Source of the DNA: Haliotis asinina
Taxonomy: Eukaryota > Mollusca > Gastropoda > Lepetellida > Haliotidae
Direction of reading: 5' to 3'
NCBI RefSeq assembly: GCF_037392515.1
Contig: NC_090291.1
Span: 43,083,001-43,147,000 of the forward strand
DNA length: 64,000 nt
The notes beneath the pieces were generated by a model. The model did no database searches. It saw only the letters and a program-made list of their open reading frames with translations, and had not been told where the DNA came from. Positions 1 through 64,000 of this stretch are shown here, piece after piece. Each line of letters begins with the position of its first letter. The stretch's first letter is position 1. The position numbers were made by a program, and so were the translations under genes.

Positions 1-992
1 GTAAATTGTTCTTACTGTTGTAATCATACTTTGCACGGTTGTATATATTTAAGAAATACAGTTCGTTCTACCACCATGTGTCCGAGTACTTTAACGATGT
101 AATAGTTCAGGGCGAAAGTGTGCTTTATTACACTACACATGGCGGTAGAACGATCTCTATTTCTCTTGCCATATTTAATCATTTCTAAGCCTAATTTCGA
201 TTAATCTATGGCAGAAAACAAACGACGGTGTCTGTGACCTAAATTAAATCCTCTCACAGGGCTAACTGACGCGCTGTTCTCTTGACGTGTCAGCCCCCTA
301 CGTTAAGACAAACGTTACTAGAAAAACAAATGATGAACAGTTTGGTAGCGGTTTATGTTCAACTTAAATATCTCCTCTAGATCATTTTAATGTCATCTGT
401 GATTCTCTTAAATCAAGGAAATATGCCTGTCTCATTTCTACTACCAACGAAAGTTTAGATCAGTACATTCAGCTGAAGCTGACGAGTCATGCCACATTCC
501 ACGATTGCATTGTGGGAATGTAAACAGCAAACATTACCGTGTCTCTGTAAAATGTTGAGTCGCACTATGAGACATTTTATCCTTCGGACAAAATAAACGT
601 AATGTTTTCAAAATGTGATGTTAGCTGTGTGATGCAAATGCAAACCAAGAAACGGGATGCGACGAAGCAGCTTACTGTGGGAGGCTGTACGAGGCAATGG
701 CAACTGACATCCATCGTGACGTTGGTTACATTGTGACGTAATGCAAAAACGTTCGATTATGAGGGGACAGACTGGAATGGCGCAGTGACGTCAACACATT
801 GTGACGTAATGCAAAAAAGTGCACATTATCGTCTGATAAAATATTGTCGGCACCTTTGATCTTTCACCCAATCATCTTAGAAAAGAGATTAATGAAACCG
901 TGGCTACCCAAATGCAAAAGGGATAAGAACACTGACTTGGCGGCGCGTTAGTTGGAGATGGTGTCACTTAATACTGAAGGCGAGGAGCAACA
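1..992. other. Intergenic DNA with CRE-like half-site cluster
   Basis: No coding frame of note. Between 717 and 807 there are four TGACGT sites (717, 734, 786 as full TGACGTCA, 802), two of them inside a repeated 22-bp stretch at 728 and 796. They lie 185-276 bp upstream of the ATG at 993. Nothing else recognisable was seen. Confidence 0.4.
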
Positions 993-1265
993 ATGCCTTC
1001 TGCACCTCTCAAGACCACGGTTACCCTGGACGGCTTAGAAGATGACTCACCTGTAATAGGCAATCTATATCCGAAATTGGATTGTGTAATACAGGGCCGA
1101 AGAAATGGAAACCTGACTCCGAGCGTGGTACAAAAGTGGGCAGCTTTAGTGAACTGCACAATAGGAATCTACAGTGATTGTTATTTGTGTGAAGTGGTTT
1201 CCGGAGAACTGTGTACCTATGAGAAAACATTTCACGTGTGTGTAATGTCACTGGAAAGATCATGA
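993..1265 (+). CDS. Possible first exon or small ORF, unrecognised
   Basis: The ORF opens with ATG in a fair context (caacaATGcc) and runs 90 codons beginning MPSAPLKTTVTLDGLEDD. The first half looks protein-like (VIGNLYPKLDCVIQGRRNG), the second half does not, so a splice near 1150 is possible though no strong GT is present. The opposite strand is also open and has a good GTGAGT donor near 1052, so a minus-strand exon is an equal alternative. The CRE cluster upstream is the only support for a plus-strand promoter. No homologue recognised. Confidence 0.2.
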   Translation: MPSAPLKTTVTLDGLEDDSPVIGNLYPKLDCVIQGRRNGNLTPSVVQKWAALVNCTIGIYSDCYLCEVVSGELCTYEKTFHVCVMSLERS

Positions 1266-1289
1266 AAACAGTTGTCGAACACAACGCGG

Positions 1290-2328
1290 GTAACTAATGA
1301 CAGTACTTGGCATCACCCGTTGATTGCAACTGTAGTTTTAGTCTATAATTCATATTAATGGAAGAACAGTGGAATCAGTGGATTCCCCTGGAAGATCCCC
1401 TCTGAATTATTATGTTGATTTATACATATCTTGTTTTATGTTTACTCATATGCAGAAGTGGTAGAAATGAAAGAGTGTATTGACAAATTGTCTGATGTGC
1501 AAAGAGTGAATGTAACACTATTGTTTGTGCACATCGATATGTCAGGCATAGCTCAGCAAATATGGCCAACCAGGCAAACTGCGGTCATAAAAATTGCCGA
1601 CTGATCAAAACATGGCCACCTAGGCAGAACAAGCCAGAGGAAAATGAAGCAAATATTTCAGCCACATCGAGACGGAAACAAAATAAATACACGTAAAACA
1701 TAATTATACAAAAAAATGGACCGACTAGACAATTACAGTATTAAGAATTAGCATCTCTTTAAAATTAGATTTCAAATTCTTACACGACAGTATAAAAATG
1801 GGCAAAAGATCGTCAACAGCTGAAAGTAGATCACCATGCTATGGACCGTGGGAACCAAATACCCTGAAAGAGCAAGATTTCTGTTCGATTGCTATATGTT
1901 TGTTTCGCCTTTTCTTTCCCGTTTTGTGCTTTTTAGATTTAATGTTAGCTCCAAGACTAGTTGGGATGAAGTCTGACGTTTTGCTTGAGAAGTAGAGTTG
2001 ATATCAATGTTTGACTGTCGGCAGTGTGAATCTCTGTAATAAGTAACTGGTTCTTCAGAGTTTATCCGTGTCCAGACTGTCTGACATGCAAAAGATGAGG
2101 TTTGAGCTGTTTAGGAAATGCAGCAGCAGAATTCAAAGTTGATGGAACAGCTATGTTAGAAGTCAAGAGGTTTCTGGCTTCTCCAAATGAAATGGATTTT
2201 TTTCACATTTGTGTTTTTATGACTTCAGGTTCGTTCCATTAAGAATTTAGATGAAACCATATGTTGACTGCCGCAAACCTGGCAAATGTAAACAGGTATG
2301 TATTAGTTGGTTCAGACGATGCTTCTCT
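1290..2328. other. Intergenic, with a reversed LINE-tail remnant near 1680-1900
   Basis: At about 1790-1870 the text 'cgtcaacagctgaaagtaga' and 'tcaccatgctatgg' is the reverse complement of the LINE 3' tail seen at 28900-29000. The remainder is AT-rich without a supported gene. Confidence 0.4.
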
Positions 2329-2572
2329 CTGTCTGGGACCCGTGCTTGCCATAAAAGGCGACTGTGCTTGTCGTAAGAGGCGACTAACGGAATGAGGTGG
2401 TCAGGCTTGCTGACTTGGTCGACACATGTCATCGGTTCCCCATTGCGCAGATCGATGTTCATGTTGTTGATCACTGGATTGTCCGGTCCAGACTTGATTA
2501 TTTTACGCCGCCATATGACTTGTATATTGCTGAGTGCAGCGTAAAACTAAACTCACTCACTCACTCATTCTC
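2329..2572 (+). repeat. Abalone-type SINE copy 1 of a tandem trio
   Basis: Runs from the 'aaaaggcgac' and 'gtaagaggcgactaacg' blocks to a (ACTC)n tail. Shared landmarks in all copies are a 'ttgatcactggattgtc' core and a 'gtaaaactaaactcac' end. The 61-codon ORF inside is carried by the repeat and is not a gene. Confidence 0.8.
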
Positions 2573-2574
2573 TT

Positions 2575-2858
2575 TCCGGTAAAAGACCCGTGAAGATTCG
2601 GGGTAGGACAGGTCTTTCGCAACCCATGCTTGTCACAAAAGGCGACTATGCGTGTCGTAAGAGGCGACTAACGGGATGAGTTGGTCAGGCTTGCTGACTT
2701 GGTCGACACATGTCATCGGTTCCCCATTGCGCAGATCGATGTTCATGTTGTTGATCACTGGATTGTCCGGTCCAGACTTGATTATTTTACGCCGCCATAT
2801 GACTTGTATATTGCTGAGTGCAGCGTAAAACTAAACTCACTCACTCATTCTCTTTCCG
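2575..2858 (+). repeat. Abalone-type SINE copy 2 of a tandem trio
   Basis: Nearly identical to copy 1 over the core, including the same spurious reading frame. It adds a 5' lead 'aagacccgtgaagattcggg' seen in complete copies. Confidence 0.8.
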
Positions 2859-2860
2859 GT

Positions 2861-3125
2861 AAAAGACCCGTGAAGATTCGGGGTAGGACAGGTCTTTCGC
2901 AACCCATGCTTGTCACAAAAGGCGACTATGCGTGTCGTAAGAGGCGACTAACGAGGTCAGGTGGTCAGGCTCGCTGACTTGGTCGACACATGTCATTGGT
3001 TCCCATTGCGTAAATCGATGCTCGTGCTGTTGATCACTGGATTGTCTGGTTCAAACTCGATCACTATTTACAGACCGCCGACATATACCTTGAATATTGC
3101 TGCGTGGGGCGTAAAATTAAACTAG
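2861..3125 (+). repeat. Abalone-type SINE copy 3 of a tandem trio
   Basis: Same family; the 5' half equals copy 2 and the 3' half is more diverged and closer to solitary copies. The mosaic suggests unequal exchange or insertion of one SINE into another's tail. Confidence 0.75.
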
Positions 3126-3955
3126 TTTCTGGTAAAACGTATCACCGAAGACACTTCTTGATTGTTTTTAAATTCTTCACTTAAATCCTGCTGCCACATG
3201 TCAGAAAAGGAACGAGTCCTGTCACGTACAATGCCTCGGTGGGATTTGTGAGTTTTGTGTTAAATGACAACAACCTTAGTATTGCCAAATTGAATGACTG
3301 ACAATAAACTGAGTAATTATTGCTTTCTGACACATTCTACAAGCTGGGAGCCAGGCCGGTGGATGTTATGCGTCACCTCTCCAGAATAACTATCAACTGC
3401 CTTCGATGTGGCGCACGGTTTTAATTTAACGGGAGAATGACCTTTAATTTCAATAGCAAGAAATCGTACCCGAGAGTCTGAAGAAGATTGAACTGATGAA
3501 GTGGATTTGACCTAGTATGATTGTGTGCAATGATGAAAGAAAATGTTCGACAACCGTACTACCCGCCTGCTATGGAGTTTCAACAAGGACGGTGTTTATC
3601 TGTATCAGATATCCATCATGCAAACGTCAGGGATACAGTGTTGGTATATTCAAGCGAGTACGACGCACAAAGTAGTATTTGCATACCACAATATATGCCA
3701 GGAAAGTTCGGCCCGTGACAAGAAAATGGATACATACCGAATTTGGAGGTCAACATAGCAAGATTGGTACATGAGCCTCCGCCTTCTAGCATGAAGCGCT
3801 GAGCAATACATTAAGTTAAAATAAATGAAATTGCTTGTCTATTAATTTTGCCAAACCCCAAAATTACATTTCTGACAACCACACAAATACATTTAACATG
3901 TACAGGACACAGCACGACCAACCAATTGATAGAACCAGGCCAGTTCTAAGACCCG
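3126..3955. other. Intergenic, no supported feature
   Basis: Short overlapping frames on both strands without splice or codon support. Nothing recognised. Confidence 0.3.
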
Positions 3956-4136
3956 TCTATGTGAAGTCAAGAAAAAAGTTGTGTGTTGGGCAAAAAGAAA
4001 CACGGTTCCAGGCTCCTTCCTCATCTACCAGAATCCTTCCCTCCACAGACACAGGGGCGCATTCCACAGCAAAGAGGTTGCCCAATGTCGTCGCCTCTGA
4101 CGACCAGCAATGGGGTGTTGTTGATACATTCTGTCC
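3956..4136 (-). CDS. Possible exon, unrecognised
   Basis: On the minus strand a long pyrimidine tract ending gtcggccag precedes 4136. One frame then reads CINNTPLLVVRGDDIGQPLC and stops 35 codons in. A second frame is open to a TAG at 3956 (NVSTTPHCWSSEATTLGNLF). Further upstream at 4228 there is a good donor AAG|GTAAGG. GC and CpG are higher than in the flanks. This could be a real exon, an exapted repeat or a decayed gene copy. Confidence 0.2.
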
Positions 4137-4539
4137 CTGGCCGACGCGGAAGAAATGTAATGGAAAAAACATGCCCCAGAAGAGCAGGTTCATGGTGGTT
4201 AGCATCACATAAAAGAAAGAGGAAACACCACCCTTACCTTATCCCTGCACTGACGAATAAACCACGTGAAGTTCCGAGTCACATCCAAAGAGGCAAACGC
4301 CGTGACATACATGTCCAGTCACCGCAAAATAGAGCACAAAGAACATGACTCGCATGCCCAATCACCACAGATTAGAGTACAAACAACGACATGCATGTCC
4401 AATCAGTACAGAAGCATTGTTTTGATTTTTATGTGTTTTTAATTTCCTTTTGTTTTGTTTACAGGGTTTCTTTTCACAAATGATGGTCGACGATCGAAAT
4501 AGAGACATGTTTGTTTTCATAACAATAACAACACCAGGA

Positions 4540-4640
4540 ATGCGCTAACACAGTGTGACCATGTGATGATAGGAACCCGAGTCTTCAGCGTGACAAGCGA
4601 TCGCTATAACCACTAAACTAATCCACCGACCCGCGTCGTT
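4540..4640 (-). repeat. tRNA-derived SINE head or tRNA pseudogene
   Basis: On the minus strand 'ggattagtttagtggttata' resembles a tRNA 5' half with an A box, and 'gactcgggttccta' resembles the B box region. No complete cloverleaf with a CCA-ready acceptor was found, so I call it a SINE head rather than a tRNA gene. Confidence 0.5.
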
Positions 4641-4737
4641 AGCATGAAACATACTGCAATTCATATATTTCCCGATCATGGCATTTTGTGACGTCCACAT
4701 AATACTGTTTGAATAAACAATATCCTCGAATAAGAGG

Positions 4738-5012
4738 TGACCCGTGAAGGTCCCGGGGTAGAATAGGCCTTCAGCAACCCATGCTTGTCATAAAAGGCGA
4801 CTATGCTTGTCGTAAGAGGCAACTAACGGGATCGGGTGGTGAGACTGGCTGACTTGGTTGACGCATGTCATCGGTTCCCAATTGCGCAGATCGATGTTCA
4901 TGTTGTTGATCACTGGATTGTCTGGTCCATGCTCGATTATCTACAGACCGTCGCCATATAGCTGGAATATTGCTAAGTGCGACGTAAAACTAAACTCACT
5001 CACTCACTCGAA
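4738..5012 (+). repeat. Abalone-type SINE
   Basis: Near full length, from 'cccgtgaaggtcccggggta' to 'aactcactcactcac', same family as 2329-3125. Confidence 0.85.
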
Positions 5013-5319
5013 TAAGAGGTCACCAATCACTTGGTCGCGTGACCTAAGCAGCATTAAAACAAAAATCACTAAAAACAACCGGTTCCGTGTCAAAGAGCTT
5101 ACAACAATCTGCTTCATTCTTTAACAAGAAACCTACAAGGTCCAACACTGATAAGGATAACATACCTGACTGAGACAGAGCTCATGCAATTACGTCATGT
5201 TTCAAGGAACAAGAATGACAGTAAAACTGACGACGATTCTGGTAGTTGTCTAGAAGACAGGGACAACACAACCCGAACGGTGTCTCGAAAATGAATGATA
5301 CAGACTGGTATGTAGATCA

Positions 5320-5620
5320 TTCATTCATGAATGATATTTAATGCCACACTCAATAACCTTAAACATATCGTGACGAAACCAGTTTATTCCATAAAAAATG
5401 AAAACTCTTTGAAGAGTAAAACCCGTCGACAATGGACAGTAAAATGCTCGAGGATCACATAATTATATGAATATAAAAATAGCATGTAAAGGTAACAGAC
5501 GTTATTAAAAGAGGACAATACAGTAAAACCATGGGCTATAGATTGTCATCAACAGAAGGTAGATCACCATACTAGGAACCATTACATTACTTTGCTACCT
5601 GCATGGACTCGTGGCTTTAC
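5320..5620 (-). repeat. LINE 3'-tail fragment, reversed
   Basis: Reverse complement of the tail found after the LINE copies: 'gatggtgtaaagcc' lead, 'ttctgttgatgaca' region, 'tttactgtccattgtcgacg' and 'ttcgtcacgatatg'. It has no coding part, so it is either a truncated LINE or a SINE built from the LINE tail. Confidence 0.6.
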
Positions 5621-8600
5621 ACCATCCCACAGATCATTCATGTAATATGATTACATATGGAAGTAACATTTAAACTGTCACTGTATAATTTGCTGTTTAG
5701 GTTACCGTTATGTTCCACCAAAAACCTGAGACCAATATATATTATTATTATGTGTCTCTTATTTGTTTTCGTCAGCTTGATATTCTGGCTTTTCGTTAGA
5801 AGTAGTTCGTCGCATTGCTGATTCTGTAAACCAAACAAGGCATTAAAGAACGCTCCTGATGCACACAACCTTCATGAAATGACACCTTTCTATGATTATG
5901 GAAATGGGTGCTGTGTGTCTGACATTATACAGATAATTTGGGATTCTGATTCATTCTTCAAAGCAATAAACATGCTTTAACTGAGCAAAGGTGACAATAA
6001 CATTTAACGTACACACTAATTGAACAAAAAGACGACATGAAAGGTAATGTTTCTATAACAATGGGACAGGTGTTGTAGTGTGTAATAAGACCTTTCTCAC
6101 ATAATTAGTCTGTCCTGCCGAGGTAACTGACAAACGGCCACGATCCATGTAATAAGTACGCATTCAAAATGAATGAATCGAATCCGACATGTTAAGTTCC
6201 AATGATTTTAAACAGACTACCTTCAATAAAACCCTTATCAGATCTATCTGTCTATTAGCTATAGCCGAGATAATTATGCAGAGAGCTGCTTTTTGACAAT
6301 AATGACTACAAGGGGATCATATATCGTTTTGTGTTTTCTCATAGATATTCATTAACATTCATTTATATTCGATTGTAAGATCTATATTACATTCATATAA
6401 TAAATATATACTGAAATATATAATAATAAATATCTGTTTATGGTTTTATTAAGAATAATTCATTCAGCAAAGTGTGCCGTTAGGCTAGATAGTTTCATTA
6501 TCAGCTCAGTTCAGACAGCAAGTGGGACTTCTCTCAAGCATGCCAGCGGAGAGATAAATGTCAGTGCAGACGGACTGATCTGGTGTGCACACAGGCACAT
6601 CTTTCTGTATGACAGGTGATTGTTGCTTGAACAATTTGTTGCCGGTAGGATGACATGAAGGAAAGTGAAAATGAGGCTAACTGTAACCATCTGAATGCAT
6701 CAAAAGTGATTGAGAGTTATCTGATAGAACAGTTTGTTTAGCTACAATCAGAGCTTAGAGGAAGTTGTCGGCCATGAAGCATAGCTTTCAAACACTTTTG
6801 GATGATGTTATTTCATCAAAAAATTAGCAGTGTGACGCTTTCACTGACAATGTCACAGACGTTTACTTCTATTCCAAAACTATATTTAGTCTTCCACTAT
6901 ATAAATTATGTATATGCAGCCATTTTGAATTCTCAGTAATATGTAAAAAATCCAAATAACATACCGTCTCTCTAGAGGTAAAGAAAAAATTAAAAAATCC
7001 TGATTTTACTTCCAATAGTGTTCACTTTCAACAAGTAAGTCACCACCACACATTTCTTTGAAGTCGAAAACAATCCCTGTCTCAATGAATAAGCTGCAAA
7101 AACGTTACGGTACCACGAAATGACATCAACTGTGGATGTATATGGGAATACGGGTGTACATTTAAGTGCCTAGAAGGAAAAATGACAATATACCGGCCAT
7201 TTTGAATTTTTTTCCAAAACAAGAATATGTCATTGAAATGATTTCTTCGTCTTTAGCAATACACTTAAGTCAAAATGAAAGTGATCAGATTGACAGTAGT
7301 AAAACCATCCATGAATAACTTTGAAGTTTCGTCCGGCAGCAAACCAAATCTGACGAAAATGACCGCAGACACCTACCACATACAATAGCCTGTAAAAAGA
7401 CTGATACCACAACCTGTTAGTATTACATGCCTTTTCGTCAGCCCAGTACGTCATACTAACAGAAAATAGCGTCAAAAAAAATTACTACTAGGGAGGCTAC
7501 GAAATTCTATGTCCCTCTTGAGATTCTCCTCATGTACTACCCTCTAAAACTGCGCCTGAGCAAATGTTACTTGGCTTTTTGTTTGTTTTTCACTCATTTC
7601 TTGTTCTTGTCTTACCTTACCCACTCTGCCTCGTTTCAGATGAAGAAATTTCGTGTGTCAAGTCCAATGGACGTGTCACTGATTTGGGGAAATGACTTGA
7701 CAAAGAGCAATTGTGTCTTTCACGGAATGACTTCAAGGTCGTCAGTGTAAGAGTGAGTATGTGAGTATGTGAGTATGTGAGTTAAAATTTTACGTCACAT
7801 CGACAATTTGTCAGCCATGTAATAATTGGTAACAAAGTCTAAAATATTTTAACTAAAATATTATACTACACACGGGTAGTATTTTAACCATATCGTGACA
7901 ATGAGAGTTCCATGTAAAAATAAAAGAATTGTGTAGAACTTTTTTTTTATTTTTCATACCATTTTTAAGTTGCACATAATTCCAGTATGCAGGGTGAAGA
8001 TAAAAGGATCAAGTTGTGTTTAGTTATGCACAGCGTGTAACAACGACAATACAAAATAGATCAATCGTTGAACAGGTTGTGACATGACAGCCAGAATGTA
8101 TAACAAGCGTCGCATAACATAGCTACGTATTTGGTTACATTGTAATATTGTGTAAGCTTTTCCATCATGAACTGAAATTTGTAATATTTTCGGATGTTTT
8201 ACAATCAAAAGGAATAGTTTCGAACATGATGAGGATAAATAAATTGGGGCGTTGTGTTTACGACGAAATCCAAGACGAATATGTTATCTTGTTAAATTCA
8301 AATTTAAATCCAGGTCATCAATAGCAAGTCTTGGATTTTCTCCCATATAGGGGTAACATGCTACAATCATAAACGAGGTAGGGTGTATCTACAGAATTTG
8401 CTCAATAACTACATGTATCAATTTGTTGTGAAACCATTAGAGATCTGTGTCATATGTACAACGAAAGGGTATATGTTATACTTATAACAAGGATCTGTGT
8501 CAGTTTGCAATTTCATTTTCTAATATAACGTTCCATTCCATGCAGTGGTAAATAGCGATTTTTTTTTGTTACTACAGCCCTATAATACACTTGACAACCA

Positions 8601-9425
8601 GTTGTTTGTCTTGTCAAACGGTTGAAGACGTATGATTGTACTGGGCACACCCTTTTGGTGATGGAAATTGATTTGTTTGCGTGTAAGAAAGCTTTAACGA
8701 CACTAAAATATAAATTAGTTTTAGATTAAATGTGGTTTTATCATGAGATAGAAATTTGCTAGCGTCATTGAGAAAGTCATTTGTAAATAGTATGCCGTTT
8801 TCCATCCAGCGTGTATAATTTGTTATTTCAATCTATTAACATGTTTTAATAAAACCGGTGCACATTACTTTGGAGGTAATGTTCCCAGTCTATTACCCCA
8901 TGTCTAGACAATATGTCCCACCAAGCATTCTGTAAGTCAAACGAAAAACGTGAACACGTTTCTTAGATTTAGGGAAATAGGCTGCTGCAGTTAGAATGCT
9001 TCATGCAAAAACGTCTTGTAACCGACACCGTCATATACCCTGCACACCTCCTTTCTATTCCGTACGTTCAGACGGCCATCTTTAATATGACATAAAGTTA
9101 TAACTTGATCATGTTTAACTTCACCTGGTTTGTTTCTCCATATAAACTTGAAACATTTTCGTTGATAGTCACGTGTTACTTTGGTTCCGGATGAGCTAGT
9201 GTTACGATTAAGAATTTACCGTGACAAACAATGTAAGAAAAACCCCTGTCAACCAGCAATACAGAAAAAAGACAAGTTTAATAGATTCAAATCTTGTATT
9301 GAGGCAATGAGAGAGCAAGTTATACAAAGTCACAAGTCAATATAACAATATCGATTTCAAAAACAATACAAGTGAGACAAAATCTAAGGCAATGGGTCAC
9401 AAAATATATAGTATAGCAAACTCAC
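5621..9425. other. Intergenic AT-rich DNA
   Basis: No supported gene in 3.8 kb. It contains an AT-rich stretch near 6380-6440, a short reversed LINE-tail piece at about 7745-7925 (after GTGAGTAT repeats) and assorted short frames without splice support. Confidence 0.35.
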
Positions 9426-9680
9426 CAAAGTCTTGGTGTGACAGAGAAAGTCGTGCAGAATGATCACAGTGAGCGGTCTGACAACAGTAGATCAGGCGTT
9501 GGCAGATAAGCACAAAACGTTGGCAACGTAACTCCAGTGAATGAATGTGAATCTGTGTCGCTCACAACACAGCAGCTAGCATTTATATACAATTTCAGTC
9601 GTTTTCCGAACGTACGAGCACTTACTGCCATGCCAAAACTGTAGAATGCTCTCGAAACAATATCTCCCGGAAGCAAACAA
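9426..9680 (-). promoter_or_regulatory. Candidate TATA promoter with leader exon
   Basis: Read on the minus strand: heat-shock-like TTC/GAG/TTC pentamers (TTTCGAGAGCATTC) near 9640-9655, a TATATAAAT box at 9589-9581, about 150 bp of leader, then a good splice donor CTTTG|GTGAGTT at 9425. No coding exon was found downstream on this strand, so the transcript, if any, is unknown. The HSE match is imperfect in its middle pentamer. Confidence 0.25.
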
Positions 9681-9684
9681 ACAG

Positions 9685-9845
9685 GTTCAAGGCCACATAT
9701 AACACAAAAGAGTTCTTTGCAGATTCTGATTCAGTTCGGTAGCAAATTATCAAAAATGCAAATTATAGTTATAAAGTTGAAAAATAACGCGGTTAAAAAA
9801 AACACGTAATCGGAGTTCAAACGCTTCCCCAGCGCTGGGTGAGGG
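9685..9845 (-). mobile_element. Diverged fragment related to the TTAA element at 16.3-17.6 kb
   Basis: The sequence from 'caaggccacatataacac' to 'aacgcttccccagcgctggg' matches the reverse complement of about 17430-17604 block by block: 'ctttgcagattctg', 'ataaagttgaaaa', 'atcggagttcaaacg', 'cagcg'. Identity by eye is roughly three quarters. It lacks an intact TTAA end. Confidence 0.55.
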
Positions 9846-9850
9846 TTGGA

Positions 9851-9890
9851 GGGTTGGGGGGGGGGGGGGGGGGGGGGTGGGGGGGTGGGT
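9851..9890. repeat. Poly-G tract
   Basis: An uninterrupted run of 22 G (9856-9877) is followed by more G runs split by single T. It is capable of forming G-quadruplexes and is a likely site of assembly-length error. Confidence 0.9.
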
Positions 9891-10239
9891 GAGAAGTGGT
9901 TTCACCACCCGTGCAGTGATTAGCTTGAATCGGGAAGCCAACTGGTATAAACACAAGTGATGTGTGCAAGGTTATCGTTGCGGTAGAAGTGGGAGAACAA
10001 CAGATGTTTCTTGTGGTTACAAGCATCTTGGGTCGGCAGTAATAACAATACACTGGTATAATACCTGCATATTTGCAACCAACACGTCACAATTTAATTC
10101 TGGACTCACAAAAGTCCAGAAACTCTCAGCACTGTGGCCACTCTCTCACAAGGGATTTCGCAAAATTAAACAGGCAGCTGTTATGTATATGTGCTAAGGA
10201 TGAAAAAATGAAAAAAATTTTCGAAAACTCAAAATTTAA

Positions 10240-11580
10240 ACTCGCTCGCCCATGGGCACGCCCATGGGCGAACAATGGCCAGTGGGTAGGCCCATGGGCA
10301 GGCCCATGGGCGAAAGTGTTTAATTTCATCCAGAATAAATGTTTGGAGGTTGTAAATGAATGAAAAAATGTTAATAAGTATCATGACACAAATTTCAGCT
10401 TGTTGTGACTTGACTCTGCTAACTGACAGCGATTTTAAAAAATCTCGCCCATGGGTGAAAAACATATTGGCCCATGGACGAGAATAATTAATTTCATTGA
10501 AACTACATGTTTTTTTCCAGGCTTTGCAGCTTTTCAATGAATGAACTTGTATTTATTATTGTCTTGACACGAAATTAAGCTTAGTTTGACTTAATTCGGC
10601 TAATTAAGAGTGATTTTTCAAAACGCTTCGCCCATGGGCGAAAACCATTTGGCCCATGGGTGAGAATATTTACTTTTACTCAAAATACACCTTTTCCCAT
10701 GTTTTGGAGGTTGTGAATGGATGAAAGTATGTTCGTAAGTATCATGTCACAAAATGCAACTCATTTTGAATCAATTCCGTTAATTTAGAGCTATTTAACA
10801 AAATCTCACCCATGGGCGAAAAACATTTTGGCCCATGGGCGAGAATATTTCCTTTTACCCCAAACACATCTTTTCCAATATTTGGAGGATGTAAATGAAT
10901 GAAAGTACATTTATGAGTATCAGGACAGAAATTTCAACTCATTTTGACTTAATTCCTCTAAATGAGAGCAATTTGAAAACTCTCGCCCATGGGAGAAAGA
11001 CATTTTGGAATATTTGCCTTCACTCAAAATACATCTTTTCCTGTGGTTTGGAGGTTGTAAATGAATTAGGATATATTTGTAAGTATCATGGCACAAAATC
11101 CAACTCATTATGACTTAATTCTGCTAATTGAGACCGATTTTCAAAAACATCTCGTCCATGGGCGAAAAACATTGGGCCCATGAGCGAGAATATTTCCTTT
11201 TCACTCCAAATACATCTTTTCTAATGTTTTGGAGGATGTAAATGAATGAAAGTGCCATTATGAGTATCATGACTCATTTTGACTTAATTTTGCGAGTTCA
11301 GGAAGATTTTTAAAAATATGCCAGAATAATTACTTTTACTCAAAATACATCTTTTCCTGTGTTTTGGAGGTTGTAAATGAATGAGGATATATTTGTAAGT
11401 ATCATGGCACAAAATCCAACTCATTTTGACTTAATTCTGCTAATTTGTAACAAGTACAAGAATCTGGACTTCCACATAAATTTTCATAGTTTTTTTTATT
11501 GTCTTGGGGGTTGTAGATTTATAAATGAAAGTGTGTTTATAAGTATCACGACAAAAAAAATGAAATCATTCCGGTCTTAA
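10240..11580 (+). repeat. Tandem array of units of about 175 bp with CCCATGGGC palindromes
   Basis: Each unit has the order: 'ggaggttgtaaatgaatgaa', 'gtatcatgac', 'caactcattttgacttaatt', then one or two palindromes of the form (G/C)GCCCATGGGC(G/C), then 'aatatttccttttactc' and 'aatacatcttttcc'. Around a dozen palindromes occur in this arm; the last units have lost them. Confidence 0.85.
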
Positions 11581-11692
11581 TTCGACTAATCTCGCTCGTG
11601 GACGAAAATATTTTCGTTTGCTCGTTTTCTTTATTTTGCAAACATGTGGTTTAAAAATAGATGAAATTCTAATGACAATTCAGTTTAATTTC

Positions 11693-11956
11693 GTGAGTTT
11701 AGTTTTATGTCGCACTCAGCAATATCCCAGCAATATGGCGGCGGTTTGTAGATAATCGAGTTTGGATCAGACAATCCAGTGATCAACAGCATGAACATCT
11801 ACCTGCACAATTGGGAACTGATGACATGTGTCAGCAAAAGTCAGCGAGCCTGACCACCCCATCCCGTTAGTTACCTCTTACGACAAGCATAGTCGCATTT
11901 TATGGCAAGCATGGGTTGTTGAAGCCCTCTTCTACTCCAGATGTTCACGGGTCCCG
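11693..11956 (-). repeat. Abalone-type SINE in left arm
   Basis: Full-length reversed copy beginning 'gtgagtttagttttatgtcg'. Its partner lies at 19746-19990 in the right arm. Confidence 0.85.
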
Positions 11957-13110
11957 AACACAGAGCTTTACTGCCAGCAACATATACAGTACACTTAGAA
12001 TACTAAGCCTTGAGATTCCTTTGAATTTAGGTATTCTATAAATATAACAAAATTCAACCTATATCTATGAAGTTGAAGTTATTTGTGAAAGCCCTAATCA
12101 AGAGTGACCAAACTCCAGTATGCGCCTCCTCATGCTCCAATGCACACAGTGATCTGATTCGTCTCCATCGCAACTTAGGCTGCGTTTAACAGTACTTCAG
12201 TCAGTTTACTGTATCGGTCGAAATCTTACAATGAATGAATGAATGAATGAATGAAGAGCAAGAAGTATATGTGAATGAATGAAAGAAATGATAAAAGAAA
12301 GAAGTGCATATGTGAATGAATGAGAAAGGAATAATAAAAGAAAGAAGTACATATGTGAATGAATGAAAGAATAAAAACATGCTAAAGAACGCAAAACTAT
12401 CGTTAGATCACATGTGTTAACATCAGCTTGTTATTGTCTCCCTGGTCAGACGTAACAATTGTCAGACAGGTTAAAACAACAAACTATCTGGTTGACTGCA
12501 CAGCTGCCTGTTGACGTAGTATACCCACATCACCTACTTTTCCTGCGTAACCTTCATCTACATCACCACCCTTAATATATTGAGCAGAGAGCACAGAAGG
12601 CCCTATAGCTGTAACCACTGAACCGTGGCGTCTCTCTGCTCCCAAGTTCCCAAGTGGGGGTGTCCTTCTCTACCTCTTCCATTAATCTTTAAAACATCGA
12701 ACAAGCTCAACGCATGCATTTTTTTACTCAAATGTGATGTTATACATATCATAAGAGTATTTTTATGTATTATTCAGTTGATAAATTATTATTTCATGAT
12801 ACATATATGTACAATATTTTGCTTCGATTCTGTAACTACCTACATTATGACATTGAGACCATTCTGATTTATCGAGTAAAATACGATTGTATAGTTTTGA
12901 GTTTGAATCTTGGCATATTTTACCGGTTTGCCACTTTTGCACTCTGCCCTTTTAAAGGGGGCGTGTATATTTTGGTGGTTTTTAGTATTCCATCTATTCA
13001 TTTGGATTTATTAATTTATTTGTTTTTGTTTTGTTTTGTTTTGTTTTTTACTGCCAGTGGGTCTGTTAGTCTTCTTTGATAACTGTAGATTTATTCTGAC
13101 GTTTGACGAG

Positions 13111-16100
13111 CGGAACATGAAGTGTTGTTATCATGTATGTTATGTAATTATATTATTGGTATGGAGCGGCAGTGATATGTATGTTTATGCTTGCCAATCC
13201 AGTCCCGATTACATGAGGAGATTAGTTTAAAGTATAGATTAACGTTTCCATACTATTAATGTGTAATCATTATATCGGGCCATGAGGAATACGTAATGTA
13301 ATCAAGATTGACTTTGCGTTTACTTTTCTATTTTTTAAATAAATTTTCACTATTTTTGCTACACTCGAAAAGATTTTCTTTGCCTTTCGTGATTGTGGTC
13401 TCTAAGTATTTTAGAAATTATGTTGTTGAGACAACTAGAACTGTTGATCTGCAGTCTTTCAAAATTCATTTTCACGAGATATATTCTCCCTTTTTACCAG
13501 TTCTCAAAATGAACATATAACCGTTTACACAAAGGTATCTTCCCGTAAAATAAGTAGGACGAAAAGTGAAGTATAGGAGCGCATTCGCCATAACTGAAAT
13601 TGTTAAAATGATCCTGAAAACTGTCATTTTCAACATTCACCTTGCAAGCAATTTTATCAAGAAACTGAATAACTATTTTACTAATGGAAGGAGTGAATTG
13701 AAAGCCCATTTTATTAACTGAAGTCACTGATTGAACTCGCTAACATCGATTCACTTACATTCTGGTACACGTGTCTTATTTCGTTTCCTGAGGACACACA
13801 TTTTACTTTTTTTTATAGAAAATCCGTGTCTAATCCCATAAAACAACACCGTTGTCACTACACCAAACGATTTTGACCTCGACCTAAAACAAAGGTTTAA
13901 CTTACAGGACTACCTGTAAGATATCCCTTTCTTGATAACGAGTTTAACAGCTACGCCGAAATGCTGCTTACCTTATAAGAAGTTGTATATAGAACTTTCG
14001 TGGTTTTTGTCCATATGATCATGACCTGAACAGATATTACTTTGTCAAAGACTTCATGAGTGATTTTCAAGTTCTAATCCACACACAGATTTCCACTTTT
14101 TCATCATTTTGACTTTTATCTCAGTTTGTTGAGTATCTCAGCATAACTGGCAAAGACAATGGAAACTGAGCGGAACGATGACGCTTTCTGTTTCTTCCGC
14201 GTTCACTTACGTAATTTCCGCAAAGCGCCTACGACAATTTGCGCCGAAAAAGTCATGTCTCGTCCGCTGGTTTGTTTATTGGAGTAAAACAGCTGCCGCT
14301 TTCAAGTGTATTTTACTTGTCATATACAAAATTCATCCATGGATCACATTAGGTCATTAGGGTACACCAGCTTTGAAATGAACAGGTGTTCGTGAGTGTA
14401 TATGGATGAAAAAGACAGATTGCGCAAGACGCGCAGCCAAATATCTCACATTCAAAGGAAATCTCGAATTGATTGTTTTATAAGGCGTCGAGCTGACCAG
14501 TTGGTTTTGGTGTTGTGTATAAACCTCCTTTGCAAGAACTTTGTCAAGCATACCTGCTTTGTCCTTTTGCAAGACCTGCACATATTAGTGTTTGAAAGAC
14601 ATTAACATTTATGTGCGTGTGCTCTGGAAAACATTGTCCGGCACGATATTCCTTCCAGTTTAGTTATTGTGTGCATGCTGCATTTCAATTTTGGAAATGT
14701 GCTTAAAACATATTTTGATTCTCAAAGAATGTGGTTCGTTTAGCAAGTAAAATATTGCTTTGATTAACACTTCACCAGTACTATACAATATTACAGAATA
14801 CACTTAACCGGATACACAAAAACGACAAATTATAGCATTGTGATTAGGGGTATATGGGGTTATAGGAGTCCCTTTTTATCCACCGAGACAAGCCCTACAC
14901 GCCCTGGTGGGGTGTGGATTCGGGGGAGGGGGTAACGGAGGAGATGACCAAGACACACGTACTCCATACGCTATCATGGTCTTCCTTACTGCTTGAAGAT
15001 CGACCTTTTCTCACTGTGGTCTATGATGACTTCGGTGAACGGAAAAGAACTTATTCACTGTGAAAACCAGAAAATAGTTGAATCCGTCCACGATTTTATC
15101 ATAAAACACAAAGCTTGATTTTTAATTTTTTAACAGAAACTAATTAACTTGTCAAAAACCTTCTCACAAATGTTCAGTGTTTCTACAAAGAGCTAGTCAG
15201 ACACAACATACCGTAACTTTATTTTTCATGTTTACTTATATGATAGTTGTATTTGATGTAATGATATGTATGCATGTGTTATTATATGATAGTTCATATG
15301 GATGACGACACATGCTTCATTTATATTTTGTATTATATGCTGTATGAGTGAGGTACTGTAAAGCTTGTTCACCAGTCCCAATCAGAGTTACAAAACACAC
15401 AAATATACAACAACATGGAGATGTGTGGAGAAAATAGAGACATATGGAGAACAGCAATGTCATGACTGAACAGAAATCATTCCCTCTGTTGGTGAAGGCC
15501 GTGTGGGATTAGTTAAACAAAGAAATCTAGTCGACCATGTCTCCTTATCCTCTTACTCCTTAAACAAACGACTTGCCTGGGCTGTCTAAAATTGAACTGA
15601 AATGTTTGTAAATTCGATGTTTCGGGTATTACGTAAGGAGGTAATCAGGTGTCAACACTATGGCGTTCGACGTTCCGGACATGAGGGAAAACCAAATACG
15701 TTATAAAGTACAGTAATGTGGTCACTATGAGCGAGGCAGACAGTCTGATGAGCACAGCTCATTACGGAAATCTCTTGTCTTTGGAGCTGCTCGTTGAGAC
15801 GGTGAAGCCTTCTGTCAAGTTCTTCTTTATTCTTTATTGTGGCCACTGTGTCACAATATGCTGCTTACATTGCTCACAGACCCTCGATTCACGATGACGC
15901 CAACTTTACCGACTACTGTTCGTGCGACGACTATCATTCAGGAATTGGTTCCACTGCTCATTCTTTCATTGATGTCTTTGTGTATGTGTTTTAGCTCGTT
16001 AATTAGCGTAGAGACGAGTCTTCTGCTATTCTCGGGCACAAGTTCTCCAAGGCAGTCGACGCTCCGGGTGTCATTAGAACAGTGTTGAGCACTGTCACAC

Positions 16101-16324
16101 TCCACTGCTTTTCGACAGCCCTGTTGTGTATTTGATAAAACAATCGACAATCCGGGTGTGAACCAAAAGAGGATACCACCATTCTCATCGCTAGATGAAA
16201 TGGGATGAAGAAAACCCGCATACTCTTCATCACATTGCTACACCGTATTTACCATAACGAATGTTTAAATAGCACTTTATGTAAATAGAGCATCAAAACA
16301 AGCTGAAACCATGTATTATATTAA
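13111..16324. other. Spacer of the giant inverted repeat, mostly unassigned
   Basis: No intact transposase or other long frame. Only 15658-16233 on the minus strand looks faintly coding (separate entry). A G-rich stretch lies at 14905-14940. Confidence 0.4.
15658..16233 (-). pseudogene. Possible decayed coding region in the spacer
   Basis: Three minus-strand frames follow one another: one with ELVPENSRRLVSTLINELKH, one with WNQFLNDSRRTNSSR and a CEQCKQHIVTQW piece, and one with KEELDRRLHRLNEQLQRQEI (helical, coiled-coil-like). Codon use looks coding but frames switch and stops intervene. It may be a broken gene of the host element or a set of small exons. No family recognised. Confidence 0.25.
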
Positions 16325-17600
16325 AGGTCACATGCAACCAAAAAATCAAACATTATTAAAACACATTTATCACTTATTCATGACATATAATATACATTGC
16401 TGCTTTTAAAAAAACGAATAAACAAAATTATAAGCGTACAATCGCGATTCAAAAGTGCAATATTTTGTACTTGGGCTCACTTCCCTCGAAACGAAGCGTG
16501 CGGGAGACCGAACCCAGTCATAGCGGGTGGATATGCACTCAAGTGTAACGACGGTTTCCGATTGGCTGTTTCATTTGCAGATATGCTGAGGGTTCATTAT
16601 GTGTACAGAAAGATGATCTGTTTGATGGGTATTTTAGAAGTATAGCCAGTAACAAGAAAGTAAGATTCTGTATGGATAACAACTTCTTTTTGTGTACTTG
16701 ATGCGTCGTTTCAGTGTGGATTCATATACTGTTGTCAAACAAAATCATATACACTAAAAGAAGTCGTTATCCATGAAGAATGTACAGAGAGATGTTCGGT
16801 TTGGAAAATACATGTTCTCGCTCGATCCAATTAAAAATCATGTCAATAGAGATGGTCAACTACTGCGTGGCTGGAATCTGTCATTCGTCCAAGTACAAAG
16901 CAGGACTTGAAACTGACAAGAGTTTGCACCAGTTTCCGTCAGATCCAGTCATCCGAAAAAAATGAATGTAGTATGTTTGCAACCCACAGACATAAAAACA
17001 TGTCATGTGTATCACACGTGCCTAATTACATAATGTGGCAGACACGGGACCTCGGGTACACGAGTCATAATTCAACTTATTTTCTTTATGTCGTATAGTC
17101 TGATAGGTGTCAAGTTCAAATTGCACGTGGTCAATGATTGAAGCTGTGTATTGCATATTGTCTTTAGCAGACAGGCAGGCAGACATATAGGCGTGAATAA
17201 ACCAGACACTGAGCTTTCTCTGTGACAGAGACTGCTTACCACAATCAACAAGTTTTTTTTACGTAAGGAGAAGATTATTTAATTGTTTGTGTACACAACC
17301 AAGATTAGGCTACTGCTCACAACCTCAGACGCTGGGCATGCATACTGTTTCGAGCTCCGCGAACCTATTCACTGCGCATGCGTCACCGGCGCAGCGCAGC
17401 ACAGCTGTTGAAACCAGTTTTCCCCCTAACGCTGGGGGGAATGTAGTGAAACGTTTGAACTCCGATTTCGCGGGCTTTTTTTTCATCGCGTTTTTTTCAA
17501 CTTTATAGGTTGAATTGGCATTTTTTATGATTTGTTTCGGTAAATGCATACCGAAAGGTACCAGAATCCGCAAAGTTGTGTTTTACGTTGCATGTGACCT
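16325..17600. mobile_element. TTAA-flanked non-autonomous element with THAP fragment
   Basis: Ends are AGGTCACATGCAAC (16325) and its exact reverse complement (to 17600), each bordered by TTAA (16321-16324, 17601-17604), the target signature of piggyBac-type elements. Internally it holds an inverted pair around 16671-16775 ('ggataacaacttctttt' and 'aaaagaagtcgttatcc') and a short THAP-like coding piece. It is about 1.28 kb, too small for a transposase. Related debris lies at 9685-9845. Confidence 0.75.
16852..16966 (+). pseudogene. THAP-type zinc finger fragment
   Basis: Reads MVNYCVAGICHSSKY, a 10-residue gap, then SLHQFPSDPVIRKK. THAP domains share a CxxxxC near the N-terminus and an F-P-x-D-P-x-x-R-x-x-W block; both are present up to the Trp, where an AAAAAAATGA run puts a stop in frame. 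The second zinc pair (C..H) is not in frame. THAP domains bind DNA and are found in P-superfamily transposases and many host proteins. It looks like a broken exon captured by the TTAA element. Confidence 0.6.
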
Positions 17601-18088
17601 TTAACATGGTACTAACTATAGTCGATTCGAACCACTGCTCTACAGTTCACTGACTGCCTTGGATGCAGGCTTTTCCCACGTGGCGGGGTAAAACTTAATG
17701 ATCTATTCTCCCTCGCAAGGCCACGTGAACCAACCAGAAATGGACATTCTTAAATGGGGTAGGAGAAATATGCCCTGTAGGTTCTCGTCAAACGTCAGAA
17801 TAAATTTACAGGTACCAAAGCAGACTCACTCGCTGGGCGACTAGCAATGAAAAAAAACCAAACAAAGCAAAAACAGATAGATCAATTAATTTAAACAAAT
17901 AGATGGAATACTAAAAACCACCTAAATATTAGCATGCACGCATCGTTTAAAAAGATAGAGCGCTAAAGTGGCAAGATTCAAACTCAAAACTATTCAATCG
18001 AATTTTACTCGATAAATCAAAATGGTCTCAATGTCATAATGTGGTTAGTTACAGAATCAAAGCAAAATATTTTACATGTTTATGTACG

Positions 18089-18630
18089 ATTTATTTAGCA
18101 AAGCCAGAAGAATCCCCGACAAACACGGCCGCTTCTCCTCAATATGTGGGTTTGTGAGAGTGAGGGTACTCCCTACAAGGCTCACTCCCATTAGTTAACA
18201 AGGCGTCCTCCCATTTTATGTATTTTTAACTCGATAGGTACGGAAAATTAATTAGGCGATGTGGGTATGTCATGACTGGTTGATTTCTCAGGATTAGGTG
18301 AATTCGGTATGGTAGAGTCGATATACTATGATCATAGGGGATTTAGCAACCATGTTGGATTGAAGGAATGACAAAACTCTGTGATAGATTAATGAGTGTC
18401 TTTTTTAAGCATTATGAAAATGGTAATGGTAAATTAACACAAAATGCCCTAAACCTGTCCAGCGTGTCATATATATATATATATATATATATATCATCAC
18501 CTACTTTTCCTGCGTAACCTTCATCTACATCATAAAATAATATTATATATATATATTATATATATATAATAATATTTTATGATGTAGATGAAGGTTACGC
18601 TACATCATAAAATAATATTATATATATATA
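18089..18630. repeat. Insertion in right arm with (AT)n and a 44-bp palindrome
   Basis: Absent from the left arm, where the flanks join near 12790-12800. It ends in (AT)n (18473-18494) and a near-perfect palindrome (18512-18555 against 18557-18600) built around a copied 'gcgtaaccttcatctacatc' piece whose normal position is about 18860. It looks like a template-switch product. Confidence 0.7.
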
Positions 18631-19320
18631 TTTATCAACTGAATAATACATAAAAATACTCTTATGATTATGTATAACATCACATTTTAATAAAAAGATG
18701 CATGCGTTGAGCTTGTTCGATGTTTTAAAGATTAATGGAAGAGGTAGAGAAGGACACCCCCACTTGGGAACTTGGGAGCAGAGAGACGCCACGGTTCAGT
18801 GGTTACAGCTATAGGGCCTTCTGTGCTCTCTGCTCAATATATTAAGGGTGGTGATGTAGATGAAGGTTACGCAGGAAAAGTAGGTGATGTGGGTATACTA
18901 CGTCAACAGGCAGCTGTGCAGTCAACCAGATAGTTTGTTGTTTTAACCTGTCTGACAATTGTTACGTCTGACCAGGGAGACAATAACAAGCTGATGTTAA
19001 CACATGTGATCTAACGATAGTTTTGCGTTCTTTTGGAAGGGATGGCCGTGGTGTATCATTTATTCTTTCATTCATTCACATATGTACTTCTTTCTTTTAT
19101 TATATCTGTCTCATTCATTCACATATGCACTTCTTTCTTTTATCATTTCTTTCATTCATTCACATATACTTCTTGCTCTTCATTCATTCATTCATTCATT
19201 CATTCATTGTAAGATTTCGACTGATACAGTAAAATGGCTGAAGTACTGTTAAACGCAGCCTAAGTTGCGATGGAGACGAATCAGATCACTCAGTGCATTG
19301 GAGCATGAGGAGGCGCATAC

Positions 19321-19617
19321 TAATTAGTACAAATGGTAAAGAAAACATGCGAGTGACCTACCCCTGTTGTGGATAATTTCTGGTCTGACAAATAGGAGAA
19401 TACCCCATAAAACCTCGGACGAAGAAAAGCCGGGACGGGCAAACGGGAATTACTAAAATGGAGACCACACTATTAAAACGAAACATGCTAAACTGGGTAG
19501 GTACACTTAAAACTACTAGGTAGGTACATTTGGCAATTGTCAGTGGAATTGGCAAGACATATTTCAATACAGTTTAAAGATCTCACAACACCGTTTATTA
19601 GTGTGTCCCAGCATAGT
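19321..19617. mobile_element. Small insertion in right arm, unknown family
   Basis: The left arm reads straight across this point (around 12118-12124). The insert is bounded by the trinucleotide ACT on each side, a possible 3-bp target duplication. No terminal repeats or coding sequence seen. Confidence 0.45.
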
Positions 19618-19745
19618 CACTGGAGTTTGGTCACTCTTGATTAGGGCTTTCACAATTAACTTCAACTTCATAGATATAGGTTGAATACCTAAATTCAAAA
19701 GAATCTCAAGGCTTAGTATTCTAAGTGTACTGTATATGTTGCTGG

Positions 19746-19990
19746 AAGTAAAGAGCTTCAACAACCCATGCTTGCCATAAAAGGCGACTATGCGTGCCGT
19801 AAGAGGCGACTAACGGGATGGGGTGGTCAGGCTCGCTGACTTGGTTGACACATGTCATCAGTTCCCAATTGTGCAGGTCGATGTTCATGCTGTTGATCAC
19901 TGGATTGTCTGATCCAAACTCGATTATCTACAAACCGCCGCCATATTGCTGGGATATTACTGAGTGCGACATAAAACTAAACTCACGAAA
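19746..19990 (+). repeat. Abalone-type SINE in right arm
   Basis: Mirror of 11693-11956, at the same point in the arm. Confidence 0.85.
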
Positions 19991-19999
19991 TTAAACTGA

Positions 20000-21620
20000 A
20001 TTGTCATTAGAATTTCATCTATTTTTAAACCACATGTTTACAAAATAAAGAAAACGAGCAAACGAAAATATTTTCGTCCACGAGCGAGATTAGTCGAAAT
20101 AAGAACGGAATGATTTCATTTTTTTTGGTCATGATACCTATAAACACACTTTCATTCATATATTTACAACCTCCAAGACAATAAAAAAAAACTATGAAAA
20201 TTTAAGTGGAAGTCCAGATTCTTGTACATGTTACAAATTAGCAGAATTAAGTCAAAATGAGTTGGATTTTGTGCCATGATACTTACAAATATATCCTCAT
20301 TCATTTACAACCTCCAAAACACAGGAAAAGATGTATTTTGAGTAAAAGTGATTATTCTGGCATATTTTTAAAAATCTTCCTGAACTCGCAAAATTAAGTC
20401 AAAATGAGTCATGATACTCATAATGGCACTTTCATTCATTTACATCCTCCAAAACATTAGAAAAGATGTATTTGGAGTGAAAAGGAAATATTCTCGCTCA
20501 TGGGCCCAATGTTTTTCGCCCATGGACGAGATGTTTTTGAAAATCGGTCTCAATTAGCAGAATTAAGTCATAATGAGTTGGATTTTGTGCCATGATACTT
20601 ACAAATATATCCTAATTCATTTACAACCTCCAAACCACAGGAAAAGATGTATTTTGAGTGAAGGCAAATATTCCAAAATGTCTTTCTCCCATGGGCGAGA
20701 GTTTTCAAAATTGCTCTCATTTAGAGGAATTAAGTCAAAATGAGTTGAAATTTCTGTCCTGATACTCATAAATGTACTTTCATTCATTTACATCCTCCAA
20801 ATATTGGAAAAGATGTGTTTGGGGTAAAAGGAAATATTCTCGCCCATGGGCCAAAATGTCTTTCTCCCATGGGCGAGAGTTTTCAAATTGCTCTCATTTA
20901 GAGGAATTAAGTCAAAATGAGTTGAAATTTCTGTCCTGATACTCATAAATGTACTTTCATTCATTTACATCCTCCAAATATTGGAAAAGATGTGTTTGGG
21001 GGTAAAAGTAAATATTCTCGCCCATGGGCCAAAATGTTTTTCGCCCATGGGTGAGATTTTGTTAAATAGCTCTAAATTAACGGAATTGATTCAAAATGAG
21101 TTGAATTTTGTGACATGATACTTACGAACATACTTTCATCCATTCACAACCTCCAAAACATGGGAAAAGGTGTATTTTGAGTAAAAGTAAATATTCTCAC
21201 CCATGGGCCAAATGGTTTTCGCCCATGGGCGAAGCGTTTTGAAAAATCACTCTTAATTAGCCGAATTAAGTCAAACTAAGCTTAATTTCGTGTCAAGACA
21301 ATAATAAATACAAGTTCATTCATTGAAAAGCTCAAAGCCTGGAACAAAAACATGTAGTTTCAATGAAATTAATTATTCTCGTCCATGGGCCAATATGTTT
21401 TTCACCCATGGGCGAGATTTTTTAAAATCGCTGTCAGTTAGCAGAGTCAAGTCACAACAAGCTGAAATTTGTGTCATGATACTTATTAACATTTTTTCAT
21501 TCATTTACAACCTCCAAAACATTTATTCTGGATGAAATTAAACACTTTCGCCCATGGGCCTGCCCATGGGGCTGCCCATGGGCCTACCCATTGGCCACTG
21601 TTCGCCCATGGGCGTGCCCA
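20000..21620 (-). repeat. Mirror tandem array with CCCATGGGC palindromes
   Basis: The same units as 10240-11580 in reverse complement. A duplicated unit (20696-20870 and 20871-21045) is present here and single in the left arm. Confidence 0.85.
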
Positions 21621-21797
21621 TGGGCGAGCGAGTTTAAATTTTGAGTTTTCGAAAAAAATTTTTTTCATTTTTTCATCCTTAGCACATACATAACAGCTGT
21701 CTGTTTAATTTTGCGAAATCCCTTATGAGAGAGTGGCCACAGTGCTGAGAGTTTCTGGACTTTTGTGAGTCCAGAATTAAATTGTGACGTGTTAACC

Positions 21798-22640
21798 CAT
21801 GTTGTGTAGTATTAGAAATGCTAATTTCATTGTTCAGCCTGAAAACTGAAATGTTTTAAATCATGTGTATGGAAACATAGACAAATATATTATGACAAGC
21901 AGTCTGTGTCACAGACAAAACGCAATGTCTGTTAATTGTCACCTGTCACTCTGCTTGTCTGCTAGTGGCAATAGGCAATACTCAACTTCAATCATTGACC
22001 AACTTAACACCTGTCAGACTATACACCATAAACAAACTACACTGATGTATGGCTCGTGCACCTGGTGTCTGTCTCTGTCACATTATGTAATTACACAGAC
22101 AGGCAGGTGCAATTCCTGTACACATGACATGTTAGTACGTCTGTGGGCTGCAAACAAACTACCTCCATTTTTCCCGGATGACTGGGTCGGACGGAACTGG
22201 GTGCAAACTCAGATTGTCAGTTTCAAGTTCTGTATGTACAAAACCCATTATTTCAATATATAGTATTTCTGGATAACAACTTCTTCTACTGTATATGCTT
22301 AGATGTGGATGGATGGGTCATAATGCCATTGGAATATTGTCAAACAGTTTAACACAGTATTTTGTACGAATCCACGAGTGTCTAACATTAGTCTTTCTAT
22401 TTCTGTTTGAAAAACATGTAACTGGTAATATGATGACGGTACACTAGAACACAGCTGATATAAACTGTAACCATCACAGACACATTTATACAATTTAACA
22501 TTTCAACCACTGGCCTTTGTTACGAAAACACGCCAATCAACGTATCTCACTGGCTTCTGTCAAGATGAGATGACAATTAACTCACTGGGGTCAATTGAAA
22601 AAGGGTAGCAATAACAAATATATACGGGATATTGTACCAT
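21798..22640. other. Intergenic, no supported feature
   Basis: A 132-codon frame at 21865-22263 has no splice or family support. A 'ggataacaacttcttct' stretch at 22270 resembles the inner repeat of the TTAA element at 16.7 kb. Confidence 0.3.
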
Positions 22641-22647
22641 GTTAGTC

Positions 22648-22896
22648 CGTTGTAGGACAATTTCCACCCAGACAATTCCCAAGCAGACAATTGCCACCCG
22701 GACAACCCCCACCCCAAAATAAAAGTAGCATGAAGAACATAGTTCAGTTTCAACATTTGTTCATTTTAACATATGTACCCATATAACAATATATATTGTG
22801 GGAATTGTCCTAAGTGGGAATTGTCCTAGGTGGGAATTGACCTAAATGGGAATTGTCCAGGTGGCATTTTTCCTGGTGGGAATTGTCCTGCTCCCC
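22648..22896. mobile_element. Short foldback element with repeated GGGAATTGTCC units
   Basis: The left side has four units of the type GACAATTCCCACC and the right side about six of the reverse complement (GGTGGGAATTGTCC), separated by about 100 bp. GTTAGTC occurs directly at 22641-22647 and 22897-22903, a candidate 7-bp target duplication. No coding capacity. Confidence 0.55.
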
Positions 22897-22950
22897 GTTA
22901 GTCATTCTTGAATGGGATTTTGTTCAAAGACTTTTTTCCTATGGGATTTT

Positions 22951-23986
22951 GTCCGTCCCCCAATGAGACGGTTGACAGTAACATGTTACTCCGCGGGTCT
23001 TTTTAACCAACTTCGGTTCACAACTCAAGCATGGCGCAAGACTTTCATTAGTTTTTTTCAACTTACGTTAAGAAGGTAAGACACGCATACGCGGTATCGG
23101 GTTATATTAATAATAACTTCGTGTTAACTGCACATAGCAACGTGTCTGTGTAGGTTCTTACACCATGTTCAAGGTAACAGTGACAACAACCAAGTGATTA
23201 GAATTATTGAACGCTGTGACAAACATCATGTACTTGAATAACAAGGAGTAGATAACTGGATCAGACCAGGTGGGAACTAAAACCAACAAACAGCACAGCC
23301 ATGAAGCAAATAATCAAGAGGCATTAAGTACTAAAAACAGTAGTAAACGAACGGGTGCTGATTGATAAAGTCTGCCTCACCTGACCTCGTTGCCAAGAGG
23401 TACGCCTGAAACATAGTGTATGGAATAAGTCTAACACAGAACTGAACCAAAACATCTAATGGTATAATGTCCGTCCCCCAATGAGACGGTTGACAGTAAC
23501 ATGTTACTCCGCGGGTCTTTTTAACCAACTTCGGTTCACAACTCAAGCATGGCGCAAGACTTTCATTAGTTTTTTTCAACTTACGTTAAGAAGGTAAGAC
23601 ACGCATACGCGGTATCGGGTTATATTAATAATAACTTCGTGTTAACTGCACATAGCAACGTGTCTGTGTAGGTTCTTACACCATGTTCAAGGTAACAGTG
23701 ACAACAACCAAGTGATTAGAATTATTGAACGCTGTGACAAACATCATGTACTTGAATAACAAGGAGTAGATAACTGGATCAGACCAGGTGGGGACTAAAA
23801 CCAACAAACAGCACAGCCATGAAGCAAATAATCAAGAGGCATTAAGTACTAAAAACAGTAGTAAACGAACGGGTGCTGATTGATAAAGTCTGCCTCACCT
23901 GACCTCGTTGCCAAGAGGTACGCCTGAAACATAGTGTATGGAATAAGTCTAACACAGAACTGAACCAAAACATCTAATGGTATAAT
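22951..23986. repeat. 518-bp tandem duplication
   Basis: 22951-23468 and 23469-23986 are the same sequence; I found a single difference (gggaact against ggggact). Open frames inside are short and unsupported. Confidence 0.9.
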
Positions 23987-24827
23987 GATATGAATTGTTC
24001 AAATTCCTCATACCGGTCTTGGAGGTATTAACATCATCATCCTTTTTCATTACCTGAAGTTTACAAATACATGCAAAATATCATGAGGATACTTTATACC
24101 CACAGAAGTGTACATACTGTCTATTTTCAGCTTCCTGCTGATGAATCAGATATTCGTATTCTGATGCAAAAACACCCCTAGCCCAACAATTCAGATCATA
24201 AATTCATGTGTCATAATTTATCTGATACAAGTTAAAGGACGGTTTAATACACACTCTTCCAAATATTTAGCCTTTAAAATGTATTTACACAGAGTGGTAT
24301 TTGTCTAGATAGTTTTGTGACTATGATTGTACTATCAAGAAGACATCATCTAAAGAAAGTCCATAATAAGGTATCCAAAGATAGTCTGTAATTTTATTCA
24401 ATTAAGATAATTCTCGTAGTGAAATAAAAAATTCTGCCAGAAATTTAAGCAGGAAGAAAATTTCGCCAGAAATTCCTGCAGCAAAAAAACATTCTGCCAG
24501 AAATTTCTGCAGAAATGCATTTTCAGAACCAATTTGTGAGCTTATAAACACGTGGACACACTGGCACATGAACGTTTCGTGTTCATCTCCTCGAGACCTT
24601 TCCAATGATATATAATATGTCTTTGTAGCTTGCTCCCTTCTGTGTGTCAAGTCAGGACTCGCTGGCCATTCCTAAGTTGTCCCGCCCGGCCTTCCACCAT
24701 TCCAACCAACCATTATAGGTTTCTGGCACGCCTAAGGGAGACAACCCTTCAAAGCGAATAGCTGCGCCTTAGATGAGAGGGAATCCTGTTGCCATCCTGT
24801 GAATTTGACAGTCTACCATGAGTTTGG
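23987..24827. other. Intergenic with short TTCTGCCAGAAAT repeats
   Basis: At 24420-24525 a palindromic 'attctgccagaaatt' type motif recurs about four times. A piece at 24660-24780 (lead 'gtcccgcccggcc') looks like a repeat but is unclassified. No gene supported. Confidence 0.35.
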
Positions 24828-25140
24828 GAGTGAGTAAGTGAGTAAATATTTACTGTTACATCGGTAATGTTTTACCCATATCGTGACAAGAACATTTACC
24901 ACTGAAGTGGAATATATGTGTATTATAAAAACTTGTCGACGAAGGACAGTAAAACAACTAGAATATCGCAGTTTGATTTTAAACTAGTGTGGAAATTTAA
25001 ACTAATATCACTATTTCGACAATACAATTAATCGCCAACAACAGAAGAGAGATCACCAAACTAGGGACCATGGGGACTTAGTACCTTTGTTACCTACATG
25101 CACCCTAGTTGGATTTACACCATTCCTTCAGCAAGGAATT
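24828..25140 (-). repeat. LINE 3'-tail fragment, reversed
   Basis: Starts with GTGAGTGAGT and carries the reversed tail landmarks ('cccatatcgtgacaagaaca', 'aggacagtaaaacaactag', 'agagagatcaccaaactag'). Confidence 0.65.
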
Positions 25141-25589
25141 GTTAGCCACAATTAAAACACAAGAATACTCCGTCTAAAAATCCTGGTAAGTTTTCTTTTT
25201 AAAAAATAGGACTTATGTACCTTCACATGAGGACAATATTCATGAGTTTGGAAAATCGTCTTTGGTCACACAAAATATTCAGATCTTCATAACAGTTCAT
25301 TTGACGGCCGTGTCGTCACGTGATCTGACATTTTTATATGAGGTTTCTGGAACATTTGGCAGTAGACATAATACATGATTGTTTGTGTGTTAGAATATGC
25401 GGAGCAGCGTTTACTAGGTCTCTGTGGTAATGACTTTGGGGAAACATCAGACCTAATTTGCATAATAAGCATGTCACGTGTAACCACTGAGCGTGTACAT
25501 TGTACAAATACGGTACAGTTATGCTGACCACACACGTCTGCGTGAGCCTTTTCCGAATTGGGGCTGAAATTTCAACCATTAGCTGTTCG

Positions 25590-26100
25590 TGTGAGTGAGT
25601 GCGTGAGTGCGTGAGTGAGTGAATGAGTTAAAATTAAAAGTTACATCTGCAGTATTTCAACTAATTCATGTAACAATTTTATCAGTTATTTTTTTTTAAA
25701 AAACATGTTGACCGTGATTCTTTCATGAGAAGGATACACAATGGAGGACCGTCACCTTTTAACAGGTATTCATGAGTATATCTTGTGCGGCCAACTCGAC
25801 ATCGTTGCAAGATGACCTCTTCAAATCTGGACTGACAATCCATGTAGGTGTAACCAGTACAGGGTTTTAATTCATGTAATTTAGTGACACCTACTTGGGT
25901 GTCCCACTACTGCATCAGATCACAGACGTAGGTTATAATCATAGCCCGTAATCAGAGTAACAAATAAGAAGTGGTGTCATGAGCATTCACAGTAAGACCA
26001 ATGCGACAAAGTCGCAAGATGACCTCTTAAAATCTGGACTGACAAGTAGGGGTATGTTCGTGTAAGCTGTCCAAATTCACTTATTCCTTTCAAAATACCA
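25590..26100. other. Intergenic with reversed LINE-tail start and a direct repeat
   Basis: 25590-25680 begins like the reversed tail (GTGAGTGAGTGCGTGAGT). 'gcaagatgacctcttcaaat' at 25807 recurs with small changes at 26012, each followed by 'ctggactgacaa'. No gene. Confidence 0.4.
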
Positions 26101-26117
26101 TATACACCATGTATATA

Positions 26118-26515
26118 GAATATAAACTCAGCAAAAATAAAAACTTGTCACTCATTATTTTTCAAATGGTGTTTTGAAACTGCTCTTGAAAGAGTTCTTG
26201 TTGTGATTATAGTTAAATGCATTGTGAAGGGCATTATGCCACACATTCATTCTACTGGTCGGGCCTACGTAGCACGTTTCCACGTGCAACAAGTCACGTG
26301 ACCTATTGATACTCGTTCAGTTGATCTCACGGTAGCAGAGGAGTAGAGTGTCATCTCAGAAAAGCACGGTTTTATGGTTAATTATTCGTCAATTTGCAAT
26401 GCCACGGCTGTCAAACATTCAGCGTGAACGTGCCAATGGCATGCTGAATACGGGAACGTCCGTCACTGGGTTGCGAGGGTTATGGGATGCAGTCGACAGA
26501 TCATCCATAATTTCC
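26118..26515 (+). mobile_element. 5' end of a Tc1/mariner-type transposon
   Basis: The text 'ataaactcagcaaaaataaa' is the familiar Tc1-like terminal repeat of animal genomes. At 26399 an ATG opens MPRLSNIQRERANGMLNTGT, the first DNA-binding helix of a Tc1-like transposase. After about 25 codons the similarity ends where the LINE begins. The 3' half was not found nearby. Confidence 0.6.
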
Positions 26516-28610
26516 AAACATTCTTCCTCGTCCAATTATGTTCCAAAATTTCAAAAATACCAAGAACAACAAGAAGGGAAACCCATCAATTCTCATTCGG
26601 ACAACGGGGAAGATTATAACGAACTCTTTTCCATCCATGAGCTGTATAATGCTCTTGAACAAGCTCATAATACTGCTACAGGAGCTGATGGTATACATTA
26701 TCAACTCCTGAAACACTTACCTGGATCATGTTTAGAGACTCTGTTGAATATCTTTGATGAAATGTGGACATCAGGTAAATTTTCTTCATCCTGGCGTGAA
26801 GCCATAGTTGTTCCCATACCCAAACCTGGACGTGATCATACTGATCCATCTAACTATAGACCTATTTCACTGACTAGCTGAGATTGCAAAACCATGGAAA
26901 ACATGTTCAATGACAGATTAATATGGTACTTAGAACCCAATTACTTAATCACAGATATTCAATGTGGTTTTCGTAAAAATCGCAGTACCATTGACCATTT
27001 GGTTCGATTGGAATCATTCGTTAAGAATGCAATTGTAACCAAACAACATGCAGTGTCACTCTAGAAAAGACTTATGACACTACATGGAAGTTCGATATTT
27101 TAAAAGATATTCATGACTTTGCATTGCGAGGCCATCTGCCTCAATTTATATCGGATGTTTTAGCTGACCGGCAATTTCAAGTCCGCGTGGGTTCTACCTT
27201 GTCTGATCATTACAGACCAGGGTGTCCCACAAGACAGTATTTTGTCTGTCACTTTATTTAGCATTAAAATCAACAGTCTAGCAAATGTTTTAAATGATTC
27301 AATTGATGGATCACTTTTCGTGGATGATTTTAATATTTCTTGTCGTGGGAAATACAGGCACACAACTGAAAGACAACTACAGCTTTGCTTAAATAAGATT
27401 GATAAATGATGTGTGGAAAATGGATTTAAATTTTCAAAATCCGAAACTAATTGCATCCACTTTTGCCGAAAGTATAAACGTTATAAAGATCCAGAACTAT
27501 ATCTAGATAACACAATTATTACAGTTGTTAAAGAAGCAAAATTAATGGGTAAAATGTTTGATGAGCATTTAACATTTCGACCACACATATTTAAAAAATA
27601 AATGCCTGAAGGCCCTTGATTTGCTGAAGGTTGTCTGTAATACAAAGTGGGGAGGGGATCAGAAAACCCTCCTCCAACTATACCGAGCTCTTATACGATC
27701 CAAACGTGATTACGGCTCCGTTGTATCTGGTGGATCCTGCAAAAGCAACCTTAAACTTTTAGATTCTATCCATCACCAAGGTCTAAGACTTTGTCTTCTA
27801 TCCTTTCGAACTTCTCTTCGAATATAATCAGTTACAACGTAAATATAGCAATTACAAATCCTTAGTCACAGACAGGTCAAAGGACGGTGGCGCTGTAGCC
27901 TGTGTCACTGTGACTGGTTCTAGAACAATATCTACTAGAATACCGGACAACAGCTCTATTTTCACAGCTGAAGCAAATGCCATGTTAACGGCTCTTAAAC
28001 ATACTGAAAGACACCCTAAACATAAACAATATATAATTTATTCAGACTCTCTTTCTTGCATTCAGGCTGTTAAAACTTATCGTGCAAACATCCACTTTTG
28101 ATAGAAATTATTGAACTATATAATGATCTTGCTACTGGCCAATACGACATCGTCTTCTGTTGGTTACCCAGCCATGTTGGTATCTCTGGTAACACTTTGG
28201 CTGACCTTGCTGCTAAAGTAACACTCAACAAATCTGTGACACCACTTCTTATTCCCTACACTGATTATAAAGCTAGCATTAGATCTTACATCCGTGATCT
28301 GATGCAGAAGAAGTGGGACACCCAAGTAGGTCTCAATAAATTACATGCAATAAAACCAAATGTCGGTTACATCTACTTGGGTTGTCGGTCCAGATATGAA
28401 TAGGTAATTATACGACGGTGTCATATTGGCCACACCAGGTATATGCATGAATGCCTTTTGAAAGGTGAGGATCCTCCGTTCTGCATCCCTACGATGAAAG
28501 AATCAGTCAAGCATGTCTTGCTTGACTGTGTTGAATATTCCATCACAAGGGACAATTATTTCAAATCAAGAACTATGAAGGACTTTTTAGTAACGTAAGT
28601 TCTTATTGAA
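26516..28610 (+). pseudogene. LINE copy A ORF2 remnant (RT and RNase H)
   Basis: Recognisable pieces: PKPGRDHTDPSNYRPISL (RT block), LFVDDFNISCRGK with the FVDD catalytic pair, the thumb region, then IFTAEANAMLTALKHTERHP and YIIYSDSLSCIQAVK (RNase H core), and FCWLPSHVGISGN. Stops occur after SLTS, at 27061-27063 and elsewhere, and frames shift several times; a segment between the thumb and RNase H is missing. It is not functional. Confidence 0.8.
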
Positions 28611-29452
28611 TTATTGCATTTTTAAAAGAATTAGATTTGTTGTCTGGCTTGTAAATAAATAAGCATTTTATGATTGGAAGTTGAATTAGTAACTGAGATT
28701 GTTAGTGGCTGTATCCTCGAGGGGGTTGAAGTACCGTGACATTATCGTCCTCCTGAGAGGATACGTAAGTCCCAAAACATTTGAAGTCAAATTTAATCTT
28801 CCATTTTGTTTAGCCGTAGTATTTCTGTCATTTCTATTTGTGGCTAATCTTGCATACAATTACCGGCAGCTAAGGGGATGGTGTAAATCCAACTAGGGAC
28901 CATGCAAGTAGCAGAAGTACTGTAAGTCCCCGTGGCCTCTAGTATGGTGATCTACCTTCAGTTGTTGGTGATCTATAGCCTGTTTATATATTGTATTGTC
29001 TGAATGGTGCTTCAGTGTGGTTGGTGCTGTTGGTGTGGGTGTTTTTGGTGTTGGTGGTGGTGTCTGTTGTTGTAGTAGGTGTCAGCACTGTTAGTGTTGT
29101 TGACACTAACACTACTGTTAGTATCAGTGTCAGAGTTATTGCTTTTTATGGTTCCAAATAAATGATATCCCTGACACTAGCACCAACACCCATGGTCCCT
29201 AGTATGGTGATCTACCTGCACTTGTTGGCAATCTATAGCCTGTTATTTATATTGTATTGTCCTAATAGTGATAGTAGTTTTAGCTTTCCATGCTAGTTTT
29301 AATTCAAATTGTGATATTCTAGTTGTTTTACTGTCCTTCGTGGACAGGTTTTACAATATACACAGAGTCCTTTTCATTGTTAAATGTTCTTGTCACAATA
29401 TGGCTGAAATATTGTCGATGTGACGTTAAATATTTACTCGCCCTCTCACTTA
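26516..29452 (+). mobile_element. LINE copy A (I/Nimb-like), 5' truncated
   Basis: Begins in the middle of ORF2 (KHSSSSNY block) and runs through reverse transcriptase, RNase H and the 3' tail to a (ACTC)-like end. It is parallel to copy B from about 32780 onward. The tail is interrupted at 29013-29190 by a GTTGGTG-rich hairpin-forming insert. RNase H after the RT places it near the I/Nimb group; that assignment is from memory of the domain order. Confidence 0.8.
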
Positions 29453-29771
29453 AGTTCCAACAACTTTCAAAGTCAATTTTGCTCAACCATACTTTTTAGT
29501 CGTAGTATTTTTGTTCTTTTAACTTCTGGCTAAATCTTCCTATCATCGACAGAGTCTGATGGGATGATGTAAATCCAGCCAGGGTCCATGCAGGTAGCAA
29601 AGGTACTGTAAGTCCCCATGGACCCTCGACTGGTGATCTACCTTCAGCTGCTGGTGATGTATATAGCCCGTGTTTTATCTTGTCTTGTCCAAATAGTTCA
29701 GTATTACCGTTCCACACTAGTTGTATCCGTAACTGTGATATTCTAGTTGTTTTACAGTCATTTGACGACAG
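29453..29771 (+). mobile_element. LINE copy D 3' tail, left half (host of copy B)
   Basis: A third copy, reduced to 3' UTR, is split by copy B; its other half resumes at 35471-35580. Left and right pieces join in register with the tail of copy A (bases around 29340). Confidence 0.75.
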
Positions 29772-30419
29772 GGGCACCCGTGGCGAGCCACCTCCTCGTG
29801 GTGGGTGCTGGGTAACGCCAAGAGCTCGCCGACACCCCCGTAGTGGACCCGGGGGGGGGGGGGGATATTTGGTCCACCAACCCATTTGCCATGGGTTGCG
29901 GCCTGTGTCGGCGGAGGAGGGGATCCTGGTGGTTGAGGGCAATAGGGACCTGCAATAGTGTTCCTGTTGCTCAATACACCACTTTGGCCCTGACTTCGCC
30001 TAGACGGGTGGTCGAATAGGCCCGGTTCGACCAATCGGCTGGTCACACCAAACCCTGTGCTACATCTGTTTACTGTTGTAAGAAAATTACGAAATTATAA
30101 CATGTCTAAAGACTTGGCGAATGTTTTGATCTTAGAAATGTTGTTTGATTTTGCCTAGAGTCGTATGCCAGAAGGCGGTGGCTCATGGGCCAGTCTGGTG
30201 GAACTATTAATCTTTTAATTTTTCTGCTGGAGTACATCATCCGGGTATCCTTGGTGCTGCAAGCTGGAAATCCGCTTGTTTTTAGCATTGTCCTTGTGAT
30301 ACTCCGTGGTGGGTGGGGAGCTCGGATGATGAAATCTCAACCTTAAATATGACTTATGAAATCCCCACAAAAAAACCAAACGTCCTCTTGAGAATGATGT
30401 TGATGATGATGACCGTCCA

Positions 30420-31630
30420 GATCAATTGAGTTTTGGCCACGCTTTCTTGTGATTGAATCTGTTGATAAAACACCTCTCAAACTGAACCCGTTCGCAGTTG
30501 CCAAAGGTATTTAAGGTATTGCCGGGGAAGTTAAGAACATTAAACGGTTACGTTCAGGTGCACTGCAGATTGAGTGCGGGAAACGGCAACAGTCAGTTAA
30601 TTTGATGAGCATAGAATCGTTTGTTGGAATTCCGGTTACTGTATCTGCTCACAAGACGTTAAACACGAGTAAAGGGATCATCAGAGACCGTGATCGGTTG
30701 TTTTCTGACATGACAGAACTTGACATCATGACTGAAATGAAAGATCAAGGTGTGCTCGACGTCAAACGCTTTTCAATCCGGAAAAACAATGAAAGTGTTC
30801 CAACCAATACCTATCTGTTCTCATTTTCATCTCCGACAGCTCCAAAATCATTGAAGGCTGGTTACGGCAACATCAAGGTTGACCTGTACATTCCGAACCC
30901 GCTGAGATGTTTTAAATGTCAGAAGTACGGCCATGCTGTAAATACTTGTACATTGTCTGTTGTGTGTGCTCACTGTGGTGAGAAGACACACACAACAGAA
31001 GATTGTACTAGTGACTTCAAAAAATGCACCAACTGCTCAGGCGACCATTCCTCATTTTCTAAACAATGTCCTGTTTGGAAATAAACAAAAACAAATTCAC
31101 TCAAAATATCTCTTTTTTTAGGCCAAAAATCTGGTAAAAAGGTCTAGAAAGTTATGCTGCAGTAGCAACATCAACATCGGAGTCACGCTCTAAAATAACA
31201 AAATCATCCACAGGCTGCCAAACTACCTTGACTTGGGTACATTGCGATTCTCCACAGCTTTTGTACCCAGCTATATCATCACAGACTGAGGAATCACTTC
31301 CTAGTACCTGAAAGTCGGCTTCTGATCACAAATCATCATCATCTCAGTCACATTCAAAGTCTCAATCGACAGCTGATAGTCAACAAACGGTGAAAAGTAA
31401 ACCGAAGTCAAAGCCTGATGCTTCAAAACAACAAAGTGGCAGAGCTCCTAAGTTGTCACAAAATAAAATTCAATTGTTTAATAAAGATGGGTCTCTTGAA
31501 GAGATGGACGTTTCTGAAAACGTCCATTCTAGGGCACATAGCTTGTCGCCCTCCAAAAGAGTGCGGGGTAGATCCCCAATAAATCCACCCAAAAGACAGT
31601 TTATTCCAATAATATTGTACAGTGGAACTG
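30420..31630 (+). pseudogene. LINE copy B ORF1 (gag-like, three CCHC knuckles)
   Basis: The frame at 30602-31084 contains FKCQKYGHAVNTCTLSVVC, then CAHCGEKTHTTEDC and CTNCSGDHSSFSKQC, three nucleic-acid-binding knuckles of ORF1 proteins in I-type LINEs. The same frame extends upstream to about 30425 across a TAA at 30510-30512 and ends early at TAA 31082-31084. A Ser/Lys-rich remainder continues to 31640 in other frames (SPSKRVRGRSPINPPKRQ). Confidence 0.75.
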
Positions 31631-34600
31631 CAGAGGATTGAGGACTAATTTACATGAATTACAGCTATTAGTCCAAGATTTCACACCTTCAGCGATATGT
31701 CTCCAAGAGACATATTTAAAGCAAACGGATACATTTGACCTTCGTCATTTTAATGCATATCATTGTTTTTCACCTCGGGGCGATAGAGCCACTGGCGGAT
31801 CATCCATTCTAGTCAGACAAAACGTTATTCAAAGCCCTGTTTCACTTAACACTAATATGCAAGCTGTTGCAGTGAGAATTACTTTACATGTATCGTTTAC
31901 GCTATGCTCTCTTTATATTTCACCGTCTTCGGCGCTTGCCAAAACCGAACTTCAAGCTCTATATGATCAGCTCCCGAAGCCCTGTATTATAATGGGAGAT
32001 TTAAATGGGCACAACCCACTCTGGGGTAGTGTATGTACAAACACTAAAGGTAAATTGTTGGAGGACTTTTGTTCTGACAATGATTTATGTATTTGTAATG
32101 ATGGTTCCAACACATATTTACACCCTGGGACAGGGACCTATTCTGCTCTTGACTTGTCACACACAAATTCAGAACTACTAAATGAATTTGAATGGTCACT
32201 CCACGATGACCTATGTGGAGGTGACCATTTTCCTACTGTATTAAAAGCTGTAACTCCATCCGATGTTCCTCCATCATCAAGACGAAATTTTAAAAAGGCT
32301 AACTGGGCTTTATATGAAACACTGTGTGCGGAGAAACTTACACCTGAACGTTTTATTGACGTTCACGATGCTATTAAATGTTTTTCTGATGAACTTAATT
32401 CCATAGCTGATGAGTGTATACCAAAGTCCTCTGTAGTTCCACACATAAGAAAACCATGGTTCAACGATGAATGCAAACAAGCTAGGAAGGCAAGGAAAAA
32501 AGCAGAACATTATTTCCGTCGCCATCCTATGGTGCATAATTTAAATAAATTTAAGATTTTAAATGCTAAAGCACGGCGTACTTTTAAACAGAACAAACGC
32601 CAATCTTGGAAAAATTATGTATCCAAAATACATTCTCGGACACCTATGTCCAAAGTATGGAACATGGTCCAGAAAATCAAAGGTAAAGGTATTAAACCTA
32701 CTGTCCATCATCTTAGACATGGAGATCAATTGCTTACTGATAAATCAGATATTGCTAATAAACTGGGTGAAACCCTTGCTAAACACTCTTCCTCTTCAAA
32801 TTATACACCTAAATTTCAGCAATATCAAAAACAACAAGAAAAGAAAATGATTAATTTCAATTCTGATAACGGGGAAGATTACAATGAAACGTTTTCTATT
32901 CATGAACTCCATACTGCCCTTGATCAAGCTCATGACACTGCTACAGGAGCTGATAACATACATTATCAACTCCTGAAACATTTACCAGAATCCTGTCTGG
33001 AAACTCTCCTAAGTATTTCTGATGATATTTGGACATCGGGTAACTTTCCTCCTTCATGGCGTCATGCCATAGTGGTACCAACACCTAAACCTGGACGTGA
33101 TCATACAGATGCATCCAATTATCGACCGATTGCATTACCTAGCTGTGTTTGCAAGACGATGGAACGCATGATAAATAATCGACTTGTTTGGTACTTGGAA
33201 ACAAATAATCTCATAACAGATCTACAGTGTGGTTTCCGTAAAAACAGAAGTAATGTCGACCACTTAGTGCGACTGGAATCATTTGTTAAAAACGCACTAA
33301 TTAATAATCAACATCCTGTGTCTATCTTTTTTGATCTTGAAAAAGCATGTGACACAACCTGGAAATATGGCATTTTGAGAGATTTACATGACTTTGGCTT
33401 GCGAGGTCGTTTGCCTGAATGTACTGCCAACTTTTTAAATGACAGATAATTCCAGGTCCGTGTGGGTTCTACCCTGTCTGATCATTACAATCAGGATCAG
33501 GGTGTTCCACAAGGCAGTATTCTGTCTGTCACACTTTTTAGCATCAAGATAAACAGTTTATCAAAAGTTATAAACGATTCAATTGATGGATCGTTATTTG
33601 TGGATGATTGTAATATTTCTTGTCGTGGTAAAAATATGCGTACCATTGAACGGCAATTGCAGTTGTGTTTAAACAAGATTAATAAATGGTGTCTTGCAAA
33701 CGGCTTTAAATTTTCTAAATCGAAAACTAACTGCATACATTGTTGTCGAAAATACAAACCACATAAAGACCCTGAACTATCTCTAGATGGGACGCCCATT
33801 AAAGTTGTGAAGGAAGCCAAGTTCTTGGGTCTTATCTATGATTCGCATTTAACGTTTTTACCACATATTAAATCACTTAAAACTAAATGTCTGAAAGCAC
33901 TTGACTTGTTGAATGTGGTTTCAAATTCTAAATGGGGAGGGGATCAAGCTACCCTTCTCCATCTCTATCGATCACTCATTCGTTCTAAACTTGATTATGG
34001 CTCAATCGTCTATGGTGGAGCCTGCAAAAGCAATCTTAAACTTCTTGATCCTGTCCATCATCAAGGTCTGAGATTTTGTCTTGGATCTTTTAGAACTTCA
34101 CCTATTCACAGTCTCTATGTTGAGGCTGATGAACCTTCTCTTGAGCAGCGCCGTATAAAGTTAGCTTTACAGTACATTACTAAATTATACTCTAATCATT
34201 CTAGCCCTGCATATAACTGTGTTTTCAATCCCCTTTATGAGGATTTATACAACAAAAATCTTCTCTTGTCCCGCCTCTAGGACATAGAATTAAACCCTTT
34301 CTTTCTGCTGCTGGCATTCAGCTGGAAAACATAGCTCCCTCCCGTCTTCTTTCTTTTCCTCCTTGGCAGTTGGTCAGGCCTCAAGTAGACCTAACATTGT
34401 CTTTTGTTGGTTACCCAGCCACGTAGGCATTTCTGGTAACACAATGGCCGATTTTACTGCCAAGGCAGCACTCAAAAAATCTGTGACACCACTTCTTATT
34501 CCATACTCTGATTACAAAGCGAACATTAGAACCTACATAAGTGATCTGATAAAGAAGAAGTGGGACACCCAAGTAGACATAAATAAATTACATGAAATAA

Positions 34601-34907
34601 AACCGTATATTGGTTACACCTACTTGGGCTGTCAGTCCAGATTTGAAGAGGTTATTTTAAGACGATGTATTGGTCATACACGATATACACCGTACCTGTT
34701 GAAAGGTTGAAAGGTGAGGATCCTCCGTTTTGTATCCCTTGTGATGAGAGAGTCACGGTCAAACATATCCTGCTTGACTGTGTTGAATTCTCCATCACAA
34801 GGGATAAGTATTATACAGCTAAAACAATTAAGGTTCTTTTTACCAGCGTTAGATCTCATTTAATTATTGGTTTTTTAAAAGACATCGAGTTTTTGGTTGA
34901 ATTTTGA
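31605..34907 (+). pseudogene. LINE copy B ORF2 (endonuclease, reverse transcriptase, RNase H)
   Basis: Opens with VQWNCRGLRTN, then the AP-endonuclease motifs ICLQETYLK, MGDLNGHNPLWG and GGDHFPTVL. The RT follows with PKPGRDHTDASNYRPIAL, QGVPQGSILS and FVDD (33597-33608). A TAA at 33447-33449 breaks the frame where copy A has a Gln codon. After 34280 there is a frame change, then a deletion removes the first part of RNase H and joins directly to FCWLPSHVGISGN. Catalytic residues of EN and RT are present but the chain is not continuous. Confidence 0.85.
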
Positions 34908-35470
34908 AAACTTGTTGTGTAAATAGATGTATTTTAATTATTGGAAGTTTGGATTAGGAACTTGAATTGTTGGTGGCTGTACCCTCAAAGGGGGTTGAAG
35001 TACCGTAAAATTATTGTCCTCCTGAGACGGTACGTAAGTCCCAAAACATTTCCTGTACGTTTAGACTTCCACTGGTTTTAATCGTAGCATATGTGTATTT
35101 TTAATTTTTGGCTAGATGTGTCTACATTGTTAACAGCTGAGGGGATGATGTAAATCCGACTAGGGTCCATGCAGGTAGCAAAGGCACTGTAAGTCCCCAT
35201 GGTCCCTAGTATGGTGATCTACCTTCAGTTGTTGGCAATCTATTGCCTGATTTTATATTGTATTGTCCGAGTAGTGATATTAGTTTTAACCTTCCACGCT
35301 AGTTTTAACTGAAATTGTGATATTCTAGTTGTTTTACTGTCCTTCGTTGACAGGTTTATATACTATACATATATTTCATTTCAGAATTAAATGCTCTCAT
35401 CACGATATGGCTGAGACACTGCCGATGTGACGTTAAACATTAACTCACTCACTCACTCATTTGACAACAG

Positions 35471-35580
35471 GTTTTTATACCATGCACATATCCCATTTTA
35501 GTTTCAAATCTGTTCTCGTCAGAATATGGCTGAAATATTGCCGATATAACGTTAAATATTAACTCACTCATTCACTCGCT
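35471..35580 (+). mobile_element. LINE copy D 3' tail, right half
   Basis: Continues the tail interrupted at 29771 and ends in 'taactcactcattcactcg'. Confidence 0.7.
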
Positions 35581-35801
35581 ATATATCAAATTGATTGTAG
35601 TATTTCTTATTGTTAAAAGTGACGTCGACAACAGACCTTTCGTGTACATATGTTTATGTTGTTTGTATATGCAAAGGTGAAGTGTGCATGAATTGGGTGG
35701 CCATTACCAAATGGCAGTTGACACATCAATGCTACTGACAGTCGAATTCACACAATAGAAATATAACTAGTAACACTCCAGATCACATCATAACATCACG
35801 C

Positions 35802-35807
35802 TTTAAT
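35802..35807 (-). terminator. Candidate poly(A) signal ATTAAA for speriolin-like gene
   Basis: On the minus strand ATTAAA occurs about 215 bp past the speriolin stop codon, the nearest reasonable polyadenylation hexamer I found. It is only one short motif in AT-rich DNA, so it is weak. Confidence 0.3.
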
Positions 35808-36022
35808 TAACATGAGAAGCAAAGGATATCATAGTACAGGGAGATAAGGCGAATTTTGCTGTAGGGTTAACCTTGACGATACATTTACCGTGTTAAAACG
35901 TAGACTGTATTGGGAAAGCAGATAACCATTTGAAGCAGAATTGGTACGTAAATATAAACGGGACTGCCGAAATTATGGAACAAGACGCTATGATATGCAA
36001 AACCATGGTATGAAACAAGGCA

Positions 36023-36582
36023 TCACCACAAGAAAATGGCGCGGCCATCATCGTGAGCCATTAACATAAGACATTCTAACAGGATGAGGTTGTCCTTCTT
36101 CTCGGCTTCCGTTTCCGAGAGAAGCGACACAAAACCTCGCAAAGTGTCGGCATCCGCGAGACCAAAGGCTTCCAGAGTTCTCCGATCGGGAGCATTGCTA
36201 AGCAGTCCATACTTGTTGATCATTTCCTGTGCAAAGATGCCATGTCTGTCAAGCTTATAGCCATAGGGTCCCAGGGTTGTCACGGTGTAGCGGAGTCTGT
36301 AGTTGAGCTTGAACTCCAGTTGGTCATCCTTTGATCCATCATGTCGGCGGACCTCCTTGTTGATCATGAATGGGATGTTGCTGACAGTGTAGCCGTAGAA
36401 ACGTCGCTTGGCGCGATCCCTGTCTTCTGGTTTGTTCCTGGCGAAGACGTAGTCGAGGATGCGGCGTTCTAGCTGAAATGCAATCTCTCCCAATATCCTG
36501 TGGGAGGGTTTGACGGCTGTGGTGTTTCGTCTCACTGGAACCCTGGCCGAGTCGTCAGAGACTGGACTTGGACTTCTGCTGC
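36023..36582 (-). CDS. SPATC1: Speriolin-like exon 3 (conserved speriolin C-terminal domain)
   Basis: The acceptor gttttcag precedes 36582; the exon codes 185 residues and stops at TGA 36025-36023. After a Ser/Pro/Arg lead it carries GEIAFQLERRILDYVF, YGYTVSNIP, YGYKLDRHGIF and INKYGLL, then ends DDGRAIFLW. These match the order and character of the speriolin C-terminal domain (GEIAFQLDRRIL, GFTVSNIP, the INTYGIL block, DGKPLFAW) that I recall from vertebrates. This exon is the main basis for the family call. An apparent shorter frame starting at 36535 begins with GTG and is not a real start. Confidence 0.88.
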
Positions 36583-39500
36583 CTGAAAACGTTTATTTGT
36601 CCTTTTTATTACTCGACGATATGTTGAACTGTTTAAACAAAGAGAGTATATAACGTCGTTAACCATGGCTTTCCCCAGTGCATGACAAATTGTTTGGAAA
36701 AAAATGAAAGTAAAAGCCAATAGGTGATGGTGGGTGAAAATATAACAGAAAATAAATTGCCGAGACGGTGTACAAGTTTTGAAGATATGCTTCGCCTGGC
36801 GGCATTTGATTACGATTATTTCTGTGCCCCGTGCTAATGATGCTATAATTATGCAGAAATCTGTGTACGATCAAACTGGTGTAAATGTGAAAATGGTTCC
36901 ACTAATAGCTCGACAGTGATCACGAGGAATTTGCATCACACATTGCACTTGTTAGGACCTCGATTTCCATCCCCACCATGGGATGTGTACACGATACCAT
37001 TTTATCCTACCTGGTTCCAGTTCACTGCTTAGTGACCGGATGGCGCTAAATATTATCTCACTCACTCACTTAGTGACCGGAGGCAAACTTCGAAAACCGT
37101 TACATGCCCCGATGAGGTATCACATGTGCTCGAGGGTGGTGAAAACGCACGCATAAGAACCTCTCAGGAGTCGAACTGCCGAGCGTTATTACCTATCTAC
37201 CTACTCCAATGCAGCTGACATTAACAGCGTGAACTCATTCCACTGTATTTTGAAAACTGAAACAGAAACTAGTCTTTTTTTGCCATCATATATTGTACGC
37301 CCCGTTACACACGAGTGGGTGAGTGATTTTAGTTTTACGCCGCACTCAGTAAAAGTAATATCTCAGCTATATGGCGGCAGTCTGTAAATAATCGAGTGTG
37401 GACCAGACAATCCAGTGATCAACAGCATGAACATCGATGTGCGCAATTGGGAACCGATGACATGACATGAGCCTGACCACCCGATCCCGCTAGTCGCCTC
37501 ATACGACAAGCATAGTCACCTTTTATGGAAAGCATGGGTTGCTGAAGACCCGGATCTTCACAGATCCCGTTTTACACGAGGCTCTACTGGTTTAATTCTT
37601 GAACAGGTATTGAAATAATCCAGCATGTCAGGTAATAAGGTATTGAACAGGATGGCGCTGGCTGACTGCATTGCCACTGGGTGACTGATAATAACCACAG
37701 CAACGTAGAAATGTGACTTGAGAAATGGTTAGACACAAAAATCAGATTTTATATATGGGGTCAGGAAGGAAGTTTGTCAATGCAGTTGCAGTAATTAAAA
37801 GTGAGTGAGTGGCCATGGAAGGGTGGGTGGGTGAGTAAGTGAGTGAGTGAGGTGGGTTTTACGTCGCTTTTGCCATCATTCCACCAACATCACTACAGGG
37901 ACACCAGAAATGGGCTTCACGCATAGTACCCATGTGGGGAATCGAACCCGGGTCTTCAGCGTTACGACCGCACGCTTTAACTACTAGGCTACCCGACCGA
38001 GCCACAAACATCACGATTACTGTGTGGAAGAGGTTACACGCCATGGGAGGTATCTAAACCTGCAATGAAAACATTTCGAGGGGAATCCTGACAAAGTAGT
38101 TACTAACACGTCAAGTGTGTCGATGTTTACCTCTAGGGGAGAGTAACTTTCTGTCTTTGTCGCGCTTTATAAGGCTGTGGATAGTTGGTGATGAAGTTCT
38201 TCCTGTGGAGAGAATTAGAATTATTTTGGGGTGTAATCAGCATATATTGCACAGTTTTTGTGAGTTGTCAGCACATACAAACAGACACACTAATCACTCA
38301 GTACTTTCATTGACATATCATTGGCTGTAGAGGGAACGAAAAACTGCGTATAAGCGAACGAATATATTGCATTGTCATCTCAATGCCTACCGAAGTAGTG
38401 AGTGAGTTTAGTTTTACGCCGCACTCAGCAATATTCCATTTATTTTGCGGCGGTCTGTAAATAACCGAAATAATCGGACGAGACGCCCCACGTATCAACA
38501 GTATGAGCATCGATCTGCGTAAATGGGAATCGATGACACGTGTCAACCAAGTCAGCGAGTCTGACCACCCGATCCCGTTACTCGCCTCTTACGACAAGCA
38601 CGTGTTATTGTAGTCCAGTGCTAACTAGAATCTCCACGGGTAGCATCCTCAGGGAATTTGTACTGTACCATGACCCCTATTATGGTGATCTGTCTTCAGT
38701 TGTTAGCAATCTATATCCCGTGTTGTATATCGTATTGTCTTCTTTAGTTACAATGTGTTAGTTTTTCATGCTAGTTTTATGTTCATTTCTCTGATATTCT
38801 AGTATTATTACTGTCCATCGTCGTTTTACTCTTCAACATTCTTTCATTTTTATTATGGTTTCGTCCCCACAAAGGATAAATATTTCAATGTCAAAACTGT
38901 TAAGGATCGTTTTACCAGTGTTAGTTCTCATTTAATTATTGGCTTTTTGAAAGAAAATGATTTCATGATTGAATTTTTATTAATATGTGTTGTAAATAGA
39001 TGTAATTTAATGATTGGTGGTATGAATTAGCAACTGTTTTTTTAGGGGCTGAAGGGATGGTGTAAATCCAACCAGTGTCCGTGCAGGTAGCAAAGGTGCT
39101 GTCCTAATTGACCCTGGAATGGTGACCTACCTTCAGTTGTTGGCGGTCTAGCCTGTTTTTATATTGTATCGTACTCTATAGTTAAATTGTTTTAGATTTA
39201 ATTGCTAGTTTTAAATATCTGCTGTGATAGTCCATTTGTTTTACTGCCCTTCGTTGACAGATTTTTTACCATTCTCTATTATGTATAATATCAATGGTTC
39301 TCGTCACGATATGGCTGAAATATTGGCAATGTGACATTAAATCTTAACTTACTCACTCACCAATGGTTTCGTCACGATATAGCTGAGATATTGCCGATGT
39401 GACATTAAATATTAACTCACTCACTCACCCACTCACTGATGTTTATTAATGGCGGAAACATAGTTCATGCAATCAATGTTGTTGATGTGGTTCTATCCGT

Positions 39501-42500
39501 TGAGTTATGCATGGACTAAACACGTAATTCATTCTGACGTTCATTCATATGTCACATTCTGACCTTTCTTAGGGGTAGACGCTGCCTTTGGTGGACCATA
39601 CTTCTGGTTGTTGGTGATCATTTCTGCTGGACTTACTGACCGCGAGCTCAGCCCTTTCAGTTCTTCCTCCATTTCCTCAGCTATGTTTGACATGTTTCTG
39701 GTGAGTGTCTTTTTCATCTCAGGGATAGGAGTAAGCGTTCTCTCCCTTCCATATTCTTCATTCACGACAACTCTCTTGGCAGGCAACGTAGGCTGGGCAC
39801 TGTAAGATAATCCAGGAAGTGCTGTCGACTGGAAGGTGCTTTGTTCTTGTGGAATAGCTGAGCGGTGTTGGTAGGGAAGTTCCTTGCTACCCTGTGTTGG
39901 AGACGAGGACCCTGGAATATGTGCCTGACGCAACTGATGTTGGGGCAAAGATGAGTGTCTCACTCCATGGGGTGTCTGACCCAGTGTTGTTGACTGAATC
40001 AGGGATTGGTTGGGTGAAGCGTATGGTTGTTGACCAGGGAAACTACTGTCCTGCACATATGGTACGAATGGAGCACTCTCTGGACGTTTGAGGCCTGGTT
40101 TGGTAGAACTGAGATCATGCATTTCAAGCGTGCCTGAAAAACTACTCCTGTTTGGGAATTGGCTCACATAAGCTGCAGACACGTCTGATTCTGTGGGTAA
40201 TGTAGAAGAGATCTGACTCAGGGCTGGATAAAACTGAGGTGAAGGAGGTCGCTGTTTTATTTCAACATGGTTGCCTCGGCTGGTTGATCCTTTGGCTGGT
40301 GGTTCTTGTTGTGTCGATGAATTGACACTGTTTGGAGATGAAGCACGCGAAGAGGCTCTGGAGGACACGTGATTAGTTGCAATGCCAACTGGTGAACTCC
40401 GGCCAGATCCATAACCAGCGACACCTGGATGTAATGTCCTAGTTGGGGAACTCCGACTAGTGGCGCCAGCTACATGATTGGCAAGACCGGAAGCGACACC
40501 TGTGTGAAATGTCCCAGCAGGTGAACTGCGACCTGCAAGACCGGAAGCGCCATCAGAGGGAAGTGTCCCAGTTGGTGAGCCTTGGCGTTGTCGACTTGAT
40601 GACAACGTTGGTGAGTAGCTACGCTCTTTAGAGAGGGAAGGCTGTGGAGGTTCTACCCGCTGGGAAAGACTGTTGGCTGCTGGATACGACTGGTTGATCT
40701 CCTCAGGCTTCCTGCTAGAACTGCGTACAGGACTAGAAGGAGGAGTGAGGTTGGAAAATGTCGAAACAGTGCTCACATAGTCCGATGGCGAGATTTTGCT
40801 ACCAGCGTCAAGCGCTTTGATTGGCCCTGGTGGTGCGATGGGGCGGAATGGACTGGCAGCCTTTCGCCCCGAAGACGTTGCAAGGGACATGTCTGAAACA
40901 GAATGTGAGTGATTGAGCAATATTAGCAATATGACGGCGGGGAACACTAGAAATGGACTTTATACATTGCACTTTTGTACCCAAGACAGCAAGAAGCAAC
41001 TTTGGCAGTTTACGTACGCTGCAGCCATATTTCAAGATGGTAAATGTTCATCTCCGAACCTCAGAAATGTTAAAAAATTAAATATTCAAACATATTGTTT
41101 GTATGTTGTTTAATATCTCAGTTGTATGACTGCGGTCAGTTGAAAACTGAGTCTAGATCAGATAATCCAGTGATTGAAATCATGAGCATAGATTATGTTA
41201 GTGAGTTTGACCACTCGATCATGTTAGTGACCTCTTGTACGGAGGACATGGATTGCTGAAAATGACAAACCGCTGACACGTTCTAGTTAATGGTCCGATC
41301 ACACAACAATGAAAAGAGGATGATAAACCGCTCACAAGTTCGATGGTCCGATTACACCTCAAACATGCACGAGTTCATTTTCTTTCATTTTCTTATTGAA
41401 TCCTAATTTTCCTAAAGATATATTAGAATGCAGGTTGCAGAATGCAGGTTGGTATGTCAGCGTTGTCAGCTTTTATAAGAGGGCAACATGGTTGTTATAT
41501 CCCAAACAAAGATCAGTGTTATTAGCAATAACGTAATAAGTCATTTGTGAGTAAAACCAAGGAATGGGGTTCGCACATTATTCTGATGTGGAAAATGAGT
41601 ACGTTCTCCGCCGCACTCAGCAATATTCCTGCTACACGGCGGCAGTATGTAAATAATTGAACCTGGAGCAGACAATCCAGTGATCAACACCATCAGTATC
41701 GATCTACGCAATTAGGATGCAATGAGATGTGTCAAACAAGTCAGTGAGCCTGACCACTCAATTCCGTTAGTCGCCTCTTACAACAAGCATGTGTTACTGA
41801 AGATCAATTCAAACCCGGATTTTCACAAATGATCGGTAAAACGGGGTACCGATTAATCAGACGGGGATGTTAGGGTAGCCTAGCGATTACGCCAAAGACC
41901 CGGGTTCCATTGCCCACGTGGGTACAATGTGTGAAGCCCATTTCTGGTGTCCTCTGCCGTGATATTGCAGGGGTATTGCTAAAAAAGAAACCAAATTCAC
42001 CCACGCGCTAAATTAGACGTATTGCGGGAGCTAAACTATTTGCTAAACTCATTTTCTCGTTGAATACTTCTAGACTCGACATTCCTTTCCTTGCACCACA
42101 TTTGAGTCGTAGTACAATGGGGGCAATGAAACTAGAGGAATAAAGTCTGTGTATGATCCAAATAAAAAGTGTAAACGAATTCTATCCACAAAAAACAATG
42201 GGTGAGATAGATTGTCCGTCAAAAGAAGTGTTAATATATTTCAGTACATGACTGGTTCCAAGACATCTGACACACACACCTATGTGATCGATGACCGGAG
42301 TTTTAGGCAGCTACCTGGTTGATACGGTTTATAAGTGACTATTTACCCATGCCATCTAAATGCATAAGACAAAATCAGCAAGGCAGCGGTCGGAATAGCC
42401 GAGGGCCCGGAGGCTCAGCCCCGGTTGTTATTGTATCGGAACGGCAATTCCAAATATGTGCAAGCCATTATGGCCTTCAATAAATTAGGTCTCAATTTTT

Positions 42501-43415
42501 TTTTTTTCAACTGGAATGTTTCCCACTTTTTGTTCTTCATTAAAGTTGGGGAATCATCCACGATCAATCATGTTACGATAACTTACAGTTTCACTTCCTG
42601 GTTTTTCAGCGCTTTGGCGTAGGAATGTCAACAGTGTAAAGAACAAAACCTCTGTGTACCATAAACTTGACTTGGCCAAATGGGCCTGTATATTTCATTC
42701 AGGGCCTGCAGGTTTCATTCAGGGCCTGTAGATTTTTAAGCATGCATGTAGCAGTAGGCTGTGATGGTCACCTTGTCATTTAGAGTATTGAAAACACGGG
42801 AGCAAGGCCATTTTAAACACTACATCCTCACTTGGCTCTTTCCATAAGTATAAATACTAATAATTTATTTCTTAAATCCTATGACTCAAAAGTCGAAATT
42901 ATTTCATTCTAGCACAAGCAACTGTGATAAACCGGGCTAGAATCAGGGGTGACACATTGGATCGGGTGGTCAGGTTCGCTAACTTGGTTGACACATGTCA
43001 TTATATTCCAATTGCGTAGGTCAGTGCTTATTCTGTTGATCATTGGATTGTCCAGTCGAGGCTAGATGATTGACAGACCGCCGCCATATAGCTTGGTTGT
43101 TGCTGCCGGCGGCATTAGACAACAAACAAATAAATCATTCACTTACTGTGTAGTAAGATTGTTTTTTAACCTACCAGCAAATTTCTTCCTAAACCTGTCA
43201 TCACACCAAGCTATGACGGAAGAGATGAGGTTGGCGCTCTCTAGCTCTGCCTGTTCCTGCATAAGCCTAAGGCATTGTCGTAAGTGCTCATTCTCAGCCC
43301 TCAGGCTGCGCGATTCCCGGTTCTCGTCATCTGCCCCACCTCCTCGTGACGAGGCCCGACCCACCGGGGCTAGATCCGACACGTGGAGCGAGTTGTTACG
43401 CTCCCCAAACGACAT
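36023..43415 (-). CDS. SPATC1: Speriolin-like protein (SPATC1 family), three-exon gene
   Basis: Joining 43415-43175, 40892-39564 and 36582-36023 gives one frame of about 709 residues with both introns in phase 1. Speriolin is known in mammals as a centriole/centrosome-associated spermatid protein. The architecture seen here fits: a short N-terminal leucine-rich coiled coil, a long Ser/Pro-rich disordered middle, and a conserved C-terminal domain of about 180 residues ending in FLW. Human speriolin is near 590 residues; the extra length is in the middle segment. The start is the first ATG after an in-frame TGA (43482-43480); a longer frame exists only by using TTG. SPATC1L is the alternative vertebrate orthologue name; I cannot separate the two. 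A triple CRE lies 62-104 bp upstream of the ATG. Confidence 0.85.
37315..37575 (-). repeat. Abalone-type SINE, intronic (speriolin intron 2)
   Basis: Reversed copy with all landmarks, from 'gagtgattttagttttacgc' to 'gacccggatcttcac'. Confidence 0.85.
37845..38005 (-). repeat. tRNA-derived SINE, intronic
   Basis: On the minus strand 'ggtagcctagtagttaaag' fits a pol III A box and 'gggttcgattccccac' a B box. A body follows ending in 'gcgacgtaaaacccacctca' and GTGA-type repeats. It is a second SINE family distinct from the ACTC-tailed one but sharing the 'cgtaaaac' end. Confidence 0.75.
38397..38645 (-). repeat. Abalone-type SINE, intronic
   Basis: Reversed, moderately diverged copy starting 'gtgagtgagtttagttttac'. 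Confidence 0.8.
38646..38866 (+). repeat. LINE-tail fragment, intronic
   Basis: Carries 'tatggtgatctgtcttcagt' and 'tgatattctagtattattac', tail landmarks without coding sequence. Confidence 0.6.
38867..39435 (+). mobile_element. LINE copy C, 3' end only, intronic
   Basis: Begins at the last ORF2 codons ('gttttaccagtgttagttct' parallels 34838-34857 of copy B), then the 3' UTR and two ACTC-type ends (39350, 39418). It is 5' truncated and sits in speriolin intron 2. Confidence 0.75.
39564..40892 (-). CDS. SPATC1: Speriolin-like exon 2 (Ser/Pro-rich middle)
   Basis: The acceptor ttctgtttcag at 40893 and donor AAAG|GTCAGA at 39563 bound a 1,329-bp exon of 442 full codons. The protein is low-complexity, rich in Ser, Pro, Gly and Gln. 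Around protein residues 186-255 it has four imperfect repeats of the type RSSPxGTxxxGVASG, also visible as repeated DNA near 40400-40570, so this part has probably grown by internal duplication. The +3 base of the donor (C) is atypical, but this is the only donor that keeps phase with exon 3. Reading through it gives a stop within seven codons. Confidence 0.8.
41598..41830 (-). repeat. Abalone-type SINE in speriolin intron 1
   Basis: Reversed diverged copy ('cgccgcactcagcaatattc' at 41611). Confidence 0.75.
41857..41980 (+). repeat. tRNA-derived SINE in speriolin intron 1
   Basis: Has 'gggtagcctagcgattacgc' (A box region), 'acccgggttccattgccc' (B box region) and 'gaagcccatttctggtgtcc', as in the copy at 37845-38005. 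Confidence 0.7.
42958..43140 (+). repeat. Partial abalone-type SINE
   Basis: The 3' half of the family, ending close to the exon 1 donor of the speriolin-like gene (43174). Confidence 0.7.
43175..43415 (-). CDS. SPATC1: Speriolin-like exon 1 (N-terminal coiled coil)
   Basis: Encodes 80 residues starting MSFGERNN. Residues 34-66 form a charged, leucine-rich helix (LRAENEHLRQCLRLMQEQ), matching the short N-terminal zipper of vertebrate speriolins as I remember them. The donor G|GTAGGT at 43174 leaves one base of a split codon, which the two leading bases of exon 2 complete to Asp. A second GT at 43170 would break that phase. The 5' UTR must lie above 43415 and holds the CRE triplet or abuts it. 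Confidence 0.8.
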
Positions 43416-43476
43416 TAGTGCAGAGGATGACAACCCAGCTGCATGTCGCGGCGATTTCTTGACAGACCGATTGTTG

Positions 43477-43518
43477 TGACGTCATCAATGGGCTGACGTC
43501 ATAAATAATCTGACGTCA
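43477..43518 (-). promoter_or_regulatory. Triple cAMP-response element upstream of speriolin-like gene
   Basis: Three complete TGACGTCA palindromes start at 43477, 43494 and 43511, an exact 17-bp period with unrelated 9-bp spacers. The nearest is 62 bp upstream of the ATG. Each octamer is the consensus CREB/CREM/ATF site. In mammals many post-meiotic sperm genes are driven by CREM through such sites, so the placement suits a sperm gene; that functional link is inference. Confidence 0.7.
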
Positions 43519-43888
43519 CTGTGTGTGAAGGCGCACACCTCCTTTCACCTCACTAGATGACTTTACATAGCATATGTAGAACAGTGACCTTTCGAGGACA
43601 TTTTTCGGGCGCTGTGTCCAACGTAATTTCCTGAATGTTAGATTTAATAAGAAGAATACTTAATAGACGGCAAAAATATAGAGAAGATAGTTTGAATGAG
43701 TGTGTCAGTCTCCTCTGTCTGCCCCAATAATCTGTTTTCAGATAGTTTAAGTTTTTCAAGAAAGGTAGGAAAACCTTTAATCTCATTCTTATGAATGTTT
43801 TGGATCTGATGGCAGGAAAGTTAAAGCCCACAACAGCTTAACTCTTCACTCAGAACGATATACCTGTTAGCGTTCGTAGATCCAATAA

Positions 43889-44180
43889 GGTGTGTGAGAG
43901 AGTTCAGTTTTACGCCGCACTCAACAATATTCCGGGTTTTTGCGGCGGTTTGTAAGCAGTCGAGTCTGGACCAGACAGCCCAGTGATCAACAACATGAGC
44001 ATCGATCAGCGCAATTGGGGACCGATGACATCTGTCAACAAAGTCAGCAAGCCTGACCACCAGCCTCTTACAAGGATGGGATACTGACGACCAATATTCT
44101 AACCCGAACCTTCACGGGTTCAGGAAAATCACGCCATACAGCTGGAGTATTGCTGCGTGCGACGTAAAACTAAACTCACT
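43889..44180 (-). repeat. Abalone-type SINE plus a short opposite-strand SINE end
   Basis: A reversed copy spans 43889-44120. It is followed by a 50-bp forward 3' end (44130-44180: 'cgccatacagctggagtatt'). Confidence 0.75.
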
Positions 44181-44292
44181 CGCTACAGCCGTATGCCTTA
44201 CGTTGTTGAATACAGTGAAATGCTGATTGTATGTGCAGTTTTATTTCTTGTATCATCACGTCACACCTCATATTATCTGCTCTGTGTTTACA

Positions 44293-44350
44293 GTTGGAGA
44301 ATTCAAAGACTTACCCACACTTATCTGAAACTGCTACCAAGAATCGAGAA
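44293..44350 (+). CDS. Possible small exon, unrecognised
   Basis: A good acceptor (ctctgtgtttacag) and donor (CGAGAAG|GTAAAT) bound 58 bp that are open in one frame (ENSKTYPHLSETATKNRE). No neighbouring exon was found, so this could be chance. If real it belongs to a plus-strand gene starting near the speriolin promoter. Confidence 0.2.
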
Positions 44351-45687
44351 GGTAAATAAATCTGATAATGCTGAAGACAGTAGTTTGTTTGTTTGATTCG
44401 TTTCAACATCAGCATGACATCTATAATCAATGTAGTATCTTGTAAGGAACGTTCTGTGGCCATCTTGGAACAGAATAATTAAATACAAGAATTGGCATCC
44501 TGGAAGATGAATTAAATAAGAAAGATATTTGTGGCAACAACACACGGCATATTGGAGCAGTGAAGGATACGAGTATAATACAGTTATAATTAACTTGGAG
44601 CTTTCGTGTGGCTAAAACGTCCAGTTTCGTGTCTCTCACTTTGATGTAACCCACAAGCAAGGATACCTGTTGGAAAACATGTATATCATAATCATGTCCT
44701 GTCTAAACTTTGAAACCGGTTTCATAGGCTTCTGACATATCTAAGGGGTGCAACTCTGCACAGTGAATGTCTGCTTTAGATCATAGTAACCTCTTAAACA
44801 TCTATATGTATGTGTATATTTAAAAAAAAACAAAAACAAAACAAAGAAACTCACATTTATAATGTTTTATTTTCTGTATGAAATACCACAAGACATGATC
44901 CCTGGTACCATGTGAGAGTTGCACTTGATTAGAACTGGCAATCATATACAACAAGAACAAATGTGGCAAGTACATCAATGGGGAACATGGTTAGAAATCT
45001 GCAGCAGAGGCTTACACAATAACCAGCCTTAAAAATTCATCTTTCAAGGCAAGTCCAGGTGACCAGTGAAACCCCATGTCACAAGTCCTCAAAGTTTGCA
45101 ACTAGTCCTGCGTCAGACATAGCAGTTGTCTGTAGTTTGTTTGGTTTTCATCTGCATCAAAATTAACTGGTAACTGCACAGACCTGGAATAATTGCCTGG
45201 GTCAGTGCTCATGTTCAATGAGGATTCTATTCTCTGGATTTTTACTTGCCCACAGCACTAGAGCAGCACTAGTTGTCTCAGTCTGTCAGACTAATGTAGA
45301 TTTAGAAGACTGGTAACGATGGAAACCTCTGGTATGCATCCTTCTTGCTCATATCATGAACTGTGTGGAACACATCTCAAATCACAGACAGTTTGATTCC
45401 AAACTGAACCAGATTCATATATGGTAGTTTCACTTAGGTCACAACGTGAAATGGAGCAGTGTCCAAAATGAACAAAATATAATAAACAAAACTGTCTTGT
45501 CCATGACTGTAGACACGATAATGCAGCATACCAATTATACTGGTGGTCTTTAAATTTGCTTATATTAAGATATACACCAATTTATCCATAGTCAATTCAA
45601 GATTAAACAAAACATAACAGTAATTTCATGTTTGTCACTCGTCGTAAGCTAAGGGTATGAAACAGTCCAAACTCCTACAAAATGCAG

Positions 45688-45877
45688 TCAGACCACAGGT
45701 CTGGTTAGATGTAAACCTGACAGCTCTGACCAAAACCTACCTGCCCACAAAATATCTTTACACACAGTTTTGATTTTAATCTGTCTGTTGGCGGGTGACT
45801 TTGAGAATCTGTCAGTGTTGAAAATATCCCGTCCCCGGCGGTCTGATAGACAGGTATTTCGAACACTTCCATAAGGT
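45688..45877 (-). CDS. Possible terminal exon, unrecognised
   Basis: Follows an AG at 45878 and is CpG-richer than its surroundings. One frame reads CLSDRRGRDIFNTDRFSKSP and runs to TGA at 45690; a second frame (MEVFEIPVYQTAGDGIFSTL) is also open, so the true frame is undecided. Possible donor GTAGGT at 45743. No family recognised. Confidence 0.2.
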
Positions 45878-47567
45878 TCATCTGGCACTGTTCACTACAC
45901 TAGACCTTCTTCAATAACCTGACTGTTAATATATTTCTTCATCTTCAGTTGTGGTTACTCAAAATAAGGCCTTTGTCTTAAAGAAATCATTCATAAAAAA
46001 TATCACTTTCATTTCGTTTGCATTTCACTGGCAGGATATTTTGTACTGCATGTAAACAATGTAATATCTCTTAATGGTACTCCTGCGCAATGGAGACGGA
46101 TTAATGAAATTCTGCCTTTCAGTAAATGATCAACTAAATACTTTTTTCTCTTTTAAAATGGCTTCCGACTATGAGATATGTATGTATTGTTTCAATCACT
46201 CTACTCTTCAGAAATAACCTTTAAAGTCCCACCTTCGATCTCCACAGCCAACCTATATGAACGTCCAAGTAGCGAAGAACTGAATGTGCGAAAATTGAGA
46301 AATCTTTCTTAAAAGCAAATGCTGCTGTTTCAAACAATATTTTTTTAATAAGCCCCAAATTACTTCTAAATATTTTCAGCTTTTGTTAGCTGTTGTATGC
46401 TACAGCCAGAACTACTTGAACCATATCATATCAGCCTGCAAATATTCATTGGGCAGACTGGATAGAGTACTCCTCAACTTTTCATAATACAAAATCAGCT
46501 AATATGTCACATAAGGAAGTGAATTAGCACCTTTATTATGAGCAACACAACATTTTGGAGTATATTCTTACTTCTTCATTCATCTGCGGAAGGAGTAAAC
46601 ATTTACTCCAAAATGATGTGTTCCTCATGGTTTTAGTCCATTTGGTTGAAAAGTGGGCCAGTGAATTGCAGTTAAACTTGAAAAAATAACATATAATACT
46701 CCATGAAACATTGTTCATAATGAAAACATCAGATCAACTCTGAGTTTTTTTCAGATTTATATTCTATGAGTAAAACATTTGTTTAACAAACAATCATTAA
46801 AATTTTACAACAGTTCACTATTTGATATGAAGGAGGAGTGCAAAGACAAGAACAGGCAGGTGGAGGTGAAGCACGTGCACCAGTGACTTTAAAGTTACTG
46901 ATTCGTTAACTTGTGCTGTGCCATCTCCACCCTTTCTCACACACCTGGCTGTTCCCCTATGCGCATTCCTCCATTGTAACAAATAGTGAACAGTGTGAAC
47001 TTTTTTTATTTTTAAAACATAAAATCTGCAAAAAAAAATCACAGAGTTGGTCTGATCCATTTATGATCAGTGTTTATTTGTATTTTATGTTTATTAGTTT
47101 TTGCAGTTCCGCATAATAACCATAATAAACAAGCTGACATACAAAAACTATCTTCATTACGTGTATCACTTCCAAATCCCATTCCGAGACCTTATATACA
47201 TTACATATGGTTCAGTGTTTTGTTTAGTTTATTACTAAACGAAAACTCCAATCCTATTTCATGGATGATTAATCATTATCCAAACTATGAGCTTTTCAAA
47301 ACTCATTTGGCACTCTTCATGATGGTATGTTTTTGAGGATGACAAAAAATTCAATGTGTTTAGAAATAAGCTTTCTGAGGTTCAGAGGATGGGGGATTAT
47401 GCATCAGAACTTAAGGAATTATGTTTCTTACCCTTCATTAAACCTTTCATATATCCAGTCAACATCTACAGCAAGCAAAGGCATGCTTGGAGCTTTCACT
47501 AACAATTACAAACTGGCTTTTCATCAAAGCTAAAAACATTTTCTTCACATAAGCTACAGACTTGTCC

Positions 47568-47772
47568 TCAACAACCCATGTCTTTTATAAGAGGCGATTG
47601 ACACATTCAGACGGTCAGGCTGTTTGACATAGCTGATGCACATTGTCACATAAGAGCTGCGCAGATCATTGCTCATGACATCATGACATCAATCACTGCA
47701 TTGTCTGGTCAAGGTTTGATTATTTATAGGCTGCATCATAAACCTGGAATATTGCAGAGTGACGCCTAAATC
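47568..47772 (+). repeat. Diverged abalone-type SINE
   Basis: Keeps 'ataagaggcgattgac', 'tcactgcattgtctggtca' and 'gaatattgcagagtgac', with several indels. Confidence 0.6.
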
Positions 47773-47904
47773 AACAAACAATGAAATAATGAGGTGATTT
47801 GTCTCACTGATAATGAGGATCATAAACCCGGAATATTGCAGAGTGACGCCTAAATCAACAAACAATGAAATAATGAGGTGACTTGTCTCACTGATAATGA
47901 TTAT
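47737..47904. repeat. 84-bp tandem duplication
   Basis: 47737-47820 recurs at 47821-47904 with two or three changes ('ataaacctggaatattgcag' against 'ataaacccggaatattgcag'). The first copy overlaps the SINE end. Confidence 0.8.
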
Positions 47905-49110
47905 GTAATCCAGCACCATAAGATAAACATTTGTTCACGTTTTCATAACATCATAAACTGTAATAAAATCCTAAAATAACAACAATCTACATATCTGTAC
48001 AAGCTTCAAACAATATAATAGTACATGCCATACAGAATGATATAAATGAATACACAAACATTTGATAATTAGAACGAGGGTTTGGTTTAACCTTTCTGAA
48101 CAAATAATATGGTGATATTCTTTGAACAGTTATGAGAGTGCTCCAAAATATATACAGCTGTGATATGTTAACAAGCAGAAACAGAGGTCATACTCCAGTG
48201 AAATGCTATTATACATAATGCTGACAAATAGTGTATTTTTATCTCACGTCATTGTAAATAAGAGGTAAAATGGGCATTTAAGAAAGTTGTAATGTTTGTT
48301 TTTGAAAAGGCCACATGAGCTTAAGCTCAGTCCCTGAGTCCGGTTCTGTAAAGCTATCTCATGCTAAGGTGACTGTAACTCCCATAGTTTAACCTGGACT
48401 TACCACGGTCATTGGGCTACAAGTACTTTGTTGAAATGGTAAGACGGGGTGGGGTGTGTAAGGTTAAATAAATATGAAATGTTTCTTGGGCATCAGCTAG
48501 TCAGTTGTCTTTGTCCGCTTAACAATTTTTTGTAGCCATGTAAAAATAATAATGTTGACTTTGCCACGTCCCGGTCAAGTCCATTTGTCCACTATAAGAA
48601 TGAGTGTAAGAACTAGAGTGACTAAATCTACAACTCACTAACACAACTTTTCAAGCTGTATTTCTGAAAATAAATATGCATGTTTTCCTCCCTTGCCTTT
48701 TCCATTCTATCAAAAAATTTTTTAAAAGTCTTACCATCCTCGTCACTTTGAGAAGAATGTGCCCGGGTAACATTTAATTTTTTTATGAAGCCTCAGTTAC
48801 ATTATGTTAATCTATAAAACATTGCATTTATGTTGAGTTGTCTGAGTCTGGGAATCATAATGAATATTAATAACACTGCATAAATTGAAATATGATAAAA
48901 GCATAATATAATATAGAGTATCATTATATGAATAATTTATTCCAGTATTGACCCTACCACATTCATTGTACCGTATACAATACATTAATGACCATATATC
49001 AGTCAACAGTTTACATTTGTGATGAGAAGGATTACAAATTGTGGAGTTTTATGTTAACATGTAAAATGTTGTTGTCCAACAAAACATTGCCACGATAATT
49101 ATGAAATAAA

Positions 49111-49315
49111 TTATAGTTTTTGGTCCATGTCCAACTGGTTTGACTGCCTTTGTTGGCGGGCGGCATCTCTGATAAAAGGATTGGTATGGATTTCAAGCAA
49201 CAACTCGGGGTCAAACTTCTAAATTAGACCAGCTAGTAATGCATCCTTTACAGCTGAAGGCAGAGACCATATACTGATAAAGTACTGCTGAGGCCTGTCC
49301 CTCAGTATATGGTCT
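49111..49315 (-). pseudogene. Exon-like stretch with one in-frame TAG, unrecognised
   Basis: The acceptor gattgccttctgcag precedes 49315. One frame reads RDRPQQYFISIWSLPSAVKD, hits TAG at 49221-49219, then continues KFDPELLLEIHTNPFIRDAA to TAA at 49113-49111. Codon use on both sides of the TAG looks coding. It may be the last exon of a decayed gene or a real exon ending at TAG. The first half overlaps an 18-bp perfect hairpin, which weakens the coding reading there. Confidence 0.3.
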
Positions 49316-49319
49316 CTGC
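49260..49319. repeat. Perfect 18-bp hairpin with 24-nt loop
   Basis: GCAGAGACCATATACTGA at 49260-49277 is exactly complementary to 49302-49319. The size is close to a small RNA precursor, but the stem is short and unusually perfect. A snap-back mutation is an equal explanation. Confidence 0.6.
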
Positions 49320-49321
49320 AG

Positions 49322-52300
49322 AAGGCAATCAGTGGCTACTTTGGGTGACATGTTGAATTTCTAGTGCCAGTGCCATAGTGAATCTGAATGATATTAAGTG
49401 TATTTCATGTTATTTGCTGAAGACATTTTAGAACATATTTGAACTTAATGCGCTCATAAAAATGTCAATGGCTGGTGTGGCCAGATTTGGATAGTGGTCT
49501 GCAGTAGTGAGTACTTTCGAGTTATCTGCCTTTGTGAATACATAACAATGGCAGGCTTCATCATGGTTTAAGTATCAGGGTGGAGCAGTTTCTAAAGGTT
49601 TGTTTGTACTGATATAAGACAATCTTCAAGGACCTAACTTTGTGTCAAACTTATTTTCATAGTGAAGACTAAACATCTATCTGTAATCACTGTTTGATGT
49701 CAGCAGGAATTCAACCTGGGTAGGTGAAGCCTATGAAGGAATTACAGCTTGAGAGAGTTTAAAACATGTCTCTGATATACTCATCCACCCACATACATAC
49801 ACTGCAAGAGCAACACGTATTGGACGGAATACACACACAGGACACTCACCATCGACATATATCTATCCTGACTAAGGAATTTAGCTTGACATTCAAACAT
49901 TTCATATAATCCAACTTCCAAATCTTGAAAATATTCACAAATTTGCTCAGATTGTCTTTTTACAAGAAACATACACTCACCATGTCCGAAGCCTCTGGTC
50001 ATTAGATAACTGACAGTGAAGAGAAAGGTAGGGTATCCATAGGAACTCAATAAATTATTCATGTTCTCTGTCATCACCACTTCAATACAGATTACACCTC
50101 CCACTGAAGGAAGTCCTCACAAGCAGTGATTAATCTGTGGTCACAAAACACTACCAGAAAGAATTAGCAGCTGGGCTGTTCACATACATCTTGTTGAAGT
50201 TGAAAGTAATAGGGCACCTGTATTTATTTATGTTTGTGTTGTGACAACAACCCCGAGAGCATTCATAGCTCGCCTAATATTGGCCAACGATGGGCCAACT
50301 ATGAATGCTAATTGGGAAAGTTCAGGAGACTGGTCTTTTGTTACAAGAGCATAGAATGAGGGTGCTGTAATGAAAAATAATGATCATGATGAATTGATAT
50401 GAAACTCCCAATGTTCCTGATGAAGATTTCATACCCTTTTTGAAAAAGACAGGCAAAAGTACATTTTTTACACGGCATCCCTGCAGCCTCCCCTCACTGA
50501 CACACCTAAAACAGATTTTTCTCAACCCTCACTTGACTCCCTCCCCACTGACAAGTCTACTGCAATAACAAATGACAAGTCCCTAAATCAAATAAATACA
50601 TTTACTTAAAAAATATATTCACTGCACATGAACATAATTCATTCTACACTCAGTCTTGTCAAAAAATAGACTTTAGATATTGTGGATTATGAAATGAGAC
50701 TTACATTTTCTAAAAAATAATAGAAATGAAACAGTTTGTCCTCAGGTTTTTATTGTTGTTTGTATGACATGCTGGATGTCCTTCAAAAACATTACATTTT
50801 TTACTCCTTTTATATGAATCATTGTCTGTTTTCTATATGGTCCTAAGCATAGTCTAAGCCCCCTTCTGGGCATCTTGCAGCCAGTCCTTTGGCACCTAAA
50901 ACCCCACACTTACGAAACATTGTACCAGTAATACAAATTCTTGACCTGGTCAACAGTAATATATCCTGTCTGATATACTTGTACTTAGAGACTACAGTGT
51001 GAGCTGACCAATTCCCTGACTCTTCTTTGTTGTAAATTATTCACCTAACCATAAATCGACAAACAGACAGATAAACATTTCTGCATAACAAAACATTTCT
51101 GCAACATTTGCATACACCAACACATCATTCTTCTCTGTTTTATCATTCATTCATTGATCTATTAACTTCAGTTTTTCACCAAGCACTGGAATATTTCTAC
51201 TTCTTGTCATGATAATTCAGAAACAGGCACTGTTGAAATGGTGAGGGAACTGTTAAATTCTACATTATCTACAGGACACTTTACAGACTTAACAGCCCAT
51301 ACATATTAATAATATACATACTGACAAATCAGGGACTTGAAACACAGGAAATAAATTCAAATATTGCACCAATGGGTAAGTACCGTTTAAACACTGCTTT
51401 AAGCAATATCCCAGTATTCCATGACTGGGAACAGAGTTGTTTATATGACTGACATGGATGGTACAGACATAATATAAATAAAATATGTCCGATATATACA
51501 TGAAACCCTGTCCCATTTCATAAGTAAACATTGATAATATGCGACCATCACCTGGCAACACATTTAAAGCAAATGACCGATTTCAAAGACACTTTTTAAG
51601 TTAAAGGCTTCTTACATGAGTTGCAACACATGGCATAACTTTTTAGGTGATCAAGTACTGATGGTTTAAATTTCTGATGAACATTGCCCATGAATTTCTG
51701 ATTGAGGAATTGACATGATTAAATAACTTAGAGATAGTTGAAAAAAAATATTATAATCACAGCTGAGTCAAACCAAGTTAGGGAAACAGTAGTAAGTGCA
51801 AATGATTGCACACCTCTTTTAGCAACATTCAATCCATTGTGACATAAGAGTGCTATAAACATTATATCCACGTAAGGAATTAAACCTAGGACTACCCTAC
51901 CTCAATTTTGTACCAGGAAGACAAGATGATAGACTTGATGTACTCCCAGAAATTTGTCAACTGACAGTATGAGGGAACAGATAAAAAATAGTCATTTATA
52001 CACCAGTGTGCTTTACAAGCAAATCACTGGCCTCACATAACAATAAGAGGTACTTGACACAGTATTTTCTTACATTCTTTAAGTAATTGGTTTATAAGCA
52101 AACTGGCTGAGAATTCAGTGTATGCAGTCAAAATGTTCAACATAGCGTCACTAGTAATGAATAAAACAAAACAACAACCAAAACGAAACATATTTAAGAG
52201 AACTTTGTTTAGAATAAAGATTTTTATATTAGTCAGTCACTATTTCATATATATATATAGTCGCCTGTGTTTTTGTCACCACCTGCCTTCTATTTCCCTT

Positions 52301-52602
52301 TTATCAATATGTAGAGAGTTGTACGTGTCGCCCATATTTGGTTACATGCCACATTACAAGACCTGTAACAGTTCCATATATACATGTACAAAAACTGTAA
52401 TGGTTACTAAGGAGATTTTAATCCTCTGTATCTCCAGGGCTTCCATTTCAGTAGCTTACACAAACCCTAAGATACATTCCTTGATCTCTGATTACCTGCC
52501 CTTGAGTTTCCTGTTGTGCACATAAAGGAAAGGGGTAAGGGAGGTAACTCACAGTTCACATATCAGACCTTGCAACGTAGCTTATCAAATTACCATAATC
52601 TA
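49322..52602. other. Unassigned 3.3 kb
   Basis: AT-rich, few repeats. A 107-codon minus frame at 49781-50104 has two GTGAGT donors inside but no convincing partner exon. No feature supported. Confidence 0.3.
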
Positions 52603-52606
52603 TTAA

Positions 52607-54615
52607 AGGGGCACTGATGCGGAGCGAATAATGCTTCTCGCTAACGGTCTAATTACGAAAGCAGACCGCAAATTGGTCAGCGCCCACTCCTTCGACCGTG
52701 ACGGACAAAGGAACTGGGCTCCTGTCCAGATTAGCAAAATTTCTTCACTTAAACAGTCAGGAGGCCGGATGCCCATCACATGCCATTTGTTTAAAAATAT
52801 CCATGGTATTCCTTGTCTGATCGTAACCATATATCCCAGCAGTGTAGTTCTTTTCAGATGCTTGGATGGTATACTTACTGATCCAATTTGATCCTATTTC
52901 TGTGTTTTTAACCTCGATATTTAATCATGTTACATGAAAATATGATGTCTACAGGCACGTAGCAAGCCATTTGTTTCAGTACGGAAGATTGCAAAGCTGT
53001 ATATTTAGGTAGTTTTGAGTTTTGGTTGAGCTGTGATAGCAAATAGCATACGTAAATTTTGGTAGCTATGGTAGCTACAATGGTTTATTATTTATGATAA
53101 TAAAACACACAGTTGATTTATTTGAATTCGTAAACAAAAAAACGATGACCTTGGCTTTGGTAGAGAAATCTGAAAATTGTCTTACGTAAAAAAAACTTAT
53201 TTCACTTATTTACCAAAGTACACAGCAAATGCCTGTGTGTATTCCTTATGTAACGAAATTCCGTTGGTATCCTCAAAGCAGTTTCGGCCCATAAGTGTTT
53301 TCAGGCTGCATGCGACACAGAGATTACATCTTCCTTGCTGTAACTCGCGTTTGATGGTGTAAACCTACACGTGTTATTTGTCATCATTCCCTTGATGGTC
53401 AATTCATGAATTTATAACAGGTATAATTAGTAGCAACACCACTTCGGTTACTCAACAAAGGTTCCCATTTGGCATTTCTCCTGTCTGGAGTAAATACTCA
53501 ACATTATAAATTAAGGTCTGGAATGGCAAATGTATTGTATGTTATGTAATATGTGCATGTAAGTGATGCAAGAGGGTTTATCACCTGAGTTACAAAAACA
53601 AACATCGATCAAAGGATTAACCGATAACACACTGATTGATTAATTACTTTTGTTCTTCTAGCGGATTTGTCAAAAGGCAGTGTGTGTAGATGACTACACC
53701 CTGTTGTAAAGTGTGAGTGCAAAAACAACATCCTCCCTTCAAAGAATTAACCACCCTTGCGTTGATTGATTGATTGCTCAATATTGGTCAACTAAATTAC
53801 TTAGAATAGTGGACATCATACAATTAGTTGCCAGGTGTGCTATCTTGGGAGACCAATGAGAGGTTTATCTAGTTTTCACCAACGAAAGACGTGAAACGAT
53901 GTGTTACTTTTTCGCAAATGAGACAGTTGTAAGACACGCGACACAGAGCAGGATTATTTACCAGCTGCAGATGAATGGAATACGATTTCTTTTACGTGGA
54001 TATTGATGGATACATTCCTGAACAAGGTAGTAGCCTGACACTGTTGCTATAAAATTAGTCTGTTTTATGTTCATTATTTGCATTTTGTTTTAATTTATTT
54101 GTTGTAGTATACAGCAGAATCTGTATGACAGAAAACACACACTAGATCGCGTATGTGTGTGAAATAGGATCCACATTGGCAATCTATACAATGTATAAAT
54201 GTTGCTGTTATGTTAGAAATTTACTATGAGTATAAGCAAATCGTGCTTTCTTTTATTAATTTTCAGAATCATACAAATATGACAATAAACTAATTAGGGT
54301 TATGAGACAAAATATAGAGACGTACATTGGCTTCGTTATTTTTCCGTCCTAATAGTTTTTTACCATTTCTACCACTGGCAGATGATTAACCTTCAAAGTG
54401 TTTCATTTGTTTTCATAATACATTTGTAATGAAGTACAATTGACTTCACCTCAGTTTATATGTCTATAATTAAACTATCAATTGCGCTTACGGACTGCGC
54501 AGCAGAGGTCACGAACCAGTCACGAATTCTGGGATATCATCCGGGTACTCACGGGAGAAAAACAATAACAAAAGTTTACACCAGTCCACGGAAAATGCTC
54601 CGCATCAGTGCCCCT
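52607..54615. mobile_element. TTAA-flanked non-autonomous element, 2.0 kb
   Basis: Left end AGGGGCACTGATGCGGAGC (52607-52625) and its exact reverse complement (54597-54615), each bordered by TTAA (52603-52606, 54616-54619). Perfect 19-bp terminal repeats with TTAA duplication are typical of piggyBac-type elements. The interior has no transposase, only an 86-codon ORF directly after the left end. Confidence 0.85.
52631..52891 (+). CDS. Small ORF inside the TTAA element, unrecognised
   Basis: A true ATG six bases inside the left terminal repeat opens 86 codons (ITKADRKLVSAHSFDRDGQR, then a hydrophobic end). The DNA is GC-richer than the rest of the element. It may be a remnant first exon or subterminal sequence needed for transposition. 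No homologue recognised. Confidence 0.2.
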   Translation: MLLANGLITKADRKLVSAHSFDRDGQRNWAPVQISKISSLKQSGGRMPITCHLFKNIHGIPCLIVTIYPSSVVLFRCLDGILTDPI

Positions 54616-54619
54616 TTAA

Positions 54620-55792
54620 GAGTGGCTGACTGCAACTTGCAAGAACAATGATATACATAGTTTCAGGTCCTGGTGGAGGCTTATCACAGAGCTCCAGAAA
54701 AGGTGCGTATTTGTGTATTTTACTCGGTAAAACTCACATTTACCCAATTAATTACAAATCTGGGAGTACAAAAAACGCACAAGAATCAAACAAAACCGAA
54801 TAGGTCTATAATACCTTGCGCACTTTACCCAATTAACTAACTTGGCTTTTGTATGATTCGTCGCCCTAACTCTACAACAGCATTAGCAAATGGTTGGCGA
54901 TGCCTATATAAATTACAAATATACTGTTATAGCCGTGGCCAGTGTCCGGAGTTGACCATAATAGTCACATGACTTCCATATTGAGTATTTGAAAATGACT
55001 GAAAACTATTTTGCAATATAACAATTAATAACAACTTTACTCCATTGAGAAGCATTTATATTTATGTATGTAGGAGAGTAAATACCCAATTGCTTGAAAA
55101 ATTATCTTGAGCTCTGCTTGCCATAATGCTAGCCATGGAGATACAGAGGATGATCTTACTGATGCTCCAAATGGTGACAGTCTGTCAACTGTGAATTCTT
55201 TGCAATAACGAATGAAATTTAGTGATTTTAAACCTTTCACTGGATATTTTGTTGATCTTTATAAAACTACTGTTTCTAAATCTGAAGAACTTAACTTCAT
55301 AAGCACTATCTAAAAACCCATTGAATGTATTCTGAGATAGATAAATTCACATATGTTCAACAAATGGATCTGAGAAATGTTTACTTTTTGTTTCCAAGTT
55401 CTTCAATAATGAATCTACCAAATCTGCTATCTGTAGATAAAAACAATTCTGGACTGGTGAACACAGTTCCACTCCATACATAAACTCTTGGAATGCTGGT
55501 ATTTTCACCTGGGCACTAAGGTGATCATAAGTCACTAAGGTAACCTTAGTGCAATGTTAAAGAATGGGTGTGGTTAACCTCAATAAAGGTTGCTTCATGA
55601 AAGTAGCCCCTGATCATGATAGTCAAGCACATATACCAATGGTCAGTGGCAATGTCAATCATGTTCATCACATCATGCTAATGACATGATTTTAAAGACA
55701 TCACAATATGCCTGAAAAACCCACTTCATTCATCTCATTCATCTTGAACTTTCACAAAACCATGAACACAAACACACTTATCTCACTCATTA
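54620..55792. other. Downstream of NAGPA; possible decayed transposon protein fragment
   Basis: On the minus strand 55535-55347 reads FQEFMYGVELCSPVQNCFYL and LVDSLLKNLETKSKHFSDPF, which looks like a fragment of a repetitive-element protein, followed by frame breaks down to about 55040. The family was not identified. The NAGPA 3' UTR should also start here; no clear AATAAA was located. Confidence 0.3.
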
Positions 55793-56042
55793 TCAACCGT
55801 TTCCTTTCCGAGGTGGAGTTTGAAACAAAGTGGTCAGTTCACCCGTCCCCTCGCCATCAGAACTGGAATAGTCATCTGTGGAGCCATGGAAGACAAACTT
55901 GCGTATCGTCTTTTTCACTGCCTCATCTGTATCACTGGCTTGTCGTCGCCGCACACTGAGGTAGATGGAGAGGAGGGTGATGTTGATGATGATACTAACA
56001 GCTGCAATGATGCCAAGGGTCACAGAGCTTGACACACACAAT
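55793..56042 (-). CDS. NAGPA: NAGPA last exon (membrane helix and cytoplasmic tail)
   Basis: After acceptor aatttcag it reads RLCVSSS, then a hydrophobic helix VTLGIIAAVSIIINITLLSI, a basic stop-transfer (VRRRQ) and a tail of about 50 residues, with stop TGA at 55795-55793. This is a type I topology, as expected for NAGPA. The tail has a serine/acidic patch (DDYSSSDGEG) resembling casein-kinase-2 acidic clusters used for trans-Golgi sorting; that reading is inference. A poly(A) signal was not placed. Confidence 0.85.
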
Positions 56043-59000
56043 CTGAAATTTAATAAGCCCCATGTTCATACAAGCACAGGACAGATTGTTTGTTACACAA
56101 TTGTGACTGTTATTTGTAATTTACCAAAGTAGCCAAAATATATTTATCACATTCAGTACAAGGATTTCATGACAGATTTTATTCCACAAACTTGCCATAG
56201 TTATTTGCAATATAAAAATTGTATGTTTACTCTCGTAACAGCCAAGAATTACCTCCAAAAAGTAAACATTTCAACATTATGTAATTGTACCAGAATATGA
56301 ATTTTACTACAGCAGGTGTGTGGTTGAGTTTAGTTTTGCGCTACACTCAGCAATATTCCAGCTATGTTTCGGCAGTCTGTTAATAATCAAGTCTGGACCA
56401 GACAATCCAGTGAGCAACAGCATGAGCAGTGCAGTTTGGAACCGATGACATGTGTCAACCAAGTCGGCGACCCTGACAACCCAATCCCATTAGCCACCTC
56501 TTCTGACAAGCATAGTTGCCTTTTATATCAAGTGTGGGTTGCTGAAGGCCTACTCTAGCCTAGACCTTCACGAGTCACTATAGCAGGTGCATAATTTTCT
56601 TCATTGATAATAGTGTCATTTCAAGGAAAGAAATCAGTCAGAACCAAATGTGCCAGAACAGATACTGCGATTTCAACCAAAAAAGATTAGCAAACTAGTG
56701 ACTTGATCTTATGTAACTGACTGCAACATTCATTTCATTACAGTTTTCACTCAGCAAACATGATAGGAATTTCTGCTACTTGGGTCACCATAGGTATTCA
56801 ACTTCTAGCCATTATGAATGTGCCAAGACTCCTTGCTGGCTTCTTTTTTAACGAATTTCCATCTCAACAATATTCCAGTTTAGATGGGTGCCAAGTTCCA
56901 AATAGCAGTCTAGCTTCAAATCAATGCAAATACTATCAGCTTAGAACTTCCTGGGCCAGTGTCCAAACCAATACGTTATTCAGTTATGTGATGGGTATAA
57001 AGAACCAATCAACCAATACACTGGGCATGACCACTTGACCTAACTGACCAGTGCTAATCTATTTCAGTGAAATGTCACCTCTTGTGACCAGTAAGATTTG
57101 CCATTGACCTTATTCAACCAGGTATCCCCAGGTGTGCATTACCTGTACTGATCAGACTGGTCCACTACCAGGTGCTGGGACTTGATCATCTCCTGGGCTA
57201 TACAGGTACCAGCTGCAGAGACATCAGCAAACAAACCCAAAGTTAGGTGATGGTAAATGGTGAGGTGAAAGTGAAATGGTTACAGATATGGTCTGTTTCT
57301 TTGTTGTGTAACACAGAACTAAGCAATATTCCAGCTATATGGCAGAGGCAAATACACAGAGTCTGGACCAGACAATCCTGTGATCAACAGCATGAGCATT
57401 GATTGATGCAATTGGGATATGATAACATGCATGAACCCACTCAACGAGCCTGACCACTCAATCCATAATCCCTCTTACAACAAGCACAGGTTGCCAATGG
57501 CCAATTCTAACCCAGGTCTTTCAGTTCAAATTATGCATAAAATTCCAAGAATGTTTTCACACTCACAGCCATGATACTTTCAACTAGCAAACAGCTTATA
57601 ATGGTGAGTGAAGGGAGTGAGTTCAGTTTTACTACACACTAGACAGCAATATTCCAGCTATATGGCAACAGTCTGTAAATAATCAAGTCTGGACCAGACA
57701 GTTCAGTGATCAACAGCATGAGCACTGATCTACACAAGTGGGATACAATCACCTGTCACTGAGTCTGGCTCAAGTCACTGAGCCTGACCATAGTGAAGGG
57801 TGAAGTGAGGTGAAATTGTGAGATGATGAAAAACAGCAAGGTGAACAGGAGGTTGAGGTGAGGTACAAGGTACAAGGTACATGGCAAGGTGAGGAAAAAG
57901 AGATGAAAAAAAAATATTATGTCAGAAATTTATTCTTTAACAAACGTCTGTTCTCAACACTCATGACAAGATGACAAATGATAAAACATTGGAATTAATC
58001 AACCAATATAAGGACTGTCATGAATCAATTATTGGGTGGGAGGGGCTTGGTGATGTAAAAAGACAAGACTAGAGGGAGATCTGGTCCCCATCAGCTCATC
58101 ATTATCATTAAGAAAAAAGACATGATCACCTTGTTGGTAGTTGTGGAAAATCTGTGAGGTTTGCTTCCCTGTAGAGTTGCAGGATCCTGTGATGTGGTCA
58201 CAGAAGCAGGAGGTGTCACAGTTGCACACACTAGCACATCTTGGACCATAAAAGCCATATGGACATGCTGTAATGTATCAAGAACAGGTCACAGCTGCAA
58301 AGCTGTCACCACTGTTTTGTAAAGAATCACATAGTGTCAGTGCTCTATACTGACAATGTCATTTTCAACACATTCCTGTCAACATATTTCACAGCTGACA
58401 GTAAACTTTTCTACCAGTAACCTTTTCTACCAGTAACCTTCTGAACAATAACTAGGCAACACCCATTTACTGGGTCACACTAATCTGTCATACAGACCCT
58501 CAAACAAATAGGTCCAACAAACCTCATCAAAGTCCAAAGTTTCTGCCCTCCTTTTCATAAAATTTTATTTCTATTTATTATGAAGTGTTTTTTTTCTGTA
58601 AAACATAACCTGTCTAACTGACAGAGCTCACCAAAGAATCCTGGTGAACAATAACAGCACTAGGTGACTGGGTCACACCGACCTACCTGACTGACAGAGC
58701 TCCCCAGTGAATCCTGGTGAACAATCACAGCGCCCGGTGACTGGGTCACACAATCCTCCATTCTGACAGCAGCACTGCATGGAACAGTTGAAGCCATATC
58801 TCCCTGCTGGACAGGACAGTGAGCAGTTGGTGCTGTACCAGCCCTTGTCACATACACAGCCACCTGCAACACAACAAATACGGCAAGAGACAAACATTAC
58901 ATATTCTGAAAAACGAAACAAACGCATCTCTGACTTTTTCTCAAGTTTCTAAATAGAAAACATAAATATGAACACTTACTACAGTTTCAACCTACTCCTG

Positions 59001-62000
59001 ACATTCTGAAGAAAAAGTCTGCAAGACACATTATCCATAATCTCGAGTTAAACTGTCATACATGTGAAGGCACAAAGCTTGAAGATCTGATATCATGTTA
59101 AAATTGCGCTATCAAATAATGAACTGTATTTTGTACCTAGATGACAGTTTTGGAGTTGGGGTTGGAACATGGCAGAAAAATTACACTTTCAAATGATAAT
59201 AACATAAATGATACATGTATTTTAAAGGTTGAAAAGGTTATGATGAAATGTTGCTTAAAATGGACGGGATGGGGAAGAGGGGTGGATTGTGGGATGGAGA
59301 GTAATCAGCAGATTATGGATGAAGTCCTGGCACCAATGTAAAACTGCAGTATTCGTACTTCCTATGTTAAAACATAGACCGTACGAATCCTACAAGAAAA
59401 GTTACAAGATCTTAGGCTTATGAGAGCTTTGTGAAACGGGGCCAAGTCCCTTGACACACAATCTGAATACACAAATAAACATAACCATGAGGATAGTACA
59501 TCCATGTGACTGTAGCTAATACTATCATTACAACATCTGTGACAGAAGCATACACAGCATGACACATGGTATGTCTTTTAAAAGCCCACTCAGCAATATT
59601 CCAGCTATATGACGACCGTTAGTATTCACTGTGAACTCTGAGGCCATCAAACCAGTGAATTACACCCTGAGCAGTCACTAATGTCCTGATTTACAATAAA
59701 ACATGGCAAGCAATTAACAAGGTAATTTATCCAGATCAGCTGATTAATTTAGTCTAATGTGACCAGCAGTGTTTTCATAGTGCAAAATCACCATGGGTTG
59801 AATTGAAGGGGAAGCCTGTCGGGACGTGGGTGGAGATGACATGAAACTCTAGCGCTTACTTCAAAACATGACAAGTATTCATACATCATGAACTCGACAA
59901 ACATGATGAAAACCCCAAAGATTTCCAGAACTGAAATCCCATTTTCAACTCTCTGACTGATCATTTGCAGGACACAATCCCACTGGTTTTACGAGATATC
60001 ATGGTCTTCACTCTGCTGACAAACAAGGATAAGTTGGACTGACACAGAGAACATGTTTACGGAAGTAGCTGTTGCATGGTAATGAGCAAACCCATTTGGT
60101 TTGTGAAAGGAAGAGCAGATGCAGACTTGTGCATGTGCAGTACATGACAGTGAAACTGATTCCACTTGAAGCTGCACACATCTTGCTTATAAAACAGGCC
60201 ACATGCTTCACCCATTGCACTCTACGTGAATGGAGGCAGCATGGGACCCCTTTGCTCACAATTGCTAGTGCCAGTGAGCGGCACTCATACATGCTAATAC
60301 AGGTCAATTGTCAGGTCGGTGGTCAACTTAACCTTGTTTGCCAGTAGCACATGGAAGTTAAGTATCCTGAATGTGATGAACACTGATAAAATTAGGTCAG
60401 AGAGTCTTGTTATAAGATTTTCTTGTCAGCACCCCAAAGTCCAATTTCAGATCAGTTTTAAAAAAAAAAGATACAAACAAAGGCTTTCAAAATAACCAAA
60501 GCTTCCATCAAACAAATTAAGAAGTAAACGTTTTAGTACCGTTTTTGCAAAATTTAGGCAGAGTAATGAAAGAGAATTTATATAGCATCTGGCACTATTT
60601 ATGCATTGAGCCAATGACAATCCATGACAACCGCACCTGATGTGCACGTTCCATGTCCATTACAGTCCCCTGGACACTGCAGCTGGTCACATGCTGGTCC
60701 TGACCAATGACCTGTGCAGTTACAAACGCCCAGCTCACAGCTGCCATGCCCTGAACAGTCTTCAGGGTCACACTCTGGCTCATGTACACACAGGATGGTG
60801 CTCACTCGGCGCTCACAGTTGAACATCTTGTCAGGGCTGTAGGAACAGGAACAGAGCTTTAGCATTTCATCAGTTCATCTATTTCAGAGTGAGGCAGTGA
60901 GTGAGTGGGTTAGAGAGTGAGGGAGTGAGGCAGCAAGTGAATAAGTGAACCAGAGAGTGATGTAGTGAATGAATGAGTGAATGAGAGAATGAATGAGGCA
61001 GAGCATTACTAACAGAATGAGTGCGTGAGGCAGACAGTGAGTGGGGTAGTAACAGAGTAAGTGATGCAGAAAGCGAGTGACACAGAGAGTGAAAGTGGCA
61101 GAGAGTGAATGGTGCAGCAAGAGAGTGAGTGATGAAGAAAATGAGTGAGGCAGAAAATGTGTAATGCAGAGACTGAGTGGGGTAGCAAGAGTGAGTGATG
61201 CAGAAAGTGACTGATGCAGAGTGTGAGGCAGTGAACGATTGAGTGAAGCAGAAAGTGAGTGAGGCAGTGAACGAGTGAGTGAAGCATAGTGAGTTATGCA
61301 GAAAGTGAGTGATGCAGAAAGTGAGGCAGAGAGTGTGCAAAGCAGAGAGTGAGTGGGGTAGCAAGAGTGAGTGATGCAGAAAGTGATTGATGCAGAGTGT
61401 GTGAGGCAGTGAACGAGTGAGTGAAGCATAGAGTGAGTTATGCAGAAATTGAGTGATGCAGAAAGTGATGCAGTAAACGAATGAGTGGGGCAGTGAGAGA
61501 GTGAGTGAAGCAGAATGAGTGAGGAAGCGAGTGACAATATGAGGTAGTGAAGTATCAAACAAGAGAATAACCAAAATTAGATTCACTGACATCACAGAGG
61601 CAACCAAGCGACTGAGTGTCCCTGAAAACCCAGTGATACAGTGCATGACAGAATAACAGACTGAGAGAACGACAACCAAACTCACAGTGAGTTCGTAAGC
61701 CAGCAATGCTGACCAACACTACAGTGAGTAAGTAAAGCCACTCTCACAAGAACCTGATGACTATCATACATCGTTGAACATGTTCTACTTGCTACCGCTC
61801 ACATTTAATCATGGAGGTTGTTAGTGAGTGAGTGAGTGAGTGAGTGAGTGAGTGAGTGAGTGAGTGAGTGAGTGAGTGAGTGAGTAACACAACCAAAATT
61901 ACACCCATACCATGGTGACTTGTTAATAACTCTGGTTTGAAAAAAAAACAGAATGACAACATAAGTGAGTGAGTGTTTGAGTTTACGCCACACTCAGCAA

Positions 62001-64000
62001 TATTCCAGCTCTATGGTGGCTGTCTGTAAATAATCAAGGCTGGACCAGACAATCCAGTGATCAGCAGCATGAACATTGATCTGTGCAACTGGGAACCAAT
62101 GACATGTGTCAACCAAGTCAGTGAGCCTGACCACAAAATCCTGTTAGTTACCTCTTACAAGCATGAGTTACCAAAGGGCAATATTCTAACATGGACATTC
62201 CTGGGTAGAATGACAACATAACAATGATGCATGAATGCAGGATAATACAACAAATTGAAATCACCCATTTCTCAATGTTGGTATTGTTGACACATCATTA
62301 CGATCCAAACTTTGTGGTGTTATGTTGTACACAGAGGATACTAAAAGACCTTCCGTGCAATACCATTTCATTAAACGAATTAATGACTTGGTATCAAACA
62401 AGCGAAAGTGAGTTTGATGCTAAATCCCTAATGAGTTTAATGAAAATGGTATTTCACGGAAGCAAGTTTAGTATTCTGTTTATTACTCGCCAAAATATGC
62501 CTTAAGGGTGAGGACTCTCAGCTTTCCGCGAGTCAAACAAGGTTCAGTAAAATTGATACAGCGACATTAGCGACATCATGCATCAAGCGGTATTACACTA
62601 GTGTAATATTGCCATAAAAATATTACACTGCAGTATCTTCAATGGGCAAGTAATAATCAGCAATATTTCAGCTTTAAGAAAGCATTTTGCAAATGACCAA
62701 GTATACAAACATTAAATAATGAACATTCTCTCCAACATTCAAATCAGCACTTAGGCCATGAATACAAAGATAGTAATATTCTAGCTTTCCAGGTATGGTA
62801 CTAAAATGTTTTAAAATGTACTACATTCAATGTGGTAAGTTGATGGGGATGGTCTTACCATAAATCCGAGGGGTGACTGACAAGAGTACCATTGATGACA
62901 GTCGTGGCTGAACCCCCACCATCCAGGTTAATGGCATTGACAAAGCCAAGGTCAAGCAAGATGGAGGCAAACTCTCGGAGGTCAACTCTGAAATTTTGAG
63001 AAAAAGAAACCATCAAAGTTTAAGTTTTAATTCTTAAATACTTAGTGTCAAGTGACACTCAACAATAATCCAGCTATATGGCGGTCTGTAAATTACCGAG
63101 TCTGGATAAGAAAATCTAGTGATCAACAGCATGAGCATTGATTTACACAAGTGGGATGCCACAACATTCAGTATAAGGTTGGTATAAAAATATAATAAAT
63201 GATAAATTGGTTGCAATGCAGTACAAAATGATGAAATGACTGATAAATTGGTTGAAATGCAGTACACAATGATATAATGACTGATAAACTGGTTGAGATG
63301 CAGAGCAGTATACTTTCAGGTATAAAGACATTTCAGAATCGAAAAGTATAATCGATTAGACTGTACCATAAACATAACCAACATGAACAAAGTCCTCATA
63401 GATTAACTCTTTGAACATGGATGCAGGCTTTTCATTTTTCAACAGCTTACATCAGAGGGACAAACAATACCGCATGTTTCAATGGTTTATGAAATTGAGA
63501 AAACATCAAGTGGGGATTTTTCAGTGAAAATGTCGGAAGTTACTTGACTGTATTTACCCCAGGCTTCCAGTCTTCCCATCAACCTGGGCAATGAGGATGC
63601 GGCCATCTTTGTCATGTCCAACTGCAACTCGAGCTGACTTGACCGTAGCAAACTCTCTCAGAGTTCCTGAAATCAGGATGGTATTTACATCCATGAAATG
63701 GCTGCTGATGTGTCCACAGTGAATGTTTACAAATGCTAAAATTGAAAATCTTGTTATTAGTATTTTTTGATTACTTCACATTTGTGACATTTGACAAAAA
63801 TATCATCCCTGAATCTACTACAACCAAATGTTTTGTAGTTTTAAAAACTTCTGAAGTCGCTGAACTATATACATGTATGTTTATATATACCAGTTTCCTC
63901 TGTGTCAGAACACTCTATCTTGACACTCTCGTCCACATAGATTTCCCCCTCTCTCAGGATCCACAACACACCCCCCACCAGCTGGGTAAAGTGCTGAGTC
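55793..64000 (-). CDS. NAGPA: N-acetylglucosamine-1-phosphodiester alpha-N-acetylglucosaminidase (uncovering enzyme), 3' part
   Basis: NAGPA removes the GlcNAc cap from GlcNAc-phospho-mannose on lysosomal enzymes in the trans-Golgi, exposing mannose 6-phosphate. Eight exons (64000-63891, 63666-63558, 62987-62859, 60836-60637, 58863-58687, 58267-58130, 57212-57143, 56042-55793) join without a phase conflict and give about 393 residues. In order: the end of the phosphodiester-glycosidase domain with NAINLDGGGSAT, EGF-like cysteine modules, a short linker, one membrane helix and a cytoplasmic tail, the layout of vertebrate NAGPA. The N-terminal half and start codon lie beyond 64000. The tail lacks an obvious copy of the tyrosine and C-terminal NPF signals I recall from the human protein. 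Confidence 0.92.
56322..56582 (-). repeat. Abalone-type SINE in NAGPA intron
   Basis: Near full length reversed copy, 'gagtttagttttgcgctaca' to 'gaccttcacgagtcac'. Confidence 0.85.
57143..57212 (-). CDS. NAGPA: NAGPA small linker exon
   Basis: This 70-bp exon was found by phase. The exon at 58130 leaves one base and the exon at 56042 needs two, so a connector is required. The acceptor gatgtctctgcag and donor ACAG|GTAATG bound a piece that satisfies both and reads CIAQEMIKSQHLVVDQSDQY with no stop. It is an unremarkable juxtamembrane linker. Confidence 0.75.
57305..57530 (-). repeat. Diverged abalone-type SINE in NAGPA intron
   Basis: Reversed; 'agcaatattccagctatatg' and 'gaccagacaatcctgtgatc' retained. 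Confidence 0.7.
57610..57795 (-). repeat. Truncated abalone-type SINE in NAGPA intron
   Basis: Reversed copy lacking the outer end; 'ggagtgagttcagttttact' start. Confidence 0.7.
58130..58267 (-). CDS. NAGPA: NAGPA exon (last cysteine-rich module)
   Basis: Reads CPYGFYGPRC, then CNCDTSCFCDHITGSCN, parallel to the CPLGWHGPGC and CPCDPKTGNC stretch of human NAGPA. The acceptor acattacag and donor CAAG|GTGATC are clear. The sequence stays open past the donor, but only splicing here reaches a usable next exon. Confidence 0.85.
58615..58674 (-). repeat. Degenerate copy of the 3' half of the NAGPA EGF exon
   Basis: About 60 bp match 58688-58747 at an offset of roughly 73 bp, with several substitutions; the copy's splice donor has lost its GT. 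A fainter third trace may lie at 58443-58490. It looks like an old partial tandem duplication now within the intron. Confidence 0.6.
58687..58863 (-). CDS. NAGPA: NAGPA exon (EGF-like modules)
   Basis: Encodes GGCVCDKGWYSTNCSLSCPA, then CQNGGLCDPVTGRCDCSPGF, both standard EGF-like patterns. The donor is GTCAG|GTAGGT. A degenerate copy of the 3' half of this exon lies immediately downstream (58615-58674). Confidence 0.9.
59582..59690 (-). repeat. SINE remnant in NAGPA intron
   Basis: Only 'cactcagcaatattccagct' and a weak middle remain. Confidence 0.5.
60637..60836 (-). CDS. NAGPA: NAGPA exon (first EGF-like modules)
   Basis: Starts after gttcctacag. It reads VSTILCVHEPECDPEDCSGH, then a run of CxxxGxCxC spacings typical of EGF/tenascin-type loops. 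VSTxxCVHEP is almost the human sequence at this point. The donor is ATCAG|GTGCGG. Twelve cysteines are visible, consistent with a lumenal, disulfide-bonded segment. Confidence 0.9.
60885..61560. repeat. GTGA-type degenerate minisatellite in NAGPA intron
   Basis: Hundreds of bases of imperfect units such as 'gtgagtgatgcagaaa' and 'gtgaggcagtgaacga'. Minus-strand frames of up to 275 codons (LTHSLPHS repeats) arise only because the repeat lacks stops; they are not genes. Confidence 0.9.
61822..61885. repeat. (GTGA)n microsatellite
   Basis: About 16 perfect GTGA units. Confidence 0.95.
61964..62205 (-). repeat. Abalone-type SINE in NAGPA intron
   Basis: Reversed copy starting 'gtgagtgagtgtttgagttt'. 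Confidence 0.8.
62859..62987 (-). CDS. NAGPA: NAGPA exon with the NLDGGGSAT motif
   Basis: Encodes VDLREFASILLDLGFVNAIN followed by LDGGGSATTVINGTLVSHPSDL. LDGGGSAT is the most conserved block of the glycosidase fold and is intact. The donor is TATG|GTAAGA; two bases carry over to form a Cys codon with exon 60836. Confidence 0.92.
63047..63165 (-). repeat. Truncated abalone-type SINE in NAGPA intron
   Basis: Reversed; 'cactcaacaataatccagct' through 'gatcaacagcatgagcattg' and then lost. Confidence 0.7.
63558..63666 (-). CDS. NAGPA: NAGPA exon (glycosidase domain)
   Basis: The acceptor gatttcag and donor GG|GTAAAT bound 109 bp that read KSARVAVGHDKDGRILIAQV. The SARxAxGHDxxG stretch is the phosphodiester-glycosidase signature of the family, equivalent to SARTAIGHDRKG in human. 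Phases at both ends fit its neighbours. Confidence 0.9.
63891..64000 (-). CDS. NAGPA: NAGPA exon (glycosidase domain, cut by window edge)
   Basis: Reads HFTQLVGGVLWILREGEIYV then DESVKIECSDTEETG, closely like the FVQLLSGVVWLIRNGSIYI segment of human NAGPA. The donor is ACTG|GTATAT at 63890 with one base left over. The exon continues beyond the window. Confidence 0.9.

Follow-up and report, generated by a model that had tools for sequence, protein, structure and literature searches.

Structure of the element

The window analysed here is a 64,000-nucleotide stretch of the Haliotis asinina genome (NC_090291.1, positions 43,083,001 to 43,147,000). It contains two long inverted arms (10081–13110, 3,030 bp, and 17784–21793, 4,010 bp) separated by a middle domain, which is itself interrupted by a smaller element, and the whole lies inside a copy of an older repeat. 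The features are as follows, with the duplicated AACC assigned from the sequence and the nested element from its target-site duplication (TSD) and ends:

9684–10080, plus strand: left-hand piece of the older repeat that the element hit
10077–10080, no strand: left TSD, AACC, present once in the empty sites L034–L039
10081–10337, plus strand: left terminal domain, starting with AACACGTCACAATTTAATTC and containing a hairpin with a 9-bp stem (TTCTGGACT/AGTCCAGAA)
10338–11445, plus strand: left tandem array, its ~177-bp units carrying CCCATGGG near-palindromes
11446–13110, plus strand: left inner arm, holding a SINE-like repeat copy at about 11694–11953
13111–16320, plus strand: first part of the middle domain, without coding signal
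16321–17604, plus strand: nested later element flanked by TTAA, with ends AGGTCACATGCAAC, outside the family
17605–17783, plus strand: last part of the middle domain
17784–20235, minus strand: right inner arm, including stretches of about 300 and 540 bases absent from the left arm
20236–21522, minus strand: right tandem-unit array, one unit longer than the left
21523–21793, minus strand: right terminal domain, ending in CGTGTT
21794–21797, no strand: right TSD, AACC, present once in the empty sites
21794–22647, plus strand: right-hand piece of that older repeat

The initial annotation of this locus had described two inverted arms sharing an end sequence and bordered on both sides by AACC, with the outer arms built of tandem units. 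Alignment of the arms and the sequence of their borders bear this out, and units of ~177 bp could be counted in both arms. Pairing of the arms begins abruptly at 10081/21793, the 60 bases directly outside aligning at 30%. Inward from its end, each arm consists of a terminal domain of ~257–270 bp, the ~177-bp units in tandem and then an inner arm with the SINE-like repeat. Identity in aligned columns was 98.4% for the terminal domain, 99.1% for the tandem-unit part, 95.7% for the SINE-like repeat, 95.6–99.2% for other inner parts and 86.3% for the innermost part (12807–13110; 79% by BLAST, gaps counted). A fuzzy anchor recognised seven units on the left and nine on the right, and direct comparison of the arms gave one extra unit on the right.

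The end 20-mer occurred at two sites in the window and at no others with up to three mismatches (0 in 100 shuffles). The near-palindrome CGCCCATGGGCGA (≤ 2 mismatches) produced 50 matches at 26 window sites against a chance mean of 0.32 matches, and none of these 26 sites lay outside the arms. Folding of the left terminal-domain hairpin gave a z of −2.5, with 4 of 200 shuffles folding equally well. The longest substitution-free run between the arms extended over 574 aligned bases, above all 2000 shuffles of the differences (mean 153, maximum 340), so the arm differences are spread unevenly.

While the arms and borders first proposed for the element stand, its length of 11.7 kb does not, since 16321–17604 is a separate, later and foreign insertion, which leaves about 10.4 kb for the element proper. 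This insertion of about 1.28 kb has an uninterrupted site in 11 of 16 other copies of the family (with TTAA altered in L016 and L032), the remaining five having no match that spans the site. Judged by its TTAA duplication and purine ends it appears Kolobok-like, Kolobok being described with both features (PMC9587614), and it is distantly related to the repeat flanking the main element (74% identity in the best-scoring stretch). A 37-residue open stretch within it was by eye suggestive of a THAP start, a candidate dropped after Pfam gave no match.

Copies across the genome

The whole genome (1,143,192,487 bases, 1.14 Gb, in 159 contigs) was searched with the 20-bp end, allowing up to two mismatches. 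This identified 1055 places (551 forward and 504 reverse), compared with 11 (4 + 7) for a control pattern; the proposed check for other copies with the same ends returned about a thousand end places genome-wide. Of 913 exact ends, 100 were listed; neighbouring ends among these faced each other at less than 60 kb in 30 cases, 21 of which spanned 8.7–12.6 kb and two of which represented one element in a duplicated stretch. Sixteen copies, picked by pairing and size and not randomly, were fetched, comprising 15 complete copies and one of 22.7 kb (L031–L033). The last is an ordinary member of the family that carries two inserted retroposons.

The full plan, in which a middle lies between two sides that each have units and an inner arm, was present in 12 of the 16 fetched copies. 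It was missing from L014 (1.2 kb) and L022 (4.8 kb), both without a middle, and from L016 and L019, which carry units on one side only; the middle was found in 14 copies. The number of units per arm, counted by fuzzy anchor, varied from 0 to 9, with arms lacking a normal array accounting for the lowest counts (0 in L019, 1 in L016). A 301-base middle probe yielded 352 candidate places, of which 40 were scored and found 96–100% identical, the window's own among them. Based on the ends, the pairing rate and the middle, long copies may be estimated to number some 300–350.

The middle (13111–16320) was 93.6–96.9% identical within the window's subfamily. A second subfamily (L012, L013, L018 and L031–L033) had a middle 76–93% identical to that of the window, depending on the stretch, and over a 1-kb middle stretch in 14 copies the two subfamilies were 11.5–13.9% apart. 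The closest pair, L017 and L021, differed by 0.6% in this 1-kb middle stretch and lay on different contigs with different TSDs; so small a difference at separate sites suggests recent movement.

Target-site duplications and empty sites

Exact 4-bp TSDs were observed in 14 of the 16 fetched copies (exceptions being L029/L030 with 5 bp and L018 with none), compared with 0 of 240 control combinations of the ends of different elements. When flanks were read through a pattern, 27 of the 30 facing pairs had an exact 4-bp TSD, against 6 of 868 control combinations, and no 7- or 8-bp match was found in these 30 pairs. The recurrence of 4-bp duplications at different sites in the fetched copies agrees with the initial reading of a mobile element. 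Across 35 distinct fetched flanks, in which the two flanks of one element were both counted and are not independent, TSD positions favoured A, T/A, A/T and T, positions −10 to −8 favoured A and position −7 favoured T, and the two inner TSD positions were A or T in 91%.

The flanks of the window copy (9684–10080 and 21803–22647) belong to a single repeat, and joining them with one AACC gave a predicted empty site of 344 bases. This site was uninterrupted at all 40 scored places (752 candidates), with 86–91% identity, and a single AACC stood at the junction in each of six fetched empty places, as had been suggested as a check. Because the empty sites carry one AACC, AACC is the target-site duplication of this copy. 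A few bases to the right of the junction, five of the six empty sites had 10–11 extra bases relative to the window flank and the sixth had one. The flanks fitted their more distant relative nested in the middle less closely: near the junction, the fit of the left flank was above all 500 shuffles, and the right flank did not stand out, 84 of 500 being as good.

These data bear on two explanations that involve no transposition. A 4-bp match is weak by itself and an inverted duplication also yields such arms, so a local inverted duplication of genomic DNA, flanked by AACC by chance, was considered; however, about a thousand other end copies, 4-bp TSDs at different sites and uninterrupted empty sites leave it with next to no probability. 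Near-identical inverted arms are also typical of assembly fold-back artefacts, yet the two flanks here differ and join into one repeat, the arms are told apart by substitutions, by one entire unit and by two stretches of about 300 and 540 bp, and the same plan recurs at independent sites, which makes an artefact even more improbable than a duplication. For the window copy both explanations are excluded, because its outer flanks join into one repeat that is uninterrupted elsewhere. The other copies, their TSDs at different sites and the empty sites together uphold the view of this locus as a mobile element.

Coding content and search for a transposase

Nested retroposons aside, open frames in the fetched copies did not exceed 168 aa (120–168 aa), save for one frame within tandem repeats of L016, which reaches 289 aa. 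Comparison of the middle with those of L012, L013, L018 and L032 (seven long alignments, six frames) revealed no coding signal: the synonymous share was 0.15–0.29 over the six frames (0.23–0.25 expected), and 31 of 120 gaps in the middle alignments had a length that is a multiple of three. Searches of Pfam with nine window frames and seven frames of other copies gave nothing above cut-off and several weak matches below it, the best being YueH (E = 9.7e-6) in the L016 repeat frame. Protein searches with one outer-arm frame and one middle frame returned no relatives, and no P-type transposase was seen among the open frames of the 16 fetched copies. With a middle devoid of coding signal, the family looks non-autonomous.

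The middle could nevertheless be a former transposase gene, in which case the family would descend from a decayed autonomous element; its retention in 14 of 16 fetched copies, together with frames of 120–168 aa and the one of 289 aa in L016, is compatible with such a history. We regard it as unlikely, however, given that no frame showed a coding signal when the two subfamilies were compared, that 16 frames had no Pfam match above cut-off (weak ones falling below) and that the one middle frame searched had no protein relative.

No partner transposase was found among the fetched copies and the examined solitary ends. The latter, a further 38 from the list that had no facing partner nearby, were screened over about 1 kb each; 13 left the known family for long stretches and three more for short ones, and interiors were read for three of the 13. 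Two of these, L078 and L079, were rejected as partners, having no second end at up to three errors and little similarity to the family; one of their 10 frames matches interleukin-17 and none a transposase. The third, L080, contains fragments of retroposons (RNase H) as well as a DDE_3 transposase with inverted ends of its own, and was judged a nested stranger. Three viral contigs carrying the end 18-mer were likewise set aside, with nothing else of the element and no match to the tandem-unit 23-mer.

Evolution of the arms

On average, an element's own two arms diverged by 2.4–2.6%, versus 5.8–6.3% for arms of different elements over both subfamilies and 3.1–3.9% within the first subfamily. Similarity was patchy along the arms: L027 showed 0.0% divergence in two segments and 3.9% in the third, and L029 showed 0.0% in one and 5.9% in another. 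Likeness of same-side arms across elements was equalled by 4 of 2000 permutations for the inner arm, 277 of 2000 for the next segment and 1279 of 2000 for the terminal domain; the same-side signature is strong in the inner arm, weak in the next segment and absent in the terminal domain. We read these patterns as movement of the whole unit plus exchange between arms, the exchange probably being strongest on the outside. Speaking against this reading, arms of the same element were strict nearest relatives in only 5 of 12, 2 of 9 and 5 of 11 cases in the three segments, indicating that arm homogenisation is partial.

Relation to known elements and proposed mechanism

Inverted arms, internal tandem units, a middle, TSDs and multiple insertions, the structural hallmarks of foldback elements, are all present, and we put at about 95% the probability that the element belongs to a large foldback-type family of non-autonomous DNA transposons, present in one copy in the window. 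FB elements of Drosophila melanogaster share the plan of the present family, a middle between inverted arms that contain tandem units, and differ in their 9-bp TSDs. The foldbacks of D. melanogaster are also named in PMC4079207, the source for Tetris, a foldback of Drosophila virilis. Like the window's family, Tetris has arms made of a terminal flanking domain, a ~220-bp tandem-repeat array and an inner domain, a middle without apparent genes, a non-autonomous character and a varying number of units. Unlike it, Tetris is described there with 8–10 bp TSDs, arms of up to 1.7 kb, three structurally complete copies and a variable middle, whereas our family has 4-bp TSDs, arms of 3–4 kb, about a thousand ends and a common 3.2-kb middle.

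Galileo, a Drosophila element of the P superfamily, also has arms extended by tandem repeats, inserted elements or internal sequence, and its longest D. willistoni copy is 9.0 kb long, with arms of 4.2 and 4.7 kb and no transposase segment (PMC4168063). It differs in its 7–8 bp TSDs (consensus GTATTAC) and in having related copies with a transposase segment, compared with 4-bp TSDs and no transposase-bearing copy among the 16 fetched here. The likeness to FB and Galileo put forward in the initial annotation thus holds for the plan, although the 4-bp TSD does not fit Galileo.

Assignment to Galileo or the P superfamily was rejected on TSD length (4 versus 7–8 bp), as was assignment to Tetris and Mutator-type foldbacks (4 versus 8–10 bp); most foldbacks seem to belong to Mutator, with exceptions (PMC4079207). 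Several other groups were also rejected: Ginger1 and Ginger2 have termini TGTNR (PMC2836005), and the family ends in AACAC; Sailor (DD82E) has mostly TATA TSDs and TIRs usually starting with GT or CC (PMC8533490), and the family has varied TSDs and ends in AA; Kolobok and piggyBac duplicate TTAA, from which the family's TSDs differ, whereas the nested element at 16321–17604 does have TTAA. Sola2 has 4-bp AT-rich TSDs (AWWT in Dictyostelium) and, in contrast to the family, reported TIRs of 12–21 bp (PMC3627910). The family shares such 4-bp AT-rich TSDs, a feature not exclusive to Sola2, and its target sites resemble AWWT; sites alone do not decide, and a Sola2 affinity would be unproven.

The foldback family appears to be new and is probably mobilised in trans by a transposase from a superfamily other than Mutator or P. 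With somewhat less assurance, we favour a fuller account in which this non-Mutator, non-P transposase is Sola2-like or belongs to an undescribed superfamily, and the unit that it spreads intact, to several hundred copies, is some 10 kb long, free of genes and conserved in its non-coding middle. In this scheme, a transposase supplied from another place in the genome would bind the terminal inverted repeats, perhaps recognising the tip, the hairpin and the CCCATGGG units of the array, and would move the whole ~10-kb unit into AT-rich sites, cutting them with a stagger of 4 bp. Gene conversion or unequal crossing-over between the two arms, more so outward, would then keep the arms alike and let unit numbers drift.

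Several hundred copies may seem many for a gene-free unit of 10 kb, and a replicative, rolling-circle or otherwise unconventional route instead of cut-and-paste was weighed on that account. Fixed-length TSDs and terminal inverted repeats are nonetheless marks of a DDE-type transposase, and the 4-bp TSDs and inverted ends seen here point to such an enzyme, rendering the unconventional route quite improbable.

Literature searches, with Repbase and Dfam outside their scope, returned no foldback family of this kind in molluscs or abalone in the texts covered, in agreement with the earlier description of the element as apparently undescribed; in the parts available, two mollusc papers use "foldback" only when citing Tetris. 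In flies, inversions and satellite DNA seeding have been linked to foldback elements (PMC4079207). The present foldback family, found in a mollusc and apparently devoid of genes, has about a thousand ends dispersed over the genome, some copies that are closely related and a clear signature of 4-bp targets. Its copies form a large natural series for testing arm growth and arm homogenisation and offer a route to a new foldback transposase, and the long mirror arms may be candidate sites of chromosome inversion and assembly error.

Other coding content of the window

A separate open frame of the window, at 36026–36592, carries a Speriolin_C domain (Pfam). Protein searches with this frame gave nine matches, the best named ones, both from molluscs, being a Lottia gigantea hypothetical protein (50% identity) and a Liolophura sinensis speriolin-like protein (46%).

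Repeats in and around the foldback element

Two members of a single TTAA-type repeat family were found at the foldback element, one nested inside it and an older one split by it:

16321-17604: TTAA-type repeat copy, nested inside the foldback element
9684-10080 + 21794-22647: TTAA-type repeat copy, older, split by the foldback element

The right flank of the element also carries a 529-bp tandem duplication (22941-23469 and 23459-23987) with 99.2% identity between its units.

Further copies of the SINE-like repeat present in both inner arms were recovered elsewhere in the window, some of them linked to the arm repeat via other copies:

2338-3123: SINE-like repeat copy
4737-5010: SINE-like repeat copy
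37312-37551: SINE-like repeat copy
38394-38601: SINE-like repeat copy
43890-44061: SINE-like repeat copy
56316-56578: SINE-like repeat copy
61961-62158: SINE-like repeat copy

Reading the sequence directly, an AT-rich segment at 18480-18640 was seen to hold short pieces of arm sequence (ATCACCTACTTTTCCTGCGTAACC...), a pattern resembling that expected after templated repair.

Other coding features of the window

Pfam searches recognised endonuclease and reverse transcriptase domains in the second of two mutually related non-LTR retroposon copies, and Pfam together with protein relatives identified a Speriolin domain; a 472-aa open frame (39544-40959) gave no match in the Pfam search.

26336-28400: non-LTR retroposon copy
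30515-34707: non-LTR retroposon copy
36026-36592, minus strand: Speriolin C-terminal domain

Foldback-family ends elsewhere in the host genome

Relatives of these retroposons were nested in both the 22.7-kb foldback copy (L031-L033) and L080, another place with a foldback-family end. At L072 (G000 C2:4775197-4776200), the end was alike to that of the foldback family over only ~43 bases and divergent beyond, and this locus possibly represents a related family having the same tip. Within 8 kb adjoining a further foldback-family end, a frame carrying an interleukin-17 domain was found (L079:4673-5023, minus strand).
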